Shown piece by piece: positions 1 to 64,000 of a DNA stretch of 64,000 nucleotides. Each line of letters begins with the position of its first letter. Positions within the stretch are counted from its first letter, which is position 1. The translations under genes and the position numbers were made by a program. This DNA is from Antarctobacter sediminis (lineage in GTDB: Bacteria; Pseudomonadota; Alphaproteobacteria; Rhodobacterales; Rhodobacteraceae). A model generated the notes under the pieces. The model was not told the origin of the DNA, made no database searches, and saw only the letters and a program-made list of their open reading frames with translations. Where the stretch lies: NCBI RefSeq assembly GCF_019218285.1, contig NZ_JAHUZG010000003.1, positions 248,001-312,000 of the forward strand, read 5' to 3'.

Positions 1-306
1 CCAGCAGGCGATTTCCAACCCGGAAAACGCGCCCATGACCGTCAGGTCGGGCCGCTGGGTAAAGCCCGAGGAATAAGTCCGGCGATAGATGCGTTCGATG
101 TTCTCAGGGTTTTCACCCTCGAAGTAACGGGCAAAGACATCGCCGATCACCGCGCGCATGGCATCCGGCCCGACGGAAGAGGCGTAACATTCGCCCCATC
201 CGGTGATGCCGTCATCGGTGGTCAGCTTGACGAGGATCCAATAACGCCCGCCCCAGCCCGGCGCGGGCGGTGCGGTGACGATGATGTCGAGGTCGCGGAG
301 TTTCAT
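1..306 (-). CDS. Enolase-superfamily (mandelate racemase/muconate lactonizing type) protein, N-terminal part
   Basis: Partial gene. It starts at the ATG complementary to 304-306 and runs off the left end of the window, so 102 codons are visible. The translation begins MKLRDLDIIVTAPP and contains the capping-domain signature of mandelate racemase/muconate lactonizing enzymes, with TDDGITGWGE near residues 34-43. The catalytic barrel lies outside the window, so neither metal ligands nor the base residues can be seen and the substrate cannot be inferred. Family members abstract a proton alpha to a carboxylate, most often as sugar-acid dehydratases. The zinc alcohol dehydrogenase gene lies 63 bp upstream on the same strand, so the two may be cotranscribed. 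Confidence 0.8.
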   Translation of the reverse strand, partial: MKLRDLDIIVTAPPAPGWGGRYWILVKLTTDDGITGWGECYASSVGPDAMRAVIGDVFARYFEGENPENIERIYRRTYSSGFTQRPDLTVMGAFSGLEIACW

Positions 307-369
307 CGGGCGTCCCTTTTGCTGTCTGGGTGCGCCCCGCTGCGGGCGGGGCGACCGGTCTTTGGGGCG

Positions 370-1455
370 TCAGGTGTCGAAGAGGATCACGTTGCGGCGC
401 GCGCCGCCGGTCTTGGTGTCGGCAATCGCCTCGTTGATCTGGTCCAGCCGCCAGCGGCCCGAGACCAGTTCATCCAGTTTCAGTCGGCCTTGCCGATACA
501 GGTCGGCCATCCACGGGATGTCGCGCTGGATCACTACATCGCCCATCTTGGAACCGATCATGTGCTGCCCCATGAAGGCGGGAACGACGGGTTCGTATTG
601 GGCCATGGCCCCGGTATGGGGCATGCCGATCATGACCATGCGGCCGCCCCAGCCCATATAGCGCATGGCGGTGTCATAGGCGGGAATGGCCCCGACGGTG
701 ACGGCGACCACATCGGCGCCACGCCCCAGCGCATCCATGGCAGTTTTCCACGGGGCTTTATCACTGGCAAGCACGCCATGGGTGGCCCCAAAGGCGCGGG
801 CGGTTTCCAGCTTTTCCTCGCTCATGTCGACGGCGACGATACGACGGGCACCGCCGATGCGCGCGCCCTGGATGGCGTTCAGCCCGACACCCCCCGCGCC
901 GATCACCACCACGTCTTCGCCCGGGCGCATGCGGCCCGCGTTGATCACGGCACCGATGCCGGTGATGACACCACAAGCCAGCAGGCAGACGGCCTCGGGG
1001 GGCATGTCGTCGGGCAGGGCGACGGCCTGACTTTGATCGACCACGACCTTTTCCGCGAAAGCCCCGCAGTGCATGGCCTGTTCCACCGGTGTGCCATCGG
1101 CGCGCGTCAGCACCGGGGCGGTTTCCCGGTCACCCACGCAGATCGTCGGCTTGCCGGTGGCGCAGTTCGGGCAGGTGCCGCAGGCGCGGATCAACGTGAC
1201 GACGACGCGGTCGCCCTTGTTCAGCCCGCTGACGCCGTCGCCAAGCGCGGTGATGCGCCCGGCGGCCTCGTGCCCATAGACGGCGGGCAATGTCCCGCCC
1301 CAGGCCCCTTCGGCGTAGGAGATATCGGAATGGCAGATGGCGACGGCTTCCAGCGTGACCTCGATCTCTCCCGGCCCGGGGGCGCGCAGGTTGAGGTCCT
1401 CGATCTGAAGCGGCGCATCGAAGGCGGTGCAGACCGCGGCGCGAATGGATGTCAT
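370..1455 (-). CDS. Zinc-dependent medium-chain alcohol dehydrogenase
   Basis: 361 residues, normal for a zinc-binding medium-chain dehydrogenase. Cys41 and His62 (in GHEAAG) match catalytic zinc ligands. Cys92, Cys95, Cys98 and Cys106 show the 3-3-8 spacing of the structural zinc lobe. A Rossmann motif GAGGVGLNAIQGA lies near residue 185. The family oxidises an alcohol to an aldehyde or ketone with NAD(P). The sequence looks like the class III/benzyl-alcohol branch, but the substrate cannot be read from it. Downstream on the same strand is an enolase-superfamily gene and upstream are pca genes, so a role in catabolism of an aromatic or sugar-derived alcohol is an inference. Confidence 0.85.
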   Translation of the reverse strand: MTSIRAAVCTAFDAPLQIEDLNLRAPGPGEIEVTLEAVAICHSDISYAEGAWGGTLPAVYGHEAAGRITALGDGVSGLNKGDRVVVTLIRACGTCPNCATGKPTICVGDRETAPVLTRADGTPVEQAMHCGAFAEKVVVDQSQAVALPDDMPPEAVCLLACGVITGIGAVINAGRMRPGEDVVVIGAGGVGLNAIQGARIGGARRIVAVDMSEEKLETARAFGATHGVLASDKAPWKTAMDALGRGADVVAVTVGAIPAYDTAMRYMGWGGRMVMIGMPHTGAMAQYEPVVPAFMGQHMIGSKMGDVVIQRDIPWMADLYRQGRLKLDELVSGRWRLDQINEAIADTKTGGARRNVILFDT

Positions 1456-1568
1456 GGGAGGTTCCCTTTGGCTTTGCGGGCAGGGTGCGCGGGGCCGGGC
1501 GCGGCGTGCTGTCTTAAAAGCGACATTGGCCCCGTCGGATGCGGGGCGTGACGCAACGGTAAGTTACG

Positions 1569-2900
1569 TCAGGCGGATAGCGTGGCCACCGCGTCGGCAA
1601 AGGCGCGGGCCTCCGCCGGGGCGGTGCCCATCTGGTGACGGGGGTCAAAGAGGCTTGCGGGCAGGTCCGGGTGGGCTGCACGTGCCACCTGTTCCAGCGG
1701 TTGACCGTTGTCGCGCGCCTGTATGCACAGTGTTTTTGTCAGGGCCTGAGCCTCGGGGCGGGGCATGGTCTTGGCCAGCGCGAAGGACAGCGCCTCGGCC
1801 ATCAACAGCCCGCCCGTGGCGTTCAGCGTTGCGGCCATGGCATCGGCGTCGGGCGTCAGCGTTTCCGCCAGCGCCTGCGCGTGGGCCATCGCGGCGGCGG
1901 AGGACAAGACCAGTTGCGGCAGACAGAGCCATTCGGTGAACCACGCCGCGCCATCCCGTTGCTGACGGTGCAGGGTGGTGCCTTGCAGCGTGGCGTTCAG
2001 GCCCTGCGCATGGCGGGCCAGCGCCACCAGCGCCGAGGGTGCCACGGGGTTCTGTTTCTGCGGCATGGTCGAAGAGGAACCGGCCCCCCCAAGGCGCACC
2101 TCACCGATGCCGCTTTGGGTGGCAAGGACCAGATCCTCACCCAATTTGCCAGCAGCCAGAGTCACACGAGTGAACCAACCGGCAATATCAAGGATTGGCC
2201 CCCGGTCGCTGTGCCAGCTGTGGCCGGGATCGGTCAGGCCCAGTTTCTCTGCCATCATGGTCCGCAACGCGGCGGGGTCGGGGCCAAGCGCCGAGGCCGT
2301 CCCGGCCGCCCCGGACAACGACACTCGCAGGGCCTTGGCACGCAGGGCCGGCAGCGCCTCCAGCGCCTCGACCAGTGGCCATCCCCAGGCGGCGACCTGC
2401 GCGCCAAAGCTGGTGGGCGTGGCATGCTGGCCATAAGTGCGCGCGGCCATTGGCGTTTCCGCATGGTCCCTTGCAAGACGCGCCAGCGCCGAAAGCGTTG
2501 CACGCAACCGTTCCTCTTGCTGGGCCAGAGCCTGCCGAAGGCGCAGCATCAAAGCGGTGTCCTGTATATCTTGCGAGGTCGCGCCCCAATGCAGGTATTG
2601 GGCGTGTTCCGGCGCGCTCATCGCCTTGCGGAAGGCGGCGACGAAGGCAGGTGTGACGACGCCGTTCTGCCCCGTCGCCTCGGCCAGTTCGGCCGGGTCG
2701 ATCTGGCATTCCAGGCTGGCGCGTTGGATCGCGGCGGCCGAAACCTCGGGGATGACACCCTGTGCCGCCTGTGCCTGTGCCAGCGCGGCCTCGACCAGCA
2801 TCATGGCGCGGATTTCGGCGCTGTCGGAAAACAGGCGGGCGGTTTCGCCTGTCTGAAAGAGGCGATGCAGATGCGTGCTGTCAAAAGGCGTGGCGGACAT
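1569..2900 (-). CDS. pcaB: 3-carboxy-cis,cis-muconate cycloisomerase
   Basis: 443 residues from the ATG complementary to 2898-2900. The longer open frame upstream overlaps the next gene and is not needed. It belongs to the fumarase/aspartase (class II fumarase-lyase) superfamily. The signature loop GSSSTMPQKQNP lies near residue 285, and QYLHWGATSQDIQDTA near residue 95 is the other conserved region. PcaB converts 3-carboxy-cis,cis-muconate to 4-carboxymuconolactone in the protocatechuate branch of the beta-ketoadipate pathway. pcaD lies about 730 bp upstream on the same strand, which supports the assignment. Ring-cleavage pcaGH and decarboxylase pcaC are not in the window. Confidence 0.92.
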   Translation of the reverse strand: MSATPFDSTHLHRLFQTGETARLFSDSAEIRAMMLVEAALAQAQAAQGVIPEVSAAAIQRASLECQIDPAELAEATGQNGVVTPAFVAAFRKAMSAPEHAQYLHWGATSQDIQDTALMLRLRQALAQQEERLRATLSALARLARDHAETPMAARTYGQHATPTSFGAQVAAWGWPLVEALEALPALRAKALRVSLSGAAGTASALGPDPAALRTMMAEKLGLTDPGHSWHSDRGPILDIAGWFTRVTLAAGKLGEDLVLATQSGIGEVRLGGAGSSSTMPQKQNPVAPSALVALARHAQGLNATLQGTTLHRQQRDGAAWFTEWLCLPQLVLSSAAAMAHAQALAETLTPDADAMAATLNATGGLLMAEALSFALAKTMPRPEAQALTKTLCIQARDNGQPLEQVARAAHPDLPASLFDPRHQMGTAPAEARAFADAVATLSA

Positions 2901-2911
2901 GGTGGCTCCTG

Positions 2912-3628
2912 TCAGGGCGTCTGGGTCGCGATCCGGTGCAGCAGATCGGCCAGCCGGTCGGGCATCGAGAAGAAGGGCGAATGGCCACTGTCCAGTTCGT
3001 GCACGTCTTCGGGCGCAAACCGGGTGGTCAATTTCTCTTGCAGGTCGGGCGGAATCGCCCCGTCCTTGCGGCAAAGGATATAGCTGCGGGGCTTGTCCTG
3101 CGAATTTGCCGTCAGCTCGACCACGGTTTTCGCGGGGGCCAGCGCCTGCGGGCACAGCCGGGGCAGGGCGTAGTCCACCGCCTCTTGCGGGCAGTCCTGA
3201 TAGAACAGGTCCGGCGCCATGCCGAGGTCGAAACTGTGCGACAACCCGTCGGCCGCGGCGCGCAGGGCCGGGGCCAGCGGCTGGGTCGCCCCGAGAAAGC
3301 GCATCTCGGCCATTGTTTTGCCCGGCCATGGCGTGTGCGCGCAAAGATAGACAAGGCGCTGGATATTGTCCGGGGCCATTTCCGCGGCGCGGGTGATCGC
3401 GTAGCCGCCCATCGAATGACCGACAAGCACGGCGGGAACAGTCAGGTGACGGCAAATCGCCTGAGCGTATAGATCCAGCGTCACGTCATTGACCGGGGTC
3501 GGATCCGCCCCGTGCGAGGGCAGGTCGATGGCTGTCGCCTTATGGCCCAGCGCTTCTAACGCGGGCACCACGTCGCGCCAGCACCATGCCCCATGCGAGG
3601 CGCCATGGATCAGCAGGAACCGCGCCAT
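2912..3628 (-). CDS. Alpha/beta hydrolase of the methylesterase/hydroxynitrile-lyase type
   Basis: 238 residues. The N-terminus, with FLLIHGASHGAWCW at residues 4-17, and the nucleophile elbow GHSMGG near residue 73 are typical of the plant methylesterase/hydroxynitrile lyase (SABP2, PNAE) branch of alpha/beta hydrolases, which also has many bacterial members of unknown substrate. A C-terminal GHSPFF supplies the catalytic His. The gene lies between pcaB (11 bp downstream) and pcaD (4 bp upstream), so it is probably cotranscribed with them and could hydrolyse an ester of an aromatic or lactone intermediate. That role is inference. Confidence 0.8.
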   Translation of the reverse strand: MARFLLIHGASHGAWCWRDVVPALEALGHKATAIDLPSHGADPTPVNDVTLDLYAQAICRHLTVPAVLVGHSMGGYAITRAAEMAPDNIQRLVYLCAHTPWPGKTMAEMRFLGATQPLAPALRAAADGLSHSFDLGMAPDLFYQDCPQEAVDYALPRLCPQALAPAKTVVELTANSQDKPRSYILCRKDGAIPPDLQEKLTTRFAPEDVHELDSGHSPFFSMPDRLADLLHRIATQTP

Positions 3629-3632
3629 GGGG

Positions 3633-4421
3633 TCAGACCGCGCCCTGCGCCTTGAGGAAGCCGGTCAGCACCTCGGCATATTCCCCGGGCTTCTCGACGC
3701 AGGGCAGGTGGCCGGCGCCGCGGATCAGGTGTTTCTGGACACCGGGGATCAGGTCGGCGGTTTCAAATACCAGATCCGGCGGGGTCGATCCGTCTTCGGA
3801 CCCTGCGATGGCCAGTGTCGGCAGGCGCAGCCCGCTGGTCGAACTGATGAAATCGGTGCCCGCGATGGCGGCGGCGCACCCGGTCCACCCCTCGTCCGGA
3901 GTGCGCAGGAACAGGTTGCGCCATGCCGGAAAGGACGCGTCATCGTGAAAAGGTTTCGAAAACCAGCGGTCCATCGTCGGATCGACGATGGCGTCCAGCC
4001 CGCCGTCTTGGACCGCGCGGATGCGGTCGCCCCACATGTCACGTGTGCCGATTTTGGCGGCGGTGTTCGACAGGACCATCGCGCGCACAAGGTCCAGCCG
4101 CTTGGCCGCAAGCCCCTGTGCGATCATCCCGCCGATGGACAGGCCGACAAAAACCGCGTTCTTGAACCCTGTGTGGTCCATCAACCGTTCGATGTCCGTG
4201 ACCAGCGCCCCCATGCTGTACGGTCCTTTTGGTGTGTCGGACAGGCCGTGTCCGCGCTTGTCATAGCGCAGGATCCGCAGCCCGTCAGGCAGCAGCGGCA
4301 GGATTTCATCCCAGAGGCGGTAATCGGTGCCCAGCGAATTGGCAAAGACCACGGGCGTGCCGTCTTTGGGTCCGGTGACGCTGTAGTGCAGGCGAAGATC
4401 GCCGAATTGAGCCATCTGCAT
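3633..4421 (-). CDS. pcaD: 3-oxoadipate enol-lactonase
   Basis: 262 residues; a second ATG two codons in (ending at 4415) is an equally good start. It is an alpha/beta hydrolase with the nucleophile elbow GLSIGG near residue 95 and a C-terminal GAGHLPCVE carrying the catalytic His. The N-terminal block with FANSLGTDYRLWD and RYDKRGHGLS is strongly PcaD-like. PcaD hydrolyses beta-ketoadipate enol-lactone to beta-ketoadipate, the last step before the CoA-transfer and thiolase reactions. It appears to be the first gene of a three-gene unit with the alpha/beta hydrolase and pcaB, all on the minus strand with very short gaps. Confidence 0.92.
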   Translation of the reverse strand: MQMAQFGDLRLHYSVTGPKDGTPVVFANSLGTDYRLWDEILPLLPDGLRILRYDKRGHGLSDTPKGPYSMGALVTDIERLMDHTGFKNAVFVGLSIGGMIAQGLAAKRLDLVRAMVLSNTAAKIGTRDMWGDRIRAVQDGGLDAIVDPTMDRWFSKPFHDDASFPAWRNLFLRTPDEGWTGCAAAIAGTDFISSTSGLRLPTLAIAGSEDGSTPPDLVFETADLIPGVQKHLIRGAGHLPCVEKPGEYAEVLTGFLKAQGAV

Positions 4422-4496
4422 GGGCTGAGCCTCCCTTTTGCGCTTGGTGTAGCGCGTGGGGGCGGCGGGAAAAAGGGACCTTCTGCCCGCGCGGCC

Positions 4497-5612
4497 TCAA
4501 TGGCCGTAGCGGGTGTCCAGCGGCAGCAGCCCGCCGGGGGTTACGTGAACGGCCCCTTCCCAATCCGGCACCCGGGTCAGTTCCGTGTTGATCTCTTGGC
4601 CGAAATCGACGCCATAAGAGGTCACGCGGACGCCGCCGGGGGCCGGTTCCAGCGTCAGTTCCACCCGGCAATACTGTTGCGCGCCGACGCTGAACCAGCC
4701 GGGCACGCTGTAGCTTGGGCCTGTCAGGACGGCGCGACGGCGTTCCGGGCTGTACCCCTCGGCCGGGTCGCGTTCGGTGACGTGGATCTTGTAGTCCGGT
4801 CCATAGAACTCCGGGGCCGTGGCGCGGGCCAGAAGATCGGCAAACTCATAGCCTTCGCCGACGAAATGCTGTCGGTAGGTCAGCGTGTGCGAGCTGATGC
4901 AGATCTGGCGATACAGACGTTCGAAGGTTTCGGGGCGGTCGGGAAAGACCACCTTGCTTTCAAGGTCGTCTGATAGCTCGATGTCCATCAACTTCAGTTC
5001 GGCGATGGTGTCGACATAACGCATCTCGGCCGACGGCGTACCAAGCACAATGGCCAGCAATTCCGGCGGTAGGGCCGGGCCTGAGGCGGTCAGCGCCTTG
5101 TAAGAGCTGTCGGCCAAGAGCTTGGCCACCTGAAGCGCGATGTTGAACACCTCGGAATCCGAGGCTGCCGGCGCTGCACCGTCACGAATGAACGGTGAAT
5201 GAAAGCCGAGCCGGGCACCCGGTTCCATCTGGCGACTGGGGTAGGGGCTGTTGGCGCCGAAGGCCTGTCCGAACATGAACAGGATCGCACAGGACGAAAG
5301 GCATTCATCGCCCGTCCGCACGCGAGTGCCGAAAAAGAATCCGCCCTGTTCGCCATTGGCCGCCCGGAGGAAAGACAGCACCTCGCCCAGCGAGCCGCCG
5401 GGGCTGTTCAGGCAGATCCGCGCGTTGAACCCGGCCAGAAGGTCCTGTTCGACGGCGCGCATCAAGTCGCCCTTTTCGATCGGGCCTTCGAACCGCAGGC
5501 TGCAATCGCCGTAGTCGGCGGGCTGCAACTGGGTCCATTGTCCAGCGGAGGCCGGGCCGGTGATGGCGAAAACGGTGAGAAAGGCAAGGATCGGGGTCAG
5601 GAAACGGGACAT
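4497..5612 (-). CDS. Periplasmic ClpP/crotonase-like protein (COG3904-type)
   Basis: 371 residues from the ATG at 5612; an upstream in-frame extension is possible but would bury the signal peptide. Residues 1-22 (MSRFLTPILAFLTVF...) form a Sec signal ending at ASA. Residues about 50-160 show a ClpP-like fold signature: CLNSPGGSLGE followed by ECLSSCAILFMFG, where the serine of SSCA would be the nucleophile, then LGFHSPF with a possible catalytic His. The C-terminal 200 residues are not recognised. Such proteins are annotated as predicted periplasmic proteins of unknown function; protease activity is an inference from the fold. Confidence 0.65.
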   Translation of the reverse strand: MSRFLTPILAFLTVFAITGPASAGQWTQLQPADYGDCSLRFEGPIEKGDLMRAVEQDLLAGFNARICLNSPGGSLGEVLSFLRAANGEQGGFFFGTRVRTGDECLSSCAILFMFGQAFGANSPYPSRQMEPGARLGFHSPFIRDGAAPAASDSEVFNIALQVAKLLADSSYKALTASGPALPPELLAIVLGTPSAEMRYVDTIAELKLMDIELSDDLESKVVFPDRPETFERLYRQICISSHTLTYRQHFVGEGYEFADLLARATAPEFYGPDYKIHVTERDPAEGYSPERRRAVLTGPSYSVPGWFSVGAQQYCRVELTLEPAPGGVRVTSYGVDFGQEINTELTRVPDWEGAVHVTPGGLLPLDTRYGH

Positions 5613-5691
5613 GAAAAAGGGCCTGTGCAAGGGATGCGACAGGCCCAGCATGCCGGGAGCGCAGCCCCCGGCGCAATCTTTTCCTGACCGG

Positions 5692-6120
5692 TCAGGCGAT
5701 CTCGACCAGCTCGATGTCAAAGGTCAGGTCTTTGCCGGCCAGCGGGTGGTTGGCGTCCAGCGTCACGACTTCTTCGGTGACGGCGACCACGGTCACGGGC
5801 ATGACCTGACCGCCGGGGGCCTGAACCTGCAACTGTGTGCCGAGGTCGAGCGGGATTTCTGCCGGGATTTCAGAACGCGGCACGTCCTGACGCGCTTCGG
5901 GGTTGGATTGGCCATAGGCTTCGTCCGCGGGAACCTGAACCGTTTTCTTGTCGCCGACCGTCATGCCGGGGATCGCCTTGTCGAGGCCGGGAATGATCTG
6001 GCCCGAGCCAACTTCGAATTGCAGCGGGTCGCGGCCCTGGCTGGAATCGAAGGTGGTGCCGTCGGAAAGGGTGCCGGTGTAATGAATGCGCACGGTGTCG
6101 CCGGATTTGACCTGCGTCAT
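5692..6120 (-). CDS. FKBP-type peptidyl-prolyl cis-trans isomerase, SlyD-like
   Basis: 142 residues from the ATG complementary to 6118-6120; a longer frame runs antisense through the next gene and is rejected. The FKBP core is clear: VRIHYTGTLSDGTTFDSS near residues 10-27, PLQFEVGSGQIIPGLDKAI near 32-50, and an inserted flap domain (about residues 70-120) with VTLDANHPLAGKDLTFDIEL afterwards, which is the SlyD arrangement. The histidine-rich metal-binding tail of E. coli SlyD is missing. It is a cytoplasmic folding helper that isomerises X-Pro bonds. Confidence 0.88.
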   Translation of the reverse strand: MTQVKSGDTVRIHYTGTLSDGTTFDSSQGRDPLQFEVGSGQIIPGLDKAIPGMTVGDKKTVQVPADEAYGQSNPEARQDVPRSEIPAEIPLDLGTQLQVQAPGGQVMPVTVVAVTEEVVTLDANHPLAGKDLTFDIELVEIA

Positions 6121-6309
6121 GGGAAACCTCTGTATGTCGGGGGGTGATTGGCTGAGGCCGGGGGCGTCCCGGGTGCTCGGATTTGGCGCAAGATACGCAT
6201 CCCGGACCCGGTTTGCAAATCGGCCCCCTGCGGCCATTGCGCCCGGAACGGGGTTTCCGACCGTCCGCACCCGTGTCAGGGTGGCCGCGAAACCGGGGAG
6301 GAGGGGTTC

Positions 6310-6987
6310 ATGGCGATCAAGCTTTGCGTTTTCGATGCCTATGGCACGCTGTTCGACGTGGCAGGGGCGGCGCGCGTCGCGGCAGAGGAACCGGGGCGCG
6401 GGGCGCTGGCCGAGGTCTGGCCGCAACTGGCGGCAGATTGGCGGGCAAAGCAGCTGGAATATAGCTGGCTGCGCGCGATCACCGGCGATTACGTCCCCTT
6501 CTGGGAGGTCACCAAGGACGGGCTGGACTGGGCCATGGAGCGCGCGGGGCTGGACGATCCGGAACTGCGCGAACGTCTGTTGGCGCTCTACTGGGAATTG
6601 CCCGCCTATCGCGAGGTGCCGTTCATGCTGGCGCAACTGAAGGCGCGCGGCATCGGCGCGGCGATCCTGTCGAACGGCAACCGCGACATGCTGGAGGGCG
6701 CGGTGGACAGCGCCGGCATTGGCGAGTTCCTGCAAGCCTTGTTGTCGGTGGAGCAGGTGGGCATCTTCAAGCCTGCGCGCGTGGTCTATGACCTTGTGGG
6801 CGAGGAGTTCGGCACCGCGCCGGATGAGGTGCTGTTCGTCTCGTCCAACGGCTGGGATGCCGCCGGGGCCGCGGCCTATGGTTTTCAGACGGCATGGGTG
6901 AACCGCATGAGCCTGCCGGTGGATCGCCTGATGGCGGCGCCGGCGCATGTACTGACCGACCTGACCACCATCCCGGAGCTTGTGTGA
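6310..6987 (+). CDS. HAD hydrolase of the L-2-haloacid dehalogenase type
   Basis: 225 residues, starting at the ATG after a strong GGGGAGGAGG ribosome site. It has FDAYGTLFD (nucleophile Asp near residue 8), LSNGN near 119, FKPARVVYDLV near 151 and SSNGWDAAGA near 178. The K-x5-Y and S-x-N-x2-D spacings match the L-2-haloacid dehalogenase active site. Family members hydrolyse 2-haloalkanoates to hydroxyacids by an Asp-ester intermediate, though many homologues act on other substrates. The stop overlaps the start of the next gene by one base (TGATG), so the two are translationally coupled. Confidence 0.85.
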   Translation: MAIKLCVFDAYGTLFDVAGAARVAAEEPGRGALAEVWPQLAADWRAKQLEYSWLRAITGDYVPFWEVTKDGLDWAMERAGLDDPELRERLLALYWELPAYREVPFMLAQLKARGIGAAILSNGNRDMLEGAVDSAGIGEFLQALLSVEQVGIFKPARVVYDLVGEEFGTAPDEVLFVSSNGWDAAGAAAYGFQTAWVNRMSLPVDRLMAAPAHVLTDLTTIPELV

Positions 6988-7808
6988 TGCCGCGTTTCGA
7001 AACCTCTGATGGCGTGTCCCTGTTCTACCGCGATGAGGGCGAGGGCCTGCCGCTGTTGTGCCTTGCCGGGCTGACGCGCGACGGGCGGGATTTCGATTTC
7101 GTCGCCCCGCATCTGACGGGCGTCAGGCTGATACGGCTGGATTATCGCGGGCGGGGACAGTCCGACTGGGCCCCGCATGAGACCTACCAGATCCCGGTCG
7201 AGGGGCGCGATGCGCTGGAGCTGCTGGATCATCTTGGGTTGGAAAAGGCGGCGGTGCTGGGCACGTCGCGCGGCGGGCTGATTGCCATGGTGCTGGCCGC
7301 GACGGCCAAGGATCGGCTGCTGGGCGTAGCGCTGAACGACATTGGCCCGGAAATCGCCGAGCCGGGGTTGAAGTATATCGAGGGCTATCTGGGCCGTGTG
7401 CCGCCGATGAAGACCTTGGAGGAGGTCGCTGCACGCCGGGCCGAGTTGCTGACGGGTTTTGTCGGCGTGCCCGAAAGCCGTTGGAAGGAAGAAGCCGAGC
7501 GCCTGTTCCGGGAAACGCCCGAGGGGCTGGAGCTGACCTATGACGCGCGGCTGCGGGATGCGGTGCTGGGCGGCGGGGCGCAGCCCGCGCCGGATCTGTG
7601 GCCGCTGTTCGATGCGCTGGCAGGGCTGCCGCTGTGTGCCTTGCGGGGCGAAAATTCGGACCTGCTGACGGCGGAGTGTTTTGCCGAGATGCAGAAACGC
7701 CGCCCGGACATGATCGGGGTCGAGGTTGCGGGGCGCGGGCACATCCCGTTCCTCGATGAACCAGAGTCGCTGGCCGCGCTGAACAAATGGCTGGCGATGC
7801 TGCGCTGA
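6987..7808 (+). CDS. Alpha/beta hydrolase
   Basis: 273 residues from the ATG that overlaps the HAD stop codon. Nucleophile elbow GTSRGG near residue 92, an RLDYRGRGQSDW strand-loop upstream of it, and a C-terminal GRGHIPFLDEP with the catalytic His place it in the alpha/beta hydrolase fold group related to haloalkane dehalogenases and esterases. The position after the nucleophile is Arg rather than the Met or Ile seen in many esterases. The specific substrate is unknown. Tight coupling to the dehalogenase-type HAD gene suggests that both act in one small degradation step; this is inference. Confidence 0.82.
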   Translation: MPRFETSDGVSLFYRDEGEGLPLLCLAGLTRDGRDFDFVAPHLTGVRLIRLDYRGRGQSDWAPHETYQIPVEGRDALELLDHLGLEKAAVLGTSRGGLIAMVLAATAKDRLLGVALNDIGPEIAEPGLKYIEGYLGRVPPMKTLEEVAARRAELLTGFVGVPESRWKEEAERLFRETPEGLELTYDARLRDAVLGGGAQPAPDLWPLFDALAGLPLCALRGENSDLLTAECFAEMQKRRPDMIGVEVAGRGHIPFLDEPESLAALNKWLAMLR

Positions 7809-7874
7809 CGGCGGGTGACGCTCTCGGGTCCTACGGACCCGTATCGCCCCACCCACCGTCCCTTTGGGCGCGCC

Positions 7875-8786
7875 TCAGTCGGGCAGGTTGAAGACCCTCG
7901 ACGGGTGCAGTTCGCCGGATTTGAAACGGCCAACTGCCACCGGCTTGCCGTCAAAGCTGGCCCAGGCTTCGTCTCCGTATTCGACCTTGCCCGGGATCAC
8001 CATGCCGGGGTTGCCGTTGCGCAGGCGCGTCGCGCCTTCGGCAGTGCATTTCAGTTCAGGCAGGTCGGTCAGGCCGATTTCCAGCGGCAGAAGATGCGTG
8101 TCCAGCTCTGGCGACTTGGCAAGCGCGTCGATGGTGTCGATGCTCAGCCCCTGTTCCGCGTCGAACGGGCCGGACCAGATGCGGCGCAGGCGCAGGACGT
8201 GGCCGTGACAGCCCAGAGCGCGGCCCAGATCCCGCGCGATCGAACGCACGTATCCACCCTTGCCGCAGGTCATTTCCAACACGGCGTGATCGGCATCGGG
8301 ACGGTCTGTCAGCACCAGTTCCTCGACCCACAGGGGGCGGGCGGCGATCTCCATTTCCTCGCCGTCGCGGGCGCGTTTGTAGGCACGTTCGCCGTCGATC
8401 TTGACCGCCGAGAACTGTGGCGGCACCTGCATGATCTCTCCGACGAAACCGTGCAGGGCTTCCTTGATCTCATCATCGGTAGGACGCAGGTCGGAGGTAG
8501 CGATCACCTCGCCTTCGGCGTCATCGGTATTGGTGGCCTGCCCGAAACGAACCGTGAATTGGTACGCCTTCAGCGCATCGGTGATATAGGGCACGGTCTT
8601 GGTCGCCTCGCCAAGGGCCACGGCCAGAACGCCGGTTGCCTCCGGGTCCAGCGTGCCGGCATGGCCGGCTTTCTTGGCGTCCAGCGCCCAGCGAACCTTG
8701 TTGACGACCGAGGTCGAAGTCATCCCCGCCGGTTTGTCGACGATCAACCAACCGGAAATGTCGCGACCCTTGCGCTTGCGTGCCAT
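7875..8786 (-). CDS. truB: tRNA pseudouridine(55) synthase
   Basis: 303 residues. Contains [21 protein letters not shown] near residues 12-32 and the catalytic motif [14 protein letters not shown] near 41-54, whose Asp forms the covalent adduct with uridine. [14 protein letters not shown] near 180 is the other conserved family block. TruB makes pseudouridine 55 in the T-loop of elongator tRNAs. Often truB lies with rbfA, infB and rpsO; here it is instead downstream of metG, on the same strand after a 139-bp gap containing a hairpin. It faces the alpha/beta hydrolase gene convergently. Confidence 0.95.
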
Positions 8787-8891
8787 GTGCTGCCCCTGCT
8801 CGGTGAGGCGCGCGGGTTAGCAAGCGGACCGAAGGCTGTCAACGCGCCTTGGCCGGGGTGCCACAAATCACCGGTTTGATGTTGGCCGGGT

Positions 8892-8917
8892 CGGTGCGCC
8901 AAGAAGCTGGCGCACCG
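8892..8917 (-). terminator. Perfect hairpin downstream of metG
   Basis: A 10-bp perfect inverted repeat, CGGTGCGCCA / TGGCGCACCG, with a 6-base loop begins 9 bp past the metG stop. There is no T-run on the minus strand after it, so it may be a weak intrinsic terminator, an mRNA-end stabiliser or a rho-assisted site. Confidence 0.45.
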
Positions 8918-8925
8918 GTATCGGG

Positions 8926-10638
8926 TCAGTCCCGCTTGCCTGCAAAGCGTTCGGCCCATTCCTCGCGTTCCGCATCGGTGATCTTGCGGAAGGTCACATC
9001 CGGGACGGTAAAGGCATGGCCTGCGGGCAGGGTGGCCAGTGCGGCGGCCACGTCATCGGGCCAGTCCGCGCCTTCGGCATGCATGGCCTCCAGCAGTTCG
9101 GCGCTGGCGTCGGGGATGAAGGGGCCCGAGATCACCGCGTAGAGGCGGATCATGTTCAGCGCCAGCCGGATCTGCATCGCGGCCTGTTCCGGGTCTGTCT
9201 TGAAGGTCGTCCACGGGGCGACCTCTTGCAGGTATTCATTGCCCAGAACCCATGCGGCACGCAGGGCGGCGGCGGCCTTGCGGATCTCGATCGCTTCCAT
9301 GTGGGTTTCGTATTCGCGGATCTTGGCGGTCAGGTCCGCGATCAGCTTGGCCTCGGCCTCGCCCTGCGTCCCGCCTTCGGGGACCGCCTCGGAGAACTTC
9401 GAGCGGCAGAATTTGGTCACGCGGCTGGCAAAGTTGCCCAGCACGTCGGCGAGGTCCTTGTTGACGCCCGACTGGAAGCTTGCCCAGGTGAATTCGCTGT
9501 CCGAGCTTTCCGGCACGTTCGACAACAGCCACCAGCGCCAGTAGTCGGCGGGCAGGATGTCCAGCGCCTGATCCATGAAGACACCGCGCCCGCGCGAGGT
9601 GCTGAACTGGCCGCCGTCATAGTTCAGGTAGTTGAAGGACTTGATGTAATCGACCAGCTTCCACGGCTCCTTGGAGCCAAGGATCGTCACCGGGAAGGAC
9701 AGCGTGTGGAAGGGGACGTTGTCCTTGCCCATGAACTGGGTATAGCGCACGTCCTCGGCCCCCTTGTCGGTGCGCCACCAACGCGCCCAGTCGTCACCCT
9801 TGCCCGCATCGACCCATTCCTGACTACAGGCGATGTATTCGATGGGGGCGTCGAACCAGACGTAGAACACCTTGCCTTCCATGCCGGGCCACGGCGCGTC
9901 GCCCTTTTGCACGGGCACACCCCAGTCGAGATCGCGGGTGATGCCGCGATCCTGAAGACCATCGCCATCGTTCAGCCATTTCTTGGCAATCGAGGTGGTC
10001 AGAACGGGCCAGCCGACGCGGGTGTCGATCCACTCCTCGATCTCGTCCTTCATGACGGACTGGCGCAGGTACAGGTGTTTGGTCTCGCGCATTTCCAGAT
10101 CGGTCGAGCCGGAAATTGTCGAATGCGGGTTGATCAGGTCCACCGGGTCAAGCTGCTTGGTGCAGTTGTCGCACTGGTCGCCGCGGGCCGATTCGAAGCC
10201 GCAGTTGGGGCAGGTGCCCTCGATATAGCGGTCGGGCAGATAGCGTCCGTCCGCGTGGGAATACATCTGCGTCTCGCTGACCTCGGCGATCAGCCCGTTG
10301 TCGTCCAGCACCTTGGCGAAATGCTGCGTCAGCTTGCGGTTCTGCTCCGAGGACGAACGGCCGAAATGGTCGAAGGACAGACGGAATCCATCGGCCAGTT
10401 TCGCCTGCACTTCCCACATCTCGGCGCAATATTCGGCGACGGGCTTGCCTGCCTTGGCGGCGGCCAGTTCGGCCGGGGTGCCGTGTTCGTCCGTGGCACA
10501 GAGGAACAGAACCTCGTGTCCGCGGGCGCGCAGGTAGCGGGCATAAAGATCGGCGGGCAGCTGGCTGCCCACGAGGTTGCCCAGGTGCTTGATGCCGTTG
10601 ATATAGGGAATGGCGGAGGTGATCAGATGGCGGGCCAT
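8926..10638 (-). CDS. metG: Methionyl-tRNA synthetase
   Basis: 570 residues. The class I signature is present as [16 protein letters not shown] near residues 11-26 (HLGN in place of HIGH), and the KMSKS loop appears as FSTSRG near residue 340. A four-cysteine zinc knuckle ([18 protein letters not shown]) lies near 138-155. The C-terminal anticodon-binding helical domain is present, but the dimerising EMAP-like tail of longer MetG proteins is absent. It charges tRNA-Met in the cytoplasm. The stop is followed by a hairpin at 8892-8917. Confidence 0.96.
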
Positions 10639-10677
10639 GGCGTTTCATTCCTTGCGGTTTGCGCGAGGATGTAGCCG

Positions 10678-10708
10678 AGAGCGCGGGCGAAGGGAACCCG
10701 CGCGCTCT
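10678..10708 (-). terminator. Imperfect GC hairpin between the MFS gene and metG
   Basis: AGAGCGCGGG pairs with CCCGCGCGCTCT leaving a two-base bulge and a 9-base loop. It starts 3 bp past the MFS stop codon on the minus strand and ends before metG. No T-run follows, so termination strength is uncertain. Confidence 0.4.
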
Positions 10709-10711
10709 GTC

Positions 10712-11941
10712 TCACCGGTCGTCGCGGTCACGGCTGCCCGACAGCAGGCGCCCGACAAGGAAGGACGACCGCGGTGTGTAGATGTAGCGCGTGCTGGTGG
10801 CCTTGGCGCGGCCGGTGCGCATCCGCAGCAGGCCAAAGACCACCAGAAAGGCATGGCCCACCGCAACCATCATGAAGAGCGCGGGCGGTCCGTACCATTC
10901 GATCAGCAGCGAGGCGAGCCATGGTGCGGCGATGGCTCCGACCGCGAACCAGAACATCAGCGCCGCCGAAAGGGCGATCCGTTCCTCGGAAACGGCAAAG
11001 TCATGCGCGTGGGCCGCCGCGATCGAGAAGATCGGGAAGGTGGTCAGGCCGAACAGCGCGGCCATCAACATGATCCCCGTGGTCGACAGGCCCGAAACGG
11101 TGGCGGTCAGGATGCAGCTTCCGATGGCGGCGATGGACAGCCAGATCAGCACCCAGCGCCGGTCATAGCGGTCCGCCAGCCAGCCTGCCGGGTATTGCGC
11201 CAGCGCGCCCCCGGCCACGAAGGAGGCAAGGAAAAAGGCGATCTGGGTGGTTTCCAGACCAACCCCCGTGCCATAGAGCGGCCCGACCATGCGGAAGGAC
11301 GACCCCGACAGCGCCGCCACGATCACCCCGGCCACGGCCAGCGGCGAGCGTTGCCATGCCAGCCGGGGTTCCAACCGGGGCGCATCAGGGGTTGCGGGCG
11401 GGCTGAGCCGCGACAGGGTCAGCGGCAGCAGGGCCGCGGTGCAGAGCAGCGCCAGCAGCGTGTAGCTGACGTAATGCGCGGGCGGCAGGACCGAGATCAT
11501 CAGCTGTGCGCCCAGCGAGGCGGTGATGTCCGCAAGGCGATAGGCCCCGGTGGCGCGGCCCCGGTTGGCATTGGTCACCTTGGCATGCAGCCATGCCTCG
11601 ATCACGGTATAACAACCGGCGACGCAAAGCCCCTGTCCGATCCGTAGCGCGGCCCATGCATAGGGGTCGTCGATCAGCACGTGGCCAAGGATGCCGATGG
11701 TGCCCAGCGCGGTGAAGGCGGCGAAGGCGCGCGAATGGCCGACAGCCCCCATCAGGCGGGGCGCCCACCAGCACCCCACGAAAAACCCTGCAAAATGTGC
11801 CGAACCAAGAAAGCCGATCTGCGCCGTGGTAAAGTTCAGCGCCAGCCCGGACAGGGCGTCCAGCGGGCCGACGCTGCCCGACGAAAGCTGGAGCAGGATG
11901 ACGGAAAGAAACAATGAGGCAAAAGAGATGACCAGTCGCAT
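10712..11941 (-). CDS. MFS transporter
   Basis: 409 residues from the ATG complementary to 11939-11941 (MRLVISFASLFLSVILLQ). An in-frame extension of 34 residues is possible but is polar, overlaps the upstream gene and would precede the first membrane helix. About 12 hydrophobic segments are visible with the usual central cytoplasmic loop, and the first half carries a G-x-L-x-D-R-like stretch (AGWLADRYDRRW) in the second half of the protein. It looks like the YcaD branch of the major facilitator superfamily. Substrate unknown. It begins 31 bp after the SOS-controlled ImuA-like gene and may be cotranscribed with it. Confidence 0.82.
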   Translation of the reverse strand: MRLVISFASLFLSVILLQLSSGSVGPLDALSGLALNFTTAQIGFLGSAHFAGFFVGCWWAPRLMGAVGHSRAFAAFTALGTIGILGHVLIDDPYAWAALRIGQGLCVAGCYTVIEAWLHAKVTNANRGRATGAYRLADITASLGAQLMISVLPPAHYVSYTLLALLCTAALLPLTLSRLSPPATPDAPRLEPRLAWQRSPLAVAGVIVAALSGSSFRMVGPLYGTGVGLETTQIAFFLASFVAGGALAQYPAGWLADRYDRRWVLIWLSIAAIGSCILTATVSGLSTTGIMLMAALFGLTTFPIFSIAAAHAHDFAVSEERIALSAALMFWFAVGAIAAPWLASLLIEWYGPPALFMMVAVGHAFLVVFGLLRMRTGRAKATSTRYIYTPRSSFLVGRLLSGSRDRDDR

Positions 11942-11972
11942 GGGGCGTTTCTGCGCCTTTTGACGACTCGCG

Positions 11973-12641
11973 TCAGGTGGCTTCGCGACAAATTTCTGTC
12001 GTTTGTGCCTTTGTGCCATTTGGGTCACGCCGGGAGGCATCATCGGACCAGGGGTGCAGGCGCCCGTCCTCCAGCCGCCAGACCTTGGGCGGCATCATCC
12101 GGGCGCGCAGGCGTTCGATCCGCCATGCGGTTTGCCCCGGCGCATGGACCGGATCACAGCGCAGCCGGGTTTCGACCCCGGGGGCACCCCCGGCGCCCGG
12201 CGTCAGAAGCAGGCCCAGCGGGCGGCAGAGGCCCATGCCGGCCCCGGCCTCTGCCGCGAGGTGCAACCGGCGCACCGGCGTCATGGCAGGCGGTTCGGCC
12301 AGATCGGCCACCACCACGGGGGCCGCCCCGCTGCGCAGCGCCTCTTCCATGGTCCAGAGACTGTCATCGGGGCGGTCGGTGGCGGCAAAGATCACCTCGC
12401 CCGGCGGCAGAAAGGCCGTCATGCCGCAGGGGTTCAGCTGATCCGGGCTGTGGCGGCGGCTGATCCAGATCACCGGCCCGCCCGCCTGCGCCGCCACCTG
12501 CAAGGCCAGCGTGCGCCGCGCCTGTCCGCAGATTTCATGCACCCGCGCCAGCGGCAGCGCGATGTCGCGCCAAAGCGTCAGCGCGGGGGGCGGCGCATGG
12601 GGGCGGCGCGAAAGCAGGGCGGAAGCAGAGGCCATCGTCAT
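11973..12641 (-). CDS. ImuA-like protein, probably SOS-regulated
   Basis: 222 residues. The sequence shows a RecA-superfamily-like central region (ARRTLALQVAAQAGGPVIWISRR) and a C-terminal QTAWRIERLRAR typical of the ImuA proteins that precede imuB and dnaE2 in alphaproteobacterial mutagenesis cassettes. A classical Walker A motif is not evident. The strongest support is the perfect GTTC-N7-GTTC SOS box at 12658-12672, 17 bp upstream of the start. imuB and dnaE2 are not adjacent; an MFS gene follows instead. ImuA is proposed to help a Y-family/DnaE2 translesion synthesis complex. The family assignment is moderate; it could be another LexA-regulated RecA-like protein. Confidence 0.5.
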   Translation of the reverse strand: MTMASASALLSRRPHAPPPALTLWRDIALPLARVHEICGQARRTLALQVAAQAGGPVIWISRRHSPDQLNPCGMTAFLPPGEVIFAATDRPDDSLWTMEEALRSGAAPVVVADLAEPPAMTPVRRLHLAAEAGAGMGLCRPLGLLLTPGAGGAPGVETRLRCDPVHAPGQTAWRIERLRARMMPPKVWRLEDGRLHPWSDDASRRDPNGTKAQTTEICREAT

Positions 12642-12657
12642 GCCGTCAGTCTATAAT

Positions 12658-12672
12658 GTTCCGCTTTTGTTC
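12658..12672. promoter_or_regulatory. LexA (SOS) box, alphaproteobacterial type
   Basis: GTTC, seven bases (CGCTTTT), then GTTC: an exact match to the direct-repeat LexA operator known in Alphaproteobacteria. It lies 17 bp upstream of the ImuA-like start on the minus strand and 121 bp upstream of the aldo/keto reductase on the plus strand. Control of the ImuA-like gene is more likely. Confidence 0.75.
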
Positions 12673-12792
12673 TCAAGATGAGTCGTGCGGCTCTGGATCA
12701 ACAGGCGGGCCGGGCCATCCCCCGTGCCCCTTGCCTTCGCGGTGGGGATCGCCATGTTAGCGCCAAAGCGAACAATATGCGGGGCATTTCCC

Positions 12793-13839
12793 ATGAAAAT
12801 GAACCCTCTGGGCCGAACCGGCCTACAGGTCTCGGAACTGTGCCTTGGCACGATGACTTTCGGCAACCAGACCCCGCCCGAGGAGGGGCATCGGCAACTG
12901 GACCGGGCGCTGGACGCGGGCATCAATTTTGTCGACACGGCCGAGATGTATCCGGTCAACCCGGTGCGGGCCGAAACCATCGGGCGCACCGAAGAGGTGA
13001 TCGGCGACTGGATCACGGCCTCTGGCCGGCGGTCAGAGTTCATCCTTGCCACCAAGCATTCCGGCGAAGGCAGCCTTGTTCGGGACGGCGCGCCGATTTC
13101 GTCCAAGACCATCCGGCCCACGCTGGACGCCTCGCTGAAGCGGTTGAAAACCGATCACGTGGATCTCTACCAGTTCCACTGGCCGAACCGGGGCAGCTAT
13201 ATGTTCCGTCAGAACTGGCGTTTCGATCCGTCGAAGTCGGGCTGGACGAAGGAACAGGTGGAACAGGATATCGCGGATTGCCTTGGTGCGCTTCAGGCCG
13301 AGGTCGAGCGCGGGACAATCCGCGCCTTTGGCCTGTCAAACGACAGCGCATGGGGCACCAAGATGTGGCTGGACGCGGCCGAGCGCAGCGGCGGTCCGCG
13401 CGTCGCGTCGATCCAGAACGAATATTCGCTGCTCTGCCGGCTGGCCGACACCGATCTGGCCGAGCTGATGGTCTATGAGGATGTGGGCCTGTTGCCCTTC
13501 TCGCCGCTGGGCGCGGGCTTTCTGACGGGCAAGTACCAAGGCGGCGCTGTGCCCGAAGGATCGCGGATGAGCCTGAACGACAGCATGGGCGGGCGGAAAT
13601 CGCCACGTGTCTTCGAGGCGGTCGAGGCCTATCTGGCCGTGGCGCGCGAGTTCGGGTTGGACCCGGTGCACATGGCGCTGGCCTGGTCGGCGCGGCGGCC
13701 TATTGTGGCCTCGTCGATCTTTGGCGCAACGACCTTCGACCAGTTGGAACAGGCGCTTGGCGCCGCCGACGTGGTGCTGAGCGACGAACTGTTGACCCGG
13801 CTGGACGAGGTGCACAAGGCGCACCCCATGCCTTACTGA
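12793..13839 (+). CDS. Aldo/keto reductase, Tas/YajO type
   Basis: 348 residues from the ATG at 12793. The frame is open further upstream, but MKMNPLGRTGLQVSELCLGTM is the standard family N-terminus. The AKR tetrad is visible as Asp in NFVDTAEMYP (about residue 46), Tyr in the same motif, Lys in LATKHSG (about 83) and His in YQFHWPN (about 124). The length and NADPH-site sequence near FGATTFDQLEQAL match the Tas/AKR11-12 group, which reduces aldehydes or ketones with NADPH. No pathway is indicated by the neighbours. Confidence 0.88.
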   Translation: MKMNPLGRTGLQVSELCLGTMTFGNQTPPEEGHRQLDRALDAGINFVDTAEMYPVNPVRAETIGRTEEVIGDWITASGRRSEFILATKHSGEGSLVRDGAPISSKTIRPTLDASLKRLKTDHVDLYQFHWPNRGSYMFRQNWRFDPSKSGWTKEQVEQDIADCLGALQAEVERGTIRAFGLSNDSAWGTKMWLDAAERSGGPRVASIQNEYSLLCRLADTDLAELMVYEDVGLLPFSPLGAGFLTGKYQGGAVPEGSRMSLNDSMGGRKSPRVFEAVEAYLAVAREFGLDPVHMALAWSARRPIVASSIFGATTFDQLEQALGAADVVLSDELLTRLDEVHKAHPMPY

Positions 13840-13846
13840 AACGGCG

Positions 13847-13870
13847 TCGCGCGCCATCCATGGCGCGCGA
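13847..13870. terminator. Bidirectional hairpin between convergent genes
   Basis: TCGCGCGCCA and TGGCGCGCGA form a perfect 10-bp stem around a 4-base loop, between the convergent aldo/keto reductase and cytochrome c genes. There is no T-run. It probably marks shared 3-prime ends. Confidence 0.5.
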
Positions 13871-13888
13871 TCCCCTGCCTGACAGGGC

Positions 13889-14293
13889 CTACTGCTGGAT
13901 CGACTCGAGGTAGTTGACGAGGGACAGGATGCGCCCCTTCGCAACCATGTCCGCGGTCTCTCCGCGTTCGCTGCTTGCCGTGGACTGATACCTTTCACCC
14001 CAGATCGGCATCGTGCTGCCGTGCGCACGAATGATCTTTCGTCCGTCGACCATCCAGACGACATATTCAAACGGGAACGCGCCGTCGCCCTTTTCTTTGG
14101 CCAGAGTCGTCAGGTTCGGGGTGTGAACCTTCAGCAGTTCGGCCAGCGGTCCGTCCCCCATACCGGTTTCCCCGTGGCATCCCGCGCAGGCACTCATGTA
14201 TTCGGTGCGCCCGGCGTCGTCCTGCGCGACTGCGGATGTCGAAATCACCGCCAAGGTGGCGGCCAGTGTCAAAACAGTCCTCTTCATATTCAT
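13889..14293 (-). CDS. Small secreted c-type cytochrome
   Basis: 134 residues from the ATG at 14293, which follows a GGGGAGGGAAG ribosome site; the longer upstream frame lacks a sensible signal. Residues 1-23 form a Sec signal ending AVA. One haem site, CAGCH, lies at residues 36-40, and STMPIWG near residue 99 supplies a likely methionine axial ligand. It is a mono-haem class I periplasmic electron carrier. No oxidase or dehydrogenase partner is adjacent, so the donor and acceptor are unknown. Confidence 0.85.
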   Translation of the reverse strand: MNMKRTVLTLAATLAVISTSAVAQDDAGRTEYMSACAGCHGETGMGDGPLAELLKVHTPNLTTLAKEKGDGAFPFEYVVWMVDGRKIIRAHGSTMPIWGERYQSTASSERGETADMVAKGRILSLVNYLESIQQ

Positions 14294-14417
14294 GGCGAAA
14301 CTTCCCTCCCCTGAAATTCGCTGGTTGAGGAGGAAAAGTGTAAAAAGAAAAATCCATGCGCCAATGATCTGCATCAACAACAGGTGCGGGCCCCGGGGGG
14401 GGGCGGTCTTGGTGAGA

Positions 14418-15281
14418 TTATCCGCCGATCCGCGTCTTCAGCGCGTTCAGGTGGTCGGGCAGGGCGCGGGCGGTGATGCTGGCCTCTTTCACGAGGTGGT
14501 CAAAATGCTGGGTGATCGCCGTCACCCGTTCGGTGTCGCGAAAGGCCAGATAGTTGCGTCCCATGTAGAGGACCGCCAGCAGCGGGCCAAAGACCGTAAC
14601 CGGTGCGGAATACAGCCGCCGCGCGTCGAACAGGTAAATCCGCATCCGGGGATAAAGCGCATGGCTGAGGTCGGCCAATTGCGCCAATTGCGCGCGCCGC
14701 ACCTCGGCCGGGATACCGGCATAATAACCGACACCTTCGGCAAAGCTCTCAACCTCGTAGAGCGGCAGGGCTATTTCGTAATCGGACCGCGACGCGCGCA
14801 TCCAGTCCAGCCGGTCAGCCGAGGCATTGATCGCCTGTTCCGTGGTGCGCCCAAGGTGTGGGCCGTATTCCCATTCCAACACCGCCCGAGTCTTGAGCAT
14901 GTCTGGCAGCGCGGCGGGCACGTGGCGGATCTTGTAGCCCTCGGCCTCGCGGTGCCAGCGAAAGATCTGCTCGTCGACCAGCGCGCGGGGGGCTTCGGTC
15001 AGGGTCATGGAGTTTGACAACAGGTCCGCGGCGCTTTCGGGGCGTTCGGACAGACCCAGCAGCCAATCCGAGGAGACGCCAAGCGCCTGCGCGCAGGCCC
15101 CCACCAGATGTGCATTCGGCAGGCGGGCACCCTGATCCTTGAGCAGTTGCGAGATGGTCGAGCGATCCACGCCGACTGCCCGTGCTAGCGCGGTTTGATT
15201 CGATCCCGCCCGCCGCATCGCCTCGTCCAGACGTTTGCGCAAGAGTTCGGCGCGGCTGCGCTTGTCGAGAATATCCGTCAT
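14418..15281 (-). CDS. XRE-family transcriptional regulator with C-terminal sensing domain
   Basis: 287 residues from the ATG at 15281; the longer open frame covers a promoter-like dyad and is rejected. Residues about 10-70 form a Cro/C1-type helix-turn-helix (NQTALARAVGVDRSTISQLLKDQG). Residues 90-287 are a C-terminal domain with no recognised ligand motif. It is divergent from the DUF2061/desaturase pair, so control of membrane-lipid genes is plausible but unproven. The 14-bp dyad at 15285-15298 lies just upstream of its start and could be an autoregulatory site. Confidence 0.8.
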   Translation of the reverse strand: MTDILDKRSRAELLRKRLDEAMRRAGSNQTALARAVGVDRSTISQLLKDQGARLPNAHLVGACAQALGVSSDWLLGLSERPESAADLLSNSMTLTEAPRALVDEQIFRWHREAEGYKIRHVPAALPDMLKTRAVLEWEYGPHLGRTTEQAINASADRLDWMRASRSDYEIALPLYEVESFAEGVGYYAGIPAEVRRAQLAQLADLSHALYPRMRIYLFDARRLYSAPVTVFGPLLAVLYMGRNYLAFRDTERVTAITQHFDHLVKEASITARALPDHLNALKTRIGG

Positions 15282-15284
15282 GAT

Positions 15285-15298
15285 GTGATAAAAATCAC
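15285..15298. promoter_or_regulatory. Inverted repeat GTGAT-N4-ATCAC before the XRE gene
   Basis: A perfect dyad four bases from the XRE start codon. Its half-sites resemble those of the CRP/FNR superfamily (TTGAT-N4-ATCAA for FNR, TGTGA-N6-TCACA for CRP). It could also be an operator for the XRE protein. Its position would block ribosome access or promoter clearance. Confidence 0.4.
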
Positions 15299-15390
15299 GT
15301 TTGCCGAGAAATGTGAACCATAGACAGACTGCGCAAGAGATCACGGCGCCGTTACTGTGCCCGGGAAAGTTCAGAAAAATCGGAGGCTTC

Positions 15391-15594
15391 ATGGAAACGC
15401 GGGCGCGGACGCTGGTGAAATCCGTCGTTTGGACACTGATGGGCGTGGTGGTCATGGCCGCGGTCGGCTTTGCCTTTACCGGGTCGCTGATCGCCGGGGG
15501 CGGTATGGCCGTCATCAACGCGGTGATCGGGTTCCTGACCTATCTGGTCTACGAGCGCGTCTGGGCTGGCATCCGCTGGGGTCGCCATGTCTGA
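15391..15594 (+). CDS. DUF2061 membrane protein
   Basis: 67 residues; the ATG follows a CGGAGG ribosome site with good spacing. Two predicted membrane helices are visible (residues about 9-28 and 33-55), with the DUF2061 pattern R-x-L-x-K-x-x-x-W at the start and YLVYERVW-GI-WG near the end. Function unknown. It overlaps the desaturase gene by 8 bases, so the two are almost certainly coexpressed; similar small proteins often accompany lipid or sulfate genes. Confidence 0.8.
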   Translation: METRARTLVKSVVWTLMGVVVMAAVGFAFTGSLIAGGGMAVINAVIGFLTYLVYERVWAGIRWGRHV

Positions 15595-16486
15595 GCGTCT
15601 GCGCGGATTGGAATGGCCGACGCTGGCACTATTGGCGCTGTGCTATGCGCTTTGGGCACTGGGCACCACATGGGCGGCGGCGCTCTGGTTGCCGTTGGGC
15701 ATGGTGCTTGTGGTCTTTTCGGCGGCGCTGCATTCCTCGCTGACGCATGAGATGTTGCACGGGCATCCGTTTCGGTCGCCATTGTGGAATGCGGCGCTGG
15801 TTTTTCCGGCCTTGTCGCTGGTGGTGCCTTACCTTCGATTCAGGGACACGCATCTGGCGCATCACCGCGACTCGATCCTGACCGATCCTTACGACGATCC
15901 CGAAAGCAACTTCATGGATCCAAGGATCTGGGGACGATTGCCGCGCTGGGCGCAGGCCGTGCTGCGGCTGAACAATACGCTGGCGGGGCGGATGCTGCTG
16001 GGGCCGGTGATCGGCACGCTGGCCTTTGCATTGTGGGATCTGCGCGCGATGCGGCGCGGCGACCGGCGGGTCTTGCTGGGCTGGGCCTTGCATGTCCCGG
16101 CCGTGGCCGTGGTGGTCTGGTGGATGAGTTCCGTCGGGCAAATGCCGGTCTGGGCTTTCCTTCTGTCGACCTACATGGCGCTGTCGATCCTCAAGATCCG
16201 CACCTTTCTGGAACACCGTGCCCATGAGGCGGCACAGGCACGCACGGTCATCATCGAGGATCGCGGTCTGTTGGCGTTGATCTTCCTGAACAATAATTTC
16301 CACGTGGTGCATCACATGCATGCAATGGTGCCGTGGTATCGCCTGCCCGCCATGTACCGGCAGAACCGCGAACGTTACCTCAGCCGCAACGGCGATTACC
16401 GGTATGCATCTTATGCCGAGGTCTTTCGCCGTTATTTCTGGCGCGCCAAGGATCCGGTGCCGCATCCGTTCTGGCCGGGGGAATAA
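15587..16486 (+). CDS. Membrane fatty-acid desaturase
   Basis: 299 residues. Three histidine boxes fit the membrane di-iron desaturase family: HSSLTHEMLHGH near residues 49-60, HLAHH near 90 and HVVHHMH near 240. About four membrane segments separate them. The reaction would be oxygen-dependent insertion of a double bond (or a hydroxyl) into an acyl chain. The substrate class is not determined; the beta-carotene hydroxylase/ketolase branch is an alternative. Transcribed with DUF2061 and divergent from the XRE regulator. Confidence 0.85.
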   Translation: MSERLRGLEWPTLALLALCYALWALGTTWAAALWLPLGMVLVVFSAALHSSLTHEMLHGHPFRSPLWNAALVFPALSLVVPYLRFRDTHLAHHRDSILTDPYDDPESNFMDPRIWGRLPRWAQAVLRLNNTLAGRMLLGPVIGTLAFALWDLRAMRRGDRRVLLGWALHVPAVAVVVWWMSSVGQMPVWAFLLSTYMALSILKIRTFLEHRAHEAAQARTVIIEDRGLLALIFLNNNFHVVHHMHAMVPWYRLPAMYRQNRERYLSRNGDYRYASYAEVFRRYFWRAKDPVPHPFWPGE

Positions 16487-16536
16487 TCCGCGCCAACAAG
16501 GCTTGATCCCCGGGGTGCGCTGCGCCTAATGGCGGC

Positions 16537-17436
16537 ATGGATCTTTGGATTATTGCCACACTTCTGGCCGCCACCTTTCAGACCGCCCGTTTCATGCTGC
16601 ACAAGGTGCTGGCCAACACGGGCCTCAGCGCCACCGGCAGCACCTTTGCCCGCTTTGCCTATGCGATGCCGGCTGCGGCGCTGGTGCTGGTGATCTACCT
16701 GTCCGCCACCGGTCAGGTCCTGCCCGCCATGGACCCCGGCTTCTGGATCTGGGCGATTGTCGGCGGACTGGGCCAGATCCTGGCCACGGTGCTGGTGGTC
16801 CTGTGCTTTCAAGAGCGCAATTTCGCCGTGGGCATCACCTTCAAGAAGACCGAGGTGATCCAGACCGCGCTTTTGGGCGTCGTGGTCTTGGGTGAGGCGA
16901 TTTCGCCCGCCGGATGGGTTGCCATCGCGATCGGACTGGCGGGCGTCCTGCTGTTGTCCAAGACACCGGATGCCGCGGGCCTTTGGAAGGGGCTGAGCAG
17001 CCGGGCGGTGGTGCTAGGCGTCGGGTCGGGATTTTTCTTTGCGGTGGCCGGGGTGGGATACCGGGCCACGACGCTGGAACTGCCGACCGAGGACCCGGTC
17101 CTGCGCGCTGCGGTTTCGCTGGTGGCGGTGACGCTGTTGCAATCCACGGGGCTGGCCATCTGGCTGCGCTGGCGCGAACCGGGGCAGTTGCGCGCCGTCT
17201 GGGACGCGCGGCGGCGGGCGGTCTGGCTGGGGCTGACCTCGATGGCGGGCACGATGGGCTGGTTCACCGCCTTCACGTTACAGACGGCGGCCTATGTCTA
17301 TGCGCTGGGTCAGGTGGAACTGATCCTGTCGCTGGCGGCCTCGGTTCTGTTTTTCCGCGAAAAGGTCACGGCGCGCGAACTGGCCGGGATTGGCGTGCTT
17401 ATGGTGTCGATTGTGGTTCTGGTATTGGTCCTGTGA
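16537..17436 (+). CDS. DMT/EamA-family transporter
   Basis: 299 residues, ten hydrophobic segments in two repeats of five, as in EamA (drug/metabolite) transporters. The first repeat begins LWIIATLLAATFQTARFML and the second begins near residue 150. The substrate cannot be assigned. Its 3-prime end overlaps that of the convergent DUF817 gene by 38 bp. Confidence 0.82.
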   Translation: MDLWIIATLLAATFQTARFMLHKVLANTGLSATGSTFARFAYAMPAAALVLVIYLSATGQVLPAMDPGFWIWAIVGGLGQILATVLVVLCFQERNFAVGITFKKTEVIQTALLGVVVLGEAISPAGWVAIAIGLAGVLLLSKTPDAAGLWKGLSSRAVVLGVGSGFFFAVAGVGYRATTLELPTEDPVLRAAVSLVAVTLLQSTGLAIWLRWREPGQLRAVWDARRRAVWLGLTSMAGTMGWFTAFTLQTAAYVYALGQVELILSLAASVLFFREKVTARELAGIGVLMVSIVVLVLVL

Positions 17437-18271
17437 CGTAATCCAGCGGCGCGCGGGACAGCGCATCGCGCAGCACCAGCGTGACAGTGGCAAAGCTGAC
17501 ATAAAGCAGCAGGTACCATGAGCCCATCTTGGACAGATGTACGAGGTCCATCGTGCTTTGCCCTTTGTAGAGCCATGTATTGGTGTTGGTGCCCACGTTT
17601 TCCGCCACCCAGAGAAAGAAGGATGACAGGAAGGCGGCCAGCGGCAGCGGCATCCAGCGCCGGGTGCGGTTGATGGTGAACCAGACACGGGTGCGCGCAA
17701 AAAGCACCACCGTCGCCGCCATCAAAACATAGCGCCCATCGGGCAGGTAATGATGGGCGAAGAAATTGACATAGATCGCCACGGCCAGTGCCACCGTTGT
17801 CCAGAACGGCGGGTAGGGTGCGAATTTCATGTCGAAGATGCGGATGACCCGCGCCATGTAACTGCCGACCGCGGCATACATGAAACCGGAAAACAGCGGC
17901 ACGCCGTAGACCTTCAGCACCGCGTCCTCCGGGTAGGCCCAACTGCCCGCGTTGACCTTGAACAGCTCCATCGCGGTGCCGGTCAGGTGGAAGAGCAGGA
18001 TGACCTTGGCCTCGGTCAGGGTTTCCAGCCGCAGCAGCAGAAAGCCGATCTGGATCGACAGGGCATAGAGGAACAGCAGGTCGTAGCGGGCTAGCGCCGC
18101 GTCATCGGGCCAGAAGCGATCGGTGACGATCAGGCCGCCCAGCATGAGAAATCCGAAGAGGCAGGCCCAGGCCTGTTTGAGGAAGAACATCAAGAGGTCG
18201 GCAAGACCCCGGGGCAGATGGGAACGCGTGAAATCGCCAAGCGCGCGTTCAAGGCGGCGGGTACTGAACAT
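17399..18271 (-). CDS. DUF817 integral membrane protein
   Basis: 290 residues with about eight hydrophobic segments. Conserved DUF817 stretches are present, including FHLTGTAMELFKVNAGSW near residues 94-111, FSGFMYAAVGSYM near 125 and ENVGTNTNTWLYKGQ near 225. Function unknown. It overlaps the 3-prime end of the DMT transporter by 38 bp on the opposite strand, an unusually long convergent overlap, so antisense interference between the two transcripts is possible. Confidence 0.82.
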   Translation of the reverse strand: MFSTRRLERALGDFTRSHLPRGLADLLMFFLKQAWACLFGFLMLGGLIVTDRFWPDDAALARYDLLFLYALSIQIGFLLLRLETLTEAKVILLFHLTGTAMELFKVNAGSWAYPEDAVLKVYGVPLFSGFMYAAVGSYMARVIRIFDMKFAPYPPFWTTVALAVAIYVNFFAHHYLPDGRYVLMAATVVLFARTRVWFTINRTRRWMPLPLAAFLSSFFLWVAENVGTNTNTWLYKGQSTMDLVHLSKMGSWYLLLYVSFATVTLVLRDALSRAPLDYVTGPIPEPQSTP

Positions 18272-18352
18272 GGAGGTGTTCTGGCCTCTGCGGCGGGGTG
18301 ATGCCAGTCAGGGATGCCTGACCTTGGTTCGGTGCATTGAGGTGGTCGGGGC

Positions 18353-18407
18353 GGGGGCGCTGCCCCCGGCCTGCGGCCTCCCCCGGAGTATTTCGGCCAA
18401 GAAGAAG
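18353..18407. repeat. GC-rich intergenic element with stacked hairpins
   Basis: The stretch has GGGGGC-GCT-GCCCCC and GGCC-TGC-GGCC hairpins, followed by CCCCCGGAGTATTT and GGCCAAGAAGAAG. A very similar string recurs at many gene ends in Rhodobacteraceae genomes, in my recollection. Only one copy lies in this window, so the repeat nature is knowledge-based and not shown here. Confidence 0.4.
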
Positions 18408-18421
18408 CCCGGGCGGAAGGA

Positions 18422-18830
18422 TCAGCCGGCGCGTGGGCCGTTGTATTCGGCGTCGGAGACCTTTTCGAGCCAGTCGGCGGCGCTGCCGTCCTGCGCCTCT
18501 TGTATGGCGAGGTGAGACATGGCGACATCCGGGGCGGCGCCGTGCCAGTGTTTTTCGCCCGGGGCAAACCAGACCGTGTCGCCCGGGCGGAGTTCCTGTA
18601 CCGGTTCTCCGGCTTTCTGGGCAAGGCAGAGACCGGAGAGGATTTGCAGCGTCTGGCCGAGCGGGTGGGTGTGCCAAGCCGTGCGGGCGCCCGGTTCGAA
18701 GGTGACGACCAGCGCGTGTACGCGGGCCGGTTCGGGGGCGGCGATCACCGGGTCGAAGCGGACGGTGCCGGTGAAATAATCGGGATTTGGAGTGACGGAG
18801 GGGCGGGAGCCTGCGCGGTGGATTTTGCAT
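18422..18830 (-). CDS. Quercetinase-type cupin, with apparent frameshift at codon 2
   Basis: Single-domain cupin. The visible frame from the GTG at 18748 gives 108 residues with AWHTHPLGQT (metal His pair) and GDTVWFAPGEKHWHGA (second cupin motif). In-frame sequence upstream continues as a typical family N-terminus (HRAGSRPSVTPNPDYFTGTVRFDP) but has no ATG, GTG or TTG before a stop. An ATG at 18830 with an excellent AGGAAGG ribosome site lies one base out of frame: removing a single C after it gives MKIHRAGS. So the gene either has a one-base insertion or starts short at GTG. Enzymatic role unknown; relatives include mandelonitrile-lyase-like cupins. Confidence 0.7.
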
Positions 18831-18901
18831 GGGGGACCTTCCTGTTTGCCTTGCGTGAGACTAGGCGAAATCTCCGGCTCGGGCAGCCCTTGTCTTTGCC
18901 G

Positions 18902-19447
18902 TCAGCTTGTCGGGATGGACAGGTGGGCAGGCGGGACGTGGTCCACCAGCCAGACGCCGTTTTCGGACCGGTAGAACAGGGCGCCGTCGCGGGCCATTTG
19001 CCCGGCTGCGATAGCAAGGATCACCGGTTTACCGCGGCGTGCCCCGACCTTGCGGGCGGTGTCCTCATCCGGAGAGAGGTGGACGTGGTGGCGCGACATG
19101 GGGCGCAGACCCTCGGCGCGGATGGCGTCGAGCGCGCCCGGATGGGTGCCGTGGTAAAGCGTTTCCGGTGGTGCGACCGGGGTGAGGCCGAGGTCGACGG
19201 GGATCGAATGGCCCTGGTTGGCGCGGATGCGGCTGCCGTCGGGGGAGAGGGCGAAACGTTGCTTGTCGCTGTTGGCGACCACCTCGTGAAGGCGCTCTGC
19301 GGTCAGCGGCATTGGCGCGCGGGCCAGCAGGTCCTCGACCGGTGCCCAGCCGCCCGCGTCCAGCGTAAGGCCGATCTCGCCGGGCGCGTGGCGCAGCACG
19401 TAGCTGAGGAACTTGGATATGTCGCGGGTCTTTGCCATGCGGTCCAT
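18902..19447 (-). CDS. kptA: RNA 2-prime-phosphotransferase (Tpt1/KptA)
   Basis: 181 residues from the ATG at 19447; a second ATG at 19438 is possible. KptA signatures are present: [18 protein letters not shown] near residues 9-26 with the Arg-His pair, LYHGTHPGA near 96, and MSRHHVHLS near 116. The enzyme moves a splice-junction 2-prime phosphate from RNA to NAD+, giving ADP-ribose cyclic phosphate. In yeast it finishes tRNA splicing; its bacterial role is unsettled. The gene follows the glyA terminator directly, leaving only 4 bp between hairpin and start codon. Confidence 0.9.
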
Positions 19448-19451
19448 ATGA

Positions 19452-19483
19452 AAAACCGCCGTGGTTATGTCCACGGCGGTTTT
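19452..19483 (-). terminator. Strong intrinsic terminator of glyA
   Basis: AAAACCGCCGTGG and CCACGGCGGTTTT form a perfect 13-bp stem with a 6-base loop, 50 bp past the glyA stop. On the minus strand it ends in a run of T. The A/T arms make it work in both directions. It lies immediately before the kptA start codon. Confidence 0.85.
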
Positions 19484-19532
19484 CCTGACTGTCTTGTACT
19501 GTGCCGTTCTGGGCTGTACTGGCCGGTTTGGT

Positions 19533-20828
19533 TCAGAGGCCGGGGTAGATGGGGAAGCGCTGGCAGAGGGCTTCGACCTCGGCGCGGACCTTGGCCTCGA
19601 CCTCGGCGTTGCCCTCTTCGCCATTGGCGGCCAGCCCGTCGACCACCTCGATGATCCAGTCGGCGATCTGGCGGAACTCGGCCTCGCCAAAGCCGCGCGT
19701 CGTGCCCGCGGGCGAGCCAAGACGGATGCCCGAGGTCACCGTCGGCTTTTCGGGATCGAAGGGCACGCCGTTCTTGTTGCAGGTGATATGCGCCCGCCCA
19801 AGCGCCTTTTCGGTGGCATTGCCCTTGACGCCCTTGGGCCGCAGGTCAACCAGCACCACATGCGTGTCGGTGCCATGGGTGACCGTGTCCAGACCGCCCT
19901 TGATCAGCTGGTCCGACAGCGCCTGCGCGTTGTTCACCACGTTCTTGATATAGGTCTTGAACTCGGGGCGCAGCGCCTCGCCGAAGGCCACCGCCTTGCC
20001 GGCGATCACATGCATCAGAGGGCCGCCCTGAATGCCGGGGAAGATCGCCGAATTCACTTTCTTGGCGATATCTTCATCATTGGTGAGGATCATGCCGCCA
20101 CGCGGACCGCGCAGGGTCTTGTGCGTGGTGGTGGTGGCCACATGGGCATGCGGGAAGGGGCTGGGATGTTCGCCCGCGGCCACCAGACCGGCGAAATGCG
20201 CCATGTCCACGTGCAGATATGCGCCGACCATGTCGGCGATCTGCCGCATGCGGGCGAAATCGATCTGGCGGGGGATGGCCGATCCGCCGGCGATGATCAG
20301 CTTGGGCTGGTGTTCCTTGGCCAGCGCCTCGACCTGGTCGTAATCCAGCATGTTGTCCTGCTGGCGCACGCCGTATTGCACGGCGTTGAACCACTTGCCG
20401 GACTGGTTCGGCCGCGCGCCGTGGGTCAGGTGGCCGCCGGCATCCAGGCTCATGCCCAGGATGGTGTCGCCGGGTTTCAGCAGCGCCTGATAGACGCCCT
20501 GGTTGGCTTGGCTGCCCGAGTTCGGCTGCACATTGGCATAGTCGCAGTTGAACAGCTGTCTGGCGCGCTCGATGGCAAGGTTTTCGGCCACGTCGACGAA
20601 CTGGCAGCCGCCATAATAGCGCCGGCCGGGATAGCCCTCGGCGTATTTGTTCGTCATGACCGAGCCCTGCGCCTCCATCACCGCGCGGGAGACGATGTTC
20701 TCGGAGGCGATCAGCTCGATCTCGTCACGCTGACGGCCAAGCTCGCCCGTGATCGAGGCGAAAACTTCGGGATCGCGCTGCGCCAGTGTTTCGGTGAAAA
20801 ACCCGTCCGGTCGGTGCGTCACATTCAT
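19533..20828 (-). CDS. glyA: Serine hydroxymethyltransferase
   Basis: 431 residues, full length. Substrate and PLP signatures are clear: [19 protein letters not shown] near residues 38-56, [11 protein letters not shown] near 205, and [13 protein letters not shown] with the PLP Lys at about 237. It joins glycine and 5,10-methylene-THF to make serine, the C1 entry step of the serine cycle, and in the reverse direction feeds folate C1. It lies 21 bp downstream of ppc at the end of the serine-cycle operon, and a strong terminator follows it. Whether the genome has a second housekeeping glyA cannot be seen here. Confidence 0.96.
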
Positions 20829-20849
20829 TTTTGGTGCTCCTTGTTCTTG

Positions 20850-23483
20850 TCAGCCGGTCCAGCCAAGACCGGCGGAAATGCAGTTCATGCTTTGCATCAA
20901 CTGGATGCGGTGGCGGTTGCCATCCTCGCGGCGCACCTGCGCCAGAAGGTGAACCTGCGCCTCATGGGCCGAGCGCAAAGCCGCCTCGTGGCGGGAGATC
21001 CGCGCGACCGCGTTGGGAAAGCGGCTGCCCAGCGGCGTGCCGGTCAGGCGTTCGATCGCGGTGACGGACCGCGCGTGCTCCTCACGGACCAGCGCAAAGA
21101 TCGCCTCGGCCGCGGTGCGATCCTCAACCAGCCCGGCGTAAAGTTCGGCAATGTCCAACCGCACAAGCATCAGCGATTTTTCCACTTCGTCGACGCAGAG
21201 GCGGAACAGCGGCAGGTCGTGCATCGTCTTGTCCAGCGCGGCATCGCCCCCGGCACCCCGGATGCTGCGGAAATCCTGCACGGCCTGACCAAACCCATAC
21301 CAGCTGCTGATCATGTGGCGGTTCTGGGTCCAAGCAAAAACCCAGGGGATCGCCCGCAGATCCGACAGGGATGCGGCACCGAACCGTCGTGCCGGGCGCG
21401 AACCGATTTTCAGCAGCGCCAGTTCGTTCACCGGACTGGCCTGATTGAAATAAGGCAGGAAAGACGGGTGTTGCAGCAGGGTCTGATAGGTCGTCTGGCT
21501 GAGACTGGACAGGGTTTCCATCACGTCCTCGGCCTCGGGGTCGACGGTCTCAAAGGCCGGTGCGGTGCTGTGGCGCAACACCGACGAGGCCAACAGTTCC
21601 AACTGTGCCGCCGCCGTGCCCGTGTTGGCGTATTTCGCCGTCACGACCTCGCCTTGTTCGGTCAGGCGCAGCGTGCCGTTCAGCGTACCGCGCGGTTGCG
21701 CGGCAATGGCACGATCGGTGGGCGCGCCGCCCCGGCTGACCGACCCGCCGCGCCCGTGAAAAAAGACCGGCCGCGCGCCCTGCCCCGCGATGGCACGGGT
21801 GATCGCCCGTTGCGCGCGGTCCAGCGTCCAACTGGAACAGAGGAAACCGCCGTCCTTGTTGCTGTCCGAATAGCCCAGCATGATCTCCAGCCGCCCGCCG
21901 CGGTCCTTCATGCTGCGCGCGGCCAGCGGGATCGACAGGACATCCCGCAGAATGGAAGGGGCGGCCCGCAGGTCCTCGATGGTTTCGAACAGCGGCACAA
22001 CCTTCAGCGACAGACGTTCCGCCCCGAACCCGGCATAGCGCGCCAGAAGAAGCACTGCCAAAAGGTCGTCGGCAGAGCGTGTCATCGACAGGATAAAAGG
22101 TCCGATGGCCTCTGGGTCCGGCCCGTCATGCACTTCGCGGATCAGATGCAGCAGGGCCATCAGTTCCGCCGCCTCATCCCCCAGATGCGCGTTGTCGACA
22201 AAGGGCAAGGCAGGTTGGCCGATCTCCCGCCGCAGGCGGGCCGACCAGTCGGCGGACAGCGCCTCGGGCGAGGTATCGACGGCGTTCCAAACGGCCTCGA
22301 GCGTGCGTGTTACCACGTCCGAGTTCTGGCGGATGTCCAGCGTGTGCCCCCGGAAACCAAACGTACTGGCCTGCCAGCGCAGCGGGCGGATCAACTGCTG
22401 CGCAAGCTGAGTGGCGTCAATGGCCTCCAGCGCGGCCTCAACCGTCTGCAAGTCAGCAAGAAAGCCCGAAACGTGGCGATAGCCGCCCGCCGCGATGCAT
22501 TGGCGGATCGCAGTCCCCGCCTGCCGAAAGATCTCGTTCGGATTGCGGCGGGCGCAGAGGGCCGGATCGCTGCTGCGGGTCTCGACGATCTGCGCCAGCG
22601 CATCCCGGTGCGGACGCGGCACATCCACGATCTTTTCCGAAACACTGAGCCGCGGAATGACCCTGTCCAGCGCCTGCACATATTCCTCGGCGATCATCTG
22701 GCGCGAACGGTCCAGCGCCATGCGCGTGACCTTGGCGGTCACATTGGGATTGCCGTCACGGTCGCCACCGATCCATGAATGGAACCGGATACAGCAATGG
22801 TCACGGTCTGGCCGTCCCAGAACCGCGCTGACCGCGTCGTGATAACGTTCGAACAGACGGGGCACCGCCTCGAACAGGCTGGTGCGGTAAAATTGCAGGC
22901 CCCAATCGATCTCGGAATCCAGACTGGGCCGCTCCATCCGCAGCTCCCCGGTCATCCAGAGCAGGTCGATCTCCATCTCCAGCGTGTCTTCCAGTCGGGA
23001 GATTTCGCGCGGGGACCAGCGCATCGTTTCGAACAGGACCAGCGTGCGATAGATGCGGCGATGGATTTCCATGACCGACACACGCTTGGCCTCTGTCGGG
23101 TGCGCGGTGATCGTCGGGCCAACGGATAATTGGCCCTCGGACAGCAAGCGTTCCATCGTCGCGCGCTGATCCTCGGGGCAATCGGTCAGCGCCTTGAGAA
23201 AACCGCCCTCGACCGGGTCGCCGTCCTGTTCGGCCTGACGACCCATGCGGATCGTCACGTTTTCATCCATGATCTGCTGGAGGTGAAACCAGATCGTGCT
23301 GGCCTGCAAATGGTCGGCGAAATCAGAGGCGTCCCAATGGGTGCCGCCCTGTTGGACTGCCTGCGCCACATGAGGCGCGCGGCGGTGGAGAACCTTCAGC
23401 CACGCCCCGCGCAGGCGGCGATACACGTCATCTGCATAACTGTCCGGGGACGCGATTCCTGCGGGTTCTGCCACCATCTGCAT
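20850..23483 (-). CDS. ppc: Phosphoenolpyruvate carboxylase
   Basis: 877 residues from the ATG that overlaps the hprA stop by one base (TGATG). Catalytic motifs are intact: TAHPTEAKR with His at about 128, GYSDSNKDGG near 580, FHGRGGSVSRGG near 625, and a C-terminal Gly as in other family members (ending LGWTG). It carboxylates PEP with bicarbonate to oxaloacetate, the CO2-fixing step of the serine cycle. Placement directly between hprA and glyA, in an operon with mtkAB and sgaA, marks it as the assimilation enzyme. Overlapping stop and start imply translational coupling. Confidence 0.96.
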   Translation of the reverse strand: MQMVAEPAGIASPDSYADDVYRRLRGAWLKVLHRRAPHVAQAVQQGGTHWDASDFADHLQASTIWFHLQQIMDENVTIRMGRQAEQDGDPVEGGFLKALTDCPEDQRATMERLLSEGQLSVGPTITAHPTEAKRVSVMEIHRRIYRTLVLFETMRWSPREISRLEDTLEMEIDLLWMTGELRMERPSLDSEIDWGLQFYRTSLFEAVPRLFERYHDAVSAVLGRPDRDHCCIRFHSWIGGDRDGNPNVTAKVTRMALDRSRQMIAEEYVQALDRVIPRLSVSEKIVDVPRPHRDALAQIVETRSSDPALCARRNPNEIFRQAGTAIRQCIAAGGYRHVSGFLADLQTVEAALEAIDATQLAQQLIRPLRWQASTFGFRGHTLDIRQNSDVVTRTLEAVWNAVDTSPEALSADWSARLRREIGQPALPFVDNAHLGDEAAELMALLHLIREVHDGPDPEAIGPFILSMTRSADDLLAVLLLARYAGFGAERLSLKVVPLFETIEDLRAAPSILRDVLSIPLAARSMKDRGGRLEIMLGYSDSNKDGGFLCSSWTLDRAQRAITRAIAGQGARPVFFHGRGGSVSRGGAPTDRAIAAQPRGTLNGTLRLTEQGEVVTAKYANTGTAAAQLELLASSVLRHSTAPAFETVDPEAEDVMETLSSLSQTTYQTLLQHPSFLPYFNQASPVNELALLKIGSRPARRFGAASLSDLRAIPWVFAWTQNRHMISSWYGFGQAVQDFRSIRGAGGDAALDKTMHDLPLFRLCVDEVEKSLMLVRLDIAELYAGLVEDRTAAEAIFALVREEHARSVTAIERLTGTPLGSRFPNAVARISRHEAALRSAHEAQVHLLAQVRREDGNRHRIQLMQSMNCISAGLGWTG

Positions 23484-24475
23484 CACGCCACCCGATCGTT
23501 GGGCGCCCGGCCCTCGAAAAAGTCGACAAGGTTGCTCAGCACCCGGCGCCCCATGGCGGTGCGGGTTTCCTCGGTCGCGCTGCCAAGATGCGGCAACATC
23601 ACGAGGTTGTCGCATTCCAACAGGATCGGCGCGATCTTGGGTTCACCGTCGAAAACGTCCAACGCCGCGCCGCCGATGCATTCGAACATCAATGCCTGCG
23701 CCAGCGCGTGTTCGTCGATCACCTCGCCCCGCGCGGTATTGATCAGGAAGGCCCCCGGTTTCATCAGGTCCAGCCGGCGCGAGTTGATCAGGTGGCGGTT
23801 GGCCGCCCCGCCCGGGCAATGCAACGAAACAAAGTCGCATTGCGGCAGCAGATCCTCGATCGTGTCGACCTGCGTGGCGTTGTAACGGTCCAGCACGTCC
23901 TGAGCGATGCGCGACCGGTTCTGGACGAGGATCTTCATGCCAAAGCCGAAATGCGCCCGCTGCGCGATGGCCTGACCGATGCGGCCAAAGCCCACGATGC
24001 CCAGCACCTTGCCCGAAACCTTGGATCCCACCAGATGGGTCGGCCGCCAGCCGGTCCACTGACCGGCGCGCAATTCGCGCTCGCCCTCGCCCGCCCGGCG
24101 AGCCACCATCAGCATCAGCGTCATCGCAAGATCAGCGGTGCATTCCGACAGCACATCCGGCGTGTTCGTCACCGTGATGCCCAGCCGTTCGGCCGCGCCC
24201 GTGTCGATATGGCTGAAACCGACGCCGTAGTTGGCCAACAGGCGCGTGCGCGCCTCTGGCACATCCATCGCCTCGGCACCCAGCCCGTCGGTGACGGTGG
24301 GCAGGATGGCGTCAAACCGGGTGAGAGCGTCGCGGAATTCCGCGGCGCTCATCGGTTTGTCCTCGACATTGAACACGGTGTCGAAACGCTCGGCCAGTTC
24401 GGCCTCGACCGTCTGGGGCCAGCGGCGCGTGACAAGCACGCGCGGCCGGTTGTTCAGGATCGCGGGGGCGTTCAT
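23483..24475 (-). CDS. hprA: Hydroxypyruvate reductase (D-glycerate dehydrogenase)
   Basis: 330 residues from the ATG overlapping the mtkB stop (TGATG); a GTG one codon earlier is an alternative. D-2-hydroxyacid dehydrogenase family: NAD-binding GFGRIGQA near residues 150-157, catalytic Arg in NTARGEVID near 235, and the His of LPHLGSATEETR near 287 with the Glu between them. In the serine cycle it reduces hydroxypyruvate, made by SgaA, to D-glycerate. NAD or NADP preference is not obvious from the fold motif alone. The operon position between mtkB and ppc supports the function rather than a general formate or glyoxylate reductase. Confidence 0.9.
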   Translation of the reverse strand: MNAPAILNNRPRVLVTRRWPQTVEAELAERFDTVFNVEDKPMSAAEFRDALTRFDAILPTVTDGLGAEAMDVPEARTRLLANYGVGFSHIDTGAAERLGITVTNTPDVLSECTADLAMTLMLMVARRAGEGERELRAGQWTGWRPTHLVGSKVSGKVLGIVGFGRIGQAIAQRAHFGFGMKILVQNRSRIAQDVLDRYNATQVDTIEDLLPQCDFVSLHCPGGAANRHLINSRRLDLMKPGAFLINTARGEVIDEHALAQALMFECIGGAALDVFDGEPKIAPILLECDNLVMLPHLGSATEETRTAMGRRVLSNLVDFFEGRAPNDRVA

Positions 24476-25368
24476 CACGCGGCCTCCCTCTGCATGACCT
24501 TGGCGATGGTGTCGCCGATCACCGCCGGGTTCGGCGCAACCGTGACCCCTGCGGCGGTCAGGATCTCGACCTTTTCGCTGGCGCTTTCGCCAAAGGCCGA
24601 GATGATTGCGCCTGCGTGGCCCATGGTCCGTCCCTTGGGCGCGGTCAGACCCGCGACATAGGCGATCACCGGCTTGGTGACGTGATCCCGGATATAGGCT
24701 GCGGCCTCGGCTTCTTGCGGGCCGCCGATCTCACCGATCATGCAGATCACATGGGTCTCGTCATCCGCCTCGAACCGTTCGAGGATGTCCTTGAAGGACG
24801 AACCATTGATCGGATCGCCGCCGATGCCGACGGAGGTCGAGATTCCGATGCCATGCTCTTTCAGTTGCGCGGCGGCCTCATACCCAAGGGTGCCCGAACG
24901 GCCAATGATGCCCACGTGGCCCGGCAGGTAGATGTGCCCGGGCATGATCCCCAGCAGAGCCTTTCCCGGGCTGATGGTGCCAGCACAGTTCGGCCCGGTC
25001 AGCACCATGCGGCGTTCCTTGGGATAGCGGTACATATAGCGCTTGACCCGGATCATGTCCTGCGCCGGGATGCCGTCGGTGATGCAGACGCAATACTTGA
25101 TGCCCGCATCGGCGGCTTCCATGATGCTGTCGGCGGCAAAGGGCGGCGGCACGAAAACAAGGCTTGCCTCGGCGCCGGTGGCGGCTACGGCCTCTTCCAC
25201 CGTGTCAAAGACCGGCACGCCTTCGACGGTCTGGCCGCTTTTGCCCGGCACGACGCCGCCGACGACATTGGTGCCATAAGCGATCATGTCAGCGGTGTGG
25301 AAACGCGCCATCTTGCCGGTGATGCCCTGGACGATGACGGGGGTATCGCGATCGATGAAGATGCTCAT
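24475..25368 (-). CDS. mtkB: Malate-CoA ligase, alpha subunit
   Basis: 297 residues from the ATG at 25368, overlapping the mtkA stop by 4 bases. It is a SucD homologue: [11 protein letters not shown] near residues 15-25 for CoA binding, SGTLGYEA near 158, and the phosphohistidine in GHAGAI at about residue 251. Succinyl-CoA synthetase alpha and malate thiokinase alpha are closely related; the surrounding sgaA, hprA, ppc and mcl genes make malate-CoA ligase the better call. With MtkA it makes malyl-CoA from malate, CoA and ATP, which Mcl then cleaves. Confidence 0.9.
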
Positions 25369-26564
25369 TGAACTGCCCTCATTCTGGAGCCTTGGGAAAG
25401 GTCGTTCTGCCACGCGCCCACGGCGCGTTCGGCGGCTTCCATCAGCGTGGTGGCCCGGATGATCGGCAGGCCCGATTTTGCGAGGATCTTCTGCCCCTCT
25501 TCGACGTTGGTGCCCGCAAGGCGCACCACGACAGGCACGTCGACCTGCACCTCTTTCAGCGCCTGCACGACGCCTTCGGCGACCCAGTCACAGCGGTTGA
25601 TGCCAGCAAAGATGTTGACCAGCACCGCCTGCACGTTGCTGTCCGACATCACCAGGCGAAACGCCTTGGCCACACGTTCCGGCGTGGCCCCGCCCCCGAT
25701 GTCGAGAAAGTTGGCAGGCTCGCCACCCGCCAGCTTGATCGTGTCCATCGTCGCCATCGCAAGGCCCGCACCGTTCACGATACAGCCGATGTTGCCATCC
25801 AGCCCGACATAGGACAGGCCCCGGTCGGCGGCGCGGCTTTCGCGCGGGTCTTCCTGGCTCTTGTCGCGCAATTCGCTGATCTGCGGATGGCGGAACAGCG
25901 CGTTGTCGTCGAAGGTCATCTTGGCATCCAGAGCAAGGATGCGGTTGTCCCCGGTCACGACCAACGGGTTGATCTCGACCATGGTCGCGTCATGCTCGCG
26001 GAAGGCGCGGTAACAGCCTTGCAGCGTGCGGACCATCGCCGCTGTCATGGCCGGTTCGATCCCCAGCTTGAAAGCGATCTGACGACACTGGAAATCCTGA
26101 AGCCCCACCGCCGGCTCCACCGTGGCGCGCACGATGCTGTCGGGTTTTTCAGCCGAGATTTCCTCGATTTCCATCCCGCCCTCGGCAGAGGCAACGATCA
26201 TCACCCGCTGCGAGGTCCGGTCCAGCACGAAACCAAGATAGATCTCGCGTTCGATCGGCACGGCGCCTTCGACGTAGACGCGATAGATGCCCTTGCCCTC
26301 GGGGCCGGTCTGATGCGTCACCAGCTTGCGACCGAACAGGGCCTCGCAGGTCGCCTGGATTTCGGCGTCGCTGTCGCAGACCTTGACGCCACCGGCCTTG
26401 CCGCGCCCACCGGCGTGGACCTGCGCCTTGACGACCCAGCGGTCACCGCCCAATTCGCGGGCGCGATAGGCCGCCTGTTCCGGGCTGTAGGCAAGCGCCC
26501 CGGGCGGAATATCCACGCCGAAAGAGGCGAGGATTTCCTTGGCTTGATACTCATGAATGTCCAT
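25365..26564 (-). CDS. mtkA: Malate-CoA ligase, beta subunit
   Basis: 399 residues, starting at an ATG behind a strong GGAGGAGG ribosome site. SucC-type ATP-grasp N-terminal domain: [17 protein letters not shown] at the start, [15 protein letters not shown] near residues 46-60, and [10 protein letters not shown] near 193. The C-terminal CoA-ligase domain has [17 protein letters not shown] near 277. Partner of MtkB. It lies just downstream of sgaA with a 32-bp gap. A TCA-cycle succinyl-CoA synthetase is expected elsewhere in the genome; a dual role cannot be excluded. Confidence 0.9.
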
Positions 26565-26596
26565 TGTCTTTCCTCCTCCGAAAGAATGGCTCTTGG

Positions 26597-27844
26597 TTAT
26601 TCGGCCGCGATGGCGCGGTCATAGGCGCTGTCCAGCGCCTCGGTGACGCGGGCCTGATCCACCTCGCCGCCCATGGCGCGGATGGCATCGGCGAAACGGG
26701 TCACGATGTCGGTGATGGCCTCGCGGCTCAGCAGGTTCAGGATGCCGATACGAACCTGGACAGGTTCCGAAAGCGTCGGCCAGATGCCAAAGTTCTGCGC
26801 CCGGCAGGATTGCACCAGCTCCATCTCGCGTCCGGCCAGCGCCTTGGGCAGGTTCAGCACCACAAGCGAGGTCATGTTCGAAGTCACCTCGCACCCCATG
26901 GCCTGCACCGCCCGGCGCAGCGCGGCCTCGTGGTAGGCATAATCCTTGGCGCGGTTGGCCACGCCCTGTTCCAGCGTGATGCGCAGCGCCTCGTGAAAGG
27001 CTGCAACCGCATAGGCGGAGTGGGTCCGGTGATAGGTGCCCTTCTCCACATCCTTGCCGTCGATGATGCCCCAGTGGCGGGCCTCCATGATCGGGTGATG
27101 AACGAAGGTGCGCGTCCCGGTCTTTTTCAGCGTCTCGATGTAACGGTCGGTGAAAGACACCGGCGCATAGGTCAGCGGCAGGCAGCAGATGCCTTTTTGC
27201 GGACAAGAGGCCCAGCCGTGTACACCCGGATAATCGTCGATGCGGAAATCCTCGACGCCCAACGAGGACACCGCGTCCACAAGGCCCATCACCCCGTGCT
27301 TTTCGCAGGCGGCGCTGAACCCGGCGATGTCATTGATCCGGCCTGACCCGGTTTCCCAATGCGCCATGGCGGCCCATTTCGGCTTGTGTTCGGCCAGCGC
27401 CGCCTCGACCATGCCGCCGGTGACGGACAGCCCGTGCGGCACGTCCACCACGATGACCGAGGCAGGTTTCGGATCCAACGGGCTCAGCGCCAGCTCCGCC
27501 GCGGTGGCGGCCTTCATCCGGACGGTCAGTCCGTCGATCCCCGAAAACGTGCCGTTGTTGAACACCACGACCTTGTCGCCCGGCATGACCGCGCTGAACA
27601 TCACATCCAACCCGCTCCACCCGGTTCCGGCCACGCCGAAGGTGTGCACGTTCTGCGTGCCCCAGACCTGACGCAGCATGAGCTTGCATTCCACCATGCC
27701 GCGCAGGACGTCGCCGTGCATGTGATCGGCCAGCCCCGCCCCGGCATAGGCCGCCAGCACGCGGGCATCGGTGTTGCCCGGTCCGGGGCCCGCCGCGATG
27801 GTTTCGGGGATTTCAAGCTTGGGGAATAGCTGTGCAACGGTCAT
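26597..27844 (-). CDS. sgaA: Serine-glyoxylate aminotransferase
   Basis: 415 residues. Class V PLP aminotransferase of the alanine/serine-glyoxylate group: [16 protein letters not shown] at residues 17-32, [13 protein letters not shown] near 160, [11 protein letters not shown] near 190 and the PLP Lys in SCPQKGICC at about 217. It transfers the amino group from serine to glyoxylate, giving hydroxypyruvate and glycine, so it both starts the carbon flow and regenerates the GlyA acceptor. It is the first gene of the minus-strand serine-cycle operon, divergent from the LuxR-type regulator. The 216-bp promoter region upstream contains a long inverted repeat. Confidence 0.93.
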
Positions 27845-27961
27845 GATCGCTCCGCCTGTTCACTGTAAGGGTCGTTTTGTTTCATCATGGTTATAAATTT
27901 TCTTGCTCAGTGAAAAAACGTCCCTTAATCCTGCTTTTGGGCATCCAAAGGGGTGGGGAAA

Positions 27962-28026
27962 GAACCACCCATTTGGGTAAGTATCCCGTTGCATGCCGTT
28001 ACAGACCCCGCCCGAATGGGTGGTTC
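27962..28026. promoter_or_regulatory. Paired inverted operator candidates between sgaA and the LuxR-type regulator
   Basis: GAACCACCCATTTGG (27962-27976) and its inverted near-copy CCGAATGGGTGGTTC (28012-28026) differ at one base of 15. Their centres are 50 bp apart, about five helical turns. The first copy contains the internal dyad ACCCA-TT-TGGGT (27967-27978). A further short inverted repeat, TTTGG-GCAT-CCAAA, lies at 27936-27949. The layout fits a looping or dimer-of-dimers regulator controlling the divergent promoters. Confidence 0.6.
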
Positions 28027-28060
28027 GTTTCGATTACGTGAATAAAAACAGGGAGGTAAC

Positions 28061-28687
28061 ATGAGGCAGGAACAGATCGACATCATGCTGGGGGACGGCA
28101 ATCCGCTGGTCCTTTCCGCCATGTCCGAGGTTTTTGAACGTGACCCCCGATTCTCGCTTGTGGCGACCAGCGCGACCGCCGAAGGGTTCCTTGGCATGGT
28201 GATGCGTGTTCCGGTCAAGGTCTGCGTCATCGACTGGAACATCCCGGCCCTTGGCGCGGAAAAGCTGATCGAAGTCCTGCGCGCGCAGGAAAAGGCGCCG
28301 CGCATCGTGGTCTATGGCCATGACACCGACGCCGCCGTTCCGCGCCAGGCGATGGCCTCGGGCGCGGCGGCATTTGTCTCACGCGCAGCCCATATCGATT
28401 CCCTCGTGCAGACCTGCATCGACGTGGCGGCAGGCAAAATGGTCTTTCCCTATCTCGACATTCGCGACCTGCGCACGGACCCAATCAGCACATTGTCCCG
28501 CAAGGAACGCGCCCTGCTTGATGCGCTGGCCGAAGGGCTGACCAACAAGCAGCTTGCCGCGCGATTGGACATTTCGACCAACACGGTAAAGTTCCACCTG
28601 TCCAACATTTTCGACAAACTCTCGGTCAAGAACCGGGCGCAGGCGATTGCGCATTTCTATGCGTCAAAGGCGAAAAGCGGCAGTTGA
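28061..28687 (+). CDS. LuxR/NarL-type response regulator, likely serine-cycle regulator
   Basis: 208 residues, ATG after GGGAGGTAAC. Residues 1-120 form a receiver-like domain with the phospho-acceptor candidate Asp58 in CVIDWN. The acidic pair near residue 12 is reduced to a single Asp, and the usual Lys before the last helix is replaced (FVSRAA), so classical phosphorylation is doubtful. Residues about 143-205 are a LuxR helix-turn-helix (LSRKERALLDALAEG...STNTVKFHLSNIFDKL). No histidine kinase is nearby. Its place between the divergent sgaA operon and mcl suggests it controls both. Methylobacterium uses a LysR-type regulator (QscR) instead. Confidence 0.85.
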   Translation: MRQEQIDIMLGDGNPLVLSAMSEVFERDPRFSLVATSATAEGFLGMVMRVPVKVCVIDWNIPALGAEKLIEVLRAQEKAPRIVVYGHDTDAAVPRQAMASGAAAFVSRAAHIDSLVQTCIDVAAGKMVFPYLDIRDLRTDPISTLSRKERALLDALAEGLTNKQLAARLDISTNTVKFHLSNIFDKLSVKNRAQAIAHFYASKAKSGS

Positions 28688-28725
28688 GCGCCCGTTCGGT
28701 GTGCATCGGCATGCCGAAAAATTTA

Positions 28726-28750
28726 TTGACAGGAATATTTTTTTCCCAAA
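28726..28750 (+). promoter_or_regulatory. Possible mcl promoter
   Basis: A perfect TTGACA at 28726-28731 lies 67 bp upstream of the mcl start. No convincing -10 box sits 17 bp downstream (AACACA is the closest), so an activator may be needed. TTTCCCAAA at 28742-28750 overlaps the spacer and is shared with the formate dehydrogenase promoter region. Confidence 0.35.
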
Positions 28751-28797
28751 CACAAATAGGGGTCCGACGTCACATCCTTTCAGAAAGGACCCTATCC

Positions 28798-29775
28798 ATG
28801 TCTTTCCACGCCATCGAACAGGCGCCCGCGCGCCTCAACCGTTCTGAACTCGCCGTCCCCGGTTCGCAGCCGCAAATGTTTGAAAAGGCGGCGCAATCCG
28901 AAGTCGACGTGATCTTCCTCGACCTCGAGGACGCGGTTGCGCCCGACGAAAAGGAACAGGCCCGCAAGAATATCATCAAGGCCCTGAACGAAATCGACTG
29001 GGGCACCAAGACCATGTCGATCCGCATCAACGGGCTGGACACGCATTACATGTATCGCGACGTGGTCGACGTGGTCGAACAGGCCGGCGAACGTCTGGAC
29101 CTGATCATGATCCCCAAGGTCGGCACCGCCGCCGATGTCTATGCCGTCGATATGATGGTGACCCAGATCGAAGACGCCAAGGGTCTGAAAAAGCGCATCG
29201 GTTTCGAACACATCATCGAAACCGCGCTAGGGATGCAGAACGTGTCCGAAATCGCCGCCGCGTCCAAGCGGAACGAAAGCCTGCACTTCGGTGTCGCCGA
29301 TTATGCCGCCTCGACCCGGGCGCGCACCACGATCATCGGTGGCGTGAATCCCGATTACGCCGTGCTGACCGATCCCGATGCAAATGGGGGCCGTGACACC
29401 CATTGGGGCGACATGTGGCACTATGCGCTGGCCCGCATGGTTGTGGCGGCACGCGCCAGCGGCCTGCGCCCAATCGACGGCCCCTTCGGTGATTTTCAGG
29501 ATCCCGACGGCTATCGCGCCGCCGCCAAACGCGCCGCCGTTCTGGGCTGCGAGGGCAAATGGGCCATCCACCCCAGCCAGGTCGCCTTGGCGAACGAAGT
29601 CATGTCGCCGTCGCAGGCGGAAATCGAAAAGGCCGGCCGCATCCTGACCGCCATGGCCGAGGCCGAAGCCGCCGGCAAGGGCGCGGTTTCGCTGGACGGC
29701 CGCCTGATCGACTACGCCTCGATCCGGCAGGCCGAAGTTCTGGTCGAAAAGGCCCGTCAGATTGCAGCCGAATAA
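28798..29775 (+). CDS. mcl: L-malyl-CoA/beta-methylmalyl-CoA lyase
   Basis: 325 residues from the ATG at 28798, behind AAAGGACC; upstream in-frame sequence is the intergenic promoter region. HpcH/CitE-type TIM barrel with FLDLEDAVAPDEKEQAR near residues 42-58, an Arg/Glu/Asp metal and CoA site, FGVADYAASTRAR near 182 and a C-terminal lid WAIHPSQV near 260. It matches the Rhodobacter Mcl1 type in length and motifs. It splits malyl-CoA into acetyl-CoA and glyoxylate, closing the serine cycle, and in this group also acts on beta-methylmalyl-CoA in the ethylmalonyl-CoA pathway. It overlaps the glycerate kinase gene by 14 bp. Confidence 0.93.
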   Translation: MSFHAIEQAPARLNRSELAVPGSQPQMFEKAAQSEVDVIFLDLEDAVAPDEKEQARKNIIKALNEIDWGTKTMSIRINGLDTHYMYRDVVDVVEQAGERLDLIMIPKVGTAADVYAVDMMVTQIEDAKGLKKRIGFEHIIETALGMQNVSEIAAASKRNESLHFGVADYAASTRARTTIIGGVNPDYAVLTDPDANGGRDTHWGDMWHYALARMVVAARASGLRPIDGPFGDFQDPDGYRAAAKRAAVLGCEGKWAIHPSQVALANEVMSPSQAEIEKAGRILTAMAEAEAAGKGAVSLDGRLIDYASIRQAEVLVEKARQIAAE

Positions 29776-31036
29776 CACTGCTTCGTTGAAGGACGACGCG
29801 GCCCGGGCATTCCGGGCCGCCATCCGACGCGCCGATCCGGCGCTGGCCATGCGCGATTGCCTGGGGTCGTCCCCCCTGCCCCGGGCCGCGCATGGCCACC
29901 GAACCATCGTGCTGGCGCTAGGCAAGGCCGCGCCCGCCATGTTGCGCGCCGTCCTCCCGCGCATCACCGGCCCGCGGGTGATGATCTGTGTCACTCACCG
30001 CGAAAACACCGAACAGGTGCCGGGGGCCGAGATTTTTCGCGCCGGTCATCCGGTCCCTGACAGTGTCGGCGCTGCCGGGGCCGCGCGCATTCAGGCGGTT
30101 CTGAAAACCGCCGAAGCCGGTGACGTGGTCATTGCGCTGATCTCGGGCGGTGGATCGGCCCTGCTGCCCGCGCCGCCGGAAGGCGTCAGCCTAGAAGACA
30201 AACAGACGCTGAACCGCATTCTGCTGGACAGTGGTCTGGACATCGTGGCGATGAACCTGATCCGTCAACAGGTGTCGCAACTCAAGGGTGGCGGATTGGT
30301 TCGGCTTGCCGCGCCTGCGCCAGTGACCGGCTATATCCTTTCCGACGTGATCGGCGACAACCTGCGCGCCATCGCCAGCGGACCAACCGTTGCCCCGATC
30401 GGCACCGCCGAAGAGGCGCGCCGGCTGTTGCAGGACAAGGGCCTGCTGACCCGTTTGCCCGAAAGCATTCAGCGCCACCTGCGCAACGCGCCCCGCGTCG
30501 TTTCAACGGTGCAGGCCAGCAATCAGCTGATCGGCGGCAACCGCGAAAGCGTCGAGGCCGCGGCAGAGGCCCTGCGGCCGGCCTACGCCACGCAGATCAT
30601 CGACGACCCGCTGATCGGCAATGTGAACGAGGCCGCCTGCACCATCTTTCGCGCCCTCCGCGAGGCAAGGTCCGGGGGACGCCCCCGCGCCATTCTTTGG
30701 GGCGGAGAAACCACCGTCCAGGTGCGGGGCAATGGCATGGGCGGGCGCAATCAGGAACTGGCGCTGCGCGTGGCCGCGCTGGCCGATGCCGATCCTGTCG
30801 CCGCACCTTGGGTTTTTCTGTCCGGTGGCACCGACGGGCGCGACGGGCCAACCGACGCGGCGGGCGCATCCGTGGATCAAGGCTCGCTCGAGCGCATCCG
30901 CGCCAAGGGTCAGGCTCCGACAACACTGCTGGACCGCAATGACAGCAATGCCGCGCTGCGTTTGTCCGGGGATCTGCTGATCACCGGGGCAACGGGCACG
31001 AATGTCGCGGACGTTCAGATCCTGCTGATCGGCTGA
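29762..31036 (+). CDS. Glycerate 2-kinase (MOFRL family)
   Basis: 424 residues counted from a TTG at 29762 that lies inside the mcl 3-prime end; a TTG at 29785 is the alternative, and no ATG is available before the conserved N-terminus. DUF4147 domain with LALGKAAPAML near residue 56, ISGGGSALLPAP near 127 and QLKGGGLVRLA near 170, then the C-terminal MOFRL motif (GGRNQELALRVA, FLSGGTDGRDGPTDAAG). It phosphorylates D-glycerate to 2-phosphoglycerate, linking HprA to enolase and PPC. It is the TtuD/GckA type. Expression probably depends on coupling to mcl. Confidence 0.9.
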   Translation: MQPNNTASLKDDAARAFRAAIRRADPALAMRDCLGSSPLPRAAHGHRTIVLALGKAAPAMLRAVLPRITGPRVMICVTHRENTEQVPGAEIFRAGHPVPDSVGAAGAARIQAVLKTAEAGDVVIALISGGGSALLPAPPEGVSLEDKQTLNRILLDSGLDIVAMNLIRQQVSQLKGGGLVRLAAPAPVTGYILSDVIGDNLRAIASGPTVAPIGTAEEARRLLQDKGLLTRLPESIQRHLRNAPRVVSTVQASNQLIGGNRESVEAAAEALRPAYATQIIDDPLIGNVNEAACTIFRALREARSGGRPRAILWGGETTVQVRGNGMGGRNQELALRVAALADADPVAAPWVFLSGGTDGRDGPTDAAGASVDQGSLERIRAKGQAPTTLLDRNDSNAALRLSGDLLITGATGTNVADVQILLIG

Positions 31037-31039
31037 GGG

Positions 31040-31495
31040 TTATTCCCGACGCAAGGCTCCGTGGTCGCGCAGAACGCCGCCGCTCTGCGCCTCTTCGCCC
31101 TTGCGCCAATCCGGAACATCGTTGACCAGCATATGCGCCGCCCGTTGCAGGGTGGCGCGCATCTTGTCCACCGCGGGACCGGACAGGCCCACATCGTTCA
31201 ACGCGCGGTCGAAGGTCTGCAACCACAGTTCGGCATCCGCTGTGCGGATCGGGATATGCGCGTGGATCTCACGCAGGTTCATGTGGCCATTGCGTTCCCG
31301 ATAATAGGCCCGCCCGCCCAGAAACCCGCTGAGGAACTCGAACTGCGCCTGCCGCGTGTGCGACAGGCCATGCCCCCGGAAATGCAGACGGTGCAATTCA
31401 TGCACCGCCGGATCCGTTTCCATAAGGTCATAGAACTGCTCGACGAGGTCTCGTAGAGCGGTTTCCCCACCGATGTCTTCCAATGCACTTGTCAT
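31040..31495 (-). CDS. Group II truncated haemoglobin
   Basis: 151 residues. The 2-on-2 globin fold is suggested by GGETALRDLVEQFYDLM near residues 9-25 (B10 Tyr), the short loop GRAYYRERNGHMNLREIHAHIPI near 61-83 with the proximal His, and ELWLQTFDRAL near 88 with the Trp (G8) that defines group II. Such proteins bind O2 or NO and protect against nitrosative or oxidative stress. It ends head-on against the glycerate kinase, with only 3 bp between stops, and lies 44 bp downstream of the DUF1989-GcvT fusion on the same strand, so the two may be cotranscribed. Confidence 0.88.
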   Translation of the reverse strand: MTSALEDIGGETALRDLVEQFYDLMETDPAVHELHRLHFRGHGLSHTRQAQFEFLSGFLGGRAYYRERNGHMNLREIHAHIPIRTADAELWLQTFDRALNDVGLSGPAVDKMRATLQRAAHMLVNDVPDWRKGEEAQSGGVLRDHGALRRE

Positions 31496-31539
31496 GGCGT
31501 CGGGCTATCCACCGGAGCACTTGGGCGCCTTGACCAAGG

Positions 31540-33912
31540 TCAAGACCGCGGTTTTTCCTTCTTGGGATCATAGGCCGCCAGATCCGCCCGGATCGTGGCG
31601 GGCAGGCGTTTCTGATGCCCGTCCAGCTTGCCGATTTCCACCTGCGTACCCGGTTCGCAATGGGTCACGTCGATCCGCGCCATGGCGATGTTCTTGCCGA
31701 GGATCGGGGAACGCATGGACGAGGTGATCTCGCCAATCTGGGCCCGGCCGATATGGACACAATCGCCGTGGCCGACCTCGACGTTGCTGTCGATGTCCAA
31801 CCCAACCAGCTTGCGCATCGGGTTTTCCTTGCGGCGGATCAGCGCTTCGCGTCCGATGAAATCATCCGGTTTGGACTTTAGTGGCACGGTAAAGCCGACA
31901 CCGGCCTCGAACGGGTCCGTCTGGTCCGAAAAATCATAGCCGGCAAAAATCAGCCCGGCTTCGATCCGCACCATGTCCAGCGCCTCCAGCCCCATGGGGC
32001 GGATGCCGTGCGCCTGACCGGCCTCCCATACCGCGTCAAAGACGTCGCCGGCGTGTTTCGGGTGGCAAAAGATCTCGTACCCCAGTTCACCGGTATAGCC
32101 GGTGCGGCTGACCACGACCGGGATTCCCTGATCGTCGCCAATGCGCGCGGGCGCAAAACGGAACCATGCCAATTCGTCGAAATTCGGCTGGTGGGGGGCG
32201 GTCCAGATGATCTTTTTCAGCAGATCGCGGCTTTCCGGGCCCTGAACGGCAATATTGTGCTGCATGTCGGTCGAAGACCGGATCAGCACCTTCAGCCCCA
32301 GTTCTTCGGCCTTTTCGCGCAGCCACTCACCGCCGTAGTCCGACCCGCCGATCCAGCGGAAGTTATCTTTGCCCAGTCGGAACACAGTGCCGTCGTCAAT
32401 CATGCCGCCATGCGGATAGCACATCGCCGTATAGACGACGCCGCCCACCGGCAGGGTCTTCATATTGCGGGTAAAGGCATATTGGCACAGCGCCTCGGAA
32501 TCCGGGCCTGTGATCTCGAACTTGCGCAGGGCGGACAGGTCCAGCACGACGCATTTCTCGCGGCAGGCGTGGTATTCCTCGATCGGGCCGGCGCTGGACA
32601 TGCAGTTGGCCAGCCAAAAGCCGTTGTATTCGATGAAGTTGTCGGTGAACCGGTCGAACCGGTCGTGAAAGCCTGTCTGTTTGGTCATCTTCGGTTCCGC
32701 ATCAGGTGTGGGCCGGTACGCAACTGCGCGTTGAAAGGTTTCCTTGCCGCTGTAGGTGCGCACATGGATGTCGGTCGGTTTCCAGCCATTCGCGGCCGAG
32801 GTATCGTCCGGGCAGGCAGAGCTGACGCAGACCAGATCGGTCAGCGCGCGCAGCAGCACGTAATCGCCGGGGCGCGACCAGGGTTCGTCGGAATACATGA
32901 CCCCATGTTCGTCCAACCCGGTGTTGAAGAAGAAGTTGATCGCCATCCAGCCCTTGCGGCCGGTCACTCCATGCGGCGCCAGCGCGCCGTTGAAGTTGTC
33001 GGAACAGTTGATGTGCCCGGGATAGCCGATGTCGTCGTAGTATTTTGCAGAACAGGCCAGGGCAAAGGCATCGTGTCGCCCGCAGGTGTCCTGGATCACC
33101 TCGACCAGCGGCAGCATGTCCTGATCGTAGTATTTCGCATGCAGTCCCGGCATGGGATAGGCATGTTCCATCAGCGTGCGGGTTGTGGTCACGTCCAGCG
33201 CGTGTTCGATCCCCTTATCCAGCTTGCGGGCCGAAAAGCACTGGAAATCCGTGCATTGGCGTCCGTCTACGTCAAGGATCTGGATATAGTCGCCGGCCTT
33301 TACGAAATAGGCTTCGGCGGTCGAGGAATGCACCCGCACATCCGCCACCGGATCGGCCAGAGGGTCGGGCAACTCGAACTTGGGCAGGCGCTTGATGGTG
33401 GCCCGGCGGATATAGACGGTCAGCGGGGTCGCCGTGTCCTGCGCCTCGAAATCCATGATGCCGCCGGGGGCCGCGATGATCGCAATGCCTTCGCCGGTGG
33501 CGGTAAAGCTTTCCGTCGTGCGCGCCGGAGTGCTGGCTTCGAACAGGTGTAGGGCCTGCGCCCCGGACAGGTCCAGCCCGCGCGCCTCGATCCCCATACG
33601 CAAGCTGCGCAGTGACTGGTCCGGCGTCGTCAACAGCGCCTGCAATCCCTTGGCAGGCCCCTGCCCCGATGCGCCGATCAGGCCGGTATCAAATGTGCCA
33701 TCGGGCCGCGCGCAGACGATTTCGCAGCGCTGTCCGCCCTCGGTGTTCTCGACTTCCAGCCGATCGCCTTCCTCCAGCCGGACAAGGATCGCGCCCGCGC
33801 CTTCGACGACGTAACGCTCGGTTCCCGGAGGCATCGAGAAGACACGCGGCTCGAAGATTCCGCTGGGGCGCGGCGGCCCCGGCACGACATTCGGATACCT
33901 GGAATCAAGCAA
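31540..33912 (-). CDS. DUF1989-type module fused to a GcvT/DmdA-like folate-dependent C1 transferase
   Basis: 790 residues, function unassigned. Residues about 30-175 resemble a partial DUF1989 repeat (EGDRLEVENTEGGQRCE). Residues 180-400 are a complete DUF1989 domain: GRQCTDFQC at 217-225, DTCGRHD at 275-281, NCSDNFNGALAPHG at 302-315, NFFFNT at 326-331 and SSACPDD at 364-370, keeping the conserved Cys and His set. Residues 420-780 are an aminomethyltransferase domain with GGMIDD at 502-507 (folate-activating Asp), SRTGYTGELGYE at 602-613 and a C-terminal barrel. DUF1989 proteins include carboxyguanidine deiminase subunits; GcvT/DmdA proteins move a C1 group to THF. I infer cleavage or deamination of a small nitrogen compound with C1 transfer to THF. 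Confidence 0.75.
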   Translation of the reverse strand: MLDSRYPNVVPGPPRPSGIFEPRVFSMPPGTERYVVEGAGAILVRLEEGDRLEVENTEGGQRCEIVCARPDGTFDTGLIGASGQGPAKGLQALLTTPDQSLRSLRMGIEARGLDLSGAQALHLFEASTPARTTESFTATGEGIAIIAAPGGIMDFEAQDTATPLTVYIRRATIKRLPKFELPDPLADPVADVRVHSSTAEAYFVKAGDYIQILDVDGRQCTDFQCFSARKLDKGIEHALDVTTTRTLMEHAYPMPGLHAKYYDQDMLPLVEVIQDTCGRHDAFALACSAKYYDDIGYPGHINCSDNFNGALAPHGVTGRKGWMAINFFFNTGLDEHGVMYSDEPWSRPGDYVLLRALTDLVCVSSACPDDTSAANGWKPTDIHVRTYSGKETFQRAVAYRPTPDAEPKMTKQTGFHDRFDRFTDNFIEYNGFWLANCMSSAGPIEEYHACREKCVVLDLSALRKFEITGPDSEALCQYAFTRNMKTLPVGGVVYTAMCYPHGGMIDDGTVFRLGKDNFRWIGGSDYGGEWLREKAEELGLKVLIRSSTDMQHNIAVQGPESRDLLKKIIWTAPHQPNFDELAWFRFAPARIGDDQGIPVVVSRTGYTGELGYEIFCHPKHAGDVFDAVWEAGQAHGIRPMGLEALDMVRIEAGLIFAGYDFSDQTDPFEAGVGFTVPLKSKPDDFIGREALIRRKENPMRKLVGLDIDSNVEVGHGDCVHIGRAQIGEITSSMRSPILGKNIAMARIDVTHCEPGTQVEIGKLDGHQKRLPATIRADLAAYDPKKEKPRS

Positions 33913-34033
33913 GATATTTCCCCTCGACGTTTGCCTTTACGGAAAAAAATATTAATGATGAGAATATACGCCGCGGTCTTGTCACGCAAGCAATACAAAA
34001 AAGAATCTCAAAAAAGGACGGGAGGTCCACCAC

Positions 34034-34879
34034 GTGAATTCATTGTTTTTAGGTTTGATAGCAGCCGTTTGCTGGGGACTGCATGATATTGCCGTGCGTT
34101 ATCTTAGCCGGTCTGTCGCGCTGCTTGCCGCCCTGTTGGTGGCCCTGTTTTCCGGTCTGGTATTTCAGGGGGTTGTGATTCTTGTTCGCGGCGAATGGCT
34201 TTTGCCCACCGGCCCCGCGCTTTGGTATGCCGTGGCCGCCGGTGTGGCCTTTCTGGTCGCCAGTGTCGGTCTTTATTATGCCTTTCACCGGGGGCCCGTG
34301 CGGCTGGTCAGCCCGATTATCGGGGCCTTTCCGATCCTGTCGCTGATCTTTGCCGCGCTGGACGGATCGCCCATCACCACGGATCAACTGGCCACCGTTG
34401 GCCTTGTGATCGCCGCAGTCGCCGTTGTCGCCATCCTTTCGGACCCGTCCGAAGGAGACATTCCCCCGCGCGGTCCAACGGTCGTGTTTTCGCTGATTTC
34501 CGCCGTGGGCTATGCAACCACTTTTCGCCTGGGGCAACTGGCTGCCGAAACCGGTGGCGAATGGCAAAGCAGCTTTGCCACGCGCCTGACGGCCTTGCTG
34601 CTGCTTGGCGCGGTGCTGTTGGTGATGCGCAAGGATATTCGCGTGGGCCGCAAGGCAATCCTGCCGCTGCTCACCATGGGTGTGCTGGACGGGATTGCGC
34701 TTTTGTCGGTGATTTCCGCGGCCTCGATGGCGCAACCGGAATTCGCAGCGGTTGCAGCCTCGATCTTTGGCCTGTTCACGATCCTGCTGGCCCGTGTCTT
34801 TCTGGACGAACAGATGCGATTGGCCCAATGGGCCGGGTGCATCGTTGCCTTTGCCGGGATCGGGTATCTGACCCTGTAA
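34034..34879 (+). CDS. DMT/EamA transporter divergent from the DUF1989-GcvT fusion
   Basis: 281 residues, GTG start six bases after GGGAGGT. Ten hydrophobic segments in the EamA duplication pattern; the second repeat begins near residue 146 (TVVFSLISAVGYATTFRLG). It has no strong motif for a known substrate. It is divergent from the fusion gene across a 121-bp AT-richer promoter region. Uptake or efflux of the fusion enzyme's substrate or product is a reasonable guess. Its 3-prime end faces folD-like gene 34897 with a 17-bp gap. Confidence 0.82.
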   Translation: MNSLFLGLIAAVCWGLHDIAVRYLSRSVALLAALLVALFSGLVFQGVVILVRGEWLLPTGPALWYAVAAGVAFLVASVGLYYAFHRGPVRLVSPIIGAFPILSLIFAALDGSPITTDQLATVGLVIAAVAVVAILSDPSEGDIPPRGPTVVFSLISAVGYATTFRLGQLAAETGGEWQSSFATRLTALLLLGAVLLVMRKDIRVGRKAILPLLTMGVLDGIALLSVISAASMAQPEFAAVAASIFGLFTILLARVFLDEQMRLAQWAGCIVAFAGIGYLTL

Positions 34880-34896
34880 AAAACCAAGTGGCGGAC

Positions 34897-35772
34897 CTAG
34901 GCCCGCCACCCCGCCGCCTGCTGGCGTTCATAGGCGCGCATGGCGTTGCGCATCAGGATCGCGACCGTCACCGGACCAACGCCGCCGGGCACGGGCGTGA
35001 TCCATCCGGCAACCTCTTTGACCGCATCGGTATCCACATCGCCGACAATCTCGGTCGAGCCATCGGGCTTGGCGATCTGGTTGATGCCGATGTCGATCAC
35101 CGCCGCACCCGGCTTGACCATGTCGGCACCGATCAGATGCGGCTTGCCCACCGCAACGACGATCACATCCGCCCGGCGTGAGTGCATGGCGACCGAACGC
35201 GTCAGGTGGTGACAGACCGTCACGGTTGCGCCCTCGGCCATCAACATCATGGCCGCCGGTTTGCCGACGATCTCGGAATGGCCGACCATGACGACCTCAA
35301 GGCCCTTCATGTCCAGTCCGGTCTCGCGGATCAGTTCCACCGCCGCTGCCGCCGTACAGGGCGCCATGGCCACGTCATTGTAGACGATATTGCCGATCGA
35401 GGCCGGGTTCATGCCCTCGACATCTTTCAGCGGATGGATCGCGGATTGCAGCGAGCGGACGTTGATATGGCTGGGGACCGGGCGCTGAAGAATGATGCCC
35501 AGCACCTCGGGGTCGTCGTTCATTTCCTGGATCAGCGCCTTGCACTCATCCTGGCTGACTTCGCCGCCCCAGAACTCTTGATCAAAGGGGAGCCCCACCG
35601 CCGCCGCCGCGCGTGCCTGATTGCGGACATAGACCGCCACCTCGGGCACATCGCCAATAGAGATCGACACCAGCTTGCCGATCCGCCCGGCGGAATTGGT
35701 GAGCGACCGCACCTCTGACAAGATGCGGTCCTTGACGGGTTTTCCCAGCAGCAACCGGGGGTCCTGTTTCAC
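34897..35772 (-). CDS. Divergent FolD paralogue lacking the cyclohydrolase lysine
   Basis: 291 residues from the GTG at 35772, which overlaps the upstream folD stop (GTGA). The FolD fold is retained: Tyr48 in VYVRNQ, Gln96 in LQRPVP, Asp117 in LKDVEGM and GGVGPVTVA at the C-terminus. However, the catalytic Lys of the Y-x3-K motif is Gln52, DVDGF has become DVEGM, and the NADP-binding GRSNIVGKP is GHSEIVGKP. Loss of that Lys is known to abolish cyclohydrolase activity in bifunctional enzymes. So it may be a dehydrogenase only, have altered cofactor use, or be regulatory. It follows canonical folD in an operon. Confidence 0.85.
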
Positions 35773-36671
35773 GCCGTCAGCCCCTCGGGCTCCGCCAATC
35801 CATTTGCGCGGCAACATGCGGTCAGCGTGTTGGCGAGCAGGCAGGCGATGGTCATCGGGCCGACGCCGCCGGGGACCGGCGTGATCGCGCCCGCCACAGC
35901 GGCGCAGCTGTCGTAGTGCGCGTCGCCCACGAGGCGGGTCTTGCCCTCACCCTTCTCCGGCGCGTCGATGCGGTTGATGCCCACGTCGATCACCGTTGCG
36001 CCCGGTTTGATCCAGTCGCCCGGCACCATTTCCGGGCGGCCCACGGCGGCCACGACGATATCGGCGCGGCGTACCACTTCGGCCAGATCCTTGGTGCGCG
36101 AATGCGCGATGGTCACGGTGCAGCTATCGCCCAGCAACAGCTGTGCCATCGGTTTGCCCACAATGTTGGAGCGACCGATCACAACCGCGTCCATGCCGGA
36201 CAGGCTGCCGTGATGGTCGCGCAGCATCATCAGGCAGCCCAGCGGGGTGCAGGGCACCATGGATTTCTGCCCGGTGCCCAAAAGCCCCACGTTTGAAATG
36301 TGGAACCCGTCCACATCCTTGGCGGGATCGATCGAGTTGATCACCAGATCCTCGTCCAGGTGACCGGGCAGCGGCAGCTGCACCAGGATGCCATGGACCG
36401 CCGGATCGTTGTTCAGCTTGTCGATCAGTGCCAGCAGGTCGGCCTCCGAGGTGTCGGCCTCCAGCTTGTGCTCGTACGAGTTCATGCCGACCTCGACGGT
36501 CTGCTTGCCCTTCGAACGGACATAGACCTGGCTGGCCGGGTCTTCGCCCACCAGCACCACGGCCAGTCCGGGCGTGATGCCGTTTTGCTCTTTCAGGCGC
36601 GCCACATGGCCCGCCACCTTTTCACGGACCGTGGCCGCAAAGGCCTTGCCGTCGATCACCGTTGCCGTCAT
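35769..36671 (-). CDS. folD: Bifunctional methylene-THF dehydrogenase/methenyl-THF cyclohydrolase
   Basis: 300 residues from the ATG overlapping the chorismate-mutase-like stop (ATGA). Canonical FolD motifs: [11 protein letters not shown] with Tyr50 and Lys54, VQLPLPGH near 97, PAKDVDGF near 119, [11 protein letters not shown] near 165 and [11 protein letters not shown] near 270. It interconverts 10-formyl-, methenyl- and methylene-THF, carrying C1 from Fhs to GlyA. It sits between a chorismate-mutase-like gene and a divergent paralogue of itself, each overlapping by four bases. Confidence 0.94.
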
Positions 36672-36982
36672 CCGTCTACCCCTTCCTTGCCGATCACCCG
36701 CTCTTCGCGCGCGATGACCGTCTCGATCATGATTGTCCACATCGCCTCGGCCAGCTCCGGGTCCAGCCCGCAGGCCTCGGCCCGCGCGCGGACATTGTCC
36801 AGAACCGCCGTCACCCGACGTGGTGCCCGTGCGGCAATGCCTTCGCGCGCCTTCAGATCCGGCGCGCGGTCGGTGTATCGCTCGCGCTCGGCCAGCAGCT
36901 GCACCAGCTCTCGGTCGATCTCGTCTATGCAGACCCGCAGGTCCGCCATGCTCTGGATGTCCCGGGGAGGGGTGCGCGCCAT
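36668..36982 (-). CDS. Chorismate mutase (AroQ/PchB-like) family protein
   Basis: 104 residues from the ATG at 36982; the much longer open frame upstream is antisense overlap with fhs. All-helical AroQ pattern: [26 protein letters not shown] near residues 15-40, a Lys in [28 protein letters not shown] near 50-68, and [11 protein letters not shown] near the end. It resembles the PchB/isochorismate-pyruvate lyase branch. Its presence inside a folate C1 operon is unexpected. It might feed p-aminobenzoate or folate supply indirectly or have drifted to another role; neither is shown. It overlaps folD by 4 bases. Confidence 0.75.
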
Positions 36983-37013
36983 GCCGCTTCTTCTCTGTTC
37001 AAGGACCCGGATA

Positions 37014-37101
37014 TGCGCCGGCTGGGCCGGCGCACCCCGGATCGTTAGGGGGGAGCCCCCTGATACGCTGCGCAACCGCGGGTTTGCCAGAGCAAACCCG
37101 C
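37014..37101 (-). other. Three perfect hairpins in the fhs to chorismate-mutase gap
   Basis: Within the 152-bp gap are TGCGCCGGC/GCCGGCGCA (37014-37034, loop 3), AGGGGG/CCCCCT (37047-37061, loop 3) and GCGGGTTTGC/GCAAACCCGC (37078-37101, loop 4). None has a long T-run. They would act between fhs and the downstream folD genes, by partial termination, mRNA processing or as fhs 3-prime protection. Confidence 0.55.
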
Positions 37102-37134
37102 CACCGCGCGCCGGGTCTTTTCCGACGCGAAGCG

Positions 37135-38811
37135 TCAGAACAGACCTTCGATCTGGCCCGCGTCGTTCAGGCGGATGTTCTCCGCCGACGGCACGCGCGG
37201 CAGGCCCGGCATGGTCATGATCTCGCCGCAGACCACGACGATGAAGCCCGCACCCGCCGAAAGGCGAACTTCGCGCACCGGAACCGAGTGACCCGTCGGC
37301 GCGCCGCGCAGGTTCGGATCGGTCGAGAACGAGTACTGCGTCTTCGCCATGCAGACCGGCAGATCGCCATAGCCCTGCTCTTCCCAGAGCTTGAGCTGAT
37401 CGCGGATCTTCTTGTCCATCAACGCTTCGTCCGCGCGGTAGATGCGCTTGGCAATGGTCTGGATCTTTTCCGCCAGCGGCATTTCGTCGGGGTAGATCGG
37501 CGAGAAGTTCGCCTGACCGGCTTCGGCCACCGCAACCACCTTGCGCGCCAGGTCGGCCGAGCCTTCCGAGCCCAGTTCCCAGTGACGGCTCAGAACCGCC
37601 TCGGCACCGTGGCTGGCGACATATTCCTTGATGGCCGCGATTTCCGCGTCGGTGTCGGTGACAAAGTGGTTGATCGCCACGACAACCGGCACGCCGAAGG
37701 ACTTGAGGTTCTCGATGTGACGGCCAAGGTTCGGGCAGCCCTTCTTGACCGCGTCGACGTTCTCGGCACCAAGGTCCGCCTTGGCCACGCCGCCGTTCAT
37801 CTTCATCGCGCGCACGGTGGCAACGCAGACCACCGCCGAAGGCGCAAGGCCGGCCTTGCGGCACTTGATGTTCATGAACTTCTCGGCACCCAGGTCAGCC
37901 CCAAAGCCCGCCTCGGTCACAACGTAATCGGCCAGTTTCAGCGCCGTCGTGGTGGCGATGACCGAGTTACAGCCATGTGCGATATTGGCGAAGGGACCGC
38001 CGTGCACGAAGGCCGGGTTGTTTTCCAGCGTCTGCACCAGGTTCGGCTGCATCGCGTCCTTGAGCAGGACGGTCATCGCGCCTTCGGCCTTGATGTCGCG
38101 GCAGAAGACCGGGGTGCGGTCGCGGCGGTAGGCCACGATCATGTCGCCCAGACGCTTTTCGAGGTCCTTCAGGTCCTTGGCAAGGCAGAGGATCGCCATG
38201 ACTTCCGAGGCCACGGTGATGTCGAAACCACCTTCGCGCGGGAAACCGTTGGCCACGCCGCCAAGGCTCAGCACCACGTTGCGCAGCGCGCGGTCGTTCA
38301 TGTCGACGACGCGGCGCCACTGGACGCGGCGCAGGTCGATTTCCTGCTCGTTGCCCCAGTAGATGTGGTTGTCGATCATCGCCGACAGCAGCGAATGCGC
38401 CGAGGTGATGGCGTGGAAGTCACCGGTGAAATGGAGGTTCATCTCCTCCATCGGCACGACCTGCGCCATACCGCCCCCGGCCGCGCCACCCTTCATGCCG
38501 AAGTTCGGCCCAAGCGACGCTTCGCGGATGCAGATCATCGCCTTCTTGCCGATGTGGTTCAGACCGTCGCCCAGACCCACGGTGGTGGTGGTCTTGCCTT
38601 CACCCGCCGGTGTCGGGTTGATTGCGGTGACGAGGATCAGCTTGCCGTTCGGACGATCCTGCACCGAGTTGATGAAATCCTGGCTCACCTTCGCCTTGTC
38701 GTGACCGTAAGGCAGCAGGTGTTCAGCCGGAATGCCCAGCCCGTCGCCAATCTCCTGGATCGGCTTCTTCTGCGCGTCGCGCGCGATTTCGATATCCGTT
38801 CTGTAGGCCAT
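37135..38811 (-). CDS. fhs: Formate-tetrahydrofolate ligase
   Basis: 558 residues, usual length. The ATP-binding loop [18 protein letters not shown] lies near residues 67-84, followed by [19 protein letters not shown] near 98-116 and the conserved [13 protein letters not shown] near 275. It uses ATP to join formate to THF, giving 10-formyl-THF, which FolD reduces for GlyA. It lies 31 bp downstream of the formate dehydrogenase alpha gene, so one operon controls whether formate is oxidised or assimilated. Expression of downstream folD genes may be set by hairpins after the stop. Confidence 0.96.
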
Positions 38812-38842
38812 TTCCTGCGTTCCCTGTTGGTTGGAGCGTGTC

Positions 38843-41620
38843 TTACTCGGCTGCGGTTTGGGTGATTGCCTCGACCCGCACGGCCGAGAATTTGAATTCC
38901 GGGATCTTGCCGTAGGGGTCGATCGCCGGGTTTGTCAGGACGTTCGCCGCCGCCTCGACATAGGCGAAGGGCACGAACACCATGTCTTCGGACACGGCCC
39001 GGTCAGCGCGGGCCATGATCTCGATGCTGCCCCGCCGGGTGGTCAGGCGGATCATTTCGCCCGGGGCCACGCCAAGCCGACGCAGTGTTTTGGGGTGCAG
39101 CGAACAGTTCGCCTCGGGTTCAACCGCGTCCAGAACGCTGGCGCGGCGGGTCATCGATCCGGTGTGCCAATGTTCCAACTGACGACCGGTGGTCATGATC
39201 ATCGGATAGGTTTCGTCCGGGGCCTCGTCCGGCGGGATCACCGCGGCCGGGGTGAACTTGGCCCGGCCTTCGGGCCGCGGGAAGCCATCGCCAAAGACCA
39301 CAGCCTGCCCCGGATCGGTTTCCGACAGCGACGGATAGGTGACTGTTTCGGTCTTGAGTCGGTCCCATGTGATGTTGTCCAGCGACTTCATCACCAGTTT
39401 CATCTCGTCAAAGACCTGACTGACGTCGGTATAGTCCCACGGCAGGCCAAGGCGCTGACCCAGTTCCACCGTGATCGCCCAGTCCTCGCGCGCCTCACCC
39501 GGAGGGGCCACGGCGGGGCGCACCCGCTGCACCTGCCGGTTGGTGTTGCTGACGGTGCCGTTCTTTTCATACAGCGCCGAGGCCGGCAGGATCACATCCG
39601 CGAAACAGGCCGTTTCGGTCAGGAAGATGTCCTGAACCACAAGATGTTCCAGTTTGGCAAAGGCATCGCGGGCATGTTCCACGTCCGGGTCGGACATGGC
39701 CGGGTTTTCACCCTGAATATACATGCCCTTGATGTTGCCGGCATAAACCTGATCGACGATTTCGGTGACGGTCAGGCCTTTCTTGTTGGACCAGTCCTCG
39801 TCGCGGCCCCAGACACCAAAGATGTCCTCGCGCACTGCGTCGTCCTCGACCGAGCGGTAATCCGGCACGAACATCGGGATCAGACCGGCGTCCGAAGCGC
39901 CCTGCACGTTGTTCTGGCCGCGCAGCGGGTGCAACCCCGTGCCGGGACGACCCACATGACCGGTCATCAGCGCCAGCGAGATCAGGCAGCGCGAATTGTC
40001 GGTGCCGTGAATATGCTGCGACACCCCCATGCCCCAAAAGATCATGCCTGCCTTGGCGCCCGCAAAGGTCCGGGCCACGTCGCGGATGACCTCGGGCGAG
40101 ATGCCGCAAATCGGTTCCATCGCCTCAGGCGTAAAGGCCTTGAGATGTTCCTTCTCGGCCTCCCAGTTTTCGGTGAAGGCCTCGATATATTGCTGGTCGT
40201 ACAGGCCTTCTTCGACGATCACGTGCATGATCGCGTTCAACAGGCTGACGTCCGCGCCCGGACGGAACTGGACCATCTGGTAGGCATGGCGTTTCAGCCC
40301 CTGTCCCCGCGGATCCATCACGATCAGCTTGCCGCCACGCTTGGCGAACTGTTTGAAGTAGGTCGCCGCGACGGGGTGGTTTTCTAGCGGGTTGGCCCCG
40401 ATGATGATCGCCACATCGGCGTTTTCCACCTCGTTGAAGGTGGCGGTCACAGCGCCGGAACCCACGTTTTCAATCAGCGCCGAAACCGATGAGGCATGGC
40501 AAAGCCGCGTGCAGTGGTCGACGTTGTTATGCTTGAAGCCCTGCCGGATCAGTTTCTGGAACAGGTATGCTTCTTCGTTGGTGCATTTGGCCGAGCCGAA
40601 ACCCGCGACCGATTGCCCGCCATGAGCCTGACGCAGCTTGGCAAGGCCACCGGCCGCCGCCTGCATCGCCTCTTCCCACGATGCTTCGCGGAAATGGGTC
40701 ATCAGGTTGCCCGGGTCGACGTTTAGCCCTTTGGCCGGCGCATCCTCGCGGCGGATCAGCGGTTTGGTCAGGCGATGCGGGTGATGAATATAGTCAAAAC
40801 CGAAGCGGCCCTTGACGCAAAGACGTCCTTCGTTCGCCGGGCCGTTGATGCCCTCGACATATTTGACCTTGCCGTCCTTGACCTTGAGCGAGACCTTGCA
40901 GCCGACGCCGCAGAAAGGGCAGACGCTTTCGGTTTCGCTATCGAAATCCTTGCTGTCACCCTGCTGGTTCTCATCCACCACGGTCGACGGCATCAGCGCG
41001 CCGGTCGGGCAGGCCTGAACACATTCACCACAGGCAACGCAGGTCGACGCGCCCATCGGGTCGGCAAAATCGAAGGTCGGGTAGGCGTCATGCCCCCGCC
41101 CCGACATGCCGATGACGTCGTTCACCTGCACTTCGCGGCAGGCCCGCACACACAGGCCGCACTGGATACAGGCATCAAGGTTGACGCTCATTGCCACGTG
41201 GCTGTCATCAAGCAGAGGAATGCGGCCCTCTTCCAGCTTGGGGAAACGGCTGGTGTCGATGCCGTTTTCCTCGGCCATGTCCCAGAGGTGCGAGGATTTG
41301 TCATGCGACTCTTCCCGCTTGGGCTGATCCGCGACAAGCAGTTCCATGACCATCTTGCGGGCGTTTTCGGCGCGCGCCGTGGCGGTCTTGACCACCATCC
41401 CTTCCGAAGGTTCACGGATACACGAGGCCGCAAGCGTGCGCTCGCCCTCGATTTCCACCATGCAGGCGCGGCAGTTGCCGTCCGGGCGATAGCCCGGGGC
41501 CGGCTTGTGACACAGGTGCGGGATCTTCAGCCCGCGACCGTTTGCAACTTCCCAGATGGTCATGCCTTTTTCGGCGGTGACATCCTGGCCATTCAGGTTG
41601 AAGGTGATTGTCTCGCTCAT
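38843..41620 (-). CDS. NAD-dependent formate dehydrogenase, alpha (catalytic) subunit
   Basis: 925 residues; molybdopterin (Mo or W) enzyme of the FdsA/Fdh1A type. Domain order: [2Fe-2S] ferredoxin (C37, C50, C53, C67), a His-ligated NuoG-type cluster near 100-115, two [4Fe-4S] clusters (C151/154/157/161 and C194/197/200/204), a proximal cluster (C234/237/241/268), then the Mo/W-bis-MGD catalytic domain. The active site is Cys374-His375 in TRLCHASS, so a cysteine enzyme and not a selenoprotein. It oxidises formate to CO2; electrons pass to the beta subunit and NAD. The ATG lies 3 bp after the beta-subunit stop. Confidence 0.94.
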
Positions 41621-41623
41621 GGC

Positions 41624-43309
41624 TCAGATCTCCTCCGGGAAATGTTTGATAGTCAGGCGGATCGGGTTCGGCGCGGCCTGCCCCAGACCGCAGATCGAAG
41701 CATCGACCATGGTCTGACTCAGTTCTTCCAACAGACCTGTGTCCCAGCGATCCGCCTGCATCAGCTTGACCGCTTTCTCACAGCCCGCACGGCAGGGCGT
41801 ACACTGACCACAGCTTTCGTCTTCGAAAAACCGCAGCATATTCAGCGCGGCGTCGCGGGCGCTGTCCTTGTCGGACAGGATCACCACGGCGGCAGAACCG
41901 ATAAAGGTGCCATGCGCCTGCAACTCGTCGAAATCCATCGGGACGTCATTCAGCGAGGCGGGGAGCAGACCGGCCGAAGGACCGCCCGGCTGGTAGGCCT
42001 TGAACGTGTGACCGTCCAACATGCCCCCGGCGGCCTCGATCAGATCGGTGATGGTCGACCCGGCGGGCAGCAGGTGCACGCCCGGGTTCTTGACCCGGCC
42101 CGAGATCGAAAAGGACCGCAGCCCCTTGCGCCCGTTCTTTTCGACCGCGTTCAAGACCTCGGGGCCTTCGCGCAGGATGCGCGCCACCCATTTCAGCGTC
42201 TCGACGTTGTGGACCAGCGTCGGGCGATCAAAGATCCCCACCTGCGCCACATAAGGAGGGCGATGCCGCGGGATGCCGCGCTTGCCCTCGATGGATTCGA
42301 TCATCGCGCTTTCTTCGCCGCAGATATAGGCCCCTGCTCCGCGACGCAGATCGATATATCCCTTCTCGACCAGCCCGGCATTCTCCAGCGCGGCGATCTC
42401 GTGGCGCAGGATCTCCAGCACCGCGGGATATTCGTCGCGCATATAGATAAAGCACTTTTCCGCCTCGACCGCCCAAGCCGCGATCAACATCCCCTCGAGA
42501 AACAGATGCGGTGTGCGCTCAAGGTAGTAGCGGTCCTTGAAGGTGCCTGGCTCGCCCTCGTCGCCGTTCACGGCAAGATACCGCGGGCCCTGCGCGGCGC
42601 GGACAAAGCTCCACTTGCGGCCCGATGGGAACCCGGCACCGCCAAGACCGCGCAGACCGGCCTCCAGGATCATGTCCTGCACGTCATCGACGGATTTGCT
42701 GCCCTTGCGCAGCGATTCCAGCGTCTCGTAACCGCCCGCGTGGCGGTAGGATGCGAAATGTTCGTAGTCCGGCACATGCGCGTGGGTGTCACCGGCAGCG
42801 ATCGCCGCCTGAACCTTCTCCGGCGTAGCGTGGTCGATGTGGTTATGTCCCAGCTCCAGAACCGGCGCCGTGTCGCAGCGGCCCATGCAGGGTGCGCGCA
42901 GCACACGAACCTCTGCCGGGTCCAGCCCGTCCTCCAGCGCTTTTTTCAGCTGTTCCGCGCCGGCCAGCTCGCACGACAGCGAATCGCAGACCCTGATGGT
43001 CAGCGCGGGCGGCGGGGTTTCACCCTCTTTCACCACGTCGAAATGCGCGTAAAAAGTGGCGACCTCATAGACCTCGGCCATCGACAGGCGCATTTCTTCG
43101 GCCAGCGCCCGCAAGTGTGCCGCAGAAAGGTGGCCGTGGGCATCCTGAATCTGGTGCAGATGTTCGATCAGCAGATCGCGGCGACGGGGCTGATCCCCCA
43201 ACAGCGCACGAACCTCGGCCAGCGCCTCGTCGTCGTATTGGCGGCCTTTCGGAGTGCGGCGGCCCTTGCCTCGGCCAGACTTCCAGATACCGACGTCATC
43301 CAGCGACAT
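41624..43309 (-). CDS. NAD-dependent formate dehydrogenase, beta subunit (NuoE-NuoF fusion)
   Basis: 561 residues from the ATG at 43309, eight bases after AAGGAT; an ATG at 43351 would add 14 residues without a ribosome site. The first 150 residues are a NuoE-like [2Fe-2S] domain (RVCDSLSCE, APCMGRCDTAP). The rest is NuoF-like: GLRGLGGAGFPSGRKW and NGDEGEPGTFKDR for FMN/NAD, GAYICGEESAMIESIEGKRG, and SCGQCTPCRAGC for a [4Fe-4S] cluster. In three-subunit FdsABG enzymes the NuoE part is separate; the fusion is the Methylorubrum Fdh1B arrangement. It passes electrons from alpha to NAD+. Confidence 0.93.
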   Translation of the reverse strand: MSLDDVGIWKSGRGKGRRTPKGRQYDDEALAEVRALLGDQPRRRDLLIEHLHQIQDAHGHLSAAHLRALAEEMRLSMAEVYEVATFYAHFDVVKEGETPPPALTIRVCDSLSCELAGAEQLKKALEDGLDPAEVRVLRAPCMGRCDTAPVLELGHNHIDHATPEKVQAAIAAGDTHAHVPDYEHFASYRHAGGYETLESLRKGSKSVDDVQDMILEAGLRGLGGAGFPSGRKWSFVRAAQGPRYLAVNGDEGEPGTFKDRYYLERTPHLFLEGMLIAAWAVEAEKCFIYMRDEYPAVLEILRHEIAALENAGLVEKGYIDLRRGAGAYICGEESAMIESIEGKRGIPRHRPPYVAQVGIFDRPTLVHNVETLKWVARILREGPEVLNAVEKNGRKGLRSFSISGRVKNPGVHLLPAGSTITDLIEAAGGMLDGHTFKAYQPGGPSAGLLPASLNDVPMDFDELQAHGTFIGSAAVVILSDKDSARDAALNMLRFFEDESCGQCTPCRAGCEKAVKLMQADRWDTGLLEELSQTMVDASICGLGQAAPNPIRLTIKHFPEEI

Positions 43310-43342
43310 GTCTATAGATCCTTGTACTGTCCGCGCTTCTCT

Positions 43343-43395
43343 GTTTCCCAATAATCAATTAATTTCACCCATGGTCAACACCAAATTTGGGAAAC
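43343..43395. promoter_or_regulatory. Inverted repeat upstream of the formate dehydrogenase operon
   Basis: GTTTCCCAA (43343-43351) and its exact reverse complement TTGGGAAAC (43387-43395) are 44 bp apart centre to centre. The right arm merges with the palindrome CCAAATTTGG (43381-43390). It begins 34 bp upstream of the beta-subunit start, in promoter position. TTTCCCAAA also occurs before mcl. Confidence 0.5.
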
Positions 43396-43452
43396 TCACT
43401 GGGGCGGACCATGGGGACGGTCCCTTACGGAGCCTTGTCCGGCAACGCCGTT

Positions 43453-43568
43453 CCAATGTCGCATTCCGACATTGGTCATTTTTTTGTGTCGGATCGTCAC
43501 AGGGATTTCCCACGTGAAACCAGCGCCCTTGAGCGGCACTTTCCGACACTAGCCACAGCCATGTCGGA
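43453..43568. promoter_or_regulatory. Cluster of TCCGACA/TGTCGGA half-sites and a 9-bp palindrome
   Basis: CCAATGTCG (43453-43461) and CGACATTGG (43467-43475) form a perfect 9-bp inverted repeat with a 5-base spacer, followed on the plus strand by seven T. TCCGACA or its complement occurs at 43465-43471, 43487-43493, 43542-43548 and 43562-43568, as two facing pairs. The 384-bp gene-free stretch 43310-43693 otherwise holds no open frame I would call. Candidate distal operators of the formate dehydrogenase operon; the palindrome could also be a plus-strand terminator. Confidence 0.5.
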
Positions 43569-43693
43569 TTCACGTCTTGTTCGGGGAATCGGACGGGGAG
43601 CGCCAGCACCCCGCCCTGGCCCAACCCGGCGAGACAGGCAACCAGTGCCGCGGACAAACTCTGCCTGTCAGCGCGCCAATTCAGGCCATGGGA

Positions 43694-44413
43694 TCAGACC
43701 ACCAGCGCCTGCAAGGCCCGGTCGCGCGCGCTGGCCAGATGGCTTTCCAGCGCCGAGGCGGCACCGGCGGAATCGCCTGTCGCAAGACAGTCGAGAATCG
43801 CCATGTGTTCTTCCAGCGCGGGGCCCGTTTCCAAAAGAGCTGGCGGCAAGCTCAGCCGCGCCAACAGCATGATCGTCTCATTGCGGCGATGCATCTCGGC
43901 GATCAGGTCATTTCCCAGCGCGGCGACGATCTCGCGGTGCAGGGCATGATCGGTTTCGATCCGCCGCACCGTATGATCGGGGCCGACCGTCCGCCCCTTC
44001 TGTTCGTCGATCAGCGCCCGGGTTTCCTGCCGAAACGCCTCGATCCGCGCCGGATCCACCTGAAGGGCAAATGCCTCGATTGCCTTCAGTTCGATCATCA
44101 TCCGCAGTTCATAGGACTCGGCCACTTCCTTGCGTGTGACCTCGTGAAATTCAACGCCGCGCTTGGGAATCAGGCGGACGATGTTTTCAGCCTCCAGCCA
44201 TTTAAGCGCCTCGCGAATCGATGACAGACTGCATCCGGTGGTGCGTGCAATCTCGCGCTGACTGACAAGGCGACCGGTCCGGATCTGGCGCGTCATCAGT
44301 GCAGCGATGATCTGCTCATATGCCTCCCGACGCAGGCTGCCCGAACTTTCGTCTTCGGGGATTTCCGGTTGGCTCACCGGGCTTTCGGGGTTCGCGTTCT
44401 CGCTCATGTCCAT
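43694..44413 (-). CDS. GntR/FCD-family transcriptional regulator of the adjacent sugar-acid operon
   Basis: 239 residues from an ATG at 44413; ATG at 44407 or at 44467 are alternatives and none has a clear ribosome site. Residues about 25-90 are a winged helix (GRLVSQREIARTTGCSLSSIREALKWLEAENIVRLIPKRG). Residues 95-225 are an FCD ligand domain, with the Asp/His metal set suggested by ETDHALHREIVAAL and EEHMAILDCLATGD. FCD regulators bind sugar acids or other organic acids. It is divergent from the dehydratase-aldolase-importer operon at 44563, and a perfect palindrome lies between them, so repression relieved by a sugar acid is likely. Confidence 0.85.
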   Translation of the reverse strand: MDMSENANPESPVSQPEIPEDESSGSLRREAYEQIIAALMTRQIRTGRLVSQREIARTTGCSLSSIREALKWLEAENIVRLIPKRGVEFHEVTRKEVAESYELRMMIELKAIEAFALQVDPARIEAFRQETRALIDEQKGRTVGPDHTVRRIETDHALHREIVAALGNDLIAEMHRRNETIMLLARLSLPPALLETGPALEEHMAILDCLATGDSAGAASALESHLASARDRALQALVV

Positions 44414-44496
44414 GTCCAGATGCTGCGCCGCACGGGGACGGCGACCGGGAAACTCTTGCCAAACCATATTGACGGAAAGCGTCGAATATGAAAAGC

Positions 44497-44527
44497 CTCA
44501 GTTCAGCGCTTAACTGAGCGCTCAGTT
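44497..44527. promoter_or_regulatory. Perfect 16-bp palindrome, candidate GntR operator
   Basis: AACTGAGCGCTCAGTT at 44512-44527 is identical to its reverse complement. CTCAGTT occurs again at 44497-44503, giving a second dyad TCAGTT-N8-AACTGA overlapping the first. The pair lies between the GntR gene and the plus-strand operon, 36 bp before the dehydratase start. Confidence 0.65.
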
Positions 44528-44562
44528 GAACCCTCAGAACAACAGACTGCACCGAACCACCC

Positions 44563-45741
44563 ATGAGCCACCCCGCCGCATCCATCCAGGCACCGTCTTT
44601 GCAGGGCCATCACCGACAGGGCCGCCGCCCGGGCAGCCGTAGCAATCTGCTGGTGCTGAACCTGACCGGGCTGACGGAACAGGCCACGCGCCGTATCGCC
44701 ACTGCGCTGCCCGGCGCGGTGCTGGCCTCTTTTCCCTATGGCATGGGTGTTCTGGGACCCGATGCAGAAGCCACCCGCAGGGCACTGACCGGACTGGCAA
44801 ACCACCCGAACACCGGCGCCGTCCTCCTGATCAGCGCGGACCGGTCGCGCCTTGAAGAGGTGCAAGACCGGGTCGAGGGCACCACCCTTTGCGCCGGTCT
44901 GGCGCTGGACAGCGTGGCCCATGACGCCCTGCGGTTGACCGCAGAGGGGATCGCCACCGGTGCGCGCCTGATGCGAGAGGCCTCGCGCCAATGCCGCCAG
45001 CCCATGGATCCCGCCGACATTGTTCTTGCTGTCGAATGCGGCCTGTCGGACCCGACATCGGGCATCGCGGCAAACCCCTTGATCGGGCGGATCGCCAACC
45101 GCGTTGTCGACGCCGGTGGCACCGTCATCATGGGCGAAACGCTGGAATGGCTGGGGGTCGAAACCCAGTTGGCGGCGCGCGCCCGGACCCCCGCGATTGC
45201 AGCCCGCATCACCAAGGCCGTAACCCGGCGCGAATCCCTTGCGGTGGCCAACGGCATCGACCTTGCAGGCATCAATCCCAATCGGCGCAACATCGAGGAA
45301 GGCCTGACCACGATCGAGGAAAAGGCCTCGGGGTCGGTGGCCAAGTCCGGGAGTCACCCGGTCGAAGGTGTCTTGGCCTATGCCGAACCGCCCAGCCACC
45401 CCGGCCTGTGGGTCATGGACGCGCCCAGCTATACGCCGGAATCGCTGACCGGACTGATAGCCGCCGGGGCCCAGCTCGCCCTGTTCTCGACCGGCAGCGG
45501 CAACAGCTATGTCAGCGCCCTGTGCCCTACGATCAAGATTTCGGCAAACGCCCGGACCGTTGCCGCTCTTGACACCCAGATCGACTTTGACGCCTCGCCG
45601 CTGATGACCGGAGCCGACCCTGACATCATGGCCAAGGCGCTATGGGCCGAGGTTCTGGCCACCTTCAACGGTGCAATGACGTGGGGCGAGGTGACGGGCG
45701 AAGGCAACGAGGTCATCAGCCGGTTCGGAGAGGCGCTATGA
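44563..45741 (+). CDS. UxaA/SuyB-like dehydratase, large subunit
   Basis: 392 residues. It matches the large C-terminal domain of the altronate/galactarate dehydratase family: GLSDPTSGIAANPLIGRI near residues 164-181, GETLEWLGVE near 196, NPNRRNIEEGLTTIEEKASGSVAKSG near 242-267 and GSGNSYVSALCPTIKISAN near 306-324. In UxaA and GarD this domain is fused behind a small SAF domain; here the small part is the next gene. Split forms include sulfolactate sulfo-lyase SuyAB. Neighbouring sugar genes favour a sugar-acid dehydratase over a sulfo-lyase, but the substrate is open. Confidence 0.78.
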   Translation: MSHPAASIQAPSLQGHHRQGRRPGSRSNLLVLNLTGLTEQATRRIATALPGAVLASFPYGMGVLGPDAEATRRALTGLANHPNTGAVLLISADRSRLEEVQDRVEGTTLCAGLALDSVAHDALRLTAEGIATGARLMREASRQCRQPMDPADIVLAVECGLSDPTSGIAANPLIGRIANRVVDAGGTVIMGETLEWLGVETQLAARARTPAIAARITKAVTRRESLAVANGIDLAGINPNRRNIEEGLTTIEEKASGSVAKSGSHPVEGVLAYAEPPSHPGLWVMDAPSYTPESLTGLIAAGAQLALFSTGSGNSYVSALCPTIKISANARTVAALDTQIDFDASPLMTGADPDIMAKALWAEVLATFNGAMTWGEVTGEGNEVISRFGEAL

Positions 45742-46031
45742 CAGAGGCCCTCTGCCTGCGACCCGGCGATGACGTGGCCAATGTGCTGGATCATGTGGCG
45801 GCGGGCGACACGGTAACCGTGCTGCCCGAGCGTTTGGCCCTGACCGCGGCGCAGGAAATCCCGCAGTTTCACAAACTTGCCCTGCGCGACCTGCCCGCCG
45901 GAACCATCGTGCGCCGCAACGGCATCGCCATCGGCAAGACAACGCAGGCCGTCGCGGCCGGAACGCATGTGCATGTGCACAATCTCCGCTCGCTTCGCGC
46001 ACGGCCAAGGACAGACAGGAAGGACATGTGA
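45738..46031 (+). CDS. SAF-domain small subunit of the split dehydratase
   Basis: 97 residues, start overlapping the large-subunit stop by four bases (ATGA). SAF-domain pattern: LRPGDDVANVLDHVAAGDTV at residues 6-25, the K-x-A-x-RDLPAGTIVRRNGIAIGKTTQ stretch near 45-68, and the hallmark GTHVHVHN near 73-80 with two His. In UxaA this domain precedes the large domain and contributes to the metal site. In SuyAB-type operons the small gene also comes first, so this order is reversed. The last 17 residues are basic and variable. Confidence 0.8.
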   Translation: MTEALCLRPGDDVANVLDHVAAGDTVTVLPERLALTAAQEIPQFHKLALRDLPAGTIVRRNGIAIGKTTQAVAAGTHVHVHNLRSLRARPRTDRKDM

Positions 46032-46831
46032 TGCCATCAACGCCCACGCTTGAGAAAGGCCTCGCCTTTCGGCGAAAACTGAAGTCCGGTCAGACGGTCA
46101 GCGGCGCGTGGTCGACGCTGGGATCACCCGAAGTCGCCTGCCTGATGGCCCGCGCCGGTCTTGACTACCTGCTGGTCGACCTGGAACACGGGCGTGGCGG
46201 ACTGGAAGGTCTGGCCGCCCAGGTGCAGGCCCTCGCTGCCTTCGAAACGGCAGTGATGGTGCGTCTGCCCGATCACGACGCGGGCAGCGTCAAGCGCGCG
46301 CTCGACATCGGCGCAAACGCCTTGCTGGTGCCGCAGGTGGACCGCCCGGAACAGGCAAGCGCCATCCTGGACGCTGCGCTTTTTCCAACCGAGGGCCGGC
46401 GCGGCGTAGCGGTTGGGGCCATTGCCGCCGCCGACTGGGGCTATGCGCCCGACATCTACTACGAGGCCGCAAATGACGCTTTGACCGTACTGGTTCAGGT
46501 GGAATCGCCCGAGTCCGTTTCGAACCTGACCGAGATCCTCGCCCTGCCCCGGCTGGACGGCATCTTTGTCGGCCCGAATGATCTTAGCGCCTCGATGGGG
46601 ATGTTCCGCCAGTTCGAAACCCCCGCCTTCCGGCAAGTCTTTGACGAGGTGCGGGCAAGGACGCTTGAGGCGGGCAAGATCTTTGGCGCTCTGCCTGTGC
46701 CCTTGCCGGGACTGGACGTCGACGGGCTGTTTGCCTCGGGGGCGCAGGTCGTCCCCGCGGGATCGGACCAAAGCCTGTTGCGCGCCGGGGCCAGCGGCAT
46801 CGTCGCCTCGCACGAGGCGCGCGGCCAATGA
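46031..46831 (+). CDS. HpcH/HpaI-family class II aldolase
   Basis: 266 residues from the ATG sharing a base with the previous stop (TGATG); a GTG one codon earlier is an alternative. TIM-barrel with LVDLEHGRGG near residues 49-58 (base His), VMVRLPDH near 76 (Arg), VQVESPESV near 157 (metal Glu) and GIFVGPNDLSASMG near 179 (metal Asp). These metal-dependent aldolases cleave 2-keto-3-deoxy acids (as GarL, HpaI or RhmA) to pyruvate plus an aldehyde. Following a sugar-acid dehydratase and before an aldehyde dehydrogenase, it fits the cleavage step of a non-phosphorylative pathway. Confidence 0.88.
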   Translation: MPSTPTLEKGLAFRRKLKSGQTVSGAWSTLGSPEVACLMARAGLDYLLVDLEHGRGGLEGLAAQVQALAAFETAVMVRLPDHDAGSVKRALDIGANALLVPQVDRPEQASAILDAALFPTEGRRGVAVGAIAAADWGYAPDIYYEAANDALTVLVQVESPESVSNLTEILALPRLDGIFVGPNDLSASMGMFRQFETPAFRQVFDEVRARTLEAGKIFGALPVPLPGLDVDGLFASGAQVVPAGSDQSLLRAGASGIVASHEARGQ

Positions 46832-48282
46832 CCTTGGACACCATGCCACAAAGCTGCCCGCCGACACTTCCCGCGCCGCAGGACTGGAGCGGAGCATCCA
46901 CTATCGAGCTGACAGACCCGGCCGACCGCAAACGCACGATGGCCCGCTATGCCACCGCTACGACGGCCGATGCGCAGCGCGTCCTTGATCTTGCGCGGCA
47001 AGGCTTTGCCGCGTGGTCCGCCCTGACCGTAAACCAGCGTTGCGACCTGCTGGCCAGTTGGCTGCTGCGGATCGAGGCGGATGCCGAGCAGTTGGCCGGG
47101 GAAATGACCGACGAACAAGGCAAACCGCTGGCGGAGTCCCGTGCCGAGATCGGCAAATCGCTGCGCGAGGCGCGGCAGATGCTGGGTTTCGCCCGTCAGC
47201 ATGGCGGCCAGACTCTGCCGGGGCGCACACCCGGCTGGACCAACACCATCCTGCGGCGTCCGCGCGGCGTGGTCCTTGCCATCACCCCGTGGAACTTCCC
47301 GGTGCTGACACCGCTGCGCAAGCTGGTGCCCGCGTTGGCAACTGGCAACGCGGTGATCCTGAAACCATCCGAATATACACCCGCCGCCGCCATGCGGATC
47401 GTCCGGGCCGCCGAAGGCATACTGCCCGAGAACACGCTCACCCTTGTGAACGGTGCGGGTGATGTGGCGGCCACGCTAACCGCCAGTCGCAACATCGACG
47501 CGATTTCCTTTACCGGCTCTGTTGCGACGGGGCGCAAGATCGGCGCGGTTGCAGGGGAAAACCTTGTCCCCGTTTCGATGGAACTGGGGGGCAAGAACGC
47601 CGCAATCGTAGATGACGTGGCCGATCTGGATGCGGCATTGGACGCGATCACCGGCGCAGCGATGCAATGCGCGGGCCAAAGATGCACCGCGATCAGCCGC
47701 GTGATCCTGCATGACGCGATTTTTGAACCGGCCTGCAAAGGTCTTGCCGAACGGTTGAACAGCCTGACCCCGGGGCCGGGCCGCGCCGAAGGCACAACGC
47801 TTGGCCCGATCACGACACAGGCCCAGCTGGACCGGATCATCCACCTTGTCCGCGCCGCCGAACTGGATGGTGCCGAGGTCCTGACAGGCGGCCACCGACT
47901 GTCACCAGAGGCGGCACCCGACGGGCTTTTCTTTGCGCCGTCCCTTTTGGCCAGCAACGACCCGCGCAACCCCGCAAACCGGGAAGAGATCTTTGGCCCG
48001 GTGCTGACCCTGTCGCGCTATCACACTGATGACGAGGCATTGTCGCTGGCCAATGCCACTCGGTACGGGCTGACCAGCGCGATCTTCACCGACCGGCTCG
48101 ACTTTGCCAATCGCGCCCTGCGCGAACTGCAAACCGGCATGATTCACGTCAACCATGGCACCGCGCCGGACGACAACATGCCTTTTGTCGGCATCCGCGA
48201 CAGCGGGCTGGGCACCGGATCTGTCGGCCCCTCCACCCTTGATTTCTACACGACCGAACACGCCGCCTACACCGCCGGCTGA
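46828..48282 (+). CDS. NAD(P)-dependent aldehyde dehydrogenase
   Basis: 484 residues, overlapping the aldolase gene by four bases. Standard ALDH fold: ITPWNFPVLTPLRKLVPAL near residues 152-170, SFTGSVATGRKIG near 227, MELGGKN near 251 (general base Glu) and the nucleophile Cys in AGQRCTAISR near 286. It would oxidise the aldehyde released by the aldolase (glycolaldehyde, lactaldehyde or a semialdehyde). Its sequence is near the succinate/alpha-ketoglutarate semialdehyde dehydrogenase branch, so a Weimberg-type 2,5-dioxopentanoate role is an alternative. Confidence 0.87.
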   Translation: MTLDTMPQSCPPTLPAPQDWSGASTIELTDPADRKRTMARYATATTADAQRVLDLARQGFAAWSALTVNQRCDLLASWLLRIEADAEQLAGEMTDEQGKPLAESRAEIGKSLREARQMLGFARQHGGQTLPGRTPGWTNTILRRPRGVVLAITPWNFPVLTPLRKLVPALATGNAVILKPSEYTPAAAMRIVRAAEGILPENTLTLVNGAGDVAATLTASRNIDAISFTGSVATGRKIGAVAGENLVPVSMELGGKNAAIVDDVADLDAALDAITGAAMQCAGQRCTAISRVILHDAIFEPACKGLAERLNSLTPGPGRAEGTTLGPITTQAQLDRIIHLVRAAELDGAEVLTGGHRLSPEAAPDGLFFAPSLLASNDPRNPANREEIFGPVLTLSRYHTDDEALSLANATRYGLTSAIFTDRLDFANRALRELQTGMIHVNHGTAPDDNMPFVGIRDSGLGTGSVGPSTLDFYTTEHAAYTAG

Positions 48283-48292
48283 AGGAGCAGAC

Positions 48293-49393
48293 ATGAAGTT
48301 CACGAATATCGAGATCCGCGCCTGCCGCCATGAGCCGGAACAGGCCTACAAGCTGAAAGACGGCAAACCGATCGATTTTGAATTCCTCGCCATGCGGTTC
48401 GACACCGATGAGGGGCTGAGCGTGGAAACCTTCGGCTTTGCCGGGCGCAGCGCGTTGGCCATGGGGGCGGTTTCGGCGGAACTCTTGCGGCCTTTCTTCC
48501 TCGGCCGCGACCCGGATTACCGCGAACGCCACTGGCACGATTACCGCCGCTTTAACCGGGCATGGAACTTTACCCCCGGCTACGCCTATGCGCCCTATGA
48601 CATCGCCTGCCACATTGTGCAGGCCACCGCCGCCGGCCTGCCACTGTACAAACACCTTGGCGCAGTGCGCGACAGCATCCCGATCTATGGCTCGTCCCTG
48701 ACCCTGCCCACGGCAGAGGCCTATGCCGAAGAGGCGCGCGACCTAAAGGCGCGCGGTTGGGCCGCCTACAAACTGCACCCCCCCGCCGATCTGGACATCG
48801 CGTTCGAGGCGCACCGCGCCTGCCGCGAAGCCGTCGGCCCGGATTTCCGCCTGATGAGCGACCCGGTCAACAACTTCAACTTCCAACAGAACATCCACTT
48901 TGGCCGGATGCTGGAAGAGCTGAACTACTACTGGCTCGAAGAGCCGATGTTCGATGAATGCCACGGCTCTCTGCGCTCGCTGCGCGACACGCTCAAAATC
49001 CCGATCGTCGGCGGCGAGACGGCGGAGAACCACCCCGCCGGTGTGGCCGAGCTGATCGCCAGCCGCTGCATCGACATCGTGCGCGGCGATGCGTCCTGGT
49101 CCGGCGGGATCACTGGCTTGATGAAAACCGCGCATCTGGCCGAAGCCCACGGCATGAACTGTGAAATCCATACCGCGATCTATCACCCGCTGGAGTTGGT
49201 GAACCTGCATTGCGCCGCGGCCATCCGCAACAACGAGTTCTTCGAAGTGCTGGTGCCGGAGCACCTGTTCGCCATCGGGCTGAAAGATCCCATCGACATC
49301 CGCGACGGCCACGCCCACCTGCCGCAAGCGCCGGGGCTGGGCATCGCGCTGGATTGGGATTTCATCGACAACGCCACGCTAAAGGTGATGTGA
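48293..49393 (+). CDS. Enolase-superfamily sugar-acid dehydratase
   Basis: 366 residues from the ATG after GAAGGAG; the open frame extends upstream into the ALDH gene but is not used. The N-terminal cap covers residues 1-130. The barrel has YKLHPP near 159 at the base position, MSDPVNNF near 187 (metal Asp), WLEEPM near 213 (Glu), GGETAEN near 237 (Glu) and EIHTAIYH near 281 (catalytic His). The usual Lys-x-Lys of mandelate-racemase-type members is Lys-x-His, so the substrate group may be uncommon. Part of the sugar-oxidation operon, coupled to the importer genes that follow. Confidence 0.85.
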   Translation: MKFTNIEIRACRHEPEQAYKLKDGKPIDFEFLAMRFDTDEGLSVETFGFAGRSALAMGAVSAELLRPFFLGRDPDYRERHWHDYRRFNRAWNFTPGYAYAPYDIACHIVQATAAGLPLYKHLGAVRDSIPIYGSSLTLPTAEAYAEEARDLKARGWAAYKLHPPADLDIAFEAHRACREAVGPDFRLMSDPVNNFNFQQNIHFGRMLEELNYYWLEEPMFDECHGSLRSLRDTLKIPIVGGETAENHPAGVAELIASRCIDIVRGDASWSGGITGLMKTAHLAEAHGMNCEIHTAIYHPLELVNLHCAAAIRNNEFFEVLVPEHLFAIGLKDPIDIRDGHAHLPQAPGLGIALDWDFIDNATLKVM

Positions 49394-50262
49394 TGGCTGA
49401 CACCGCCCTCCCACGCAACACGGTCAACGAGGAACGCCAGCGCCGCTGGCGACAGGCCTCGATCTATGCCGCGCTGATCCTTGTCACCTTTGTCATGGTC
49501 TTTCCGGTGCTCTGGATGGTCTCGGTTTCCCTGAAACCGACGACCGAGACATTCTCGCTTCCGCCGCGCCTGTTGCCAGAGGAATTCCACTGGGGCGGCT
49601 ATGCCAAGGTGCTGACCGATCCGAAATTCCGCACCTTCCTGATCAACAGTTACGTGGTCGGGCTGGCCGTTACCTTCCTGTCGCTGATCATCGGCACGCT
49701 GGCGGCCTTTGGCTTCAGCCGCTACCGGTTCTTCGGTGACCGGGTGGCCAAGCTGTTTGTCATCACCACCCAGATGGTGCCGACGATCACCCTGTTGATT
49801 CCCTATTTCGGCGTGATCGTCTTTTTGGGGCTCTATAACACGCTCTGGGGTCTGGTGCTGACCTACCTGACCTTTGCCCTGCCCTATTCCATCATCATGA
49901 TGAACGGCTATCTCGACACAATCCCCAAGGATTTCGACGAGGCCGCCACCATCGACGGGTGCACCCCGCTGGGCGTGCTGGTTCGCGTGCTGCTGCCCGT
50001 GGCGCTGCCCGGCATCATTTCGACCGCGGTCTATACCTTCCTGCTGGCCTGGAATGAGTTCCTGTTCGCGCTCGCGCTGACGCGGTCTATGGACATGCGC
50101 ACTGTGCCCGTAGGAATTTCGATGATGGTGGGCGAGTTCGGCCTGAAATGGGACGAGATGATGGCCTTTTCGGTGATCGGATCCCTGCCGGTGCTGATCC
50201 TGTTCATGCTTGTCCAAAGGTTTGTCGTCAGCGGCCTCGCCGCCGGGGGCGTCAAGGGCTGA
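49393..50262 (+). CDS. CUT1 sugar ABC transporter permease, MalG-like
   Basis: 289 residues, ATG sharing a base with the previous stop (TGATG). Six membrane helices, and the EAA loop appears as DTIPKDFDEAATIDGCTPLGVLVRVLLP near residues 171-198, which contacts the ATPase. It follows the N-terminal tail plus WMVSVSLKPTTETF pattern of MalG-type permeases. It works with the MalF-like permease (51631), binding protein (50319) and ATPase (52535). Confidence 0.9.
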   Translation: MADTALPRNTVNEERQRRWRQASIYAALILVTFVMVFPVLWMVSVSLKPTTETFSLPPRLLPEEFHWGGYAKVLTDPKFRTFLINSYVVGLAVTFLSLIIGTLAAFGFSRYRFFGDRVAKLFVITTQMVPTITLLIPYFGVIVFLGLYNTLWGLVLTYLTFALPYSIIMMNGYLDTIPKDFDEAATIDGCTPLGVLVRVLLPVALPGIISTAVYTFLLAWNEFLFALALTRSMDMRTVPVGISMMVGEFGLKWDEMMAFSVIGSLPVLILFMLVQRFVVSGLAAGGVKG

Positions 50263-50275
50263 TCCGCCCGCCAAA

Positions 50276-50292
50276 CGGGGCGGGAGGCCCCG
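50276..50292 (+). other. Short GC hairpin before the binding-protein gene
   Basis: CGGGGC and GCCCCG form a 6-bp stem with a 5-base loop in the 56-bp gap between permease and binding-protein genes. It may be an mRNA processing or stability element. The binding-protein ribosome site AGAGGAGGAG lies just after it. Confidence 0.35.
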
Positions 50293-50318
50293 CTATTCCC
50301 CAGAGGAGGAGAAAGACA

Positions 50319-51572
50319 ATGAAAAGACACCTGCCCAAATGGGCACTGGCCGCCGCCACGTCGCTGGCCACGCTGCTGCCCGCCAGTCTGCCCGCCGCCG
50401 AGATCGAATGGCTGCAATGGTTCGCCGCCGAGGACCCCAGCGGTTTCTACGACGGGTTGATCGAGGATTTCGAAGCCAAGCACCCCGACATTACCGTCAA
50501 GCTGGTCACCCAGCCCTTTGGCAAGGTCCGCGAAAGCATCGTGACCGATACTGCCATCGGCGTCGGCTCGGACGTTCTGGGCCTGAACATGCCATGGACC
50601 ACCGAGTTCCTCGACATCGGCATCCTTGAACCGCTGGACGATTATCTTGCCCGCGAAGACAACAGCTTTGCGACCACCGATCTGGTCGAAGCCCCGATTG
50701 GCAAGATCAACGGCAAGACGTGGATGGTGCCGCTGAACGCCTTTCCTTTTGTGATGCACGTCAACATGGGATTGGTGAAACAGGCCGGCTTTGACGCGCC
50801 GCCCGCCACTTGGGAAGAGCTGTCGGAACAGGCCGCGGCCATTTCTGCGCTGGAAAACGGGATCTCCGGGCTGGGGATGCCGTTCAGTTCTCAGCCGCCG
50901 TCGAACGGGCCGATCCTGACTTTCCTGCCCCTGCTTTATGCCAACGGCGGCCGGATCATGGACGGCACCACGCCGAACTTCGACAACGCCAAGGTTGTCG
51001 AGACCATGGAATTCATCAAGACGCTGAATGAGGCAGGTGCCATTGCCCCCGGCGCGGCTTCGCGCACCGGCGGTGTCGATCTGGAGGAATTCATCGCCGG
51101 GCGCACCGGTTTCCTGATCTCTCCGGGCGTGCATTCCAGCGCAATCACGGGCCGCAATCCGGACATCGACTATACCCTTGTGCGGGTGCCTTCGAACGGG
51201 ACAAACGCCTATCGGGTCCACGGTTGGGAATTGGGCATCTCTGCGGACAGCCGCAACAAGGATGCCGCATGGACCTTTGTGAACTATCTGCTCTCGCCCG
51301 AGGTGAACGCCCGCGTGGCAAAGGCATCGAACGCGCTGCCCGGTAACCTTGCGGCGCTGGACGCAGTGCGCAAAGGCGCCGATGCGACACTTGTCAAACA
51401 GATGGACATCCTCGCCGGCGACAGCCCTGTCGAGGAAATGCGCCAGTCGCCCAAGGCCGTGGCCAGCTGGTCCCTGATGACCGAGGAAATCCAGGCCATG
51501 TTGCGGGGCGACAAGACACCCGAAGAGGCCGCCGCCGCCGTCCAGGCACGCTGGATGGACCTTCTCAAGTGA
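50319..51572 (+). CDS. Extracellular solute-binding protein, CUT1 sugar type
   Basis: 417 residues with a Sec signal (residues 1-27, MKRHLPKWALAAATSLATLLPASLPAA). Family 1 solute-binding pattern: FYDGLIEDFEAKHPDITVKLVTQPFGKVRESI near 43-74, NGKTWMVPLNAFPFVMHVN near 129-147 and AGRTGFLISPG near 262-272. No lipobox Cys, so it is periplasmic and soluble. The ligand should be a sugar or sugar acid matching the pathway enzymes. A strong ribosome site precedes it and hairpins flank the gene on both sides, consistent with higher expression than the rest of the importer. Confidence 0.9.
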   Translation: MKRHLPKWALAAATSLATLLPASLPAAEIEWLQWFAAEDPSGFYDGLIEDFEAKHPDITVKLVTQPFGKVRESIVTDTAIGVGSDVLGLNMPWTTEFLDIGILEPLDDYLAREDNSFATTDLVEAPIGKINGKTWMVPLNAFPFVMHVNMGLVKQAGFDAPPATWEELSEQAAAISALENGISGLGMPFSSQPPSNGPILTFLPLLYANGGRIMDGTTPNFDNAKVVETMEFIKTLNEAGAIAPGAASRTGGVDLEEFIAGRTGFLISPGVHSSAITGRNPDIDYTLVRVPSNGTNAYRVHGWELGISADSRNKDAAWTFVNYLLSPEVNARVAKASNALPGNLAALDAVRKGADATLVKQMDILAGDSPVEEMRQSPKAVASWSLMTEEIQAMLRGDKTPEEAAAAVQARWMDLLK

Positions 51573-51585
51573 CCCTGCCCGGAGC

Positions 51586-51601
51586 GGGCGCCGCGGCGCC
51601 C
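51586..51601 (+). other. Perfect 16-bp GC palindrome after the binding-protein gene
   Basis: GGGCGCCGCGGCGCCC is its own reverse complement, 13 bp past the binding-protein stop. Such stem-loops at the 3-prime end of a binding-protein gene commonly protect that part of the mRNA and lower expression of downstream permease genes. Confidence 0.6.
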
Positions 51602-51630
51602 TCTCCACCCTTTCAGACAAGGATGACGTC

Positions 51631-52518
51631 GTGACCAGACCGTTCCGCCTGCTGGCCGCTTCCGGCACGCCCTACCTGTTCCTTCTTCCGGGGCTGGTGA
51701 TCCTCGGCGCGCTGCTTTCCGTGCCGCTCTACAAAGTTGTGGAATACTCGCTTTATGACAATGTGATCGTCGAGCGAAATCCAACCTTCGTGGGGCTTCA
51801 GAACTACCGCGAGATCCTTGGCGATCCCGGCTATTGGACCGCCGGATGGAACACGCTGCTGTTCACCGTGGGGTCGGTTGCGGGCCACATGATCGTCGGC
51901 ATCGGGCTGGCCTTGCTGGTCAATGCCGATATCCACCCCCGCGCGCGCACCTTTTTTCGGTCGATGCTGGTGCTGCCGTGGATCTTTACCGCCGTGGTGG
52001 TAGCACTGAACTGGCAGTTGCTGCTGAACCCCTTTGGACTGGTGAACTACCTGCTTGAAGGGGCGGGCCTGATCTCCGAGCCGCTGGACTGGCTGGGCAA
52101 TCCCGATCTGGCCATGTGGTCGCTGTTGCTGATCTCGACCTGGCGCGGATACCCCTTCATCATGGTCAGCTTTTTGTCCGGCTTGCAAACCGTTCCGCGC
52201 GAATTATACGAGGCCGCCGACATCGACGGCGCGGGGTTCTGGCACAAGTTCTGGCATGTCACCCTGCCACAGCTGAAACCGGTGATCTTTGGCGTGGCGC
52301 TTCTTGACCTGATCTGGACCTTCCAGCTGTTCCCGTTGGTCTGGCTGACCACTGGCGGCGGCCCCGGTCGCGCGACCGAAGTCCTGTCGACGCTGACCTT
52401 CCGCCTTGCCTTCGTCGATTTCGAATTTGCCCAGGCGGCCACCGTCGCCGTTTCCATCCTCATCATCTCGGCAGCCTTCACCGTGCTTTACCTGCGCAAC
52501 GAAGCGCGGCGCCTGTAA
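51631..52518 (+). CDS. CUT1 sugar ABC transporter permease, MalF-like
   Basis: 295 residues with a GTG start, six bases after AAGGATG. Six membrane helices and an EAA loop [29 protein letters not shown] near residues 188-216. N-terminal region [29 protein letters not shown] is typical of MalF-type permeases. Forms the heterodimeric channel with the MalG-like protein. The gene order (MalG, binding protein, MalF, ATPase) differs from the common binding protein, MalF, MalG order. Confidence 0.9.
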
Positions 52519-52534
52519 CGCCCCGGAGTCCCCC

Positions 52535-53602
52535 ATGTCCCGCATCGAAATATCCAACCTCGTCAAGATGTACGGCAACCACAAGGCGCTGCACGGCATC
52601 GACATATCCATCGCACCCGGAGAGTTCTGCGTCCTTGTCGGCCCCTCGGGATGTGGCAAATCCACGACCCTGCGCATGGTCGCGGGACTGGAAACCATCA
52701 GCGGTGGCGAAATCGCCATCGGCGACCGCGTGGTGAACGGCCTGCGCCCCAAGGAACGTGGCATCGCCATGGTGTTCCAGAACTATGCCCTTTACCCGGC
52801 CAAAACGGTCCGGGGAAACATGGCCTTTTCGCTGCAATTGTCCCGGATGCCCCGGGCCGAAATCGACCGCCGCGTGAACGAAGTGGCCGAGATCCTTGAA
52901 CTGACGCCGCTATTGGACCGCAAGCCTGCCGCCCTGTCCGGCGGTCAGCGTCAGCGCGTCGCCATGGGCCGCGCCATCGTACGCGACCCAGAAGTTTTCC
53001 TGTTCGACGAACCGCTGTCGAACCTTGACGCCAAGCTGCGTGGACAGATGCGCGCGGAAATCAAGCGCCTGCATCAGCGGCTGGAAAACACCATCATCTA
53101 CGTGACCCACGATCAGGTCGAGGCGATGACACTGGCCGACCGTATCGTGATCATGCGCGACGGGCGGATCGAACAGCAGGGCACACCGGATTCCGTGTTC
53201 CACGATCCCGAAACCGTCTTTGTGGCCGGGTTCATGGGCAGCCCGCCGATGAACCTTGTCGATTGCACGGTCACACCCACGGGGCTCAGGCTGGGTGACG
53301 CCGATCTAATCTGCGCCACACCCGACGGCCTGCGCGCCGGCGACCGCGTCACCTTCGGCATCCGCCCGGATGACGTGCGCCCTGCCACCGACCTGCCCCA
53401 TGGCGTCCCGGCCCGCCTGCCCGTCGACCTGATCGAACAATTGGGAACAGAGAAACTGGTGCATTTCCGCGCCGGCGCGCATGAATTGATCGGCAAGACC
53501 GGCGGGCGCGTGGATCTGGCCGAAGGCACGGTACAGACGCTGGCCTTTGACATGGCCCATGCCTATTTCTTCGACGCCGAAACCGGGCAGCGCATCCGAT
53601 GA
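52535..53602 (+). CDS. CUT1 ABC transporter ATPase, MalK/UgpC-like
   Basis: 355 residues from ATG at 52535. Walker [10 protein letters not shown] near residues 36-44, Q-loop FQNYALYP near 80, signature [14 protein letters not shown] near 134-147, Walker [13 protein letters not shown] near 154-165 and the switch His in [12 protein letters not shown]-terminal OB-fold (TOBE/MalK) domain from about residue 235 is present, which in family members takes regulatory contacts. The Y-P-A-K-T stretch after the Q-loop differs slightly from the usual Y-P-H-M-T/S. Overlaps the aldo/keto reductase gene by four bases. Confidence 0.93.
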
Positions 53603-54534
53603 CCCCTGTCAAACCCGTTGGTTTGGGCTTTGCCCTCTTGGGGTCATCAAACGCCGACCCGATCCCTGACGCTCAGGCCCGGCAGATGTTCGACGCGGCA
53701 TGGGACCTTGGCCTGCGCCGTTTCGATACCGCGCCATTATACGGCGGTCGCCAGTCCGAAGAGCGGCTGGGTCAGCTTCTGCAAGGACGCCCCCGCGACT
53801 CTTATGTTCTGTCCACCAAGGTTGGGCGCTATCGTGACTATGCCGTCAAGGTGGTGAACCCAAAGGACAACCCCGGCGACTGGCACGACTATTCGCGCGA
53901 GAGCACCCTGCGGTCCGTTGAACAAAGCCTGAAACTGTTGGGCACGGATCGGCTCGACATCGTTTTTGTACACGATTGCGATAAGCACCTGCCAGAGGCG
54001 CTGAGCGGCGCGCTGCCCGCCTTGGCCGAACTGAAGGCGCAGGGGGTGATCGGGGCGCTGGGGTGTGGCAGCAATGTCGCCGCCACCCACCACGCCCTGC
54101 TGCGCGAAACAGATCTGGATGTTCTGATGGTGGCGGGGCGCTTTACCCTGCTGGATCAAAGCGCCGACGACGATCTGTTTCCGCTCTGCCTGGCGCGCGG
54201 GGTGCAGGTGGAACTGGCCGCGCCATTCAATTCAGGCATCCTTGCCACCGGGCCGGATGTCGATGAAACCCGTTTTGACTACCAACCGCCAGACGCGGCG
54301 TTGCGGGACCGGGTCCGCGCCATCCAGAGCGTCTGCCATGCCGAAGGCGTGCCGTTGAAACGCGCAGCGTTGCACTATGCCGCCGCCCATCCGGCGGTCA
54401 CGCGGCTGGTGCTGGGCCTGATCCACCCCGAGGGGTTGCGCTCGAACCTTGCCGATCTTTCCGCGCCCGTGCCCCACACGCTCTGGACTGCGCTGGAAAC
54501 CCTGAACATCCGCAACCCGAAGGCCACAGCATGA
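53599..54534 (+). CDS. Aldo/keto reductase, aldose 1-dehydrogenase (L-fucose/D-threo-aldose) type
   Basis: 311 residues. Motifs: [16 protein letters not shown] near the start, [20 protein letters not shown] near residues 42-61 with catalytic Asp and Tyr, LSTKVGR near 71 (Lys) and [10 protein letters not shown] near 117 (His). This set, and the length, fits the fucose/D-threo-aldose 1-dehydrogenase branch, which oxidises a free aldose to an aldonolactone with NAD(P). It overlaps the ATPase gene upstream and the lactonase gene downstream by four bases each, so it should supply the lactone for the next enzyme. Confidence 0.85.
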
Positions 54535-55370
54535 CCCGGACCGCAATCGACGCCCATGTGCACATCTGGAACCGCACGCGGGGCGAGACCTTCATCGCCG
54601 AAAGGCAGTTCCCGGCTCTCACCGGCAAGGCCTTTCTGCCCGAGGACCTGGTTCCAGTGCTGGCCGCAACCAACGCGGCAAGCGCGGTGCTGGTACACGG
54701 CCCCGCCACGGTCGAACATGCGCTTTACTGCCTCGAGCTCTGCCGCACTCAGAGGGTTTTCCGTTCGGTGATCGGCTGGGTCGACCTACGCGACCCCGGC
54801 TGCGCGGCCCAACTATCCCGGCAGTCCGGCGATCCCGGATTTCGCGGCGTGCGGTTTACGCCGATGCTGGACAGTGACCCCGAAGGCTATCTGCGCAGCG
54901 ATGGCGCAGGCACTGTCTGTGCGGGCCTGCAATCCGGTGGCCACCTGGTCGAGATCCTTGCACCGCAACCGTTGTTCGGCGCCGTCGCGGATCTGGCACG
55001 GGCCTTTCCCGGCATGCCCGTTGTTCTGGCCCATTTCGGCCTGCCCGACGGCAGCACGCAGGGTTTCGACGGTTGGCGGCAGGCGATGGCACGGCTCGCT
55101 GCTCTGCCGAATATCCACGTCAAACTGTCCGGCCTGCCCCTGTCGGCCAATAGCGATGCCGATACCGCGATGGCGCGGGCCCACGTCAAGGCGATGGTTG
55201 ACCTCTTTGGTCCCCAGCGCCTGATCTATGCCAGCAACTGGCCGGTTGCGACCGCCCTTGCCAGCCCGGCGTACTGGCGCAACCTGCTGGATGAAACGCT
55301 GGAGCACATGCAAATGGGCGCCCCGCAAAGGGACGCCCTGTTTCATGACAACGCGGCGCGTTTGTACTAG
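54531..55370 (+). CDS. Amidohydrolase-2 family lactonase (fuconolactonase type)
   Basis: 279 residues, start overlapping the aldose dehydrogenase stop (ATGA). TIM-barrel metal hydrolase with IDAHVHIWN at residues 6-14, RGVRFTPM near 104, VVLAHFGLPDG near 163, HVKLSGLP near 196 and IYASNWPVA near 231, where the usual SDWP Asp is Asn (ASNWP). The COG3618 group includes L-fucono-1,5-lactonase and pyrone-dicarboxylate lactonase. It would open the aldonolactone for the dehydratase. The Asp-to-Asn change at the catalytic position is also found in some family members, so activity should not be assumed lost. Confidence 0.85.
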   Translation: MTRTAIDAHVHIWNRTRGETFIAERQFPALTGKAFLPEDLVPVLAATNAASAVLVHGPATVEHALYCLELCRTQRVFRSVIGWVDLRDPGCAAQLSRQSGDPGFRGVRFTPMLDSDPEGYLRSDGAGTVCAGLQSGGHLVEILAPQPLFGAVADLARAFPGMPVVLAHFGLPDGSTQGFDGWRQAMARLAALPNIHVKLSGLPLSANSDADTAMARAHVKAMVDLFGPQRLIYASNWPVATALASPAYWRNLLDETLEHMQMGAPQRDALFHDNAARLY

Positions 55371-55372
55371 GG

Positions 55373-56140
55373 TCAGCGCCCCATCCAGCCGCCATCCACC
55401 ACCAGAACCTCGCCGTTCACATAGTCGGACGCAGCCGAGGCAAGGAAAACCGCAGGGCCCGCGAAATCCTGGGGCTTGCCCCAACGGCCCTGCGGAATCC
55501 GCGCAAGGATCGCCTCGGACCGATCCGGATCATCTTGCAGGGCCTGAGTGTTATCGGTGGCGATATAGCCCGGGGCGATGGCGTTCACGTTCACACCCTT
55601 GCCCGCCCATTCATTGGCCAGCGCCTTGGTCAGCTGTCCGATACCGCCTTTCGAGGCCGCATAACCCGGCACCGTGATCCCGCCCTGAAAGGTCAGCAGC
55701 GAAGCAGTAAAGATGATCTTGCCCCGGCCGCGTTCAACCATGCCGCGCCCGATCTCCCGGCTCAGCACGAATTGCGCGGACAGGTTCACCTCGATCACCT
55801 CATCCCACCAGTCGTCCGGATGCTCGGTCGCCGGTTTGCGACGGATCGTGCCCGCGTTGTTGATCAGGATGTCGGCCTGAACGCCGTCAGCCTCCAACTG
55901 CCCGGCAAGTGCTGTCACCGCGGCGCGATCCGAGAAATCGCATTGATAAGGGGTGAACTTGCGGCCCAGAGCCGTGACCGCCTGTTCAACCTCGGACCCC
56001 GGTGCAAGCGAGGCGCTGACACCGACAATATCGGCGCCCGCCTGCGCCAGCGCCTCGGCCATGCCACGCCCGATGCCCCGTTTGGCACCGGTGACGATGG
56101 CGGTCTTGCCGCTCAGGTCAAAGCTTTGAAGGACGGTCAT
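55373..56140 (-). CDS. SDR dehydrogenase, 2-deoxy-D-gluconate 3-dehydrogenase (KduD) type
   Basis: 255 residues. Classical SDR: TGAKRGIGRG near residues 17-26 for NAD, NNAGTIRR near 94, Ser in FTASLLTFQGG near 147 and Y-A-A-S-K near 159. The ASLL-FQGG and ANEWAGKGVNVNAIAPGY stretches are characteristic of KduD. KduD oxidises 2-deoxygluconate or reduces 5-keto-4-deoxyuronate-derived acids; related SDRs oxidise 2-keto-3-deoxy-L-fuconate. Last gene of a three-gene minus operon, its stop 2 bp from the convergent lactonase stop. Confidence 0.85.
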   Translation of the reverse strand: MTVLQSFDLSGKTAIVTGAKRGIGRGMAEALAQAGADIVGVSASLAPGSEVEQAVTALGRKFTPYQCDFSDRAAVTALAGQLEADGVQADILINNAGTIRRKPATEHPDDWWDEVIEVNLSAQFVLSREIGRGMVERGRGKIIFTASLLTFQGGITVPGYAASKGGIGQLTKALANEWAGKGVNVNAIAPGYIATDNTQALQDDPDRSEAILARIPQGRWGKPQDFAGPAVFLASAASDYVNGEVLVVDGGWMGR

Positions 56141-57171
56141 GCGGGCTCTCCTACCTTGATGAGGCTCTTGAGGGCGGTCGGGCTGGCATCAAGCGCCTCA
56201 AACGCCTGCTGAATGTCACGCAGCGGGCTGACATCGGTGATGATCGTGTCCGATGCGATTTTGCCCTCGGCCACCAGCGCAATCGCCTTGTCGTAGTCCT
56301 CGGGTTCGTAGACCCGGGCGCCGATCAGCTTCAGTTCGCGCCAGAAGAACTGGAACATATCGACCTGCGGTTTCTTTGCATGGATCGCCACCATGACGAT
56401 CCGCGCGCGCGTTGCCGCAACTGCGGTCATGGCATCGACACCCGGCTGCGAGCCTGAGACTTCGAACACCACGTCGGCCCCCTTGGTGCCGGTGCGCGCA
56501 TCGATCACCGACTTGAGGTCCTCCTTGGCCGGGTTCACCGTGTCAAAGCCCAGTTGGCGCGCGATCTCCAACCGGGTTTCATTGACCTCGGACAAGACAA
56601 CGTTTCCGCCCGCCTCGCGTGCGACCATGGCCACCAGCACACCAATCGGGCCGCCGCCGATTACAACCACGTCCTCACCCGTCTGCACCCCGGCCATGCG
56701 CACGTCATGGCAGGCCACGGCCACCGGCTCGATCAGCGCGGCATGATCCAGCCGCATCCCTTCAGGCAGGACATGCAGCGTATGCGCAGGCGCATTCCAC
56801 AATTCCTGCATGGCACCATCGGTATCAAGGCCAAGGAACTTTTGGTTGTGACAGATGTGGGAATGTCCGCGCTGGCAGGCCGGGCATTCACCGCAGGGAT
56901 CCAGCGGGCGCACCACCACATTCTGCCCCGGCGTGACATTGGTCACGCCTTCGCCCACCGCTTCGACCACGGCGGACATTTCGTGCCCGACAATCCGGTT
57001 CAGCCCGACGCGCGCGTCCATATTGCCATGAAAGACGTGCATGTCGGTGCCGCAGATCCCGCAGTAGGCAATACGCAACTGCACCTCACCCCGGCTAGGC
57101 GGCGGGGCCTCGGCCTGTTCCACAACAAAGCTGCGGTTTCCGCGATAAAAGGCGGCGTCGATTCTGGTCAT
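56137..57171 (-). CDS. Zinc-dependent polyol/threonine-type dehydrogenase
   Basis: 344 residues. Medium-chain zinc dehydrogenase with [14 protein letters not shown] near residues 36-49 (catalytic Cys), VGHEM near 62, structural-zinc cysteines in [17 protein letters not shown] near 91-107 and [15 protein letters not shown] near 172. It fits the sorbitol/L-idonate/L-threonine dehydrogenase branch, oxidising a secondary alcohol of a sugar alcohol or sugar acid with NAD. It overlaps the SDR gene by four bases and the enolase-superfamily gene upstream by four bases, so all three act in one pathway. Confidence 0.87.
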
Positions 57172-58283
57172 CCGTGCATGTCCTCATGCGCTGCTTGCAA
57201 TTTATCCCAGTCAAAGATCACCCCGGTGCCCGGGGTATCCGGCGCAACGGCCATGTGATCCTCGACCACGAGGGGGCGGGTGGTATAGGCGTCGATGGGG
57301 AAGGAATGGACCTCGATCCAACCGTCTCCCTGCGCCGACACAAGGCTGACGTGCAGTTCCTGCATCCCGTGACTGCACACCGGAATGCCATGCGCGCGGC
57401 CAAGCGCCGCCACCTGCAACCACCCGGTGATGCCACCACAGTTGGACGCATCCGGTTGCAGATAGCTTAGCCGCGCATCCGCGACGGCATATTCGAACTC
57501 GTGGATCGTGTGCAGGTTCTCACCCATCGCAAGCGGCATCCCCGTCGCTTCGGCGATGCGGCCATATCCCTTGTAGTTGTCGGGAATGATCGGTTCCTCG
57601 AACCATGTGATCCCATAGGGCGCAAAGGCACGGGCAGCGTCGATCGCCTGCGTCTCGTCCATCGAGTAATTTGCATCGACCATGAAGGTCGCGTCGGGCC
57701 CGATCAATTCGCGCACCGCCTTTACCCGGGCCACGTCCTCGGCAAGGGTCGGCTGGCCGACCTTGATCTTGACCGCGTTGAACCCCCGGTCAAGATAGCC
57801 CTGAATGCTGCCCAGCAACTTGGGCAGCGGAAAATTCAGGTCGATCCCGCCGGCATAAGCCTTGCACCGGTTGCCCGCGCCGCCCGCCATCTGCCAAAGC
57901 GGCTGACCCTGACGTTTGCCGCGCAGGTCCCAAAGGGCAATATCCACGGCCGAGATCGCGAAGGAGGCGATGCCGCCGCGGGCTACGTAATGCACGTGCC
58001 ATTGCATCGCATCGTACAGGGATTCGACGTCGCGCGCGGATTTGCCCATCAGGAACGGTGCCAGATCATGCTGAATCATGGCCACAATCGCGCGGCCACC
58101 CTTGCCGCCGGTGTAGGTGTACCCGGTGCCCGTGCTGCCATCTGCCAGTGTCACCGTCGCGGTCACGAGCTCGAAATGCGTGTGATCCCCGTGTTTGGCG
58201 TCGCTCAGCACCTCGGCAAGTGGCACATCGAACAGGCGCACCTTTACCTCCGCAATGGCAAAAGCCTGGTCAGGATCAGTCAT
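57168..58283 (-). CDS. Enolase-superfamily dehydratase, mandelate-racemase subgroup
   Basis: 371 residues from the ATG at 58283. The barrel residues are canonical: NAVKIKVG near 171 (Lys-x-Lys), MVDANYS near 199 (metal Asp), FEEPIIPDN near 224 (Glu), GENLHT near 250 (Glu) and CSHGMQELH near 300 (His). The pattern resembles galactarate/L-talarate dehydratases, but other six-carbon acid dehydratases share it. First gene of the minus operon, divergent from the GntR/FCD gene at 58465. It differs from the enolase-superfamily enzyme at 48293, which has Lys-x-His, so the two probably act on different acids. Confidence 0.87.
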
Positions 58284-58302
58284 GGCGGCCCCTCTTTGAA
58301 TT

Positions 58303-58391
58303 ATGATCGTACCATATTTGGGCAAACTGGCGCTGATACCACTGGCATGTCAAGGGATTTTCGCCAAAATCGCCATTTTTGGTACGACCAA
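58303..58391. promoter_or_regulatory. Two operator candidates of the FCD GntR type
   Basis: TTGGTACGACCAA (58379-58391) is a perfect TTGGT-N3-ACCAA dyad, the form bound by FCD GntR regulators such as PdhR. A degenerate copy on the other strand, ATGATCGTACCAT (58303-58315), matches 10 of 13 bases and is 76 bp away. They flank the promoters of the divergent dehydratase operon and GntR gene. Confidence 0.65.
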
Positions 58392-58464
58392 ATAGAGGAA
58401 ATTGACTTCTCGAACCCCGCTGGTCCAATTAGGTATCTCCGGTGGACGGACAAGGAACGACAGA

Positions 58465-59172
58465 ATGGCGCAACAGGATGATGCAGGACGGGCGGCGGAC
58501 CACGTGGTTCAAAGCATCGCCGAACGAATCCGCACCGGTGCCTTGCGCGACGGCCAGCCCCTCCCGCCAGAGCGCGACCTGATGGAGCAATACGGCATCT
58601 CTCGGACCGTGGTCCGCGAAGCCGTGCGCACACTTTCCTCGCGCGGGCTGATCGAGGCCCTGCCCCGTCACAGGCCAGTTGTGCGCAAACCCGGGGTGGA
58701 TGCCGCCTTTGATGCTGTCGGCAGTATCGTTGCCCATCTGCTGTCCGAACCGGGCGGTGTGCGGAACCTCTTTGACACCCGCATCATGATAGAAGCCGCG
58801 CTGGTTCGTCACGCCGCCAAAGAAGCCAACCGCGAAGACATCGTCGAACTGAAAGCCGCGCTGGAGGCCAATGGCGCCGCGATCGAAGACAGCGAAGAAT
58901 TCTACCGCACCGACAATGCCTTTCACGCCGTGCTGTACGAAATCCCCAAGAACCCGGTCCTGCCCGCGATCCATCGCGCCTATACGACCTGGCTGGCGCC
59001 ACAATGGTCACGGATGCCGCGACTGCAAGACCGCAACAAGGCCAATTTCGATGCGCATACCGCGATCTTCGAAGCCATCCTCATGCGCGATCCGGACTCC
59101 GCCGAGGCCCGCCTGCGCGACCACCTGTCCAAGGCATGGGCGCAGGTTCGGGCAACCTTCGGCGACATGTGA
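58465..59172 (+). CDS. GntR/FadR-subfamily (FCD) regulator
   Basis: 235 residues from the ATG eight bases after AAGGAA. Winged helix at about residues 8-75 (LPPERDLMEQYGISRTVVREAVRTLSSRGLIEALPRHRPVV) and FCD ligand domain at 95-225, with RTDNAFHAVLYEI and DAHTAIFEAILMRD giving the Asp/His metal site. It is divergent from the dehydratase-dehydrogenase-SDR operon and convergent with the aldehyde dehydrogenase gene, with only 4 bp between stops. Two TTGGT-type sites upstream fit autoregulation plus control of the operon. Confidence 0.88.
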   Translation: MAQQDDAGRAADHVVQSIAERIRTGALRDGQPLPPERDLMEQYGISRTVVREAVRTLSSRGLIEALPRHRPVVRKPGVDAAFDAVGSIVAHLLSEPGGVRNLFDTRIMIEAALVRHAAKEANREDIVELKAALEANGAAIEDSEEFYRTDNAFHAVLYEIPKNPVLPAIHRAYTTWLAPQWSRMPRLQDRNKANFDAHTAIFEAILMRDPDSAEARLRDHLSKAWAQVRATFGDM

Positions 59173-59176
59173 CAGA

Positions 59177-60604
59177 TCAGTAAGCCTGATAGACCGTCCG
59201 CTTCTGAAGATACCCTTCGATCCCGTGCATCCCGTCTTCGCCCCCGAGACCCGACAGTTTGTGACCGTTGTGATACCCCTGAACCAGCCCGGTGATCCCG
59301 GAGTTGAGAAAGATCGTCCCGGTTTCAAGCCGCTGGATCGCATCCATGTAGACACCGGGGTTCTGCGTCCACAAATAGGCTGACAAACCGTCCGGGCGGG
59401 CATTGGCGATGCTCAGCGCCTCTTCGTAGTCCCTGACGCGAACGACTGGCAAAACCGGGCCAAAGATCTCTTCGCGCACTGCCGCCGTGTCGGGCGTGGC
59501 CCCGGTCAGCACCGTGGGTTCGTACCAGTTTCCACCGCCCATGCCCTCGGGGCGTTTGCCGCCAAGCGCCACCGTTGCGCCGCCCGCAACGGAATCGGCC
59601 ACGATCCGTTCGACACGCGCCAAGGCATCCGCCGTGGTGATCGGCCCCATGCCGCCGTTGACCGCAGGGTCGCCCAGCTTTACCCGGCCCGCGTGTTCTA
59701 GCAGTTTCTCGGTAAAGGCATCGGCCACAGCCTCTTCCACCAAGACCGACTCGGAACAGATGCAGACCTGCCCGGCATTGGCGAACCGTGCCGTCGCGCA
59801 GGCCGCCGCGGCCTTGTCCAAATCCGCATCTTTCAACACGATGAAAGGCGCAGAGCCGCCAAGTTCCAGTGACAGCGCGGTGATGTTCTGCGCCGAGGCA
59901 CGGGCAATCGCCTGCCCTGCCCGGATCGACCCGGTCAGGGTGATCATCCGCACGGTCGGGCTTTCGACCAAGGGCGCGCCAACCTCGACGCCAGTCCCGG
60001 TGACCATGTTGATCACCCCGGCGGGCACGCCCGCCTCTTCCACGATGCGGCAAAAGACCGATGCCGTGACCGGCGTGGCCTCATGCGGCTTGATGATCAT
60101 CGTGTTGCCCGTCACCAGCGCCGGCCCGACCTTCCGTCCGATCAGGGCCAGCGGATAGTTGTAGGCGCACAGACCCAGTGTGACACCATAGGGCACCTTG
60201 TAGATGAACAGCTGCTCACGCGGGTTGTCCGAAGGCAGGATGTCCCCGCGCAGCCGACGCGCTGCCTCGGCCGAATAGGTCATGTAGCGGATCGTATCGG
60301 TGACTTCGCCTGCGGCCTCGGCGCGCGGCTTGCCCTGCTCCTTGACCAGCAGATCTTCGAACAGGGCGCGTTCGCGTTCGATCCCTTCGGCAATGCGATA
60401 CAGGTAAGCGGCCCGTTCCACCGGTGGCAGCATCTGCCAGGCTTTCTGCGCGCGGGCCGAAGTTTCCAGCGCCCGTGCCACTTCGGCCCCGGTACAGGCG
60501 GGCACCTCGGCCCAGACCTCGCCGGTGGCCGGGTTCGTCACTTTCAGCCGGGCACCATTGGACGCCTCGACCCATTCGTTGTCGATGAAGCTTTTGTAGA
60601 ACAC
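59177..60604 (-). CDS. Aldehyde dehydrogenase, lactaldehyde/glycolaldehyde (AldA) type
   Basis: 475 residues from a GTG at 60604, eight bases after GAGGGA; the longer frame overlaps the ABC ATPase gene. N-terminus [36 protein letters not shown]-type cofactor stretch near residues 140-160, [11 protein letters not shown] near 236 and nucleophile Cys in AGQVCICSE near 272. It belongs near AldA, which oxidises lactaldehyde and glycolaldehyde to lactate and glycolate. It is transcribed just downstream of the RbsABC-type importer. Glycolate made here could, in principle, supply glyoxylate to the serine cycle. Confidence 0.86.
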
Positions 60605-60614
60605 GGCTTTTCCC

Positions 60615-62117
60615 TCAGGTCGCGTGACCGGCCCCGGCCATATCGGCCAGCATCCGGTCCTTGTCGAATTGCGGATAGACGTAGTCACGCACCATCTGGC
60701 CCTGGTACATGGTCAGCACCCGATCCCCCAGCATGATGACTTCGTCGATCTCGTAAGAAAGGATCAGGATCGCGACGCCGCGCTCTGCCAGATCCTCGAT
60801 GATCCGGTAGATATCCGCCTTGGCGTGCACGTCGATGCCTCGCGTCGGCTCGAGCAGGATCAACAGTTTCAGATCTTCGTCCAGCCAGCGCGAGAAACAG
60901 ATCTTTTGCTTGTTGCCACCGGAGAGGAACCGGATTTCCTGTTCGGGGGACGCGGTCTTGGTCGAGGTGTCGCGGATCGCCTTCGCCACGATGCCGTCGA
61001 TCCGGGACCCGTCGATCAGGCCACCACGCACGGATTTTTCAAGAAAAGGCAGGGCGATGTTATCCCGGACGGACAGCGGCGGCAGGATGCCGTTCTTGTC
61101 CCTGTTCTCGGTGACAAGGCCCATGCCTTCGCGCACCGCGATTGCCGGTCCGCGCCCCGGTTTCAGCACCCGGTCGAGATAGCGCACCTGACCGGAATAC
61201 CCGGCATCCAGTCCAAAGATCGCCTTGGCCAGTTCCGGCGCGCCACAACCGCGCAACCCGGTCAGAACGACGATTTCCCCGGCGTGAACATCCAGCGTCA
61301 CCCCCTCGTAACAGCCCGGACTGCTGAGACTGTCGACCGACAGGATCACCTCGCCGGTGATCTGCTTGTGCGGTTTTACAAAATGATCCAGTTCGGCCCC
61401 GGTCATCGACTGGATCACGTGATCCTCGGTGGTTTCCGCCGTTCTTTCGGACAGGACGATCAGACCATCGCGCATCACAGTGACCTCTTCGGCGATGCCA
61501 AAGATCTCGGGCATGTGGTGCGAAATATAGATGATCGCGATGCCTTCGGCCTTCATCCGCCGGATAAAGCCGAACAACATCTCCTTGTCCTCTTCCGACA
61601 AGGCCGAGGTCGGTTCATCCATGACGATCAGCCAGGCATCGGACATCAGCGCGCGGATGATCTCGACGATCTGCTTTTCGCCTGAGTTCAGTTCGCGCAC
61701 CGGCCTGTTCGGGTCGAGCTTCAGGCCGAAACGGTCCAGTTGCGCCCGCACTTGGCGGGCCATCTCGGCCTTATCGAGGAACGGAGTGCCCTTGCGCCGG
61801 ATCTCCTTGCCCAGAAAGATATTTGCGGCGACCGTCAGCTCTCCGATCAGAGACAGTTCCTGGTGGATCATGGCGATCCCCAACCGGCCCGCATCGGCGG
61901 GTGCCTGAATCTCGACCGGCGCGCCGTCGATGCGGATTTCGCCCTCGTCCCTCTGATAGACGCCTCCGAGGATTTTCATCAGCGTGGATTTCCCCGCGCC
62001 ATTCAAACCGACCAACGCATGAACCTCGCCCGCGGTGCAGGTGAAATTCACATTGTCCAGCGCACGGTTCGAGAAAAAGCTCTTGCCGATGGCCAGCATG
62101 TCCAGTTGTCGTGTCAT
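60615..62117 (-). CDS. CUT2 sugar ABC transporter ATPase, RbsA-like (two nucleotide-binding domains)
   Basis: 500 residues from the ATG overlapping the permease stop. Domain 1 has Walker [10 protein letters not shown] near residues 37-45, signature [15 protein letters not shown] near 140 and Walker [10 protein letters not shown]. Domain 2, from about residue 250, has GLRGCGAPE in place of a full Walker A and signature [15 protein letters not shown] near 400. A degenerate second Walker A is normal for RbsA-type proteins. It powers uptake with the permease at 62114 and binding protein at 63157. Confidence 0.93.
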
Positions 62118-63094
62118 TGTGCCTGCCTCCGCTGAACAAGCGTATCCAGCAGCACCACGCCCAACAGGATCAGGCCCTTGATGAGGCTTTGCAGGTAGGG
62201 ATTGGTGCCGGTCAGAACCAGCCCGTTGATGATGATGCCATAAAGCAGCACGCCAAGGATGGTGCCCAGCAAACGCCCGCGCCCGCCAAACAGCGAGGTG
62301 CCGCCAAGGATCACCGCGGTAATGGCGTCGAACTCTAGGTAAAGCCCGGCCCATGGCTGTCCCGAGGACACCCGCCCCACGGTGATGATGGCGGACAAAC
62401 CGGCAAGTGCGCCGGACAAGACATAGACCCAGACCAGCGTGCGTTCGGGCCGTCGGCCCAGCACAAAGGCCGTGTTGAGGTTCGACCCGGCGGCATAGAG
62501 GTCACGCCCGAAGGTCGAACGGTACAACAGGACCGACAGCGCCGCAAAGACCAGAGCGACGAAGGGGATGACCACGGGCATGTTGCCCCAGCTCATTCCG
62601 CCCAGCCAAAGAAAGGTGGCGTTCGACACGTTGATCGAATTCGCATCGTAAATCACCAGCGCCAACCCCCGGGCGAGCGCAAAGGTCGCCAGCGTGACCA
62701 TGAAAGCGGACAGGCGCAGCCGCCCGATGAACACGCCGTTGATTGCGCCGACGGCCATGCCCGCGCCGATCGCGGCAATGAACCCCAGCGGCGCGCTGCC
62801 CGTGGCGGTGAGCGCAATGACCCCTACCCCGCCCGCAAAGGCGACATTGGATCCGACGCTGAGGTCGATGCCGCCGGTCAGCATGATAAAGGTCATACCC
62901 ATCGACAGCAGAAACAGCACGGCGATGGACCGCAACAGGATGCCGATATTGGCAAGCGAATAGAAATTGTCGTTGGCGATGCTGAACCCGACCGAGGCGA
63001 TCACGATCAGCCCGATCAGGACAAGATAGCGCTGCGTCAGGCTGTCCATCGCCTTTCGCGCGCGCGGCGGCGCGGCGGCCGTGGTGGTGGTCAT
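62114..63094 (-). CDS. CUT2 sugar ABC transporter permease, RbsC-like
   Basis: 326 residues from the ATG at 63094. About ten membrane helices; GGIDLSVGSNVAFAG near residues 75-89 and AVILGGTSLFGGRGRLLGTILGVLLYG near 258-284 are the two conserved RbsC stretches. The stop and the ATPase start overlap by four bases. Works with the RbsA-like ATPase and the binding protein cut by the window end. Confidence 0.92.
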   Translation of the reverse strand: MTTTTAAAPPRARKAMDSLTQRYLVLIGLIVIASVGFSIANDNFYSLANIGILLRSIAVLFLLSMGMTFIMLTGGIDLSVGSNVAFAGGVGVIALTATGSAPLGFIAAIGAGMAVGAINGVFIGRLRLSAFMVTLATFALARGLALVIYDANSINVSNATFLWLGGMSWGNMPVVIPFVALVFAALSVLLYRSTFGRDLYAAGSNLNTAFVLGRRPERTLVWVYVLSGALAGLSAIITVGRVSSGQPWAGLYLEFDAITAVILGGTSLFGGRGRLLGTILGVLLYGIIINGLVLTGTNPYLQSLIKGLILLGVVLLDTLVQRRQAQ

Positions 63095-63120
63095 GGCTGT
63101 GTTTCCGGGATCTGAAGGAG

Positions 63121-63147
63121 GTGGCGGCACGCCCGGCGCGCCGCCAC
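63121..63147 (-). other. Hairpin after the RbsB-type binding-protein gene
   Basis: GTGGCGGC (63121-63128) and GCCGCCAC (63140-63147) form a perfect 8-bp stem with an 11-base loop, 9 bp past the binding-protein stop and before the permease. It matches the placement of the palindrome at 51586 in the other importer, and probably sets binding-protein to permease expression ratio. Confidence 0.5.
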
Positions 63148-63156
63148 GGTCTTGGG

Positions 63157-64000
63157 TTACTTGACCGATTCAGGGCCGAATTCGAGATAGCCCTTGGCCG
63201 CCACGTCCAGGGCCTGATCCACGTAGTAAACCTGAACGTCCTCGGGGAACCCATTGGACAGGGCCAGTTCGTGGTTTTCCTTGGTCATCACCAGCGGCGT
63301 GAAGAAGTCATAGACCTTGTCCGGCGTTTCACCCTTGTGAATGCGATAGGCCATCTGGACAAAATTCCATCCTTCGCGCGTGCCGGACAGAAGGATGTCC
63401 GCCTTGACCGTACCGGCCTCAAGCTGTTGCAGGATCGGGATGTCACCGTCATAGCCAAAGAAATCCAGATCCTTGCCGCTGTTCATGGCGATGGCAATCG
63501 ACGGATACATATAGGCGTCAGTCACGCCGGAAATCGCGTCCAGATCCTCGAACTGGGTCAGCCAGTTCTCGGCGATGGATTGCGCCTTGACGGTGTCCCA
63601 GTCGGCGGGTTGTTCGGCGACCACTTCGACATTGTCACAAGCGCCGATCCCCTTGAGGATACCCGCGCGGCGCGCCTCTCCCGAGGGGTTGCCCGCCTGA
63701 CCCAGCATGATCGCCACCTTGTAGGGGTCGCCCCCCGAAAGCGCACAGATCGCCAACCCTTGATTGGTGCCGTTCACCACGTCGCCAAGGGTAAAGCTGT
63801 AGTCGGCGCTATCCATCGGCGAATGCACCGCGATCCATGTGATGCCTGCCGCCTGCGCCTTGGCGACCAGAGGCTCAAAAGCATCGACGTTGATGGCGTT
63901 CACGAACATCACGTCGGGCTTTTCGTTGATCGTCACCTCGGTCTGCTGGATCATCTTTTCCAGCGAACCTTCTGCCGACAGCCAGCGACCGGTGATCTTT
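63157..64000 (-). CDS. RbsB-type sugar-binding protein, C-terminal part
   Basis: Partial gene; its start and signal peptide lie beyond the right end. The frame is open from 64000 and shows 280 residues of a type I periplasmic binding protein: KPDVMFVNAINVDAFEPLVAKAQAAGITWIAVHSP in the first lobe, then GQAGNPSGEARRAGILKGI, ISGVTDAYMYPSIAIAMNSGKD and FFGYDGDIPILQQLEAGTVKADI in the hinge and second lobe. It delivers a monosaccharide or sugar acid to the RbsAC-like importer. Confidence 0.88.
   Translation of the reverse strand, partial: KITGRWLSAEGSLEKMIQQTEVTINEKPDVMFVNAINVDAFEPLVAKAQAAGITWIAVHSPMDSADYSFTLGDVVNGTNQGLAICALSGGDPYKVAIMLGQAGNPSGEARRAGILKGIGACDNVEVVAEQPADWDTVKAQSIAENWLTQFEDLDAISGVTDAYMYPSIAIAMNSGKDLDFFGYDGDIPILQQLEAGTVKADILLSGTREGWNFVQMAYRIHKGETPDKVYDFFTPLVMTKENHELALSNGFPEDVQVYYVDQALDVAAKGYLEFGPESVK

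Follow-up and report, generated by a model that had tools for sequence, protein, structure and literature searches.

Assignment of a DUF1989–GcvT fusion gene of Antarctobacter sediminis to the trimethylamine N-oxide demethylases, and the globin gene beside it

Among folate and serine-cycle genes of Antarctobacter sediminis lies a gene for a single protein with DUF1989 modules in front of a GcvT domain, which raises the question of what reaction such a fusion may catalyse. The preliminary description of the window (the whole stretch of 64,000 nucleotides that was analysed) took it for a new enzyme, whose DUF1989 half would deaminate or hydrolyse a small nitrogen compound and whose GcvT half would capture the released carbon on tetrahydrofolate (THF). 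Our analysis leads to a different answer, as the product is almost certainly the trimethylamine N-oxide (TMAO) demethylase Tdm, the function of this copy being assigned from its relatives. Tdm has already been described and its structure solved, so the gene encodes a known enzyme and not a new one.

Domain architecture and relationship to Tdm

The open reading frame begins with a TTG codon, and this start is supported because the homologous gene on a Ponticoccus alexandrii plasmid is annotated with an identical length of 2373 nt. In the product Pfam called DUF1989 at residues 194–361 (159.7 bits for the whole protein), GCV_T at 423–674 (211.6 bits) and the GcvT C-terminal barrel GCV_T_C at 700–782 (58.2 bits), and it called no domain in the first ~190 residues. 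Using hhalign, a profile of residues 20–188 could be aligned to a profile of the DUF1989 domain over 137 columns (probability 94.9, E 4.2e-8, 15% identity), both profiles consisting of 18 sequences drawn from the same homologues. A third, DUF1989-like domain free of cysteines is described for Tdm in PMC12560246, and the N-terminus of our protein (~20–188) is likewise a degenerate DUF1989-like copy without the metal cysteines, with a probably structural role. The order expected of Tdm, DUF1989-like, DUF1989 and GcvT, is present in the 790-residue protein. It had been read correctly from the start as a partial plus a complete DUF1989 module followed by a full GcvT domain, and the motifs DTCGRHD (275), NCSDNF (302), SSACPDD (364) and GGMIDD (502) lie exactly where they had been placed.

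The assignment to Tdm is carried by curated families and by deposited structures. The protein passes the NCBIfam equivalog NF053776 'trimethylamine N-oxide demethylase' with 1202.5 bits against a cut-off of 1100 over residues 24–789, and a phmmer search against the PDB sequences matched residues 6–790 to 9q59 and 9q5l (1193.9 bits) and to 9q5a (1186.8 bits), all three deposited under the name trimethylamine N-oxide demethylase. In the phmmer alignments 9q5a differs from 9q59 in having alanine where our protein has Asp222 and Asp369, and its depositors apparently probed the residues matching these two. A 90% identical Ponticoccus protein carries the annotation 'trimethylamine-oxide aldolase Tdm', and the homologue from Ruegeria pomeroyi SZCCDBG043 (L008) is 88% identical (696/789). 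For R. pomeroyi DSS-3, Spo1562 serves as Tdm in PMC5520151, and SPO1562 is listed as tdm in PMC9870897. An AlphaFold2 model built from 35 sequences (mean pLDDT 78.0, pTM 0.74) agrees with Tdm by domains only: Foldseek placed GcvT structures at the top (1yx2, E 6.7e-35) and also hit the DUF1989 structures 3siy and 3oru (E 2e-15 to 4e-15) and 3di4 (4e-12) with a probability of 1.00, and no Tdm entry was among the best 50 matches listed from a library reaching to April 2026. Compared with the known Tdm proteins (Methylocella silvestris; R. pomeroyi Spo1562; PDB 9q59, 9q5l, 9q5a; NF053776), we found near full-length homology, the same three-domain order, the published zinc cysteines and histidine, the retained GcvT aspartate, the arginine-to-leucine exchange described below and a genome with trimethylamine (TMA) pathway genes; nothing material sets our protein apart from them beyond sequence divergence.

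The families sharing only one half of the fusion were rejected by their scores. The urea-amidolyase-associated proteins UAAP1 and UAAP2, which we take to be the carboxyguanidine deiminase subunits CgdA/B, have the DUF1989 fold in common with Tdm; their models span ~200–230 positions, cover its DUF1989 part only and remain far under their cut-offs (TIGR03424, 85.4 against 284.7 bits; TIGR03425, 46.9 against 205.95), and their reaction differs from that of Tdm. GcvT, DmdA, dimethylglycine dehydrogenase/oxidase and DmmD share the GcvT fold and the folate-site aspartate but match the GcvT half of Tdm only. For GcvT of the glycine cleavage system (236.3 against 300, 203.6 against 235.85 and 133 against 459 bits) and for DmdA (146.1 against 410 bits) the cut-offs were not reached.

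These comparisons bear directly on the proposed new enzyme, to which we now give hardly any probability. The DUF1989 fold that the protein shares with the urea-amidolyase-associated proteins of TIGR03424 and the conserved folate aspartate Asp507 speak for a deaminating or hydrolysing half that works with a THF-dependent one, as a carboxyguanidine deiminase might, but both UAAP scores are far too low, and the Tdm model and structures fit over nearly the full length. Moreover, PMC12560246 reports that the isolated N-terminal and GcvT parts of Tdm are inactive, that the full-length enzyme forms formaldehyde from TMAO in equimolar amounts and that THF is not needed, so that for the characterised member of the family the proposal is already refuted. 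Since the activity of Tdm is known and TMAO demethylation falls outside the chemistry that had been proposed, the claim of a new enzyme ends here. Very unlikely, too, is a Tdm-family enzyme whose main substrate has shifted to another tertiary amine N-oxide or a methylated amine. Such a shift finds some support in a divergent branch of seven Tdm-like proteins (41–48% identical, 1031–1055 bits and so below 1100), which in three of the 39 family genomes with a match occurs alongside canonical Tdm. Against it, our protein lies outside this branch and above the NF053776 cut-off, it is 88% identical to the R. pomeroyi protein, and its own genome contains TMA/TMAO pathway genes.

Tdm-length matches (E <= 1e-200) were present in 34 of the 385 genomes of the class, 29 of them above the cut-off, and in 39 of the 149 genomes of the family, 35 of which have a match above it. 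On plasmids, 139 records gave a match at E <= 1e-100, with 95 from Rhizobium. The divergent Tdm-like proteins (L136:7044-9422, L139:7854-10193, L137, L138 and L140–L142) keep the metal residues, and at the two of these seven loci that were scanned the gene lies together with a LacI regulator and an ABC transporter of the betaine/choline type. This branch may represent a second TMAO system or act on another substrate.

Metal and folate sites and the predicted reaction

We transferred the numbering of PMC12560246 by letter match and PDB alignment. That paper gives C263, C279 and C343 as zinc ligands and H276, D346 and A344 as residues of the iron site, and states that D198 had earlier been proposed as a bridge; an offset of 24 turns these into C287, C303, C367, H300, D370, Pro368 and D222. 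Of the seven letters all fit except Ala344, which corresponds to Pro368 in our protein. Conservation was followed in an 80-row alignment (the window protein and 79 of the 80 loci kept out of 506 relatives, one locus with an in-frame stop being left out) and in a 30-row alignment (the window protein and 29 loci from other Alphaproteobacteria, 49–78% identical). D222, C287, H300, C303, C367, D369, D370 and D507 are invariant in all 80 rows, and D222, C287, H300, C303, C367, D506 and D507 in all 30 rows of the wider set. The zinc cysteines, His300 and Asp507 are nowhere lost in either set, a loss that would have counted against the earlier proposal.

The acidic residues near the metals, D222, D369 and D370, are all present in our protein. 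In the wider set D369 is found in 25 of 30 rows (Cys in five) and D370 in 28 (Ala in two), and because of these exchanges the identity of the acidic metal ligand is uncertain. The position of DTCGRHD as a DUF1989 motif is right, but its Cys277 stands outside the published zinc ligands according to the transferred numbering and is replaced by valine in 20 of the 80 close rows, with 17 Cys and 13 Val in the wider set. For the folate site, the aspartate of GGMIDD pointed out earlier is the invariant Asp507, and the THF-contacting arginine of E. coli GcvT ('GLGARD') aligns with Leu645, which is leucine in 80/80 and 30/30 rows. PMC12560246 describes a similar replacement of a THF-contacting GcvT arginine by leucine in Tdm (L618); the offset of 24 would put L618 at Leu642, while the sequence alignment puts the GcvT arginine at Leu645.

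PMC12560246 reports that Tdm binds Fe2+ and Zn2+ and turns TMAO into dimethylamine and formaldehyde in a 1:1 ratio with or without O2, that the separated N-terminal and GcvT parts are inactive, and that THF is dispensable, its presence reducing the free formaldehyde slightly and its use being probably vestigial in the view of the authors. We infer that the copy in the window acts like the characterised Tdm. TMAO would accordingly be split into equal amounts of dimethylamine and formaldehyde, with the oxygen coming from the N-oxide and not from O2. Zinc would be held in the DUF1989 domain by Cys287, Cys303 and Cys367, and Fe2+ would lie nearby, bound by His300 together with an acidic residue that is either Asp370 or Asp222, a point on which publications disagree. 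The probable catalytic centre would contain both metals. The GcvT domain, with the folate-site Asp507 kept and the THF-contacting arginine lost, would be required for the assembled enzyme and probably helps in the disposal of formaldehyde. The formaldehyde would then be taken up by the THF and serine-cycle enzymes encoded nearby, and the dimethylamine would enter the Dmm and GmaS/Mgs route, whose genes lie in another part of the genome. Of what had been proposed before, the GcvT fold holds, and so does the idea that a small N-methyl compound gives up a C1 unit. Capture on THF may occur, since Asp507 is invariant, but at most in part and not as a requirement. A deaminating or hydrolysing DUF1989 half is not part of Tdm chemistry, as this half holds the Zn/Fe site needed for TMAO demethylation (PMC12560246).

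Neighbouring genes and the methylamine pathway

The genes around tdm are listed in Table 1. Several of them score below the NCBIfam cut-offs, and their names were helped by the collinear annotated Ponticoccus locus. The fhs gene, two folD-type genes, glyA and the serine cycle are present as had been described.

Table 1: Genes at the tdm locus (positions in the window)
Gene or product	Position	Strand	Basis or remark
glyA, serine hydroxymethyltransferase	19533..20828	-	635.3 bits, cut-off 335
Phosphoenolpyruvate carboxylase	20850..23615	-	below NCBIfam cut-off
Malate--CoA ligase alpha	24475-25413	-	named via succinate--CoA ligase alpha models
Malate--CoA ligase beta	25365-26564	-	passes PRK14046
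CitE/malyl-CoA lyase-like CoA ester lyase, serine cycle	28684..29775	+	below NCBIfam cut-offs
Glycerate 2-kinase-like, serine cycle	29762..31036	+	below NCBIfam cut-off; Ponticoccus counterpart annotated DUF4147
Truncated haemoglobin, glbO-like	31040..31495	-	Pfam Bac_globin 81.2 bits
tdm, trimethylamine N-oxide demethylase (= trimethylamine-oxide aldolase), 790 aa	31540..33912	-	domain profiles, NCBIfam, PDB
EamA-family transporter	34034..34879	+	divergent from tdm
FolD-like methylene-THF dehydrogenase/cyclohydrolase	34897..35817	-	below cut-offs of the 25 listed of 30 matched NCBIfam models
folD	35769..36740	-	522.7 bits, cut-off 396
fhs (ftfL), formate--THF ligase	37135..38811	-	935.6 bits, cut-off 652
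Formate dehydrogenase alpha subunit	38843..41620	-	741 bits, cut-off 666.25

An EamA-family gene is divergent from tdm in 59 of the 71 loci with more than 1.2 kb upstream, and this transporter may have a link to methylated amines. The two adjoining folD-type genes differ from each other, and the copy nearer to tdm may be functionally specialised. The reading frame 36668-37864 (minus strand) matches chorismate mutase type II in its C-terminal part (residues 309–387), and its upstream part shares DNA with fhs, read in a different frame. What is truly encoded between folD and fhs is probably a short protein resembling chorismate mutase. In each of the 39 loci whose sequence extends more than 9 kb from tdm in both directions, one or more C1 or methylamine genes are present, counted with our own gene list among the loci closest to the query, and no homologue outside a C1 context was found among them.

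The genome (5.12 Mb, 21 contigs) encodes one Tdm above the NF053776 cut-off; the 18 other matches stay below it, all but the last in the GcvT half. It also holds a second DUF1989 protein (G000:C3:739032). As expected for a Tdm host, we could detect the TMA/TMAO pathway genes: tmm makes TMAO, and the dmm-type, mgs-like and gmaS-type genes use dimethylamine and methylamine. On the same contig, ~170 kb from tdm, a protein is encoded that is 76% identical to a pAMI6 oxidoreductase annotated only as 'NAD(P)/FAD-dependent oxidoreductase', which we take as Tmm1 (tmm1) by its place relative to dmm and tdm in PMC4543880. Close by, within a 20-kb stretch of the same contig, we found HODM (dmmA-type), GcvT (dmmD-type) and Amt genes, a type III glutamine synthetase (GmaS type) above its cut-off and two Mgs-like proteins, whose domains are GXGXG and glutamate synthase. 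An APC permease, which adjoins dmm on pAMI6, had no match in the genome at E <= 1e-20, an absence that would carry weight only alongside a positive control.

The setting of tdm with fhs, folD and the serine cycle matches the published 'methylotrophy island', into which, according to PMC4543880, the serine-cycle, TMA/TMAO and N-methylglutamate genes are joined in Paracoccus sp. N5 and Roseobacters. Like this island, our genome combines tdm with serine-cycle, THF and methylamine genes, but tdm is not clustered with the pathway genes: ~170 kb of a single contig separate the part with the serine cycle and tdm from that with tmm, dmm and gmaS, in which dmm and gmaS are further from tdm than tmm. 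In R. pomeroyi, tdm is induced by methylated amines and activated by TmaR (PMC13390433).

A truncated haemoglobin gene next to tdm

Only 44 nt downstream of tdm follows a globin gene, and the two probably share a transcript. Its product matched globins in the PDB, including truncated and 2-on-2 haemoglobins, and its relatives, as annotated and published, place it in group II. Of 81 loci (80 from genomes, and pAMI6), 61 have a globin gene downstream of tdm in the same orientation, a count that overstates its frequency because the 80 loci are those closest to the query; it lies within 1 kb of tdm in 59 of the 78 loci with enough sequence. On pAMI6 a 'group II truncated hemoglobin' is annotated 10 nt after tdm. 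The gene table of the Ponticoccus plasmid, which is incomplete, lists no globin in the interval from tdm to the DUF4147 gene, and among 29 class loci with short flanks a globin was found in one only (L111, of the same family).

An even draw of 149 family genomes gave a globin in nine and tdm in 39. Eight of the nine globin genomes have tdm (Fisher p 9e-5, uncorrected for relatedness) and the ninth has a piece of tdm at a contig end. Of the nine globin genes, six are next to tdm and one is next to gmaS; another comes after a folD fragment, and the neighbours of the remaining one matched none of the C1/methylamine queries. Against a tight link, 31 of the 39 tdm genomes have no globin match at E <= 1e-6. 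Tyr22, His38, Gln51 and Trp91 are each present in 62 of 62 globins, and the same four residues are given for the Roseobacter denitrificans globin in PMC4319818, where the surrounding glutamate synthase, glutamine synthetase and ammonium transporter genes are taken as nitrogen and stress genes. At the loci examined by us the comparable genes resemble those for Mgs, GmaS and Amt in the methylamine pathway. Our search found no open-access paper tying a truncated haemoglobin to Tdm, and the word 'globin' is absent from the main texts, as distinct from figures and supplements, of the TMA-pathway papers PMC5520151, PMC4543880 and PMC13390433.

We tentatively suggest, at somewhat less than even confidence, that in Rhodobacterales the globin serves TMAO demethylation as a dedicated partner and is not a general globin of oxidative stress. 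Such a partner might, for example, keep the Fe2+ site of Tdm reduced or clear away reactive by-products such as peroxide.

TMAO occurs widely in the sea as an osmolyte and nitrogen source, many marine bacteria break it down with Tdm, and Tdm carries out its aerobic turnover to dimethylamine. Naming the gene tdm removes a false lead towards a new enzyme and assigns the window to the trimethylamine pathway known from Roseobacters. If the globin is indeed a partner of Tdm, the glutamate synthase, glutamine synthetase and ammonium transporter neighbours of the R. denitrificans globin would be methylamine-pathway genes as well.
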